This document shows positions 1 to 33,596 of a stretch of 33,596 nucleotides of DNA, piece after piece (the first letter of the stretch is position 1; the number at the start of each line of letters is the position of its first letter). The notes below the pieces were generated by a model. The model was not told the DNA's origin and searched no databases. It saw only the letters and a program-made list of their open reading frames with translations. The stretch is from Oscillospiraceae bacterium (lineage in GTDB: Bacteria > Bacillota > Clostridia > Oscillospirales > Oscillospiraceae): NCBI GenBank assembly GCA_017538965.1, contig JAFYHU010000009.1:1-33596 (forward strand), read 5' to 3'. The position numbers and the translations under genes were made by a program.

Positions 1-37
1 GATACCATTCATATGAACTTTCGTCAACCGCCTGTCG

Positions 38-119
38 GCGCCTCCGGATTTCCCTTTTCTGGCGGTTTTATTTCCCGTCTGTGGTGGTCTAATTTCCCAT
101 CACTGGCGGTCTACATCCC
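38..119. repeat. 22-bp spaced direct repeats, probable IS21-family-like element end
   Basis: Three clear units (60-76, 82-98, 104-119) share the pattern TGGYGGTYTWATTTCCC and recur every 22 bp. A degenerate fourth unit at 38-54 keeps only the ATTTCCC end, in the same phase. Multiple internal repeats near a terminus are typical of IS21-family elements, so this may be the inner part of such an end, with istA/istB outside the window. No transposase is visible here, so the assignment rests on the repeat pattern alone. Confidence 0.45.
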
Positions 120-376
120 TTTTTGGAACGGCGTAAACAGTCATATAGAGTAAATATATCACAAAACCAGGTTAAAAACAATAGATTTTGCCTGCTATGT
201 ATAGCAACTATAGGCCAGCGAAAGGATAGTCGCAGTTGAAGATTGTTTCTCTTCTCTATCTTTATTCCAGAATGAAAGCAATGCAGAAGAAAACTATGGT
301 CATAGCGGCCAGGTTCATACGTCAGGAGGACAGACAGTCATAGGCAGGGAGAACATACCATCCCTAAGCTATAATA
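120..376. other. Intergenic stretch without a recognisable gene
   Basis: Between the repeat array and the promoter of the deacetylase gene I see no convincing gene. An open frame without a start codon runs through 214-399, but it shows no family signature and may be chance or gene debris. Confidence 0.4.
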
Positions 377-405
377 TAGACATTGCGGGCTTTGTATGAT
401 ATAAT
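377..405 (+). promoter_or_regulatory. Sigma-A type promoter of the YdjC-like gene
   Basis: A -35 box TAGACA (377-382) and a perfect -10 TATAAT (400-405) are separated by 17 nt. The bases TGA just before the -10 make it an extended -10. The inverted repeat GCGGG (385-389) / CCCGC (407-411) brackets the -10 region and could be an operator. The gene start lies about 50 nt downstream. Confidence 0.6.
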
Positions 406-460
406 TCCCGCATTGCCAGCAGGATGGCTCTAATGACCAGCAAATGAGGTTTCAAAGAAG

Positions 461-1339
461 ATGACAGAGTTTCACGCAGATGATTTCGGGTTTTTTTCTG
501 CACAAAGCAGGAGAATTCTGCAGTGTTGGGAAAATGGTGCTCTCAACGGTATCAGTGTTTTCCCGAATGGAGAAGAGCTTGTTAACTGCCTGGGGCTTCT
601 TCCGAATACCGGTCTTTCGCTGACAGTACATCTGAACTTGATGCAGGGACATTGTCTTGCTGAACCATCTTCTATCTCTCTGCTGGCAGATCAAAACGGC
701 ATTTTTTCAGCAAGTTTCTGTGAGCTCCTTTTCTGCCCACTTTTCGGAAAACGGGAACAATACAAACAGCAGCTTAAAATAGAGCTTTCAGCTCAGATTC
801 ATGCATTGCTTCCCATTTTTCAGGAGAAAAATCTGCCACTTCGCATTGACGGTCATGCTCATTGGCACATGATTCCTGTGGTTTTTGACGCCCTGATGGA
901 AGTAATTCAGGATGAACTACTTCCTGTTTCCTATATTCGAATTCCTGCCGAGCCAATCTCTATCTATCTGAAAAACTTTTTCAAAATTCTCCCCTTTCCG
1001 CCAATTAACTTCGTCAAATCGCTCTTGCTCTGTATTCTTGCAAAAATTAACCGAAATCGCTGGAAAGAAGAGCTTAGAAGTACGGAAGATTGTGTCTTCT
1101 TGGGCGTTCTTCTTTCAGGATGTTTCGATTTTCGAAGAATGTGCGCAGTACTTCCGGATGGAGAAGCTCTTGCTAAAAAGCATAAATGCAGACTTGAGCT
1201 TCTAGCCCATCCGGGATCGGTTCAAGAGGCAGAAGATATCTCTCGTGTTACCAATGAAAACGACCGTCGCTTTTTTACAAGTCCAGCCAGGGCAATAGAA
1301 GCAGAAGGCCTGATGCATATTCGTAAATATTCCTTTTAA
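461..1339 (+). CDS. YdjC/ChbG-family carbohydrate deacetylase
   Basis: This 292-residue protein belongs to the YdjC/ChbG fold, metal-dependent enzymes that remove N-acetyl groups from oligosaccharides or glycolipids. The visible signatures are HADDFG (5-10), HLNL (57-60), DGHAHWH (130-136) and AHPG (249-252), which supply the Asp and His metal ligands and catalytic residues. There is no signal peptide, so it should act in the cytoplasm. The ATG at 461 is preceded by GAGG 11 nt upstream. It is convergent with the membrane protein gene that follows and ends in a strong hairpin. Since it opens a locus of glycan genes, its substrate is probably a lipid-linked or nucleotide-linked amino sugar precursor; this is inferred from context. 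Confidence 0.85.
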   Translation: MTEFHADDFGFFSAQSRRILQCWENGALNGISVFPNGEELVNCLGLLPNTGLSLTVHLNLMQGHCLAEPSSISLLADQNGIFSASFCELLFCPLFGKREQYKQQLKIELSAQIHALLPIFQEKNLPLRIDGHAHWHMIPVVFDALMEVIQDELLPVSYIRIPAEPISIYLKNFFKILPFPPINFVKSLLLCILAKINRNRWKEELRSTEDCVFLGVLLSGCFDFRRMCAVLPDGEALAKKHKCRLELLAHPGSVQEAEDISRVTNENDRRFFTSPARAIEAEGLMHIRKYSF

Positions 1340-1341
1340 CC

Positions 1342-1380
1342 GAAGCACCGCACTTTGAAAAGTGCGGTGCTTCTGCTTTT
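1342..1380 (+). terminator. Intrinsic terminator of the YdjC-like gene
   Basis: A perfect 14-bp stem pairs 1342-1355 with 1360-1373 around a 4-nt loop, and a T-rich tail follows at 1374-1380. It sits between two converging genes. The T tract is on the plus side, so it mainly stops the deacetylase transcript. Confidence 0.85.
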
Positions 1381-2901
1381 TCATGTATCATGATAATAGT
1401 ATATGCGGAACCAGACATCTGGCGGCAGTATTTTCAACCGTATCTGTTGGCCATGGATAGTTGTATAGTGCGCAGTTTGTTCTTTCCAAACATCATGGAT
1501 ATACGGAGATGGAATCAAAAAATATGCTGCTGAATCGGCTCCCATACGTGCCTGTTCTTCCAGATATGCATAGCGGATAGAAACCATTCGTCGAACATCT
1601 GAAAAAACCGCTGTCAGGCACAGCACCGCAGTGATAAGAGCTACAGCCACACTTAAAGAAACAATATGCACCCGGTCAGCTTGTATAATAGTATCCTGTA
1701 CTTCTTCGGCCAACAGGAGTATAGCTCCAAAAAGCATCAAACAGGAATGGAACAGACATCGGTATCCAGTCGGCCATACTGCCAGAATCGGTATAATGGC
1801 AACCAGCGCCATCACAAATAACACAGCAGCACGTATAATATTCTGTCTTCTCGTATGTCTGGCCAAGCAGATCAGCACAAAAGAAACCGAAACCATATAA
1901 AGCAGCATTGCCGCCAGGAGAAGCGAGCTTTCCGTTACAGCAAGTTTTCCGTAAAATGGTTTCATTGAACCGATCAGTGAAAAGAGAAAGACAGCGGAAG
2001 GTGCCAGCATACCAATATTCAGAATCAGTCTGGTTTTCTCTGGAAAGAGTTCGCGATACCTTGCCAGCAGCAAGGAGCAGAGAGCAGCCAAAATGCAAAG
2101 TGCAATCGCATTTTCTGAATACATTCCCAGCAGCAACACTGCGTTTCTTAGTAAGCCTCGGATAATGCTGTAAAAACCGCCGGAAAAATAGCTTTGTACC
2201 TCGCCGTGGATCTCCGGAGCTACATAAAGCATAGCGTAAAACATGCAGGCAAGACCTATCAATGTGCCAACCAGAAACAGCAGAGAAGCTTTGAAACACT
2301 TCTTTTTTCTCGTCCAGAGCACCAACAAAAACGCTGTCAGCACATTCAGGCACGAACTATGCTCAATATAAAACTGCATGCACAAACCAAGAAAAAATAC
2401 CAAAAAGCAACAGCACGTTTCACCCAGCATGCTTGCGTGTTCAACTTCCCGGATCAAAAGAAGCGTCAGCAAAAGCAAAAGGAGCGGCGGAACATAATTT
2501 TGAAACCCGCTCATCCAAGAATAAACCTCACCAAAGACACCCGGTGTTATTGTGAGAAGCAAAAACAACGAAAACAAGAATGAATACCGGCTGCGGAGAG
2601 AAAGGGTAAATGGAAGAAGAACAGCAATCCCGGCAAGAACCGCAGCTCGAACCAAATCTCCTAACACCAGGTGGTGCATTAAAAATACGATTCCGCCGTT
2701 TCCGAAAAAGCGGCCATTACCAAATTCCAACACATAACGCATAGCTTGTACAGCCGATTGAAAATGCTGTGCTCTAAAGCCATGATCGTCCAGCGTCAGT
2801 GGCAAATCGTGCAGTATCAATAATATAAGCAGAAAAAAGATGATAAAAATCAATATCGTCTGGCTATAGAATTTGGAGTTTGATTCTCTTCGGGCAGTCA
2901 T
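1381..2901 (-). CDS. Polytopic membrane protein, GT-C-like (DUF6056-related)
   Basis: This 506-residue protein has about ten or more hydrophobic segments. The first spans roughly residues 13-31 and is followed by an Asp-Asp pair at 38-39 (context LTLDDH) and an arginine/asparagine-rich stretch (GNGRFFGNGG). Membrane glycosyltransferases of the GT-C fold carry a catalytic acidic residue in this first extracytoplasmic loop. Two other proteins in this window have the same layout, so I read it as a divergent paralogue that uses a polyprenyl-phosphate sugar donor. The ATG at 2901 has the ribosome site GAGGG five nt upstream. It is the last gene of the minus-strand glycan cluster and has its own extended -10 promoter. 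Specificity is unknown; a non-enzymatic membrane role cannot be excluded. Confidence 0.6.
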   Translation of the reverse strand: MTARRESNSKFYSQTILIFIIFFLLILLILHDLPLTLDDHGFRAQHFQSAVQAMRYVLEFGNGRFFGNGGIVFLMHHLVLGDLVRAAVLAGIAVLLPFTLSLRSRYSFLFSLFLLLTITPGVFGEVYSWMSGFQNYVPPLLLLLLTLLLIREVEHASMLGETCCCFLVFFLGLCMQFYIEHSSCLNVLTAFLLVLWTRKKKCFKASLLFLVGTLIGLACMFYAMLYVAPEIHGEVQSYFSGGFYSIIRGLLRNAVLLLGMYSENAIALCILAALCSLLLARYRELFPEKTRLILNIGMLAPSAVFLFSLIGSMKPFYGKLAVTESSLLLAAMLLYMVSVSFVLICLARHTRRQNIIRAAVLFVMALVAIIPILAVWPTGYRCLFHSCLMLFGAILLLAEEVQDTIIQADRVHIVSLSVAVALITAVLCLTAVFSDVRRMVSIRYAYLEEQARMGADSAAYFLIPSPYIHDVWKEQTAHYTTIHGQQIRLKILPPDVWFRIYYYHDT

Positions 2902-2950
2902 TTTTTCCCTCTTTCCTTCATTTTGGCCGTTTATTATCGGTGCCTGTCCG

Positions 2951-2983
2951 GGTACATTTCATGCACCAAAAAACGGCATTATA
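2951..2983 (-). promoter_or_regulatory. Extended -10 promoter with inverted repeat, in front of the GT-C-like gene
   Basis: On the minus strand TGA-TATAAT (-10 at 2978-2983) forms an extended -10 without a good -35 box. An imperfect inverted repeat, GGTRCAT-n3-ATGYACC at 2951-2967, lies just downstream near the expected start site. The surroundings (GCGGCTTTGATATAATGCCG) resemble the promoter of the YdjC-like gene, suggesting common control. Confidence 0.45.
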
Positions 2984-3056
2984 TCAAAGCCGCAAGAATT
3001 AACGATAGTTTGAGTCAATCCAACAAGAATAGGGTTGTTCCAGTGGTTTTTCTTTT

Positions 3057-4526
3057 TTAACCATGATATTCCGTCAGAAGGACGACTTTGTCTTTCTCAT
3101 AATAATTCGCCATATCTCGGTTCTGCCAGCAATTCGGATCATCATACAGATCATCGAAGAAGAGCAGATAGGGCGGATCGCTGTAGGGTTTCAACTCCGC
3201 CACCCGGATGGAAGGATCCTTCAGAATTACCAGACGCTCCTGCGCTTCCTGATAATAAGTCGCTGCCTGGCCGTGGGAGAGCGCCGTATAAGCGCTGACC
3301 AAACTGATCCCGCCGCGAAATACAGCGGATACAGCCAGCAACACCAAGCAGAGGGCAATCGCTCCCAGAGTCGGCAAAAGCGGCAGACCCGACACAGGCT
3401 CCTTTACGCCGCTTCGCTGCTGCAGCCAGCCCATCCAGTAGAAAAGGTTCAGCGCCAGCAGCAGCAGATAGGTGAAGAACATCATATCCCGCATACGCCC
3501 GGGACCTTCAAAGTTCATAGCGTACATCGGTGGGCAGAACATGGCGGAAAAAAGGCAATAAGACCAGAGAGACACCAGACCGGGGAAGCGAAAGCGGAAA
3601 GAACAGCCTGGCAAAACAGCTCGGAAAAGCAGTCCCAGAACCAGCATTCCGCCCAGCACCGGCAGGCGGCACCAGAAGAAGGAGTAATAAAGCCCCTTCT
3701 GAAAGGAAGCCAGAATGGCAGCGACGGCATTCGGTGTGTGGGTCATCTCACTGGCCGCCCGCACGGCATTGCCCGGAGCAAACACGTTGATGCAAAAACA
3801 AATCAGCAGAATCAGGCTCGGCAGGAGCAAACGCTTTGCTCCTGCGGGGTTTTTTTCTATCAGGAGCAGTGCAATGCCGCTCAAAGCCAGCAGGCACAGC
3901 GTAAGTCCCGTGACAAGGTTGCCTCCGGCCAGAAAGGCCGCCAGAAACGACAGCCCCGCAATTTGAAGAGCACCGCCCCGCTTCGCCGTATCGATTGCCA
4001 AAACGATTGCCAGCATTGCGATACCGTGGAAAAAGGTATAATAAACGGAACCGTTATACCAGTAGAGCGTCTCTGAGGGATAAGGCATCAGGAGCAGATA
4101 CAGGATTCCGATTATGCCGGCCAGGATTGTTCCGATGTGACGAGACAGCCCGAAGATCTTATCCATCAGACACAGGCACAGGGCGAACAGCCCTCCGAAG
4201 AGCGAGACGGACATCAGCCAGGGAGTCAGGAAATAAAGACGTTCGGAGAAGACTGCCGGTTGAAGGCTCATGAGAAAGACTGCCGCATAGCTTCCCTGCC
4301 AGGTGCGGTAAATAAAGGCAGTATGCTCCAGAGCGGCGGCAACTGCATCACGAAAATTACCTCCATGAACCAGAGCCAAATGAGCAGCGGTGCCAAAAAT
4401 ATAATCGTCAGCACAGGGAACATCATAGCGGGAGAGATACAGCAGCGGTGCCAGACACAGAGTAAAGGCGCAGAGCACCAGACCTGCCAGTGTGCGGGAA
4501 GATAGACGTTGACGGGTGATCTGCAT
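3057..4526 (-). CDS. DUF6056-like polytopic membrane protein, probable GT-C-type glycosyltransferase
   Basis: The protein has 489 residues from the chosen start and about a dozen hydrophobic segments. After the first helix comes an acidic motif ADDYIFG (Asp40-Asp41) and then YRTWQGSY, the pattern I associate with DUF6056 proteins found beside polyprenyl-sugar synthases. Such proteins are presumed to transfer sugars from polyprenyl phosphate outside the membrane. The frame could be extended to a TTG at 4601, but that codon lies in a promoter-like sequence. The ATG at 4526 has AAGAAGG seven nt upstream, so I prefer it. It follows the GT2 gene, the likely source of its lipid-linked sugar donor. 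Enzymatic activity is inferred, not shown. Confidence 0.7.
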   Translation of the reverse strand: MQITRQRLSSRTLAGLVLCAFTLCLAPLLYLSRYDVPCADDYIFGTAAHLALVHGGNFRDAVAAALEHTAFIYRTWQGSYAAVFLMSLQPAVFSERLYFLTPWLMSVSLFGGLFALCLCLMDKIFGLSRHIGTILAGIIGILYLLLMPYPSETLYWYNGSVYYTFFHGIAMLAIVLAIDTAKRGGALQIAGLSFLAAFLAGGNLVTGLTLCLLALSGIALLLIEKNPAGAKRLLLPSLILLICFCINVFAPGNAVRAASEMTHTPNAVAAILASFQKGLYYSFFWCRLPVLGGMLVLGLLFRAVLPGCSFRFRFPGLVSLWSYCLFSAMFCPPMYAMNFEGPGRMRDMMFFTYLLLLALNLFYWMGWLQQRSGVKEPVSGLPLLPTLGAIALCLVLLAVSAVFRGGISLVSAYTALSHGQAATYYQEAQERLVILKDPSIRVAELKPYSDPPYLLFFDDLYDDPNCWQNRDMANYYEKDKVVLLTEYHG

Positions 4527-4591
4527 TAGACAACCTTCTTTCTGGGTATGACTTCTGATCAGATCGGATACAGTTCCTGATAGAACTGCCG

Positions 4592-4600
4592 ATAATATCA
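4592..4600 (-). promoter_or_regulatory. Possible internal extended -10 promoter
   Basis: TGA-TATTAT on the minus strand, in the gap between the GT2 and DUF6056-like genes, resembles the extended -10 sequences in front of the genes at 2901 and 461. There is no -35 box at the right distance. It may allow separate expression of the DUF6056-like gene. Confidence 0.25.
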
Positions 4601-4614
4601 AAAACCGGTATCGT

Positions 4615-5334
4615 CTATTTTTCGCTGATCACTTCGTTCAATCTTCTAAAATCGGCTAATGCCTGTTTCCCGATTTTGAAGATTTTCTTCATGTTGATGG
4701 AGTTGACACCGCCCTGCCGCGGGCGGAAAGTGATGGGAATGTATTGAACCCTGCAGCCCTTTTTCTGATAGATCACCGACAGAAGAACATTGGAGAGGTT
4801 AAAATCCTGCGGAATCAGGTCAATATATTCCTTCAGCGTCTCCGCTTTCATCAGGCGGTACGGCGTATTCGCATCTTTTACCGTAACCCCGAAGCAGAGC
4901 TTAATAACAGTCTTCAACGTTTTTGTTACAAAAACCCTGGATGCGCCGTCCTGTCTTCCTTTTCGCCAGCCGATTACCATATCAACGGTGTCGCGCATCG
5001 CCCAGAAGGGTTCAAACTCTTCCGGAAGCGTCTGACCATCGGAGTCTGTTTGAAACACATAGTCCGCCCCGTGTTCCAGCGCATAACGGTAACCGTAGAG
5101 CACCGTCGCACCGTGACCGCCGTTCGGTTTCGTGAGCGGGCAGAGCATCGGTCTGTTCTTTGACTCCCTCTGCAGGATGGCATAGGTGCTGTCCTTGCTG
5201 CCGTCATCGATAACCACCAGCCGGGATGCTCCTCCTCCGTCATGTGCTTCGATGACCGGATACCAGTCTGCAATCACCTGCGTGATATTCTCTTCTTCAT
5301 TATATGCCGGGATGATAATATAGAGAGTATCCAT
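4615..5334 (-). CDS. GT2-family glycosyltransferase, polyprenyl-phosphate sugar synthase type
   Basis: This 239-residue protein has the GT-A fold signatures of the GT2/DPM1-like group: IIIPAYNEE (6-14), VIDDGSKD (41-48) for nucleotide binding, the DxD-type motif TDSDGQ (96-101), and DANTPYRLM (154-162). No membrane helices follow the catalytic domain, so it is a soluble or peripheral enzyme on the inner membrane face. Its likely reaction is transfer of a hexose from a nucleotide sugar to a polyprenyl phosphate, supplying the neighbouring GT-C-like proteins. The frame extends ten codons upstream, but GGAGGAGAAA directly before the ATG at 5334 fixes the start there. It sits 68 nt downstream of the PIG-L-like gene and is probably in the same transcript. 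Confidence 0.85.
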   Translation of the reverse strand: MDTLYIIIPAYNEEENITQVIADWYPVIEAHDGGGASRLVVIDDGSKDSTYAILQRESKNRPMLCPLTKPNGGHGATVLYGYRYALEHGADYVFQTDSDGQTLPEEFEPFWAMRDTVDMVIGWRKGRQDGASRVFVTKTLKTVIKLCFGVTVKDANTPYRLMKAETLKEYIDLIPQDFNLSNVLLSVIYQKKGCRVQYIPITFRPRQGGVNSINMKKIFKIGKQALADFRRLNEVISEK

Positions 5335-5373
5335 TTTCTCCTCCAGATACCAGATACGAACCATAATTTTTGA

Positions 5374-5394
5374 ATAGATATTATTGATATCTAT
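5374..5394. promoter_or_regulatory. Perfect AT-rich inverted repeat upstream of the GT2 gene
   Basis: ATAGATAT (5374-5381) and ATATCTAT (5387-5394) are perfect 8-bp arms around a 5-nt spacer, in the 68-nt gap between two genes of the glycan cluster. It has no T tract, so it is unlikely to be a terminator and could be a repressor site. This is inference from symmetry only. Confidence 0.35.
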
Positions 5395-5402
5395 TTCGGG
5401 CT

Positions 5403-7376
5403 CTATGCTGTAAGTTTTTCGATAATTTGCGGAAAATGCAGCAATTCGTAGTCCTCTGTTTTGATCAACTCCAGTTTCTGAGAAAGGACAATTCCAATTC
5501 TTTTCAAGATTGTCGGGTTCTGGACAAGAATAGTGTCAGACAAGCCGCTTTCCTCAATCCGTATTTTTACGGTACAACTCTGTCCCCTTTTGCATTCTAT
5601 GTATAGGAAACCATCATGGATTTTCGCTTTGCATCCAGGTACATCGTCACACTGCACTTCGTAGGCCTCAGCATCCAATTCAGGGATGCTGCCGTTTGAA
5701 TACAACAAGAATGACTGCTTTCCTCTGCTGTCAATAATATAATCGTAGGCAAAATTACCGTTTCTGTCCATGATTTTCAGAAAACCGGGTTTCGGTTCCT
5801 GCCTCTCACAGAAAGCCTCAATTTCCGTAAGGCCAGGTTGATGGCCTTCTGTTGCTGTCAATTCTACGCGAAAGGATGATATGCTTCCACCTGTATCAAC
5901 AACGAAGCGGGAAGGTGCGCCAGACGCATCCAACGGGCCTGTTTCCAAAATCGACCCGTCGTCAAACTGAATCTCAGCATTCAGAATGTTGCTGTCTGCA
6001 TCCGGGTTATCATACAGAACGATTTCGCAGATAGGACAAGAAGCGTTCAGATGTACCGTGACGGTTTTTTCCATATCGTTTTCTTTCGGAGACCATATTC
6101 CGTCAAAAGGGTCATGGTTTTGGTCCAGGATGTTCCGAGAATCCAAAAGCATGAAATCGTTCAGACACATTGGATCCCCGCTGCTTGCGGACAGAGTTGC
6201 TTCTCTGCAGACAGAATCAGTTGATCTTTTCCAGAACACCCTGTCTCCGTTGATAATCGCCGCACCATGTTTTTCCTCACCCTGAGATTGATAGAACAGC
6301 AGTTCCCTATACTGTTCAGACGCTTGAAGAGTCCTTGCCAGCGTACCTGCTTTCACTGGAAAGCGAATTCTCTCCTCCCATCGATACATTGGAGGCGTTT
6401 GAATAGTCATGTTATTATGATAGATATCAGAGGTGGCCTTGATATTCAAGGAAAAAAAATCATGCTCTGCACCCCATGCCGTACTATAGGCAAAGCCTTT
6501 ATATACTTCCGGAGAATAGTCGGGTTCGGAATGAAGAATATCTCCCATCACCTTTTCAAACATCATTGAGCAGGCTCTGTGATCAATATGAAGGTCATAG
6601 TCTACACAGAAAATGACATCCGGTCGAACGGAAAGAATTAGATCTTTCATGTCTGTGTACAGGTTTTTTCTTGTATAGGAATGCGCCATCCGGAAGGGAG
6701 GGTGAGATTCAATAGCGTATGTTTCTGTTTTTCCAATATGAGAAGGTATTATTTCATCCGATGGAGCATTATATATGTGGTATTCCTCCGTACCCAGACG
6801 ATCCCCATATCCAAGAAAGACGACATGGTCTTCCGGCATACCCAGAGAATCATATAGTGCAAGCGCTTCTCGGATTCTGACTTCTCCGTTCCCGTTATAA
6901 TCGCCGTTTGTCATAAAAGCAACAGTTAGATCACTTCCGTAATGAAGATATTCATCAATGACTCCGCAGAGAACATTGAGATCATCATCCTGATGCGGTA
7001 CAAGCAGCAGCACTTTTTTCCCGGAAAAGAGCTCTTCTTTTTCCGAATTTGTTTCGTGATATTTCATATTCTTCAGAAATTCATCGCTCTGGCTTTTCTG
7101 ATAAAACAGCTGCAAGCATACACATACTGCACAGACAGCAGCAGTTAAAACAATCAATAACCATCCTGCTGCTTTACTATTCCATTGAACCAATAAAACG
7201 GAAGAGATTAAAATTCCCGCACAGATCAGAAGAAATCCTCTCATTGGAGTATAAACTGCAGAAAACATCAATCCGTAATCTGCCAGCAGACAAAGCTCAG
7301 CTGCAAGAGCGGTACAGATCAAAAAGGAAGACATTTTGTTCTTCTTCATCGGTACAGAACTAAAAGAATCATCCAT
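5403..7376 (-). CDS. Membrane-anchored PIG-L-family deacetylase with C-terminal beta-sandwich region
   Basis: The 657-residue protein starts with three hydrophobic helices (about 17-38, 46-64, 70-92). A LmbE/PIG-L domain follows, with the metal motif PHQDDD (127-132, replacing the usual AHPDDE) and DLHIDH (261-266). PIG-L enzymes are zinc-dependent N-deacetylases of GlcNAc-containing substrates. From about residue 430 a region rich in short beta strands resembles a galactose-binding/discoidin-like module, and the last 100 residues look like another beta domain. The ATG at 7376 is preferred over a TTG two codons earlier that overlaps the upstream stop; GGGGA lies nine nt upstream. Only 2 nt separate it from the preceding gene, so translation is probably coupled. 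With the YdjC-like enzyme it gives this glycan locus two unrelated deacetylases. Confidence 0.8.
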   Translation of the reverse strand: MDDSFSSVPMKKNKMSSFLICTALAAELCLLADYGLMFSAVYTPMRGFLLICAGILISSVLLVQWNSKAAGWLLIVLTAAVCAVCVCLQLFYQKSQSDEFLKNMKYHETNSEKEELFSGKKVLLLVPHQDDDLNVLCGVIDEYLHYGSDLTVAFMTNGDYNGNGEVRIREALALYDSLGMPEDHVVFLGYGDRLGTEEYHIYNAPSDEIIPSHIGKTETYAIESHPPFRMAHSYTRKNLYTDMKDLILSVRPDVIFCVDYDLHIDHRACSMMFEKVMGDILHSEPDYSPEVYKGFAYSTAWGAEHDFFSLNIKATSDIYHNNMTIQTPPMYRWEERIRFPVKAGTLARTLQASEQYRELLFYQSQGEEKHGAAIINGDRVFWKRSTDSVCREATLSASSGDPMCLNDFMLLDSRNILDQNHDPFDGIWSPKENDMEKTVTVHLNASCPICEIVLYDNPDADSNILNAEIQFDDGSILETGPLDASGAPSRFVVDTGGSISSFRVELTATEGHQPGLTEIEAFCERQEPKPGFLKIMDRNGNFAYDYIIDSRGKQSFLLYSNGSIPELDAEAYEVQCDDVPGCKAKIHDGFLYIECKRGQSCTVKIRIEESGLSDTILVQNPTILKRIGIVLSQKLELIKTEDYELLHFPQIIEKLTA

Positions 7377-7378
7377 CG

Positions 7379-8941
7379 TCAAACGTCCCCGTTTTCATTT
7401 TCCGATTCCTGTTCATCATCAAATGGAAAATTGCTCATTTCTACTTTGTCGGGTATCTTGTAAAAGCGCCTGAAAAAACCGACCTGTTCACTGCCGTCCG
7501 GTGCTTCCGTTATCCAAAGATATTCAGAATGGGGAAGTTCGGGAAAATATAAACGTGTTATCTTGCCATCTATTGCTTGTTGAATTCGGAAATCCCGGTC
7601 TTTTTTTCCTTCTCCAATCTCTGTATAAATCACAAAACGATGAATGCACACCATCGCCAGCACCGTGCACAGGACGGCGGTCATCGTTTTGGAAAGGCAT
7701 GGGCGGATCGCCGTATATTCGTATGCCAGCACCGCAAGAGAAAACTCGATAAGAAATAGATTGGAGCAGAAAAAATAACGGGCAGCAATCATCTTTACCA
7801 CAATCAGGGGCAGCACCAATCCTGGTACGGAAAGCCAGAGAAAAGCCAGCGTTTTCTTTGCCCCTTCAGAATCCCACTGAAACAAAAAAACCATCAAAAG
7901 AACGCCCCAGAAGAACAGCAAATTCAGACGCTGTGTCAGCACTTCGTTCCAAACAGAAAAGAAGGATTCGAGCGGACCGTAAAAGTGAGCAAAGAGAAAA
8001 TAGACCACAAAGCACAAACAGAATATCGAAGATATCGCCCGAATGAATGGTCTCTGCCGAAACGCGGGTATCAGCAGCATCAGGCATGCTGAACAACACA
8101 GGACCCAGTTGTTACCCCACAAATTGGCAGGATAGAAGTAAATAAAGCGCTGATAGAACTGCTGGAGAATACAGAGGATGCCGTCATTCAGCTGAAAACT
8201 GAGTGCTCGAAAACTACCAATTGCATGCCCGGAATGAAGAAGCTTTGGGTAAATACTGCTGGAAAACATCAACACTGTGCCGATCATGCATCCCAAGAGC
8301 AGTGCCAGGAGCCGAGGAGAGCATTTCTTTCTGCGAATGAAATCGTTCAGCACAACCAAAGCCGTCACAGCCAGCACATAGACGGTAACATTCTCCAGCA
8401 CAAGTTGTATACAAACGCCAAAAAAAGAGAAAAGAAACAACTGCCCAATCGCAGTCTTCTGCTCTCTCTTTTGAACAGCGTTTTGAAGGAGCGCCTGCCA
8501 GCATATCAGCAGAAAGACGGCAAGACCGTAATTGGAAAAGCCGGCAACCCATCCCCATGTCTCCTTCCAAACGGCAATTGGGATCGTTAAAAACAGAATC
8601 TCTGCTAAAAACAACAGATCAAGCTGACGACTGTCATTCTCGTTTTCATCCACAAGTTTTTCGATCACACGGGCACATGTTACAGGAAGAAGTGCCCCTA
8701 ACGTTCCATGCAGAATTGTTTTCAGGAAATAGGATCTTGTTATTATAATTTCAAAAAGGTTGCCAACATATCTGCTGTTCAACTCGCCCGTGAGAAACAT
8801 CCTCATACCATAGTCTAATCCCCACGCCCAATCGTCAACGCCATAAGGTGTATGATAGGCAATCCAAACACAGAGTATCTCTATTCCAATACAAGTTATA
8901 ATGTATGCTGTTTTTTCTTTTCCCAAGGTTTGTTTCAACAA
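7379..8941 (-). CDS. Polytopic membrane protein, GT-C/DUF6056-like
   Basis: This 520-residue membrane protein has a first helix near residues 12-29, then Asp36-Asp37 (YGVDDWAWG) and SRYVGN, followed by many hydrophobic helices and a short hydrophilic C-terminus. The layout matches the other two GT-C-like proteins of the cluster, so a transferase using a lipid-linked sugar is the best guess. No ATG lies near the start of the frame. A TTG at 8941, four nt after AGGTGG, is the likely start; the next codon is also TTG and would have better spacing. It is the first gene behind a good promoter and is nearly fused to the PIG-L gene downstream, making it the head of the minus-strand glycan operon. 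Confidence 0.65.
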   Translation of the reverse strand: MLKQTLGKEKTAYIITCIGIEILCVWIAYHTPYGVDDWAWGLDYGMRMFLTGELNSRYVGNLFEIIITRSYFLKTILHGTLGALLPVTCARVIEKLVDENENDSRQLDLLFLAEILFLTIPIAVWKETWGWVAGFSNYGLAVFLLICWQALLQNAVQKREQKTAIGQLFLFSFFGVCIQLVLENVTVYVLAVTALVVLNDFIRRKKCSPRLLALLLGCMIGTVLMFSSSIYPKLLHSGHAIGSFRALSFQLNDGILCILQQFYQRFIYFYPANLWGNNWVLCCSACLMLLIPAFRQRPFIRAISSIFCLCFVVYFLFAHFYGPLESFFSVWNEVLTQRLNLLFFWGVLLMVFLFQWDSEGAKKTLAFLWLSVPGLVLPLIVVKMIAARYFFCSNLFLIEFSLAVLAYEYTAIRPCLSKTMTAVLCTVLAMVCIHRFVIYTEIGEGKKDRDFRIQQAIDGKITRLYFPELPHSEYLWITEAPDGSEQVGFFRRFYKIPDKVEMSNFPFDDEQESENENGDV

Positions 8942-8982
8942 CAGGCCACCTACTCATATAGATTTATTTTCTATAGTGTCCC

Positions 8983-9011
8983 AGTATATGTCATAAAAGC
9001 AGATTTATCAA
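8983..9011 (-). promoter_or_regulatory. Promoter of the glycan operon
   Basis: On the minus strand TTGATA (9006-9011) and TATACT (8983-8988) are separated by exactly 17 nt. The gene start is about 40 nt further on. The 250-nt gap to the divergent gene at 9192 holds nothing else I can support. Confidence 0.65.
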
Positions 9012-9191
9012 GATGATTTATGTCCTAAGACTCGTACAGATTTACATAATATTTCTGTTTTTTTGGAATACGACTCCAAAGTGTTTTCTGCTGCTGCGAA
9101 AAGTTCATATTTCGGCTCTTGCGCCTGTCCGTAAAACATGGTAAGCTATAAGCAGGGTATCACCCGAATATGATCTTTTGGAGGAATTGCC

Positions 9192-9605
9192 ATGGTCAGC
9201 ATTCTCATGGGTCTGAAAGGAAGCGGAAAAACAAAGCGTCTGGTCGATATGGTTCGTGAAGCCGTCAAGGAAGAAACCGGCGATGTTGTCTGTATTGAAA
9301 AAGAACGAAAGCTCACTTATGATATTCCCTATCAAGCCCGTCTGATCGAAGCCGGTGCCTATGACATCGGAAGTTATGAGTTTTTGAAGGGCTTAATCTG
9401 CGGTATTCATGCCGGCAATTATGATATCACGCATTTCTTTATCGATAATTTTTATAAACTCGTCAACGACAAAAGTCCGGATGCCTTTGCCTCTTTCATT
9501 TCCTGGCTTGAAAAATTTTCTGAGAATGAGCACATCAGTTTTGTGCTTTCCGTCACTTCAGACCCCGAGGCTGTTCCGGAATCGCTGAAGAATTATCTCA
9601 TCTGA
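9192..9605 (+). CDS. Small P-loop NTP-binding protein of unknown function
   Basis: This 137-residue protein begins with a beta strand and a Walker A motif GLKGSGKT (7-14). Further on, HFFIDNF looks like a hydrophobic strand ending in Asp (Walker B-like), and FVLSVTSDPE may be a sensor strand. It is about the size of a minimal ATPase core. Similar short proteins in Clostridia are often labelled as PilT-like or ATP-binding hypothetical proteins, but nothing here links it to pili. GGAGG lies seven nt before the ATG. It runs head-on into rqcP, and the two stop codons touch. Confidence 0.7.
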   Translation: MVSILMGLKGSGKTKRLVDMVREAVKEETGDVVCIEKERKLTYDIPYQARLIEAGAYDIGSYEFLKGLICGIHAGNYDITHFFIDNFYKLVNDKSPDAFASFISWLEKFSENEHISFVLSVTSDPEAVPESLKNYLI

Positions 9606-9845
9606 TCACAGTTCGCGGTACATGGCTGCAGCGTCAGCTTTCGCAGCATTTTCATTCACTGCAGTAACCTCGACTCGAAAGAGCCGGCTGCCAAAAACAA
9701 TTTCAATTACATCCCCAGGTTTTACATGATAGCTTGCTTTTGCTTCACGGCCGTTGACGGTCACACGTGCATTGTCGCAGGCATCGTTTGCAACACTGCG
9801 CCGCTTGATCAGGCGGGATACCTTAAGGTATTTATCGAGTCTCAC
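9606..9845 (-). CDS. rqcP: S4-domain RNA-binding protein RqcP (YabO family)
   Basis: The 79-residue protein is an isolated S4 domain with the family opening MRLDKYLKVSRLIKRR, followed by VTVNGREAK and KPGDVIEI. RqcP assists RqcH in C-terminal alanine tailing of stalled nascent chains on 50S subunits. An earlier TTG is in frame, but AAGGAG lies six nt before the GTG at 9845, and starting there gives the canonical N-terminus. An intrinsic hairpin upstream separates it from the LRR gene, so I expect its own promoter or partial read-through. It converges on the P-loop gene with no gap. Confidence 0.88.
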   Translation of the reverse strand: MRLDKYLKVSRLIKRRSVANDACDNARVTVNGREAKASYHVKPGDVIEIVFGSRLFRVEVTAVNENAAKADAAAMYREL

Positions 9846-9869
9846 TTTTTTCTCCTTTTTCAATTCTTG

Positions 9870-9895
9870 AAAAGCGCGCCAGACGGCGCGCTTTT
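9870..9895 (-). terminator. Intrinsic terminator after the LRR protein gene
   Basis: A perfect 11-bp stem, AAAAGCGCGCC with GGCGCGCTTTT, closes a 4-nt loop (AGAC). It lies 5 nt past the stop codon of the LRR gene and just upstream of the rqcP start. Its stem ends in T4 on both strands. Confidence 0.75.
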
Positions 9896-9899
9896 GCTT

Positions 9900-11651
9900 T
9901 TACGGATAAATGATTTCGCAGTCGGGAAGCGCTTCCCGCAGCTCGTCAAGCTGCTCAATAAGGACAGGGTTTCCGGACAGATTCAGTTTTTTCAGAGTCT
10001 GAAGTTTTTTCAGACCTGTCACTGCAGCTATCATATTATCGCTGAGATTCAGTTCTTCCAGCATCGTCAGCGAAGACAGAGACAGTATATCTGAAATCTG
10101 ATTTCCGGACAGATTCAGTCTTACCAGCGTATAACGGGACGGACTGATCTCAAATTGATAGAGGCTCGTAATCTCGTTGTTGCTCAGATCCAGCTCTTCC
10201 AGCCTGGTCATGCGATCCAGCCCGCTGAGTACCGTAATGTTGCTGTAAGGGAAGGAAAGAATCTTTTCATCGCTCTGTACGGTATGACCGGCGAAATCCA
10301 CTTCATAGATCAGTTCGGAGGTCAGAATCGTACAGCCCGGGATCTCGGATTTCAAAGCACTGACTGTCTTCTCACTCAATCCAGTATTATTCTGGAGATC
10401 CAGCGTCTGTAAGCTTTTCAGCGTATGCAATTCCGGAAGATCCGTATCGCTGATTCCGGTATTTCTCAGATACAGTGATTTCAGGCCGCTCAGTTTTCCA
10501 AGCCCGGAGAAGATACTGATAAGATTGCCGTTCAGATATAGTTCTTCCAAGGATTTTACTTCCCCGACCGCCGTCGTGTCTGATACCAGATTATCGGATG
10601 CATCCAGCTTTTTCAACGACGAGAGCCCGATCAAAGGGCGCAGATCGCTGATGCTGTTGTCGGAAACTACCAGCTCCTCCAGTTTCGGGAGATTCATCAG
10701 CGGACGCAGATCGATAATTTCATTATTGCTTAAATTCAATGTACGTAGTTCTGAAAAGCCATCGAGCGCCGTCAGATCCCGGATCTTTTTTCCCGAAAGA
10801 TTCAGATCTGTCACATCGGCATGAAAACAGTTTCCCCCATACAGCACCTCTTCCGTCTCTTCGTTGGTATAGCGAATCGCGCAGAAAGGAAGCGCTTCTG
10901 TCAATATTTCCAGGCAGTCTGATGTCACTTCCGTCTCTGTCAGACTCAGGGTATTCAGATTGCTGAGCACAGCCAAAGCTCGGCAATCGCGAATCGGATT
11001 TCCGTCCAGTTTCAAAGTGCGCAATTCTCTCAGTGCTGCCAGCGCATCCACGCTGCTCAGTTGATTTCCGCTGAGATCCAATTCGTCCAATCCGCCGAGC
11101 GCGGATAACGCGGAAATATCCGAAATCCGATTGTTTTTCAGAGAAAGGCTGTTCAGGGAATACAACGTCGTAATTTCGGAAAGCTGTTCATTCGTAATCC
11201 CTTTTTCATCCAGAACTACATCTTTGGTATCCTCTTCGAATTCACACCCGGCAACAACGATCAATTTTGCTTTTTGTTCCTTGCTGCGTTTCTGTTCGAT
11301 AGACAGGATACGACTGGCGACAGCCGGGTCGGACGTATTCATCTTTCGAAGAGTTTCTAGCGCTTTCGGATAATTGCCAAGCGCCTCATAGCAGTCGGCC
11401 ATCAGCATCAGACCTTCCGTATTACTTTCCTTTTCCATGCCGCGGCGTAGGTATAGCAGTGCAGACTCATAATCACCTGCTGCATAGCACTCCCGCGCTT
11501 TTTGAGTGTACTCTTTGGGTCCTGATGTTCCGTTGTAATGCAGCAAAGAAACAGCAACAACAGCTAGAAGAACAAGCAACACTGCAATAAGGATCAGATA
11601 TCTTTGATCCTTATTGCCCGTTTTTTTCAGTTTACTGCTTTCTATCTTCAC
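9900..11651 (-). CDS. Membrane-anchored TPR and leucine-rich-repeat protein (internalin-like)
   Basis: The 583-residue protein has a basic N-terminus and one hydrophobic helix (about 18-38), probably an uncleaved signal anchor. Two TPR-like helical pairs follow (about 47-110), and then from about 150 to the end a long array of ~22-residue leucine-rich repeats of the type LxxLxLSxNxIxDIxxL. LRRs of this SDS22/internalin type serve protein or ligand binding, so an extracytoplasmic adhesion or scaffold role is likely. There is no LPXTG motif. The start is a GTG at 11651 with a weak purine-rich site (GAGA) upstream. It lies 20 nt downstream of a membrane protein gene and shares its promoter. Confidence 0.8.
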   Translation of the reverse strand: MKIESSKLKKTGNKDQRYLILIAVLLVLLAVVAVSLLHYNGTSGPKEYTQKARECYAAGDYESALLYLRRGMEKESNTEGLMLMADCYEALGNYPKALETLRKMNTSDPAVASRILSIEQKRSKEQKAKLIVVAGCEFEEDTKDVVLDEKGITNEQLSEITTLYSLNSLSLKNNRISDISALSALGGLDELDLSGNQLSSVDALAALRELRTLKLDGNPIRDCRALAVLSNLNTLSLTETEVTSDCLEILTEALPFCAIRYTNEETEEVLYGGNCFHADVTDLNLSGKKIRDLTALDGFSELRTLNLSNNEIIDLRPLMNLPKLEELVVSDNSISDLRPLIGLSSLKKLDASDNLVSDTTAVGEVKSLEELYLNGNLISIFSGLGKLSGLKSLYLRNTGISDTDLPELHTLKSLQTLDLQNNTGLSEKTVSALKSEIPGCTILTSELIYEVDFAGHTVQSDEKILSFPYSNITVLSGLDRMTRLEELDLSNNEITSLYQFEISPSRYTLVRLNLSGNQISDILSLSSLTMLEELNLSDNMIAAVTGLKKLQTLKKLNLSGNPVLIEQLDELREALPDCEIIYP

Positions 11652-11671
11652 CTGGTGCAGTCTCTTTCAGA

Positions 11672-12391
11672 TTATGGATTGTTTTTGTCTGTCTTTTCTG
11701 TGTCTTCCGAATTCGGTTCTGCATCAGGGCTTTCTCCTGCGGGCGGGGTTGTCTCCGTTGCAGGCGGAGCAGGTTCCGAATCCGGCTTCTCAGGTTTAAT
11801 GACCTTCGGTGCTTTTATTTTCGGCAGATTCACGGTCTCTTCCGTCACGGTTTTTTTTATGGACAGAGAGAGAAATAGAAGTCCCAACATAGCACAGAGC
11901 ACACTCATTTCCTGCATGCCGGCTGTAAAGCTGACCGGATTGGCAGTATCTCTCAGAGCAGCAAGATCTTCGACAAAAATGTGATACAGAAAGGGCAGGC
12001 CGAACAGCGGAACCAGAAACCATTTGGTTTTCAGGATACCGAAAACCGTGCAAAAGTACAGGGCTAGGACAACAATGTAAAGCAGGATGCACAGAATGGT
12101 GTGAAGCCGGCTTTCAAAGCCAAGAGATTTGATGATAAAAAAAACAATACCGAGAAAAACCGGGATGACCGTAACCCACAACGCACGTTTGCCGAAAAGC
12201 CATACAAACAGCATCATCAGCAGTGCACTTAGAATCGGCAGGCCGATCTGAAAAGCCAAATAGTTTCGATCCGTCCACAGTCCCCAGCAGCCGATGATTC
12301 GAAAAACAATAGACAGGCTCAACAGAATCAACATTGCTTCTACGCCAAAAGAGTCCCGTTCAACATGAAACCTGACTTTCTCTCTCGTCAA
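11672..12391 (-). CDS. Membrane protein with Pro/Glu-rich C-terminal tail, unknown function
   Basis: This 239-residue protein has about six hydrophobic segments between residues 17 and 180. A charged tail of ~55 residues rich in Pro, Glu, Thr and Lys follows (KIKAPKVIKPEKP and onward). I do not recognise a family. The frame starts with TTG at 12391 and there is no clear ribosome site; ATG20 is the next candidate but would cut into the first helix. It is the first gene of a two-gene unit with the TPR-LRR protein, so the two may form a complex at the membrane. Confidence 0.6.
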   Translation of the reverse strand: MTREKVRFHVERDSFGVEAMLILLSLSIVFRIIGCWGLWTDRNYLAFQIGLPILSALLMMLFVWLFGKRALWVTVIPVFLGIVFFIIKSLGFESRLHTILCILLYIVVLALYFCTVFGILKTKWFLVPLFGLPFLYHIFVEDLAALRDTANPVSFTAGMQEMSVLCAMLGLLFLSLSIKKTVTEETVNLPKIKAPKVIKPEKPDSEPAPPATETTPPAGESPDAEPNSEDTEKTDKNNP

Positions 12392-12429
12392 CCCGATCGC
12401 CCCGCATTCAGTTTACATAAAGTTAATTG

Positions 12430-12458
12430 ATTATAGCATATCCCTTGTCCGACTGCAA
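12430..12458 (-). promoter_or_regulatory. Promoter of the membrane protein - LRR unit
   Basis: TTGCAG (12453-12458), a 17-nt spacer and TATAAT (12430-12435) lie on the minus strand. The TGC before the -10 makes it an extended -10. This is one of the strongest promoters of the window by eye. Confidence 0.7.
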
Positions 12459-12477
12459 GAAAAAGCAGGATGGAACA

Positions 12478-12503
12478 TAAAAAACCACCCCGGAAGGGGT
12501 GGT
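12478..12503 (-). terminator. Intrinsic terminator of the cstA-like operon
   Basis: A perfect 9-bp stem pairs 12482-12490 with 12495-12503 around a GGAA/TTCC loop. On the minus strand it is followed by a run of six T. It lies about 20 nt after the transporter's stop codon. Confidence 0.85.
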
Positions 12504-12523
12504 TGTATAGGTTTTGCTGTGGG

Positions 12524-14224
12524 TTATGCCTTCTTCTGCTGGGAGAGGGTCTTGAAGGCGGTGACTGCCAGAATGACGGCCAGGACAACCAGAATGATCG
12601 ACCAGATCACCTGGAAGTAGGTGCCCCACTCGGCGCCGGCAGCAATCTTGCCGAAGCCGCTGACGATCGTGAAGCAAAGCGCGGTAACCGTGGCGCAGAG
12701 CATGAAGACCATCGGGATGTAGAACATCTTGTTGTTGCGGCCGATCTTGCCGAGCCAGGTGCAGACAGCCAGCATGGCGATGGAGGCGAGCAGCTGGTTG
12801 GCAGCGCCGAACACGCTCCAGATCTGGGACAGGCCCATGAAGCCCATGCCGCAGCCGATGATGACCATGATGAGGGTCGAGACAATCGGGGTGGCGAAGA
12901 ACTTCGCAGCACCGGTCAGGTCGTCGCGGGTCTTTCCTTCCGGAGTGAGGAGCTCGCCAAACAGGTAACGGCAGAGACGAGTGGCCGAGTCAAGGGAGGT
13001 CAGGGCGAAGACGGAGACAGCCAGAGTGAACAGGTTGTACACCGTCGCATAGGTCTTCTCGCCTGCGAAGGAGGCGAACATGGTGGCAATACCACCGGCG
13101 AAGACCGTGGGAGGAGCGCTCAGGAGGAACTTGTCGCCGCCGCCGGCAGAGGACTGGCTCCACACAACGCCGACAGCAATCAGGGAGATAACGCCGAGGG
13201 CGGACTCAATGACCATGGAGCCGTAGCCGATGATCTGGGCATCCTTCTCGTTGTTGATCTGCTTCGAAGAAGTACCGGAGCTGATCAGGGAGTGGAAGCC
13301 GGAGCAGGCGCCGCAGGCGACCGTGATGAACAGGAACGGGAAGAGGGGCTGGCCGGCCGGGTTCTTCCAGCCATAGAAGGCAGGAGCCTGGACGGTGGCA
13401 GCACCGGTGAAGGAACCGCCGACGATGGCGATAATGGCAAGGATCATCATGCCGTAGAGCAGGAAGGAGCTCAGATAGTCACGCGGCTGGAGCAGAATCC
13501 AGACCGGGAGCAGAGAGGCAACCGTAACATACACGGCGATGAAGATGACCCAGAAGGTACGGCTGAAGTGCAGACCGACTTCCTGTCCGAGGAAGACGAT
13601 GGCAATGATGCCGATGATGCCGATGATGGTGGCCGGGCCGACCTTCGCATTCTTGCGGTACACAAAGAAACCGAAGATTGCCGCAATGATGATGAAGAGG
13701 ATGGAGGTCATGGCCGTGGCACCGTTGGCAGCATAGGTGGCTGCGGACGGATCGACCGACGCAAAGGTTCCGGCAACGACTGCCGTGAAGGAGGCGATAA
13801 CCAGAATCAGAACGGCCAGCGCGAAGACGATGAACAGGCGCTGGGACTTGACACCCATGGAGTCCTTGATGATCTCGCCGACAGAGCCGCCGTTGTGGCG
13901 GATGGAGGCGAACAGAGCACCAAAGTCATGCATGGCACCGAAGAAGATACCACCGATAACGCACCACAGGAAAACGGGGACCCAGCCGAAGACGGCGGCC
14001 TGGATCGGTCCGTTAATCGGGCCGGCACCGGCGATCGAGGAGAAATGGTGACCCATCAGAACAGCGGGGTTGGCAGGAACGAAGTCCTTTCCATCGTAGC
14101 TGGTGTGGGCCGGGGTTTCACGGTTAGGATCTACGCCCCACTGCTTGGCAAGCCAGCTACCATAGAAAACGTAGCCGCAGGCGAGCAGTGCAACCGCGAT
14201 GACGAGGATAAGTAATGCGCTCAC
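12524..14224 (-). CDS. cstA: CstA-family carbon starvation protein / pyruvate-type transporter
   Basis: The protein has 566 residues and some fifteen hydrophobic segments. It shows the CstA signatures near the N-terminus (PANPAVLMGHHFSSIAGAGP and FGAMHDF) and GACSGFHSLISSGTSSKQ in the middle. Family members such as E. coli CstA and BtsT import pyruvate or peptides. The frame reaches a GTG three codons earlier, but AAGGAG is eight nt before the GTG at 14224, which I take as the start. Codon use is strongly GC-biased, as in groEL, suggesting high expression. It is the second gene behind an unknown 175-residue protein. Pyruvate as substrate is the family's best-known case, not proven here. Confidence 0.88.
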   Translation of the reverse strand: MSALLILVIAVALLACGYVFYGSWLAKQWGVDPNRETPAHTSYDGKDFVPANPAVLMGHHFSSIAGAGPINGPIQAAVFGWVPVFLWCVIGGIFFGAMHDFGALFASIRHNGGSVGEIIKDSMGVKSQRLFIVFALAVLILVIASFTAVVAGTFASVDPSAATYAANGATAMTSILFIIIAAIFGFFVYRKNAKVGPATIIGIIGIIAIVFLGQEVGLHFSRTFWVIFIAVYVTVASLLPVWILLQPRDYLSSFLLYGMMILAIIAIVGGSFTGAATVQAPAFYGWKNPAGQPLFPFLFITVACGACSGFHSLISSGTSSKQINNEKDAQIIGYGSMVIESALGVISLIAVGVVWSQSSAGGGDKFLLSAPPTVFAGGIATMFASFAGEKTYATVYNLFTLAVSVFALTSLDSATRLCRYLFGELLTPEGKTRDDLTGAAKFFATPIVSTLIMVIIGCGMGFMGLSQIWSVFGAANQLLASIAMLAVCTWLGKIGRNNKMFYIPMVFMLCATVTALCFTIVSGFGKIAAGAEWGTYFQVIWSIILVVLAVILAVTAFKTLSQQKKA

Positions 14225-14260
14225 ACTTTTCACTCCTTAATGAAAAATATTGTTATATCG

Positions 14261-14788
14261 CTACATGCTGTCTGATTTTGCTCTCGCAGCAAATAGCTTC
14301 TTGAAATAGGGGACCAGCTCGTGACCTTCGCGGTTGGTCACGGTCTTTTCCGTCCCGAGATCGGTCAGCCCTGTCAGCAGGTTGCTGTAGCCGTGGAGCC
14401 CGAAGCGGTAATTCTTCGTATAGCTCTTTTTCTGTACGGCCTTTGCCGTTTCCTCATCGGTCGAATCGGCAATCAGGATGACCTTGATATTGGTGCACTG
14501 GTGCTCACTGTGCGGCCGGACACGGGGAATGCCGTCCGCAATGGCCCAGTCCATGCATTTCTTTGCAAGCTCCGGTGTAAAGGCTTCCGCTGAAAATATA
14601 TAACAGAACTCGTTCTTTTCGTTGCCCCAGATCTTCACGGTCTTGGTAAGCCAGTACCGCTCGTCCCGCGAGCAGTAATCCGCGCGGAAAGCCAGGGGGA
14701 GGTCCGTATCAATATTCTCGACTACTGAATAATATGCAGTATAGGAATCCTTCAGGATTTCAATGAACTGCTCTCGAGGAATGGCCAT
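14261..14788 (-). CDS. Conserved-looking cytoplasmic protein of unknown function, partner of the CstA-like transporter
   Basis: This 175-residue soluble protein has no signal peptide or membrane helix. Its sequence mixes helices (PREQFIEILKDSYTAYY) with aromatic strands (RYWLTKTVKIWGNEKNEFCYIF), and it ends in a basic segment. I do not recognise a family. AAGGA lies eight nt before the ATG, and a good promoter sits upstream. The transporter gene follows after 36 nt, so the two are an operon. This protein could be a regulatory or accessory factor for uptake. Confidence 0.65.
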   Translation of the reverse strand: MAIPREQFIEILKDSYTAYYSVVENIDTDLPLAFRADYCSRDERYWLTKTVKIWGNEKNEFCYIFSAEAFTPELAKKCMDWAIADGIPRVRPHSEHQCTNIKVILIADSTDEETAKAVQKKSYTKNYRFGLHGYSNLLTGLTDLGTEKTVTNREGHELVPYFKKLFAARAKSDSM

Positions 14789-14839
14789 AACCGAAGTCCT
14801 TACCCGTCAGAAAACACACTTACCGGAAATACATAGCAT

Positions 14840-14868
14840 AATATAACGCTAACGTCGAAAAAAATCAA
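14840..14868 (-). promoter_or_regulatory. Promoter of the cstA-like operon
   Basis: TTGATT (14863-14868) and TATATT (14840-14845) on the minus strand are 17 nt apart. The first gene starts about 50 nt downstream. The short leader leaves no room for a large riboswitch. Confidence 0.6.
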
Positions 14869-14950
14869 TAGTTTATTTAAAGTTTTTTCACATTTTTCGC
14901 CTAAATTGTGTATCGGCTGCGGCTGCAGACACAAAATCTGCCCCCGGCCG

Positions 14951-14979
14951 TTTACATTTCGTCCAATCTGCGGTATTAT
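14951..14979 (+). promoter_or_regulatory. Promoter of the rRNA methyltransferase gene
   Basis: TTTACA (14951-14956) and TATTAT (14974-14979) with a 17-nt spacer lie about 50 nt before the ATG at 15032. Confidence 0.6.
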
Positions 14980-15031
14980 CATTTTGCTGCATGCGATGAA
15001 TGCCGGCAATTCGAAAATCGGAAGGGCTGTC

Positions 15032-16162
15032 ATGACTACTCCATCTTCTCAAACTTTCACCTTCTGCGTTCCCTGCCTTTTCGGTCTGGAGGGCCTCGCA
15101 GCCGAGGAACTGCGCCGTTTGGGCCTGCAGGATGTCCGCACCGAGGACGGACGGGTTTTCTTTTCGGGCGGCCCCGGGGACTGTGCCCGCGCCAACCTCT
15201 CGCTGCGCTGCGGCGAGCGGGTTCTTCTGGAACTGGGGAGTTTTCCTGCCCGCAGCTTCGACGCGCTTTTCGAGGGAGTCCGCGCCCTTCCCTGGGAGGA
15301 CTGGCTGCCGCGGGACGCGGCTTTTCCGGTCACGGGTTACAGCCTCGATTCCGCTCTTTTTTCCGTGCCCGACTGTCAGCGGATCATCAAGAAGGCCGTC
15401 GTCGAGCGTCTGAAGACCCGGTACCGGCTTGAACAGTTCCCGGAAACCGGGGCCGAATACAAGATCCGCTTCTCGATTCGGAAAGACCTCGCTTCCGTCT
15501 GCCTCGACACTTCGGGCACCGCACTGCACAAACGCGGCTACCGGCCGGCTCACACCGAGGCGCCTCTGCGTGAAACCCTCGCCGCGGCCATGGTCCGACT
15601 TTCGCGCTATCGGGGCAAGGATGATTTCTGCGACCCCTTCTGCGGCAGCGGAACCATCGCCATCGAGGCAGCGCTGGCGGCGCTGAACCGGGCACCGGGT
15701 CTGAACCGGCACTTTTCCGCCGAAAACTGGAGCCGTTTCGGCAAAGCAGTCTGGGAACAGGCTCGGGAGGCAGCCCGGGAGGCGGAATTTCGCGGGGATT
15801 ACCGGATTCTCGCCTCCGACATCGACCCGCGCGCCGTACGCCTGGCAAGAGAAAATGCCGAACGCGCGCACGTTGCCGGACTGATTGACTTTTCCGTCGC
15901 CGACGCCGCTTCCTTTTCCCGCAGGACCGAGCGCGGCGTGCTTGTCACGAACCCGCCCTACGGCGAGCGCCTGCTGGACCGGCAGCAGGCAGAAAAAATC
16001 TACCGTTCCTTCGGAGCCGCGCTTTCGGGAAGTGAAAACTGGTCGCTCTATCTTCTCTCGTCGGATCCAGAGTTTGAACGCTGTTTCGGTCGGAACGCGG
16101 ACAAAAAACGCAAACTTTATAACGGCATGATCCGCTGCGATCTGTATATGTATTATAAGTAA
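15032..16162 (+). CDS. THUMP-domain class I SAM-dependent RNA methyltransferase (RlmL/YpsC-like)
   Basis: The 376-residue protein has an N-terminal ferredoxin-like and THUMP RNA-binding part (about 10-160). The family linker LHKRGYR (165-171) follows, and then a Rossmann methyltransferase domain with DPFCGSGT (201-208) for SAM binding, an acidic SASDID-type strand near 262, and the catalytic NPPYGERL (307-314). RlmL/YpsC proteins methylate N2 of a guanosine in 23S rRNA. The frame is open to 14906, but that part overlaps the promoter. GGAAGGG five nt before the ATG at 15032 fixes the start. The lipid kinase gene follows after 16 nt, so they are probably co-transcribed. Confidence 0.88.
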   Translation: MTTPSSQTFTFCVPCLFGLEGLAAEELRRLGLQDVRTEDGRVFFSGGPGDCARANLSLRCGERVLLELGSFPARSFDALFEGVRALPWEDWLPRDAAFPVTGYSLDSALFSVPDCQRIIKKAVVERLKTRYRLEQFPETGAEYKIRFSIRKDLASVCLDTSGTALHKRGYRPAHTEAPLRETLAAAMVRLSRYRGKDDFCDPFCGSGTIAIEAALAALNRAPGLNRHFSAENWSRFGKAVWEQAREAAREAEFRGDYRILASDIDPRAVRLARENAERAHVAGLIDFSVADAASFSRRTERGVLVTNPPYGERLLDRQQAEKIYRSFGAALSGSENWSLYLLSSDPEFERCFGRNADKKRKLYNGMIRCDLYMYYK

Positions 16163-16178
16163 TGGGGGAATTCGGAAT

Positions 16179-17111
16179 ATGAAGCATCTGTTTATTGTCA
16201 ACCCGGCAGCCGGCGGGCACGACGCAACGGACGAGGTGAGCGCCAGGGTAAAAGCATCCTTTCAGGGTCGGAGCGAACCCTATGAAATCTATGTCACCTG
16301 CGGCCCCCGGGACGCCACAAGAAAAATACGCACGGAGCTTTCCGAAAGCAATGGTCTGCGGGTCTATGCCTGCGGCGGCGACGGCACCTTCAACGAATGC
16401 GTCTGCGGCGCCGCCCTCCAGCCGGATGTGGCAGTCACTCCCTTCCCCACGGGAACAGGCAACGACTTCTGCCGTCAGTTCGGCAGCGACGCCGTCCTGT
16501 TTCAGGATCTGGACGCCCTGCTGGACGGAACGATACACGAAATCGACCTGATCTCCTGCAACGGCAGCTACAGCGCCAACATCTGTTCGGTCGGCATTGA
16601 TGCCCGCATCGGCACCAGCGTTCATAAGTACAGCAAGATTCCGATCGTAGGCGGCGCCGGCGGTTATGTCATTTCGGCCGCGGTCAACGCCTTCAAGGGC
16701 ATCTCGTCGAACATGCATGTCCGCTGCGGACGATACGACGTTGAGGCGAAGCAGTCGCTTGTATGCGCCTGCAACGGACGCTTTTACGGCGGCGGCTTCA
16801 ATCCTTCCCCGGACGCCATGATGGACGACGGCCTGATGGATATCTTCATTGTGAAAAAGGTTTCGCTGCTAACCTTCGCCCGTCTGATCAAAAAATACGC
16901 CGACGGCCGCGCCGACGAGCTCCCGCGGTATGTCACTCATCTTCGCGGGACGGATCTGTACATCGAATTTGACGGGGAGGACGTCATCAACCTCGACGGT
17001 GAAGCACTGTATGCCGACACGGTCAGCATGCACCTGCTGCCGAAGGCTCTGCGCCTGATCGTCCCTGCCGGACTGGGCCGCGGTACCCCCAATCCGCCCC
17101 TGTGCTTGTAA
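16179..17111 (+). CDS. Diacylglycerol/lipid kinase family protein (DagK/YegS-like)
   Basis: The 310-residue protein carries the DAGK catalytic signatures NPAAGG (8-13), GGDGT (66-70) and PTGTGNDF (90-97), with a C-terminal beta-sandwich. Family members phosphorylate diacylglycerol or related lipids at the inner membrane; in Gram-positives DgkB recycles diacylglycerol from lipoteichoic acid synthesis. GGGGG lies about 11 nt before the ATG. It trails the methyltransferase gene, and no strong terminator is visible before the groES promoter. The exact lipid substrate cannot be told from sequence. Confidence 0.88.
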   Translation: MKHLFIVNPAAGGHDATDEVSARVKASFQGRSEPYEIYVTCGPRDATRKIRTELSESNGLRVYACGGDGTFNECVCGAALQPDVAVTPFPTGTGNDFCRQFGSDAVLFQDLDALLDGTIHEIDLISCNGSYSANICSVGIDARIGTSVHKYSKIPIVGGAGGYVISAAVNAFKGISSNMHVRCGRYDVEAKQSLVCACNGRFYGGGFNPSPDAMMDDGLMDIFIVKKVSLLTFARLIKKYADGRADELPRYVTHLRGTDLYIEFDGEDVINLDGEALYADTVSMHLLPKALRLIVPAGLGRGTPNPPLCL

Positions 17112-17143
17112 CAAAAAATTTATAAATTTTCCACCGCAAGTAC

Positions 17144-17171
17144 TTGCAAAAAAAGAAAAATGTGGTATTAT
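17144..17171 (+). promoter_or_regulatory. Sigma-A promoter of groES-groEL
   Basis: TTGCAA (17144-17149) and TATTAT (17166-17171) with a 16-nt spacer lie immediately upstream of the CIRCE operator. The operator therefore covers the expected transcription start. Confidence 0.7.
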
Positions 17172-17179
17172 TAGCATCG

Positions 17180-17206
17180 TTAGCACTCAGATGTTTCGAG
17201 TGCTAA
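17180..17206. promoter_or_regulatory. CIRCE operator (HrcA binding site)
   Basis: TTAGCACTC-N9-GAGTGCTAA matches the CIRCE consensus exactly. HrcA binds it and represses groESL until heat shock. Here the symmetry continues for seven further bases on each side (17173-17179 and 17207-17213), giving 16-bp arms. It lies in the groES 5' leader. Confidence 0.97.
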
Positions 17207-17249
17207 CGATGCTGAAATTTGTAATTTATTTTTCATGGAGGTTAAGAAT

Positions 17250-17534
17250 ATGAAGCTCAAACCCTTAGCAGACCGCGTCGTTCTCAAGCAGAACGAAGCC
17301 GAAGAGCGTACCGCTTCCGGCATTTTCCTCACTTCTTCCGCACAGGAAAAGCCCGAGGTTTATGAAGTTGTCGAGGTCGGCCCCGGCGGCATGGTGGACG
17401 GCAACGAAGTCACTATGATTGTCGCGCCCGGTCAGAGCGTTCTGGTCGGCAAATACACCGGCACCAAGGTCAAACTGGAAGACGTGGAATACACCATTGT
17501 CCGCCAGGGCGACATTCTTGCCGTACTTGAGTAA
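17250..17534 (+). CDS. groES: Co-chaperonin GroES
   Basis: This 94-residue protein is a full-length GroES: MKLKPLADRVVLK at the start, the mobile loop around EERTASGIFL, and the closing TIVRQGDILAVLE. It forms the heptameric lid of the GroEL chamber in the cytoplasm. The frame opens five codons earlier, but GGAGG eight nt before the ATG at 17250 and the family N-terminus set the start. The CIRCE element upstream shows HrcA control, and groEL follows after 18 nt. Confidence 0.97.
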   Translation: MKLKPLADRVVLKQNEAEERTASGIFLTSSAQEKPEVYEVVEVGPGGMVDGNEVTMIVAPGQSVLVGKYTGTKVKLEDVEYTIVRQGDILAVLE

Positions 17535-19178
<1,644 letters not shown>

Positions 19179-19202
19179 TCCCAAACACAGCAAATCATTT
19201 TG

Positions 19203-19230
19203 GCCGGTGCGTTTTCGCACCGGCTTTTTT
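19203..19230 (+). terminator. Intrinsic terminator of groES-groEL
   Basis: A perfect 9-bp GC-rich stem (GCCGGTGCG / CGCACCGGC) with a TTTT loop is followed by six T (19225-19230). Confidence 0.93.
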
Positions 19231-19249
19231 CTGTCTTCCCGTCCGGGCG

Positions 19250-19278
19250 TTGATTTTTCGTACGAAATCGATTAGAAT
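19250..19278 (+). promoter_or_regulatory. Promoter of the HAD - DUF2804 unit
   Basis: TTGATT (19250-19255) and TAGAAT (19273-19278) are 17 nt apart, 20 nt after the groEL terminator. Confidence 0.6.
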
Positions 19279-19315
19279 TGGAAAAAAGATATCCGTCGGA
19301 TGAAAGGAAGGCTTC

Positions 19316-19984
19316 ATGAGCTGGCTGGAAACCAGGTCAATCCGCGCTGTGATCTTCGACATGGACGGCGTGATTTTCGACTCGGAAAAACTATATATCG
19401 ACTGCTGCGTGGAAGCGGCGGACAGTCTCGGGATGGAAGGCATCGTGGAGACCTGCTTTCGCTGCATCGGCGTGACGGTACCGGTTACCTGTCAGATTCT
19501 GCTTGACACCTACCGGGACAAGGCGCTTGTCGACACGTTTCGGGAAGCAGCTGCTTCCTTGTTCCGGGAAAAATACCGAGCAGGGCTGCTGGCCGTCAAG
19601 CCGGGCGTTCGGGAACTGCTGGAGTACCTGAAAGCACAGGGCACGCGCATCGCGATCGCGTCCTCCACCCGGACGGACATCATCGAGAAAGAGATTTCGG
19701 ATTTCGGACTTCTCGCCTTCTTCGACCGGATCATCGGAGGCGATCAGGTCAGCCGAAGCAAACCGAATCCGGACATCTTTCTGCGGGCGGCAGAAGCTCT
19801 GAAGGAAGCACCGGATCACTGTCTCGTGATCGAAGATTCGTATAACGGGATCCGTGCGGCGAAGGCCTCCGGCATGAATGCGATCATGGTGCCGGACCTG
19901 CTGCCGCCGGATGAAGAGATGCTCTCTCTCGCCGATGCGATCGAGCCTTCGATGCTTCACGTTCTGGACAGAATTTCAGCATAA
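19316..19984 (+). CDS. HAD-superfamily phosphatase, beta-phosphoglucomutase-like
   Basis: The 222-residue protein has all four HAD motifs: DMDGV (nucleophile Asp15 and Asp17), SST (116-118), Lys149 in SKPNPD, and the acidic pair near 173-174 in IEDSYNGI. The helical cap of about 60 residues between motifs I and II is the subfamily I type of beta-phosphoglucomutase and phosphoglycolate-phosphatase relatives. It probably dephosphorylates a small sugar phosphate in the cytoplasm, but the substrate is not predictable. AAGGAAGG precedes the ATG by four nt. The DUF2804 gene follows after 23 nt. Confidence 0.88.
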   Translation: MSWLETRSIRAVIFDMDGVIFDSEKLYIDCCVEAADSLGMEGIVETCFRCIGVTVPVTCQILLDTYRDKALVDTFREAAASLFREKYRAGLLAVKPGVRELLEYLKAQGTRIAIASSTRTDIIEKEISDFGLLAFFDRIIGGDQVSRSKPNPDIFLRAAEALKEAPDHCLVIEDSYNGIRAAKASGMNAIMVPDLLPPDEEMLSLADAIEPSMLHVLDRISA

Positions 19985-20007
19985 CAGTCAGACCGGGAGG
20001 ATGCAAA

Positions 20008-21081
20008 ATGGAAAAGACCTACAGCGGGTGGCAGGATTGGAAAGAAAAAAGCCGCCAGATCGAAGTGAAAGAGGAGACGCCGCTGCTGGCGCCGGACGGA
20101 ACGCTGCTGACCGCGGGCTGGGCGAGGAAAAATGTCTTTCAATATGACCGCAGCCGCGTCCGGCATCCTCTCCGCCGCAAGGAATGGGATTTCTACCAGA
20201 TTTCGGACGGGCACTTTATGGCGCAGATCAGCTTTGCCAATATCTCTCTGGGCGGCTACGCTTTGGCCGTGCTGGTCGATCTCCGCGAAGGAAAAACTCT
20301 CATCTCCAGCATGGCGCCCTTCCTCGGCGGAAAGGACCGCTATGTTCTGCCGGCCCGCGGGGATGTGCCGAACGATGTCTGTTTCCGCGTCGGAAAAGCG
20401 CTTTTCGAGGTGCACACCGGTCTGGAACGCCGAAGCATCCGCTTTGAAAACGGCGATGTGCACTGTGAATTCGACATGGAAATTCCGGCGGGTCTGGAAA
20501 ACATCACAACGGTTCTCCCCTTTGAAGGCTGTCCCGACCGCTACTTCATGACCACCAAGCAGAACTGCATGCCCTGCTCCGGCAGTTTTTCCGCGCCGGA
20601 CCTCCGGGTGGATTTTTCGAAGGAGAACTGCTTCTGCATCCTCGACTGGGGCCGGGTCTGCACGCCCTATTCGCTGGTCTGGTACTGGGGCAACGGTTCG
20701 GGGAAGGCAATGGATGCCGAGGGGAAAGAACATCTCTTCGGGTTTGAGATCACCTGGGGCATTGGGGATGAATCCGCCGCCACGGAGACCTGCCTGTTTG
20801 TTGACGGAAAAGCACACAAGATCGGCGCTGTCGATGTCGAAAGCTTTCCCAAGCCCGATCGCTACATGCAGCCCTGGCGCTTTCTTTCCGACGACGGGCG
20901 CTTTCGGCTGACCATGACGCCCTTCTATGATCACCACAGCGATCTGGACATCAAGGTCATGCGGATGAACAGCCACCAGGTCCACGGCCTGTGGAACGGC
21001 AGCGTTACACTGGAGGACGGCACGGTATTGACGGTTCATGATCTGTATGCCTTCTGCGAGTACGTCGAAAACCGCTGGTGA
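20008..21081 (+). CDS. DUF2804 family protein
   Basis: This 357-residue soluble protein matches what I know of DUF2804: an N-terminal segment with TPLLAPDGTLLTAGWARK, then long beta-rich stretches and a tryptophan-rich centre (DWGRVCTPYSLVWYWGNG). The function of the family is not established; the all-beta, aromatic character would suit a lipid- or carbohydrate-binding sandwich. GGGAGG lies seven nt before the ATG. It shares a promoter with the HAD phosphatase. A small hairpin without a T tract (21084-21097) follows the stop. Confidence 0.8.
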   Translation: MEKTYSGWQDWKEKSRQIEVKEETPLLAPDGTLLTAGWARKNVFQYDRSRVRHPLRRKEWDFYQISDGHFMAQISFANISLGGYALAVLVDLREGKTLISSMAPFLGGKDRYVLPARGDVPNDVCFRVGKALFEVHTGLERRSIRFENGDVHCEFDMEIPAGLENITTVLPFEGCPDRYFMTTKQNCMPCSGSFSAPDLRVDFSKENCFCILDWGRVCTPYSLVWYWGNGSGKAMDAEGKEHLFGFEITWGIGDESAATETCLFVDGKAHKIGAVDVESFPKPDRYMQPWRFLSDDGRFRLTMTPFYDHHSDLDIKVMRMNSHQVHGLWNGSVTLEDGTVLTVHDLYAFCEYVENRW

Positions 21082-21218
21082 GGACGGGAGTACCCGTATC
21101 AGGCTGTCTGCCGTTGCGCGGAAGCGAAGGCAGTCCCTCGCACGAAACTGTCACCGCCGCGCTGATTACTTGGAGGGCAGCGAGTTCGGAGTCTCCGGGA
21201 AGCGCTGAAAAATAATCC

Positions 21219-21247
21219 TTGAATTCGGGAGCGGGATGTGGTATAGT
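21219..21247 (+). promoter_or_regulatory. Promoter of tRNA-Val
   Basis: TTGAAT (21219-21224), a 17-nt spacer and TATAGT (21242-21247) lie 11 nt before the 5' end of the tRNA. The rest of the gap from 21082 shows nothing else clear. Confidence 0.65.
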
Positions 21248-21258
21248 TATCGGGCCTC

Positions 21259-21335
21259 GGAGGGTTAGCTCAGCTGGTTAGAGCGTCCGCCTCACACGCG
21301 GAAGGTCGACGGTTCGAGTCCGCCACTCTCCACCA
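21259..21335 (+). tRNA. tRNA-Val (anticodon CAC)
   Basis: The 77-nt cloverleaf has an acceptor stem GGAGGGT/ACTCTCC (one G-T pair), a D arm GCTC...GAGC, and an anticodon stem TCCGC/GCGGA with loop CTCACAC. Its T loop is TTCGAGT, and the 3' CCA is encoded. The anticodon CAC reads the valine codon GTG. The T stem (GACGG/CCGCC) has one A-C mismatch. Confidence 0.95.
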
Positions 21336-21344
21336 ACACAATAC

Positions 21345-21374
21345 AAGAACCCCTGCAGTAGGCAGGGGTTCTTT
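21345..21374 (+). terminator. Probable terminator of tRNA-Val
   Basis: A perfect 12-bp stem pairs 21345-21356 with 21362-21373 around a 5-nt loop, 9 nt after the tRNA. The T tract is short, so efficiency may be moderate. Confidence 0.6.
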
Positions 21375-21402
21375 GAATTCCAGCTGCAAGGCGCTGTTGT
21401 CC

Positions 21403-22329
21403 ATGAAAAACAACAAATTCCATATCTTCCTGCTCTTTGTCTGCGCTCTTCTCTGGGGAACTACCTTTGTCGCTCAGAGCATCGGCGCGGATTACGTCGG
21501 CGCCTTCACCTATCTCGCCGGGCGCAGCTGGATCGCCGTGGCATTTCTGACGCCGGTCGTCCATCTGATGGACTGGTTCTTTGACCGGCGCGGCATTGAC
21601 AACCGACGTCCGAAAAACGCGGCAGAGCGCAGGTATCTGATCATCGCCGGCTGCATCAGCGGCTTCATGCTCTGCTCGGCCAGCGCCGCCCAGCAGATCG
21701 GCATCGCTTACACCACGGCCTCCAAGGCGGGCTTCATCACCGCGCTCTATGTGGTCATTGTGCCGATTCTGAGCATCGTCATCAGGAAGCGTCCGACTCC
21801 TCAGATCTGGTTCTGCGTGCTGCTGGCGCTGGTCGGCATGTATCTGCTCTGTATGACCGCCGAAAGTCTGCACCTGGAGATCGGAGATGCCTGGGAACTT
21901 GCCTGCGCCTTTCTGTTCGCCGTTGAGATTCTGATTCTCTTCTATTACAGCTCCCGCGTGGACGCGGTACGCCTGTCGCGGATGCAGTTTCTCGTCGTCG
22001 CGATTCTCAGCACCGTGCTGATGTTTCTGACGGAGAAACCCACTCTTGAGGCGTTTCGCCTCGGCCTCCCGGCCATGCTGTACGCCGGCATCTTCTCCAG
22101 CGGGATTGCCTATACGCTGCAGATCTTCGGGCAGGAAGACGTCAATCCTACCGTCGCCAGTCTCGTCATGAGTCTGGAAAGCGTCTTCAGCGCGATCACC
22201 GGCTGGCTGATTCTCGGGGAACGATTGTCTCTGCGCGAGTTTGCCGGCTGCGCGCTGATGTTCCTGGCCATCATCCTCGCCCAGATCGATCTGCGGGTCC
22301 TTTTCAGAAACAAAAAGCCTTCTCCGTAA
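21403..22329 (+). CDS. DMT-superfamily EamA-type transporter
   Basis: The 308-residue membrane protein has ten hydrophobic helices arranged as two EamA repeats. The first repeat opens with FALLWGTTFVAQ-like sequence (ALLWGTTFVAQS), and the second closes with the typical SLESVFSAITGWLILGERLS. EamA proteins export or import small metabolites such as amino acids and nucleosides. The frame extends to a TTG inside the tRNA terminator; the ATG at 21403 with AAGG 11 nt upstream is the better start. Its stop codon lies in the loop of its own terminator. Confidence 0.88.
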   Translation: MKNNKFHIFLLFVCALLWGTTFVAQSIGADYVGAFTYLAGRSWIAVAFLTPVVHLMDWFFDRRGIDNRRPKNAAERRYLIIAGCISGFMLCSASAAQQIGIAYTTASKAGFITALYVVIVPILSIVIRKRPTPQIWFCVLLALVGMYLLCMTAESLHLEIGDAWELACAFLFAVEILILFYYSSRVDAVRLSRMQFLVVAILSTVLMFLTEKPTLEAFRLGLPAMLYAGIFSSGIAYTLQIFGQEDVNPTVASLVMSLESVFSAITGWLILGERLSLREFAGCALMFLAIILAQIDLRVLFRNKKPSP

Positions 22330-22347
22330 GCAGGAGAAGGTTTTTTT
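22318..22347. terminator. Bidirectional terminator overlapping the EamA stop codon
   Basis: An 8-bp stem, CCTTCTCC (22318-22325) with GGAGAAGG (22333-22340), has the TAA stop in its loop. Seven T follow on the plus strand. On the minus strand CTTTTTG follows, so it may also end the glycyl radical operon, whose last stop is about 120 nt away. Confidence 0.85.
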
Positions 22348-22463
22348 GAGCCCGTATTCAACTTTCTGCATTTGCGCAGATCAGTCTGTACCTCGCACCG
22401 AAGTTTTTCCGCCGCGCTTTCTTTTGTTTTGGGAGCAGCGGGCAGCGATTTCGGGGAAGGCTT

Positions 22464-23408
22464 TTATTGTCTTCCGACGCCGGAGATTTCAGCGCGAAGG
22501 CCGCTTTCTTCAAACAGCATCCGGATTTCCTCCGTCTTTTCCGGCGCCGGGGCCTCAAAGCGTTCCTGACTGCCGCCGATGTGCCGGGCTTTTGACACGC
22601 CCAGACTGTGGTAGGGCAGGAGCGTTACCCGTTCGATCCGGTTCCGGCGGTAAAAGGCCACTGTCCGTTCCATCAGACCGATGTCATCGTTCAGACCGGC
22701 GATCAGGGGCATCCGCATATGGATTTTCTCCCTTGTCATCTCGTTTTCCGCAAGCATGACCAGGTTTTCCAGAATCCGATCGTTGTCAAGGCCGGTCAGT
22801 TCACGGTGACGCTCGCGGTCGAGGCACTTCATGTCATAAAGAATCTCGGTTGCGTTCGGCATCTCCGCGAGTCTCAGAAGGGCCTCCCCGTCGCCGCAGC
22901 CGGAGGTGTCCAGGCAGACGCGGATGCCGTCCCGCTGTGCAAGTTCGGTCAGCGCGAGCGCAAAGTCCGCGTGCATCAGCAGTTCCCCGCCGCTGATCGT
23001 CATGCCGCCGCCGGTGTTCTCGTAAAAAGAGACGTCCTTGCGGACTTCGCGCATCACTTCTTCCGCCGTCATTTTCTTTCCGACCTGCCGCAGCCCTTCG
23101 GCATAGCAGCCTTCGACGCAGCGCATACAGCAGTCGCAGCGGCTGCGATCGATATCGATCTCTTTATCCGCATTGACGAACATCGCCTGCCGCGGGCAGT
23201 GCTGCAGGCAGAAACCGCAGTGAATGCAGCTGTTCGGCATGCGGATAATCTGCACTTCCGATGCAATCAGCTCTGGGTTGTGACACCAGCGGCAGTGCAG
23301 GGGGCAGCCCTTGAGGAAGACCGTGGTGCGGATGCCCGGTCCGTCATCGGTGGAGAACTTCTGAATGCCGCCGATCAGGGCAGCGCTCTGGGCAAAGGTC
23401 TCGTCCAT
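22464..23408 (-). CDS. Glycyl radical enzyme activase (radical SAM, PflA-like)
   Basis: This 314-residue protein installs the glycyl radical on the enzyme encoded just upstream. It has the radical-SAM cluster motif CX3CX2C (Cys35, Cys39, Cys42 in CPLHCRWC). An inserted ferredoxin-like domain carries two 4Fe-4S motifs (Cys61/64/67/71 and Cys91/94/97/101), as in activases of dehydratase-type glycyl radical enzymes rather than the short PflA. GGGMTISGGE (about 133-142) is the SAM-binding region. It starts 6 nt after the glycyl radical enzyme gene and is the last gene of the operon. Oxygen sensitivity implies a strict anaerobe or anaerobic growth. Confidence 0.93.
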   Translation of the reverse strand: MDETFAQSAALIGGIQKFSTDDGPGIRTTVFLKGCPLHCRWCHNPELIASEVQIIRMPNSCIHCGFCLQHCPRQAMFVNADKEIDIDRSRCDCCMRCVEGCYAEGLRQVGKKMTAEEVMREVRKDVSFYENTGGGMTISGGELLMHADFALALTELAQRDGIRVCLDTSGCGDGEALLRLAEMPNATEILYDMKCLDRERHRELTGLDNDRILENLVMLAENEMTREKIHMRMPLIAGLNDDIGLMERTVAFYRRNRIERVTLLPYHSLGVSKARHIGGSQERFEAPAPEKTEEIRMLFEESGLRAEISGVGRQ

Positions 23409-23414
23409 GCTGTC

Positions 23415-25793
23415 TCAGACCGCCTCTCGGAAGTGCGCGGTGCGGTAGATGATCGAGTTCTGGGCGTCGCGGTCCAGCTCGGTAAAGTAGGCCATGTAAC
23501 CTGCCACCCGGACCATGAGGCCGCGGTAGTTCTCGGGATGTTCCTGCGCTTTTCGCAGGGTTTCGTCATCGACAACGTTGATCTGAATATGCTCGCCGCC
23601 GTACTGGAAGAAGGTGCGGATCACGCCTTCGATGGCCTGCAGGCCTTTCTCCCCGCTGACTCCCTGCGGGTCAAAACGGATATTGAACAGGGCGCCGTCA
23701 TGGAAATTCTCCATGCCGGTCGAGGCAACCGACTTGACCGTGGCCGTGGGGCCCTTGATATCCCGACCCATCATGGGGGATGCGTTATCGCAGAAAGCCT
23801 CGCCGGCAAGCCGCCCGTCGGGGGTCGCGCCGCAGACCGCGCCGTGGGAGACGTTGACGGTCTGAGAGAGGTTGGAGAAGGAATAATATCCGCCGCGGGC
23901 ATCTTTCCAGGACTGCACATTCGAAGCGATGAACTGGATCATCTCACGATAGACGGCGTCGGCATGTTCATCGTCGTTGCCGAACTTCGCCGGCTTGTTG
24001 ATCAGCAGCTGACGGATGCGCTCGTCGCCTTCGAAATTCCGGTCCAGAACGCGGATCAGCTCATCCATGCTGAGATCGTGATCCTCAAAGACGCACTTTT
24101 CAATGGCAACCAGCGAGTCGGCCAGGTTGGCTGCACCCGTTACAAACATCCCTGCGGTCGAGTACTTCGCTCCGCCTTCCTGGACGGAACGGCCGGACTC
24201 CACGCAGCCTTTCGTCACCATGGAAGCAAAAATCACGGGATAGCGCGTGGCATGGTAGGGCTGCATTCTGTTATAGCCGATCCGAATCTTGTCGTAGAAA
24301 TAAAGCAGCTGCTTCTTGACCGCCGCCTTCAGTTCCTCAATGTCCCGGAAGTCCCGCGGGTCGCCGGTCTGCAGGCCCATGAGGTCACCGGTAGCGGGGT
24401 CGATGCCGTTGTGCAGCGTGAGCTCGAGCACCTTCGGGGCATTCACATAGCCCGCGTCGGGCGAGCCGTCCGTTGTGCCGCCGCCCGGGCCGGGCTGAAT
24501 GCAGCCGACAATGGTCCAGTCGCGCGCTTCCTCCAGAGAGCAGCCTTTGCCCAGGGACATTTTCATCGCCGCTTCGTCGTTGAAGAAGCCGGGATTGGCC
24601 ATGCCTGCCTGCACCATTTCACAGCCCCTGCGAATCAGCGCCTCGGGCGTGTTCTTCCACACACGGACCGCAAGAACGGGCTGGGTCGTCTGCATTTCGG
24701 CCGCCGCATCCAGGCAGAGGTAGGAAAGATCGTTCGTGGCATCCCGGCCGTCCGGCGTCTGACCGCCGACAATCAGAATCTGCCACATGGGGTAGCCGGC
24801 GAAGGAAGAGGCATACCAGCGATCACGCACTTCATAGACCTCGCAGGCCTTCAGATACAGGCATTCCAGCAATTCCAGCGCGCGGCCGGCCGGCAGCGTC
24901 CGGTCGATGATGACATCTTTTTCATAGAAGGGCCAGAGATACTGGTCAAAGCGGCCGAAGCCGCAGGCCGTCGTGCAGACCTCAATGTGGAAGTATACAT
25001 GCACAAACCAGATCAGCTGCAGTGCCTGCCAGAAGGTCTCCGGCGGGTTTTCGGGAACAACGCGGCAGTTTTCGGCGATCTGCAGAAGTTCGGCTCTCCG
25101 CTGGGCGTCTTCACAGACGGAAGCCTGACGTTCCGCCTCGTCCGCCATCCGGTGCGCATAGGTGATCAGGCCTTCGCACTGGATGATGCAGGCGTTCCAG
25201 AAATCGATCTTCCGCTGGTCCTCCGGGCTCTGGCTCTGCGTCGCGGAAATGTTGGAACGGCACTCGTCCATATAGCCGCGCAGGCCGACCCGGAGCAGCT
25301 TTTCATGGTCGCAGGTGGTTTCGCCCGAGACACCGTTTCGCAGGCCGACGGAGATCAGGTCCTCCCGCCGCGCCTTTTCAATGTCCGGCGGCAGAACCCG
25401 GCAGGCTTCATCTTCCATGGACCGGCCGATCCAGTACTCCTTCAGGGTGCGGACAATCTGTTCCCGGTCTTCCGGCGCGATGTCATAGGGGTCGCACTTC
25501 CGGACCGGAAATTCGTCAATGTCCTTCAGATAGAAGTTTTCCGCCGATTGAAACTCGGGATGCAGATTTGCCCCGCGGTAGCGGTTGGTCGGCGTACCGA
25601 CAATCAGCTCGTCTTCCATCATGAGAGTGGTCATATGCTCCATGATGTAGCGGACAACCTCCGCCCGGAACACCGGAACCGCATCGCCGGCAAAACGCTT
25701 GTAAGCCTCCGTCTGCAGAACCAGCCGTTCGGCGGTAATGCAGGGTCGGGAGGCGAAATACTTTTCTCTCATCCTGCGGACTCTGTCGGTCAT
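23415..25793 (-). CDS. Glycyl radical enzyme of unknown substrate (PFL-like family)
   Basis: The 792-residue protein is a full-length member of the glycyl radical family. The radical site is RVAGY (762-766, Gly765) close to the C-terminus. The thiyl cysteine is Cys431 in VGCIQPGPGGG. Most characterised dehydratases, lyases and decarboxylases have Glu two residues after this cysteine (GCVEP); here it is Gln433. Pyruvate formate-lyase has a Cys-Cys pair, which is absent. Another conserved segment is FGRFDQYLWPFY (279-290). AAGGAG lies seven nt before the ATG. It lies 20 nt after an aldo/keto reductase gene and 6 nt before its activase, in an operon with a lysine riboswitch. No microcompartment shell genes are nearby. 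I cannot assign the substrate; a C-O, C-N or C-C cleavage giving a carbonyl product would suit the reductase. Confidence 0.9.
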   Translation of the reverse strand: MTDRVRRMREKYFASRPCITAERLVLQTEAYKRFAGDAVPVFRAEVVRYIMEHMTTLMMEDELIVGTPTNRYRGANLHPEFQSAENFYLKDIDEFPVRKCDPYDIAPEDREQIVRTLKEYWIGRSMEDEACRVLPPDIEKARREDLISVGLRNGVSGETTCDHEKLLRVGLRGYMDECRSNISATQSQSPEDQRKIDFWNACIIQCEGLITYAHRMADEAERQASVCEDAQRRAELLQIAENCRVVPENPPETFWQALQLIWFVHVYFHIEVCTTACGFGRFDQYLWPFYEKDVIIDRTLPAGRALELLECLYLKACEVYEVRDRWYASSFAGYPMWQILIVGGQTPDGRDATNDLSYLCLDAAAEMQTTQPVLAVRVWKNTPEALIRRGCEMVQAGMANPGFFNDEAAMKMSLGKGCSLEEARDWTIVGCIQPGPGGGTTDGSPDAGYVNAPKVLELTLHNGIDPATGDLMGLQTGDPRDFRDIEELKAAVKKQLLYFYDKIRIGYNRMQPYHATRYPVIFASMVTKGCVESGRSVQEGGAKYSTAGMFVTGAANLADSLVAIEKCVFEDHDLSMDELIRVLDRNFEGDERIRQLLINKPAKFGNDDEHADAVYREMIQFIASNVQSWKDARGGYYSFSNLSQTVNVSHGAVCGATPDGRLAGEAFCDNASPMMGRDIKGPTATVKSVASTGMENFHDGALFNIRFDPQGVSGEKGLQAIEGVIRTFFQYGGEHIQINVVDDETLRKAQEHPENYRGLMVRVAGYMAYFTELDRDAQNSIIYRTAHFREAV

Positions 25794-25813
25794 GGTGATG
25801 CTCCTTAGAGAGG

Positions 25814-26695
25814 TCAGTATTTTTCCATGGGGACCTTTTCGGTGGGGGCGGGGAAAGAACGGGACAGCCGGTCGATATCTTCTTCCGTCAGGCGGATATT
25901 CCGGACGGCCCAGTTTTCTTCGATATGTTCAAAGCCGACCGCCTTCGGCATGGCGGCCATGTCCTCGAGCCGGAGCACAAAGGCCAGCAGCACCTGCACG
26001 ATCGAACAGCCGATCCTCCCGGCAACGGCCCGGACGTTTTCATCGCGAACCATTTTCTCCTTGGACACGCGATCCTGCGTTACCAGAGCCCCGGCCTGCC
26101 CTACCGGGCAGTATGCCATCAGAGGGAGCCGTCTCTCGCGCTGCCAGGGGAGCAGATCGTATTCGATGCCCCGGCTGCCCAGGTTGTACAGAATCTGGTT
26201 CACGCTGCAGCGGCTGCCGTCCGGTACGCGCCACAGATCTTCCAGATCCTGCACATCGAAGTTCGACACACCCCAGTTCCGGATTTTCCCCGCTGCCTTC
26301 AATTCCTCCATGCAGCCGGCAACTTCCGCAAGATCCGTCTCTCCCCGCCAGTGGAGCAGGTACAGATCGACATACTCGGTTCCCAGCAGAGCCAGGGAAC
26401 GGTTCAGACTGGAAAAGATGCGCCTGCGGTTGGCGTTTTCCGGCAGCACTTTCGTTACGATAAACTGGTCCTCGCGGCGATAGCCTTTCAAAGCCTGCCC
26501 GACCAACAGTTCCGATTTGCCGTCGGCATACATTTCGGCGGAATCGATCAGACGAAAACCGAGATCAAACCCATGCCGCAGCCCGGCGATTTCCCGGGCT
26601 GCTTTTTCATCGTCTTCCGCCATCTGCCAGGTCCCCTGCCCCAGGCGGGGCATGGGGGTACCGTCCGGCAGAAGCAGGGTTTCCTGAAACGGCAT
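25814..26695 (-). CDS. Aldo/keto reductase
   Basis: The 293-residue protein has the complete AKR tetrad: Asp51, Tyr56, Lys82 and His115, in the contexts LIDSAEMY, IVTKVL and LLHWRG. It is a soluble TIM-barrel NAD(P)H-dependent reductase of aldehydes or ketones. The MPRLGQGTW N-terminus is typical. It begins 10 nt after the transporter gene with a poor ribosome site, so it probably relies on coupled translation. Its place between an importer and a glycyl radical enzyme suggests that it reduces the carbonyl product of that enzyme, or prepares its hydroxylated substrate; either order is inference. Confidence 0.9.
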   Translation of the reverse strand: MPFQETLLLPDGTPMPRLGQGTWQMAEDDEKAAREIAGLRHGFDLGFRLIDSAEMYADGKSELLVGQALKGYRREDQFIVTKVLPENANRRRIFSSLNRSLALLGTEYVDLYLLHWRGETDLAEVAGCMEELKAAGKIRNWGVSNFDVQDLEDLWRVPDGSRCSVNQILYNLGSRGIEYDLLPWQRERRLPLMAYCPVGQAGALVTQDRVSKEKMVRDENVRAVAGRIGCSIVQVLLAFVLRLEDMAAMPKAVGFEHIEENWAVRNIRLTEEDIDRLSRSFPAPTEKVPMEKY

Positions 26696-26705
26696 CGGAG
26701 AAGGC

Positions 26706-28262
26706 TCAGGCAGCGGCTTCCGCTTCGTCGCCGGTGCCGTACTTCTTGACGGCGGCGCGGTGCAGAACGATCATGGCCGCAACCAGCAGCGCGGCCGAGA
26801 CAATCAGGCCGAGAATGCCGTTGCCGGTGATGCCGATGAGAATATAGCCGACCAGGCTGCATGCCGCAATTGTGAGGGCATAGGGCATCTGGCTGCCGAC
26901 GTGGTCGAGGTGGTTGCAGCTTGCGCCGGTACTCGAGAGAATCGTCGTATCCGAAATGGGCGAGCAGTGGTCGCCGAAGATGGAACCGGCCAGGGTAGCC
27001 GCCAGCGAGGCGACGACCAGGTTCGGGGCGATGGCCTGGGCTACCGGGGCGACGATCGGAAGCAGAATGCCGAAGGTACCCCAGGACGTACCGGTGGAGA
27101 AGCTCAGGAAGGCCGCGAAGAGGAAGACCATCATCGGAAGAATCGCGCCGGGAACGCCCAGGGTCTGGAACAGATTGCTGACATACTCCGGCGTACCGAG
27201 CAGCTCACGGCAGACGCCGCCGATGGCCCAGGCCAGAAGCAGGATGACGCCGGCGGTGATCATCGGCTCCATGCCCTTGATGATGCCGGAGAAGAACTCG
27301 TGGAAGCTCATGATCTTGCGCGGGACATAGAGCAGCAGCGAGAAGAGAATCGCCGCGAAGGAGCCCCAGGTCAGAGCCTGACCCGAAACGCTGTTGCCGA
27401 GCGAAGCGCCGAACTGGCGGGCAACGGTGGGATCGTCGCTCCAGTATCCGCCGATGTACATCATGGAGAGAATCGAAACGATCACCAGCACCAGAATCGG
27501 GAGAAGCATATCCCAGAGGGTCGCGTTGGAAGGGGTCTCCATGTTTTCATAATCCTGATCGGCCGTAGCAGAGAGGTCGCCCTTGCGCGCCTTCAGCTCA
27601 AAGCGGTACATGGAGCCGAAGTCCCAGGAAAAGACGCAGATGAGCACAACCATCAGCAGGCAGAGCAGCGCGTACAGATTGTACGGCACCATGGCCAGAA
27701 AGCCGCTGATGCCCGAACTGAAGACGCCGGTGTCCACCATGTAGCCGCCGACCGCAGCGCCCCAGGTCGAGATGGGAACCAGAATGCAGATCGGAGCGGA
27801 GGTCGAGTCAATCAGATAGGCGAGTTTCGGACGGCTGACCCGATAGCGGTCGGAAACCGGCTTCATAACCGAGCCGACCGTCAGGGCATTGAAATAGTCG
27901 TCAATGAAGATCAGGCAGCCCAGCAGGGTGGTCAGCAGGGTTGACTGGGTCTTGCTCCTGATGACCTTGGACGCCCAGCGTCCGTAGGCCTTGGCGCCGC
28001 CGGAGGCGTTAATGAGATAGACCAGCGAGCCGAGCAGGAAGCAGAAGAGCATGATGTACCAGTCCGCACGCCCGAGAATCAGCTCGAACATGACATCGAC
28101 CGGAGCCACCAGCGGGTTCATGCCGCCGGCGAAGGCATAGATGAGAGTACCCGAGAGGACGCCGGCCACCAGAGAGAAGATGACTTCCTTGGTGATCAGC
28201 GCCAGCACGATCGCCACGATCGGCGGTACCAGAGACCATACACCTACGTAAACAGATTCCAT
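26706..28262 (-). CDS. NhaC-family transporter under lysine riboswitch control (LysW-like, probable lysine transporter)
   Basis: The 518-residue membrane protein has about a dozen helices and the NhaC-family pattern: WSLVPPIVAIVLALITKEV at the start, FIDDYFNALTVGSVMKPV, and STGTSWGTFGILLP with FGDHCSPISDTTILSS near the end. NhaC relatives include Na+/H+ antiporters and Na+-coupled organic-substrate exchangers. Those controlled by lysine riboswitches have been predicted to carry lysine (named LysW in comparative genomics), which fits here. An ATG four codons earlier (28274) sits directly on the ribosome site AAAGG. The ATG at 28262, about 11 nt after it, is my choice. It heads the glycyl radical operon. 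Confidence 0.85.
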   Translation of the reverse strand: MESVYVGVWSLVPPIVAIVLALITKEVIFSLVAGVLSGTLIYAFAGGMNPLVAPVDVMFELILGRADWYIMLFCFLLGSLVYLINASGGAKAYGRWASKVIRSKTQSTLLTTLLGCLIFIDDYFNALTVGSVMKPVSDRYRVSRPKLAYLIDSTSAPICILVPISTWGAAVGGYMVDTGVFSSGISGFLAMVPYNLYALLCLLMVVLICVFSWDFGSMYRFELKARKGDLSATADQDYENMETPSNATLWDMLLPILVLVIVSILSMMYIGGYWSDDPTVARQFGASLGNSVSGQALTWGSFAAILFSLLLYVPRKIMSFHEFFSGIIKGMEPMITAGVILLLAWAIGGVCRELLGTPEYVSNLFQTLGVPGAILPMMVFLFAAFLSFSTGTSWGTFGILLPIVAPVAQAIAPNLVVASLAATLAGSIFGDHCSPISDTTILSSTGASCNHLDHVGSQMPYALTIAACSLVGYILIGITGNGILGLIVSAALLVAAMIVLHRAAVKKYGTGDEAEAAA

Positions 28263-28280
28263 AGTTTGCCACATCCTTTT

Positions 28281-28320
28281 TCAAAATCAAAAGCAGCCGG
28301 TTGCGCGTCGCACCGGCTGC
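28281..28320 (-). terminator. Intrinsic terminator of the riboswitch (expression platform)
   Basis: On the minus strand GCAGCCGGT (28320-28312) pairs with ACCGGCTGC (28301-28293) around a 10-nt loop and is followed by TTTTGATTTTG. It lies between the aptamer and the transporter gene, just before the ribosome site. Its 3' arm sequence CGGCTGC recurs inside the aptamer (28504-28498), so that aptamer strand could pair with the terminator's 5' arm as an antiterminator when lysine is absent. Confidence 0.85.
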
Positions 28321-28365
28321 CTGAAACTTCATATGACAGATGCAGGACCATAAGGGGCCTTCTCC

Positions 28366-28541
28366 GTAATAATGAGCTCTCCGCAAACGATGCGACAGTC
28401 ATATGCATGTTCTGCATATGCCCAGGTCGGATTTCCGCTTCATCCGCCTTCGGCGTACGCCCCTTTTCCGTCGGCCGGAGATTGCTGGTCTCCTTTCGCA
28501 GCCGCGGTACTCTTGACAATACGCGCCTCTACTTTTATTAC
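28366..28541 (-). ncRNA. Lysine riboswitch (L-box) aptamer
   Basis: The 176-nt minus-strand leader has the L-box layout. P1 pairs GTAATAA (28541-28535) with TTATTAC (28372-28366). The conserved core AGAGGCGCG and AAGAGTA follows, and then GGGGCGTACGCCGAAGG, ACCTGG, GACTGTC and a closing GGAGAGCTC. The internal hairpins are a P2 tip (GGAG...CTCC), P3 (CGGAT...ATCCG), a perfect 8-bp P4 (CATATGCA...TGCATATG) and P5 (CGCA...TGCG), giving the five-way junction of this class. Lysine binding normally favours the terminator and switches the operon off. Identification is by recalled consensus and structure; a covariance-model hit would confirm it. Confidence 0.92.
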
Positions 28542-28548
28542 AGGTAAA

Positions 28549-28577
28549 ATTATAACAAACCGAAAAGTTCTTGACAA
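28549..28577 (-). promoter_or_regulatory. Promoter of the lysine riboswitch operon
   Basis: TTGTCA (28572-28577) and a perfect TATAAT (28549-28554) are 17 nt apart on the minus strand. Transcription should begin near 28542, exactly at the base of riboswitch helix P1. Confidence 0.82.
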
Positions 28578-28636
28578 TATTCGATAATCTACAAAAATCG
28601 CTCCGATATTGACGGGATTCCTGTCGTTTTTATCAA

Positions 28637-29911
28637 TCAGGCCCAGACGATCCAGATGATCAGGGCGCCTGTTACAACCGCGATAAGCGTAAAGGGAATG
28701 CCGATGCGGATGAAGTCGCCGGTGGAAACCTTGTAGCCTTCCTTCTGCAGAATGCCGATGCCGGCAATATTGGCGGAAGCCCCGACCGGAGTAATGTTGC
28801 CGCCCAGCGTCGCGCCGATCAGCAATCCAAAAGCAAACAGATACGGCTTGATCCCCATCTGCGCGGCGATGCCGCTGACAACCGGAAGCATGGTGGCGAC
28901 ATAGGGAATGTTGTCGATAAAAGCGCTGAGCAGCACCGAAATCCCGACGATCAGCACATAGGTAAACAGGACGGAGCCTCCGCCGATCCGGATGAACAGC
29001 GCCGCGATGGCATCAATGACGCCGGCCCGGTTGATGCCCTCGATCACCATGAACAGACCTGCCAGCAGGATCAGCGTCTTATAATCAACCGCTTTCAGGG
29101 TTTCTTTTACGAGACCTGCCGATTTTGTCCGGAGCATTTCGTACAGAATGCCGATCACGGCAAGGCCGCAGCAGATCATGCCGTTGGTGAGCTCGGGCTT
29201 GTTTTGAAACTGGGAAGCGACAATCAGCAGCAGAACCGTTCCGAGCATCAGCGCCGTCGGGACATAGTCGGCGACAACCGTCTTCACCTCGACGCTTACC
29301 CGTTCCTTTTCCTTCCGAAAGAGATACAGCAGGACGGGAATGGTCAGCAGCGCGCCGCCCTCCACCGCGAAGGCGATGCCGGGCCGTCCCTGAAACCAGA
29401 AGAAATCGTTGAAGCTCATGTTCATGTAGCCCGCCAGCAGGATCGAGGTGGTGTCCCCGACCAGCGTTGCCGCTCCCTGCAGATTGCTGGACACGGCGAT
29501 GGCGATGATCAGCGGGACAGGGTTGGTCTTCAGCTGTCTGGCCACGGCAAGTCCGACGGGCGCCACCATCAGAACGGTCGCGACATTGTCCACGAAGGCC
29601 GAAATGACCCCCGAAAACACCGACAGCACCACCGCCGCCCACTGGATATTCGGAACCTTCTGCAGCAGTTTTTCCGCCATGCGGCCGGGCATTTTGCTCC
29701 GGATAAACAGTTCAACCGTCGCCATGGTGCCCGCGAGCATCATCAGCACATTCCAGTTGATTGCGCCGGCGGCCTCCGCCGGCCGCAGAATGCCGAGCAG
29801 CAGGAACACCAGGGCGGTGACCGGCGCTATGATCCAGCGGAGGTCTGCAAAGGCCAGCAGCAGGATATACATGACGACAAAAATCGCCAGTGCCAAAAAC
29901 ATCGTGTTCAT
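28637..29911 (-). CDS. ArsB/NhaD-type (IT superfamily) permease
   Basis: The 424-residue protein has about eleven hydrophobic helices arranged as two repeats. It shows the ion-transporter-superfamily motifs SAFVDNVATVLMVAPV and SAFIDNIPYVATMLPV in equivalent places of the two halves, and GATLGGNITPVGASANI near the end. Members transport arsenite, Na+/H+, citrate or other dicarboxylates; the substrate cannot be told here. It starts 6 nt after the serine hydrolase gene, so it belongs to that operon. I see no clear terminator between its stop and the riboswitch promoter, so read-through is possible. Confidence 0.85.
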   Translation of the reverse strand: MNTMFLALAIFVVMYILLLAFADLRWIIAPVTALVFLLLGILRPAEAAGAINWNVLMMLAGTMATVELFIRSKMPGRMAEKLLQKVPNIQWAAVVLSVFSGVISAFVDNVATVLMVAPVGLAVARQLKTNPVPLIIAIAVSSNLQGAATLVGDTTSILLAGYMNMSFNDFFWFQGRPGIAFAVEGGALLTIPVLLYLFRKEKERVSVEVKTVVADYVPTALMLGTVLLLIVASQFQNKPELTNGMICCGLAVIGILYEMLRTKSAGLVKETLKAVDYKTLILLAGLFMVIEGINRAGVIDAIAALFIRIGGGSVLFTYVLIVGISVLLSAFIDNIPYVATMLPVVSGIAAQMGIKPYLFAFGLLIGATLGGNITPVGASANIAGIGILQKEGYKVSTGDFIRIGIPFTLIAVVTGALIIWIVWA

Positions 29912-29917
29912 AGGCTT

Positions 29918-31114
29918 TCAGTGCCGCGGGCTGTAACGGTCGGACTCCGCATTCCGGGGAGACCGTTCTTCCGTCCGGCGTTTTCTTCCTTTCTGATGAT
30001 TCCGGCTGAGAAACGTGACGGAACCGCCGATCGCGCTCAGCACCGCAATGCCGACAACGATCACCGCGGTCGGGACTTTGCGGGCCCCCTCTTCCACGGG
30101 GACCGGTTCTTCCGGCAGCGGTGCGGCAGCGGGCGCAGGATCGTCGGGCACTTCGGCCGCAGGAGCAGGCGCCGCCGTTTCTTCCGGAAGAGCCGGCTCG
30201 GTGCTTACAGGCTCCGGAGCCGGCGTCTCTTCGATCTGCTTTTCGTCCAGCTGCAGGGAATAGTCCGCCAGCCAGGCGCCTACCTCTGCAATTCGTTTCT
30301 GATACTCGCCGATGTTGCGGGTCATCACAACGACAATGATCGGCGTGGGGGTGTAGATAATCGCGGCGCAGTGGTTATTGTTCTTGGAGATGTGCGTCTC
30401 TTCAAAGGCGCCGTACTTCTGGGCAACGCCGTAGTCTTTCAGGGTCGGATCCGAATTGAAGTACTCGTACGGCTGGGCCTGCAGAAGATAATCGATTACA
30501 TGAGGAAAGGCTTCGTCTCCGCCCTCATACAGGGTCTTCATCACCTGGGTCATATAGCGGGCCGTATAGTAGCTGACATCCAGGAAATCCTGAGAGAAGT
30601 ACTCCTCCGGCAGGTCGGTGAACTTTTCCGTCATGTCACTGCATTTGCCGTTGTAGGTGCCGCCCAGATAGCTCACCATGGCGTGTCCGCTGTCGTTGTT
30701 GGAGTTGACCAGGGCCGTGGATTCCAGGTATTCCAGCGTGGTCCCGAGGACAATGCTTTCCGGCGTCAGCTCGCCGGCCGCTTCCTTCTCCGCCATCAGC
30801 ATCGAGACCGGGACTTTGTAGAGGCTGGCGGAGTACATCCAGATATCCGGGTGATAGAACCAGCAGTCGCTGGTTCCCGTATAGCAGAAGCCGACCGAGA
30901 CGTCCTGCCATTTTCCGTTCAGGTCATGTTCCTCGACAAAGCCGTCCATCCAGCGGTTCAGCGCTTCCGCATCGATGATGCCGCTGTCGTTTTCGAGATT
31001 GAGATCCGATTGTGCGCCGGTATTCTCGGCTTCCTCGGCAAAGGCATCTGCGGAAAGCAGGAGCAGCAGGGCCAGCAGAAGGCATGTGAAATTTTTAACT
31101 GTCTGTTTTTTCAT
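29918..31114 (-). CDS. Exported, membrane-tethered serine hydrolase (class A beta-lactamase/PBP-like fold)
   Basis: The 398-residue protein has a signal sequence (about 8-26). A SxxK-type catalytic domain follows, with SLYK (97-100), SNN (138-140, equivalent of SDN) and KYG (233-235, in the KTG position). A Pro/Glu/Ala-rich linker (about 295-345), a single membrane helix (348-370) and a strongly basic cytoplasmic tail complete it. The fold is that of penicillin-interacting serine hydrolases; an esterase, peptidase or peptidoglycan role is as likely as any beta-lactamase activity. Its ATG lies inside the end of the diguanylate cyclase gene (20-nt overlap), and the permease follows after 6 nt, so the three are translationally coupled. 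Confidence 0.8.
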   Translation of the reverse strand: MKKQTVKNFTCLLLALLLLLSADAFAEEAENTGAQSDLNLENDSGIIDAEALNRWMDGFVEEHDLNGKWQDVSVGFCYTGTSDCWFYHPDIWMYSASLYKVPVSMLMAEKEAAGELTPESIVLGTTLEYLESTALVNSNNDSGHAMVSYLGGTYNGKCSDMTEKFTDLPEEYFSQDFLDVSYYTARYMTQVMKTLYEGGDEAFPHVIDYLLQAQPYEYFNSDPTLKDYGVAQKYGAFEETHISKNNNHCAAIIYTPTPIIVVVMTRNIGEYQKRIAEVGAWLADYSLQLDEKQIEETPAPEPVSTEPALPEETAAPAPAAEVPDDPAPAAAPLPEEPVPVEEGARKVPTAVIVVGIAVLSAIGGSVTFLSRNHQKGRKRRTEERSPRNAESDRYSPRH

Positions 31115-32678
31115 TTGTGAGTTTTTGATTTTCTGTATCTCCGGTATTCTTTACGGTTCCTGCGGTCTGTCCTGCGTTTTCCCCGGGCTTCGGCCGGTAG
31201 AAGGTATAGCCGCAGCGGCCGTTGCGTTTGGTCTCATACAGGGCTTCGTCGGCATATTCCATCAGGCGGTCGGGATCGGGAACAACGGCTCCGTGGGCGA
31301 TGCCGACGCTGACGGAGGCCGGCGGAAGACCGTCGTCGGTGTTCTGCAGCTCTTCATTGATTCTGCGGATGCGCAGGGCAATCTGCTCTTCATTCCGGAC
31401 ATCGGCCCATGTCAGGATGACGACGAACTCATCACCGCCGATCCGACAGATATAGTCGACCGCGCGAAAATTATGCTGAATGGCCGCGGCCGTCTTCTGC
31501 AGAACCCGGTCGCCCGTTTCATGCCCGTACGTGTCGTTGACGGTCTTGAAATTGTCGATATCAAAGAACAGCAGAAAACCCGAGCGGGGATCGACGATGC
31601 TCATGATGCGCTCATAGCCAGCGCGGTTGTAGAGACCGGTCAGGGCATCGTGCGTCGCCTTGTATTGTTCGCGCAGAAGCGTGTCATGCTCGGCGGTGTT
31701 GTCCCGGATGCTCATGAACCAGCCGATGGGGCGGTCCCGGTTGTCGGTTACGCTGTGCTTTTCCAGCAGATAGCTCCGCGCGCCTTCCCAGGAGGAAACA
31801 TCCTTCCGGATGATCATGTCCGGCTCGATCTCCTCCAGGGGGCCGAGCTGCTTCTCGAGGACGGTGCGGACAGGGTCATAGTTGTCTTCGACGACCCCGA
31901 CGAGCCTGCGGCCGGGCTTGTTGGCCCAGATGCAGCGGTCAGCCGTGTCAAAGAAGAAGAGAGACTCCGGCAGCTCCGAGGCGATGTTTGCCAGCATGCT
32001 GTCCAGCAGACGCATCGGGCGGTAATTGAGGGCGAGATAATACACCAGCAGGCCGAAAACGCCGAAGCCGATCATCGAGCGGTCGATCGGAGAGCTGGAG
32101 AAGATGTAGACGCTCTCCCAGATCGTTGTAAAGATCATGGCCGCGAGAATGACGAGGTAGCGCTCGGCCTCAATGCGCGGGCAGCGGATCGACTTGATGA
32201 TAAAAAGGAGGATGACGACGAACAGGATCCCGTAGTCCACCGCGCGGTGAAAGGTCTGCCCGGCATAGGGAATCAGGGCGTAATACACACGGCCGCCGAC
32301 GACCATCTCCTGCTGCCCGAAAGCATGGCCGAAAATAGGGTTCAGGAGGAGCTGCACGGCGTCCACGAGCAGAAGCAGGTCCGCAAGGGTCTGCAGCTTC
32401 TGATTCGGCGCCGTGGGAAAGCAATATGCCCTGGTAAAGCGGGTCACGGCAAACATGACCATATCCATGCCGAGAAAATAGATATAGCGGCCGACGGTGA
32501 CCAGCCGCAGGTCAGAGGAAAGGATAATGATCAGATTTCCGGCCATCGGCGGAATCAACGAGGCGAGCAGCAGCGCGACCGAGGGGCCGAGCGCTTTCCC
32601 GGACCGGGCTGCTTTCACGGTGCAGACGCTCAGCGCAACGATCAATATGGAAAAAATCACGGAGAACGCATATCTCAT
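31095..32678 (-). CDS. Diguanylate cyclase with 7TM sensor and PAS domain
   Basis: The 527-residue protein has a seven-helix N-terminal membrane region of the histidine-kinase-7TM kind (about 3-215) and then a PAS-like domain (about 235-335). A GGDEF domain follows with DALTGLYNR (344-352) and an intact GGDEF motif (414-418). The inhibitory I-site RAVD (405-408) lies five residues before it, so product feedback is expected. It should make c-di-GMP in response to a membrane or small-ligand signal. AGGA lies seven nt before the ATG at 32678. It is the first gene of a unit with a serine hydrolase and a permease. Confidence 0.92.
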   Translation of the reverse strand: MRYAFSVIFSILIVALSVCTVKAARSGKALGPSVALLLASLIPPMAGNLIIILSSDLRLVTVGRYIYFLGMDMVMFAVTRFTRAYCFPTAPNQKLQTLADLLLLVDAVQLLLNPIFGHAFGQQEMVVGGRVYYALIPYAGQTFHRAVDYGILFVVILLFIIKSIRCPRIEAERYLVILAAMIFTTIWESVYIFSSSPIDRSMIGFGVFGLLVYYLALNYRPMRLLDSMLANIASELPESLFFFDTADRCIWANKPGRRLVGVVEDNYDPVRTVLEKQLGPLEEIEPDMIIRKDVSSWEGARSYLLEKHSVTDNRDRPIGWFMSIRDNTAEHDTLLREQYKATHDALTGLYNRAGYERIMSIVDPRSGFLLFFDIDNFKTVNDTYGHETGDRVLQKTAAAIQHNFRAVDYICRIGGDEFVVILTWADVRNEEQIALRIRRINEELQNTDDGLPPASVSVGIAHGAVVPDPDRLMEYADEALYETKRNGRCGYTFYRPKPGENAGQTAGTVKNTGDTENQKLTNEKTDS

Positions 32679-32714
32679 GGAACTGTCCTGACTTTCCGCG
32701 GAGAAATTTTCGTT

Positions 32715-32768
32715 CTGTTCTTACTGTTCTTACTGTGTTTCCTGTTCTTACTGGATTTTCTGTTCTTT
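32715..32768. repeat. 9-bp periodic repeat in the leader of the cyclase gene
   Basis: Six consecutive 9-bp units begin with CTG in strict register. Three are identical CTGTTCTTA (32715, 32724, 32742), one is CTGTTCTTT (32760), and two are divergent (32733, 32751). On the transcribed strand this is a purine-rich TAAGAACAG repeat between the -10 box and the ribosome site. It could bind a protein or be slippage-prone; the function is unknown. Confidence 0.8.
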
Positions 32769-32770
32769 GT

Positions 32771-32799
32771 ATTATACAGGACATCCCCGGGAAAAACAA
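32771..32799 (-). promoter_or_regulatory. Promoter of the diguanylate cyclase operon
   Basis: TTGTTT (32794-32799) and TATAAT (32771-32776) lie 17 nt apart on the minus strand. The 9-bp repeats start immediately downstream, within the first transcribed bases. Confidence 0.7.
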
Positions 32800-32860
32800 C
32801 CAAAAGTTCGGCAGCGCGCAAATGCAGGGGGCGAAGATGGGCGCTCCCCGGAAGCATGTA

Positions 32861-33057
32861 CTGTTTCGCGGCCAGGGAACCGGCTGCCCCTGACCAGCCA
32901 CTGCTGCCGCGAATGGATTATGGGCGCAGAATTCTGCAATTATGCTGAAGGTATCTGCCAGCATATAAGCACTACCCACTTATAAAACGCGGCGGGGAAA
33001 GGTATGAGCGAGGGACAAAGTTGTTTTCCGCGTAATTGCAGGAAGCTGAAGTCGGGC
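32861..33057. repeat. Two-module structured repeat, copy 1
   Basis: Module A (32861-32918) is an imperfect hairpin with outer arms TTCGCGGC/GCCGCGAA. Module B (32982-33057) has GC-rich arms ACGCGG/CCGCGT around an AGCGAGGGA centre. Both recur, nearly identical, at 33277-33435. No gene is credible here. The two modules are 63 bp apart in this copy. Confidence 0.75.
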
Positions 33058-33078
33058 GCTTGTAGAAGCGAGGAATAC

Positions 33079-33100
33079 GGAGCGATCTGGGGATCGCTCC
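33079..33100. repeat. Perfect short hairpin between repeat copies
   Basis: GGAGCGATC (33079-33087) and GATCGCTCC (33092-33100) form a 9-bp stem with a TGGG loop. No T tract follows, so it is not a standard terminator. Confidence 0.55.
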
Positions 33101-33276
33101 CTACGGCGCATAAGAGATTGGGAATATCATAATCCATTGCGTCAGCAGGGATTTTGCGTCGCAGTAAGTTTGGAATTGCGCTCGGTTTCGAAAACAGAAC
33201 GGGCAGGTTGAATCAGCAGGGAGCCACTTTCCTTTAGGCGCCTGCGGGCGCAGGGATTGCTCCCAATCAGCTCTCC

Positions 33277-33435
33277 CTGTTTCGCGGCCAGGGAAGCGGC
33301 TGCCCCTGACCAGCCGGTTGCTGCCGCGAATGGATAGAATAGAAAGCTTTTATCTCCCAATAAAACGCGGCGGGGAAAGGTATGAGCGAGGGACAAGGTT
33401 GTTTTCCGCGTAATTGCAGGAAGCTGAAGTCGGGC
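33277..33435. repeat. Two-module structured repeat, copy 2
   Basis: Module A (33277-33335) and module B (33360-33435) match copy 1. Module B is 76 bp in both and differs at one base that I can see. The spacer between modules is 24 bp here against 63 bp in copy 1, so the modules are conserved but their spacing is not. Confidence 0.75.
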
Positions 33436-33469
33436 TTTCTCGCCTGCGGGCGGGAACACCTCATCCGTC

Positions 33470-33561
33470 TTTGCCCTCGCGTGAGATCGGGCAAATCCAC
33501 CTTCTCCGCTTTGCGGTGCCCGGAGAATCGTTCGGGCTTACGCTGATCCTCCGATTCTCCG
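33470..33561. repeat. Long inverted repeats, dispersed-repeat-like
   Basis: TTTGCCC (33470-33476) pairs with GGGCAAA (33489-33495). CGGAGAATCG (33521-33530) pairs with CGATTCTCCG (33552-33561). The flanking CACCTCATCCGTC (33457-33469) resembles the start of extragenic repeats common in gut Clostridia, as I recall them. No gene is visible from here to the window end. Confidence 0.5.
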
Positions 33562-33596
33562 ACCGCTGCAGTAATCCCGCAATGCCTTCCTCTGCC

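Follow-up and report, generated by a model that had tools for sequence, protein, structure and literature searches.

The window, by which we mean the whole 33,596-nt stretch of DNA that was analysed, contains a tight operon in which a lysine riboswitch precedes a glycyl radical enzyme (GRE) from a subfamily to which no substrate is assigned. Relatives of this enzyme appear, from comparison of genomes, to have recruited the same riboswitch class in several lineages, apparently several times. We favour the explanation that the operon serves lysine-repressed salvage or acquisition, and we give this mechanism as a whole a probability of roughly 45%. A broader claim is more tentative, and we regard it as rather doubtful: that a new GRE subfamily relies on Gln, where the catalytic Glu would stand, to cleave a lysine derivative and return lysine or its skeleton to the cell, that it is the first case of a radical enzyme under repression by a lysine riboswitch, and that this control arose several times independently.

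Organization of the operon

All parts of the operon lie on the minus strand, in the order promoter, lysine riboswitch, terminator, NhaC transporter, aldo/keto reductase (AKR), GRE and activase. The sigma-70-like promoter (28549..28577) has the form TTGTCA-17-TATAAT, with TG before the second hexamer and 11 of 12 matches; promoter-like sites in the region numbered four, against a shuffle mean of 2.1. The Rfam lysine model (RF00168), proposed in the initial annotation as a check on the leader, gave a clear, full-length match (model positions 1-182) to 28366..28539, scoring 72.8 bits where the gathering threshold is 30, with an E-value of 2.3e-17. Downstream, a stem-loop at 28291..28322 (stem, -19.9 kcal/mol) and the U-rich tract after it make up an intrinsic terminator; this stem (28322-28291) is absent from the terminator list of the pattern scan.

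The first gene encodes an NhaC-family, LysW-like transporter (26706..28274; PF03553), whose true start is likely the ATG at 28262 based on comparison with the leader of locus L006. It is followed by the AKR (25814..26695; PF00248), the GRE (23415..25793; PF02901 and PF01228) and the radical SAM activase (22464..23408), which has a CPLHCRWC motif, Fe-S domains, matches to Radical_SAM and Fer4-type domains, and a TIGR02494 score of 298.6 bits (cut-off 174.35). Based on gene coordinates, the intergenic gaps are 10, 20 and 6 nt; the gene order and spacing given in the initial annotation agree with the coordinates, promoter, riboswitch and domain matches. Its statement that the operon has no internal terminator describes the layout correctly, save for one weak site of 6 pairs on the same strand (27084-27070), and terminator-like sites occur at chance level in the region scan (6 found, shuffle mean 5.9). 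The pattern scan placed another terminator-like stem-loop, with 8 pairs, 3' of the activase (22318..22340). Riboswitch and operon are kept together in loci L005, L006 and L007. The host of the operon is a gut-type anaerobe.

The GRE subfamily and its active site

The GRE carries the markers of its class, namely PFL-like and Gly_radical domains, an active-site Cys and a radical Gly in RVxGY. Alignment identified Cys431, Gln433, Glu158 and Asp446, with the glycyl radical at Gly765 in RVAGY; the nearest sister subfamily has His, Glu and Val at the positions of Glu158, Gln433 and Asp446. Within the subfamily, Cys431, Gln433 and Asp446 are each present in 87/87 rows, Glu158 in 85/86, and Gly765 in all 84 rows that cover it. 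The Glu two residues past the active-site Cys serves as the base in GRE eliminases. This eliminase marker, found in GDH, PDH, CutC and HplG, is absent from the window GRE, which has Gln433 instead; position 433 is Glu in all five solved relatives displayed. A standard elimination from an amino alcohol sits awkwardly with replacement of the catalytic Glu by Gln.

When the GRE was compared with NCBIfam, no substrate equivalog model reached its cut-off, and the nearest family model, TIGR01774 (PFL2-3, a mixed subfamily), fell below it at 662.6 against 678.2 bits. Identity with HypD (NF043068, 578.8 bits, cut-off 1100) and with CutC (TIGR04394, 528.6 bits, cut-off 1050) was rejected, and scores were far under the cut-offs of the models for sulfopropanediol dehydratases and decarboxylases. 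No NCBIfam model named for HplG was among the GRE matches, and the reductase reached no NCBIfam equivalog cut-off. These alignments and model scores place the GRE in a subfamily with an altered active site and with no substrate assigned.

The best full-length solved match was HplG (578 bits, 3-786), a hydroxyproline lyase whose substrate is a hydroxylated amino acid, as described in the available part of the source (PMC11528403). The likeness is one of sequence, and the substrate of HplG is trans-4-hydroxy-D-proline; HplG keeps Glu at the Gln433 position and lacks the Glu158/Asp446 pattern. We know of no HplG under a lysine riboswitch. The B12-independent glycerol/diol dehydratases (PDB 1r8w, 5i2a) also matched over nearly the full length (541-570 bits), but they have His at 158, Glu at 433 and, by entry name, a diol substrate, whereas the window GRE has Glu158 and Gln433. 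CutC (PDB 9f3w, 5fau) catalyzes C-N elimination from an amino alcohol; the Asp of GDTC in 9f3w aligns with Glu158, whereas at position 433 CutC has Glu. HypD (PDB 6vxc), whose model is the one rejected above, is a GRE of hydroxylated amino acid salvage in which a separate reductase acts next.

The leader and the direction of control

The 5' strand of aptamer helix P5 (UGUCGCAUCG, 28388..28397, minus strand) is the proposed half of an antiterminator, because it can pair with 28306-28315 in the arm and loop of the terminator at -15.2 kcal/mol. This pairing, proposed as UGUCGCAUC with the partner GGUGYGAC, is kept in the leaders of the window, L005, L006 and L007, and it persists even though the terminator arms differ between the window/L005 and L006/L007 pairs. 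Pairings as good arose in 3 of 1000 shuffles for the window and in 11, 11 and 0 of 1000 for the other three leaders. Folding of the growing transcript gave, with exceptions, a high antiterminator probability before the 3' arm of the terminator is made; in the longest window transcript folded, antiterminator (0.53) and terminator (0.38) have similar odds. An alternative antiterminator, in which CGGCUGC near P2 pairs with GCAGCCG (-12.6 kcal/mol), was set aside because it was not listed for L005.

In the G664 leader, the 3' strand of P1 complements the terminator arm (GCUAUC/GAUAGC), and among the 23 aptamers compared, the closest to that of G664 belong to a lysA-type operon and to a dapA gene. 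From this leader anatomy we infer that the window-type leaders (window, L005, L006, L007), the L009 leader and the G664 leader look like lysine-OFF expression platforms. OFF-like anatomy thus occurs in three leader types, and the leaders of L027, G604 and G416 were assigned no direction; in G416, a 10-bp match rich in A and U links the end of P1 to the segment immediately preceding the terminator (-6.8 kcal/mol). Across all nine GRE leaders, the best downstream pairing of the P1 3' strand was only -3.0 to -6.8 kcal/mol. A lysine riboswitch also precedes the lysine fermentation gene kce in two GRE-carrying genomes, G397 and G411 (NF052387, 413 and 414 bits, cut-off 382), and there the P1 3' strand pairs downstream at -19.8 and -23.7 kcal/mol. 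The two other lysine riboswitches in the window genome sit 5' of amino-acid ABC binding proteins.

Occurrence across genomes

The GRE subfamily was found in 79 of 349 Anaerovoracaceae genomes searched and is present in Oscillospiraceae too. Of 91 genomes that carry the GRE, 9 have a lysine riboswitch 5' of its operon (six of 24 in one set and three of 67 in another, to which stricter filters were applied), a lower bound since several GRE contigs start near the gene. Four layouts occur: riboswitch-NhaC-AKR-GRE-activase in the window, L005, L006 and L007, and with another NhaC in L009; riboswitch-activase-GRE-NhaC in L027 (Mobilibacterium timonense); riboswitch-GRE-activase-NhaC in G604; and riboswitch-GRE-activase-APC permease in G416 and G664. 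The riboswitch therefore stands directly before the activase in L027 and directly before the GRE in G604, G416 and G664.

On an 85-row GRE tree, the riboswitch label requires six changes, at least five of them forced by supported branches, suggesting recruitment in several lineages; the tree is a quick one with SH-aLRT support only, and the six changes may include losses. It left out two distant GREs (that of L029 and the second copy of L020), the divergent first GRE of L141, and rows below 600 aa. Consistent separation of the GRE genes from the transporter and riboswitch, which the initial annotation had named as contrary evidence, was found in part: no riboswitch was detected in cis at 67 of 76 GRE loci surveyed, so control by lysine recurs as a variant but is not the norm. 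L029, L032 and L082 were outside this survey, as were loci where the best GRE fell below 60% identity, and the GRE matches taken with their flanks are a subset without lower-scoring and truncated matches and some second copies.

Neighbouring genes

Among well-flanked loci, an AraC-type regulator occurs at 0/8 riboswitch loci and 38/50 others, where "AraC" means similarity to a single regulator (that of L008); the Fisher tests on locus counts disregard kinship among loci. Its presence at most non-riboswitch loci suggests induction by substrate; Emergencia timonensis and Oscillibacter sp. 1-3 are of this AraC type. Upstream, the G604 locus carries a repair protein of the Ada/AlkA type that bears an AraC helix-turn-helix and is not of the L008 kind. 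AKR and SDR reductases never share a cluster (AKR at 15 of 58 loci, SDR at 15, neither at 28), neither is nearby at 3 of 8 well-flanked riboswitch loci, and a KARI homologue accompanies the GRE at four more distant loci. By this distribution, reductases of three folds (AKR, SDR, KARI) serve as alternative partners of the GRE. The activase is near the GRE at 9/9 riboswitch loci and 46/50 well-flanked others.

An NhaC or APC transporter is present at 9/9 riboswitch loci and 31/50 others; three different NhaC types and one APC permease are in use among the riboswitch loci. Stand-alone NhaC genes under riboswitch control in G301 and G414 share 39-40% identity with the window NhaC. By its PF03553 and RF00168 matches the window gene would count as LysW, a name given, in the available part of the source, to NhaC-superfamily transporter genes behind lysine riboswitches (PMC5584792). 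Those genes encode transporters, whereas the window adds AKR, GRE and activase in the same apparent transcription unit.

No dapA over the cut-off was found in the window lineage or in G414. Lysine auxotrophy was nevertheless ruled out as a general cause, because dapA exceeds the cut-off in four of nine riboswitch genomes (G398, G416, G604, G664) and 36 of 76 genomes lack it with or without a riboswitch; the test covered 76 of the 91 genomes, leaving out G301 and more distant ones.

Discussion

According to the explanation we favour, the operon would be part of the regulon for lysine acquisition. At low lysine, the aptamer would be empty and its P5 strand would pair with the terminator's 5' arm, allowing transcription of the operon; bound lysine would lock P5, whereupon the terminator would form and switch the operon off. 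The NhaC transporter would import a cationic amino acid, either lysine itself or one of its derivatives. The activase would place the radical on Gly765, from which the GRE would pass it to Cys431, and the thiyl radical could then initiate elimination from a vicinal amino alcohol resembling lysine, with Glu158 holding its ammonium group and the AKR reducing the carbonyl product. More speculatively, as regards both what the substrate is and what each active-site residue does, the chemistry that would best fit lysine repression is a C-N cleavage freeing lysine from an N6-(2-hydroxyalkyl)-lysine, for which a hypusine-like compound or a reduced sugar-lysine adduct would be candidates. Counting against this explanation are the 67 of 76 loci without a riboswitch in cis, with mostly AraC-type control, as well as dapA in four of nine riboswitch genomes and the 28 of 58 loci, among them 3 of 8 well-flanked riboswitch loci, with neither AKR nor SDR. 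So do the three leaders to which no direction was assigned (L027, G604 and G416, the last with its A-U-rich match), the similar odds of antiterminator and terminator in the longest window transcript folded, and the Gln at position 433.

It is rather unlikely, in our estimate, that the substrate consumed by the GRE is instead 5-hydroxylysine or a different hydroxylated analogue of lysine, with loss of ammonia or water to a carbonyl that the reductase converts to an alcohol, as an electron sink or for clearance of an antimetabolite. Lysine would then turn the operon off since the analogue matters only while lysine uptake is open. The AraC-type regulators at 38 of 50 non-riboswitch loci, partner reductases of three folds, transporters of amino-acid families (NhaC, APC), an acidic residue aligned with the Asp of choline lyase, and HplG as the closest solved relative by full-length score all agree with such a reaction, but it offers no simple reason for repeated recruitment of lysine end-product repression, and our literature search, in which subscription journals were thinly covered, found no paper on a glycyl radical enzyme and hydroxylysine. 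We think it improbable that no lysine chemistry is involved and that lysine is a proxy for amino-acid supply, the GRE substrate being a diol, a choline-like compound or another small molecule. The mixed nature of TIGR01774 and the 67 loci without a detected riboswitch would suit this, whereas the repeated rise of the same riboswitch class, the NhaC or APC transporter at every riboswitch locus (31/50 elsewhere) and the failure to reach any NCBIfam substrate equivalog cut-off do not.

The initial annotation had suggested a pathway that makes, salvages or consumes lysine or a relative; the riboswitch is real and the operon tight, and consumption is the part that now looks unlikely, because the window-type and two other leader types are OFF-like and the kce leaders are clearly different. 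To our knowledge, lysine offers no vicinal leaving group for any known GRE elimination, which also counts against degradation of lysine itself by an operon turned on by lysine. Lysine riboswitches that activate lysine-degradation genes are described in the available part of PMC5584792, a riboswitch precedes kce in the GRE-carrying G397 and G411, and three GRE leaders have no assigned direction. The kal/kce genes resemble the GRE operon in having the same aptamer class before lysine-related metabolism in anaerobes; as far as that part of the source goes, they are lysine-activated (PMC5584792). Their leader differs, and some GRE leaders look lysine-repressed. Since the long P1 3' strand complement of the kce leaders is missing from all nine GRE leaders, we consider lysine-induced degradation very unlikely. 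Least probable of all is the alternative raised in the initial annotation, that the LysW-type transporter is the only gene the riboswitch serves and that reductase, GRE and activase are unrelated passengers. In its favour, the operons of the window, L005-L007 and L009 begin with NhaC, and in G301 and G414 NhaC genes stand alone behind a riboswitch; we rejected this alternative because the riboswitch directly precedes the GRE or the activase in four genomes, and the use of three NhaC types and an APC permease also speaks against it.

The initial annotation knew of no GRE under a lysine riboswitch, and our search, with the same thin coverage of subscription journals, likewise found no paper linking the two or describing this system. 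GREs are responsible for much of the unusual chemistry that proceeds anaerobically in the gut, and new ones often come without a clue to their substrate; here, a riboswitch of known ligand gives such a clue, and does so in several lineages. The operon ties an uncharacterised radical reaction to the lysine supply of these bacteria, and the change from Glu to Gln raises the question of whether GRE eliminations require that base. If lysine repression is true, radical chemistry that yields lysine from one of its derivatives in food, feed or host tissue would be a new way of salvaging an amino acid.

The operon and its genome

On the minus strand of the window, a promoter-like site recognized by sequence pattern (TTGTCA-17-TATAAT) is followed by a lysine riboswitch, a terminator located by leader analysis between the riboswitch and the first gene, and four genes encoding, in order, an NhaC-type transporter, an aldo/keto reductase (AKR), a glycyl radical enzyme (GRE) and the radical SAM activase of the GRE. 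This order, together with gaps of 10, 20 and 6 nt, had been described in the initial annotation and was borne out; the aptamer identified there matched the full Rfam Lysine covariance model (RF00168) at 72.8 bits against a cut-off of 30. The window corresponds to contig C79 in an assembly of 3.39 Mb and 91 contigs (93.9% complete), in which the window GRE is the single PFL-like GRE found and two further lysine riboswitches each lie 5′ of a family-3 amino-acid ABC binding protein gene. Upstream of the riboswitch on the same strand (28637-32678) are genes for a CitMHS/ArsB-type transporter, a Beta-lactamase2-domain protein and a 7TM diguanylate cyclase.

Recurrence in other genomes

A scan of genome contigs yielded 26 loci, 24 of which encode GREs that are ≥67% identical. 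The riboswitch-transporter-reductase-radical enzyme synteny, which the initial annotation had proposed looking for, recurs as an operon of the same four genes behind the riboswitch in loci L005, L006 and L007. Locus L009 has the layout switch-NhaC-AKR-GRE-activase with an NhaC of another type, and L027 of Mobilibacterium timonense has switch-activase-GRE-NhaC without AKR. Within Anaerovoracaceae, the family of the M. timonense genome, the GRE was found in 79 of 349 genomes searched (E ≤1e-250). We searched 67 of these 79 and 24 earlier genomes for lysine riboswitches; the resulting 91 GRE-carrying genomes (G301 counted with the 47% sister GRE only) yielded 62 riboswitches (33 and 29), and nine of the 62 precede a GRE operon. 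The aptamer lies about 190, 150 and 160 nt from the GRE start in genomes G604, G416 and G664, with the leader alone between them. Nine is a lower bound, because filters were stricter in the 67-genome search and some GRE contigs begin near the gene. The lysine riboswitch-GRE operon arose in several lineages: on a quick tree of 85 GRE rows, the riboswitch label needs six changes, five of them forced by supported branches.

Locus L020 also encodes, at 8569-12495, a second and only distantly related GRE (about 28% identity) together with a separate activase. This pair lies 1 kb 3′ of NhaC, which itself comes after the Gln-type GRE and activase. GRE copies in L022 (G410:C141) and G716:C61 carry a two-ORF split or one in-frame stop. 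Just upstream of the GRE in L016, L021 and L026 are a pilin and class C sortase cluster, with families scanned in L016 and assigned by clustering in the other two, and a run of tRNA genes.

Predicted switch direction

As modeled by folding without ligand, the leaders of the window lineage (the window, L005, L006 and L007), L009 and G664 look like OFF switches, in which lysine would repress. In the window lineage, the P5 5′ strand UGUCGCAUC is predicted to pair with the 5′ arm and loop of the terminator (GGUGYGAC), with energies of -12.6 to -15.2 kcal/mol, and the pairing is retained despite different terminator arms in the window/L005 and L006/L007 pairs; 3, 11, 11 and 0 per 1000 shuffles were equally good (window, L005, L006 and L007). 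This alternative helix reaches a probability of 0.78-0.92 after its second strand is made, in transcripts ending before the complete terminator 3′ arm; two bases earlier the values are 0.96, 0.05, 0.90 and 0.68 in the same order, and in L005 there is a late drop to 0.30. With the whole terminator present, the helix stands at 0.15 in the window and ≤0.01 in the others, and eight bases further on in the window it stands at 0.53 versus 0.38 for the terminator. L009 has a P5 3′-strand alternative with a probability of 0.60-0.77, then 0.00.

The P1 3′ strand of G664 (GCUAUC) is complementary to a terminator arm (GAUAGC, -6.2 kcal/mol). The other three GRE leaders (L027, G604 and G416) showed no clear direction; in G416, the P1 end and the stretch preceding the terminator share an A-U-rich match of 10 bp (-6.8 kcal/mol). 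Among 23 aptamers compared, those nearest to the G664 aptamer precede a lysA-type operon in G604 (0.64, 64% identity; lysA named by eye) and dapA in G397 (0.60). The aptamer 5′ of the G664 GRE is a divergent variant (L097:4924-5085 and L150) with a TGGTCAATAGCCA arm and, in L097, a TAGTTG core.

In L054 and L055 (genomes G411 and G397), a lysine riboswitch lies 5′ of the lysine-fermentation gene kce (NF052387, over cut-off), and the leader contains a long complement of the P1 3′ strand. The P1 3′ strand pairs downstream at -19.8 (G397) and -23.7 kcal/mol (G411) in these leaders, whereas its best downstream pairing in the nine GRE leaders is -3.0 to -6.8 kcal/mol. Based on these predictions, the kce riboswitches look like lysine-ON switches; PMC5584792 describes lysine-fermentation genes behind lysine riboswitches as lysine-activated.

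GRE active site

The GRE subfamily has a changed active site and lacks a substrate assignment; none of the NCBIfam substrate models scored the window GRE over its cut-off. In an 87-row alignment (≥52% identity to the window GRE, whose numbering is used), Gln433 and Asp446 occur in all rows and Glu158 in 85 of the 86 covering rows, with L141's first GRE having Ala instead. The 47% sister GRE, L032, has His, Glu and Val at positions 158, 433 and 446. Glu at position 433 serves as general base in GRE eliminations, and all five solved relatives compared (HplG, glycerol dehydratase, diol dehydratase, 9rco and a choline lyase) have Glu there instead of Gln; in place of Glu158, His is found in glycerol dehydratase, diol dehydratase and 9rco, and an aligned Asp in the choline lyase. 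Two acids gained and one lost near the substrate would fit a cationic substrate.

Neighboring genes

Among 76 loci with a GRE of ≥60% identity, 58 have 2.5-kb flanks on both sides. Within these 58, and with kinship ignored, an AraC/cupin regulator (Pfam) lies within five genes in 0/8 riboswitch loci versus 38/50 others, and an NhaC or APC transporter is nearby in 8/8 versus 31/50. Regardless of flanks, all nine riboswitch loci have such a transporter; the best NCBIfam model for the APC type is NF008094/PRK10836, which we take to be the LysP model (547-548 bits, below the cut-off of 735).

The well-flanked loci have an AKR (15), an SDR (15) or neither (28), never both. In a clade at 61-63% identity (L137-L140), a ketol-acid reductoisomerase homologue lies 3′ of the activase in 4/4 loci; its usual active-site stretches appear altered by eye, and a new role as a reductase is possible. 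The occurrence of reductases of three folds next to one GRE points to reduction of a carbonyl or imine product, yet roughly half of the loci have no reductase in the vicinity. A recurrent row 3′ of the activase in L103, L105, L108 and L109 (M20 amidohydrolase, CoA-disulfide-reductase-like flavoprotein, C_GCAxxG_C_C redox protein and SDR, with families scanned for representatives) may extend the pathway. DUF5714 proteins with a biotin/lipoyl-type domain are also encoded 3′ of the activase (L099:3068-3979 and L118:1301-2296).

Lysine economy and proposed function

The window's own genome has lysA, and a search of its 94% complete assembly did not find DHDPS/dapA, suggesting that part of the diaminopimelate route was lost or that the assembly has gaps; DHDPS was likewise not found in the L005 genome (G394). 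No dapA over cut-off was found in the four window-lineage genomes or in G414. The other four riboswitch genomes have dapA over cut-off, and in three of them (G398, G664 and G604) another lysine riboswitch lies 5′ of dapA or a dapA-containing operon. Lysine auxotrophy may favor the arrangement; we rejected it as the explanation because four of the nine riboswitch genomes have dapA.

The operon parts are of known kinds. As far as literature searches reach, the regulatory link between riboswitch and GRE is new, and the GRE reaction is probably new. The main rival reading assigns the GRE operon to hydroxylysine use or clearance. We favor C-N cleavage, by which the GRE would free lysine from an N6-(2-hydroxyalkyl)-lysine. 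Lysine likely turns the operon off, and the operon would therefore serve lysine acquisition or salvage.
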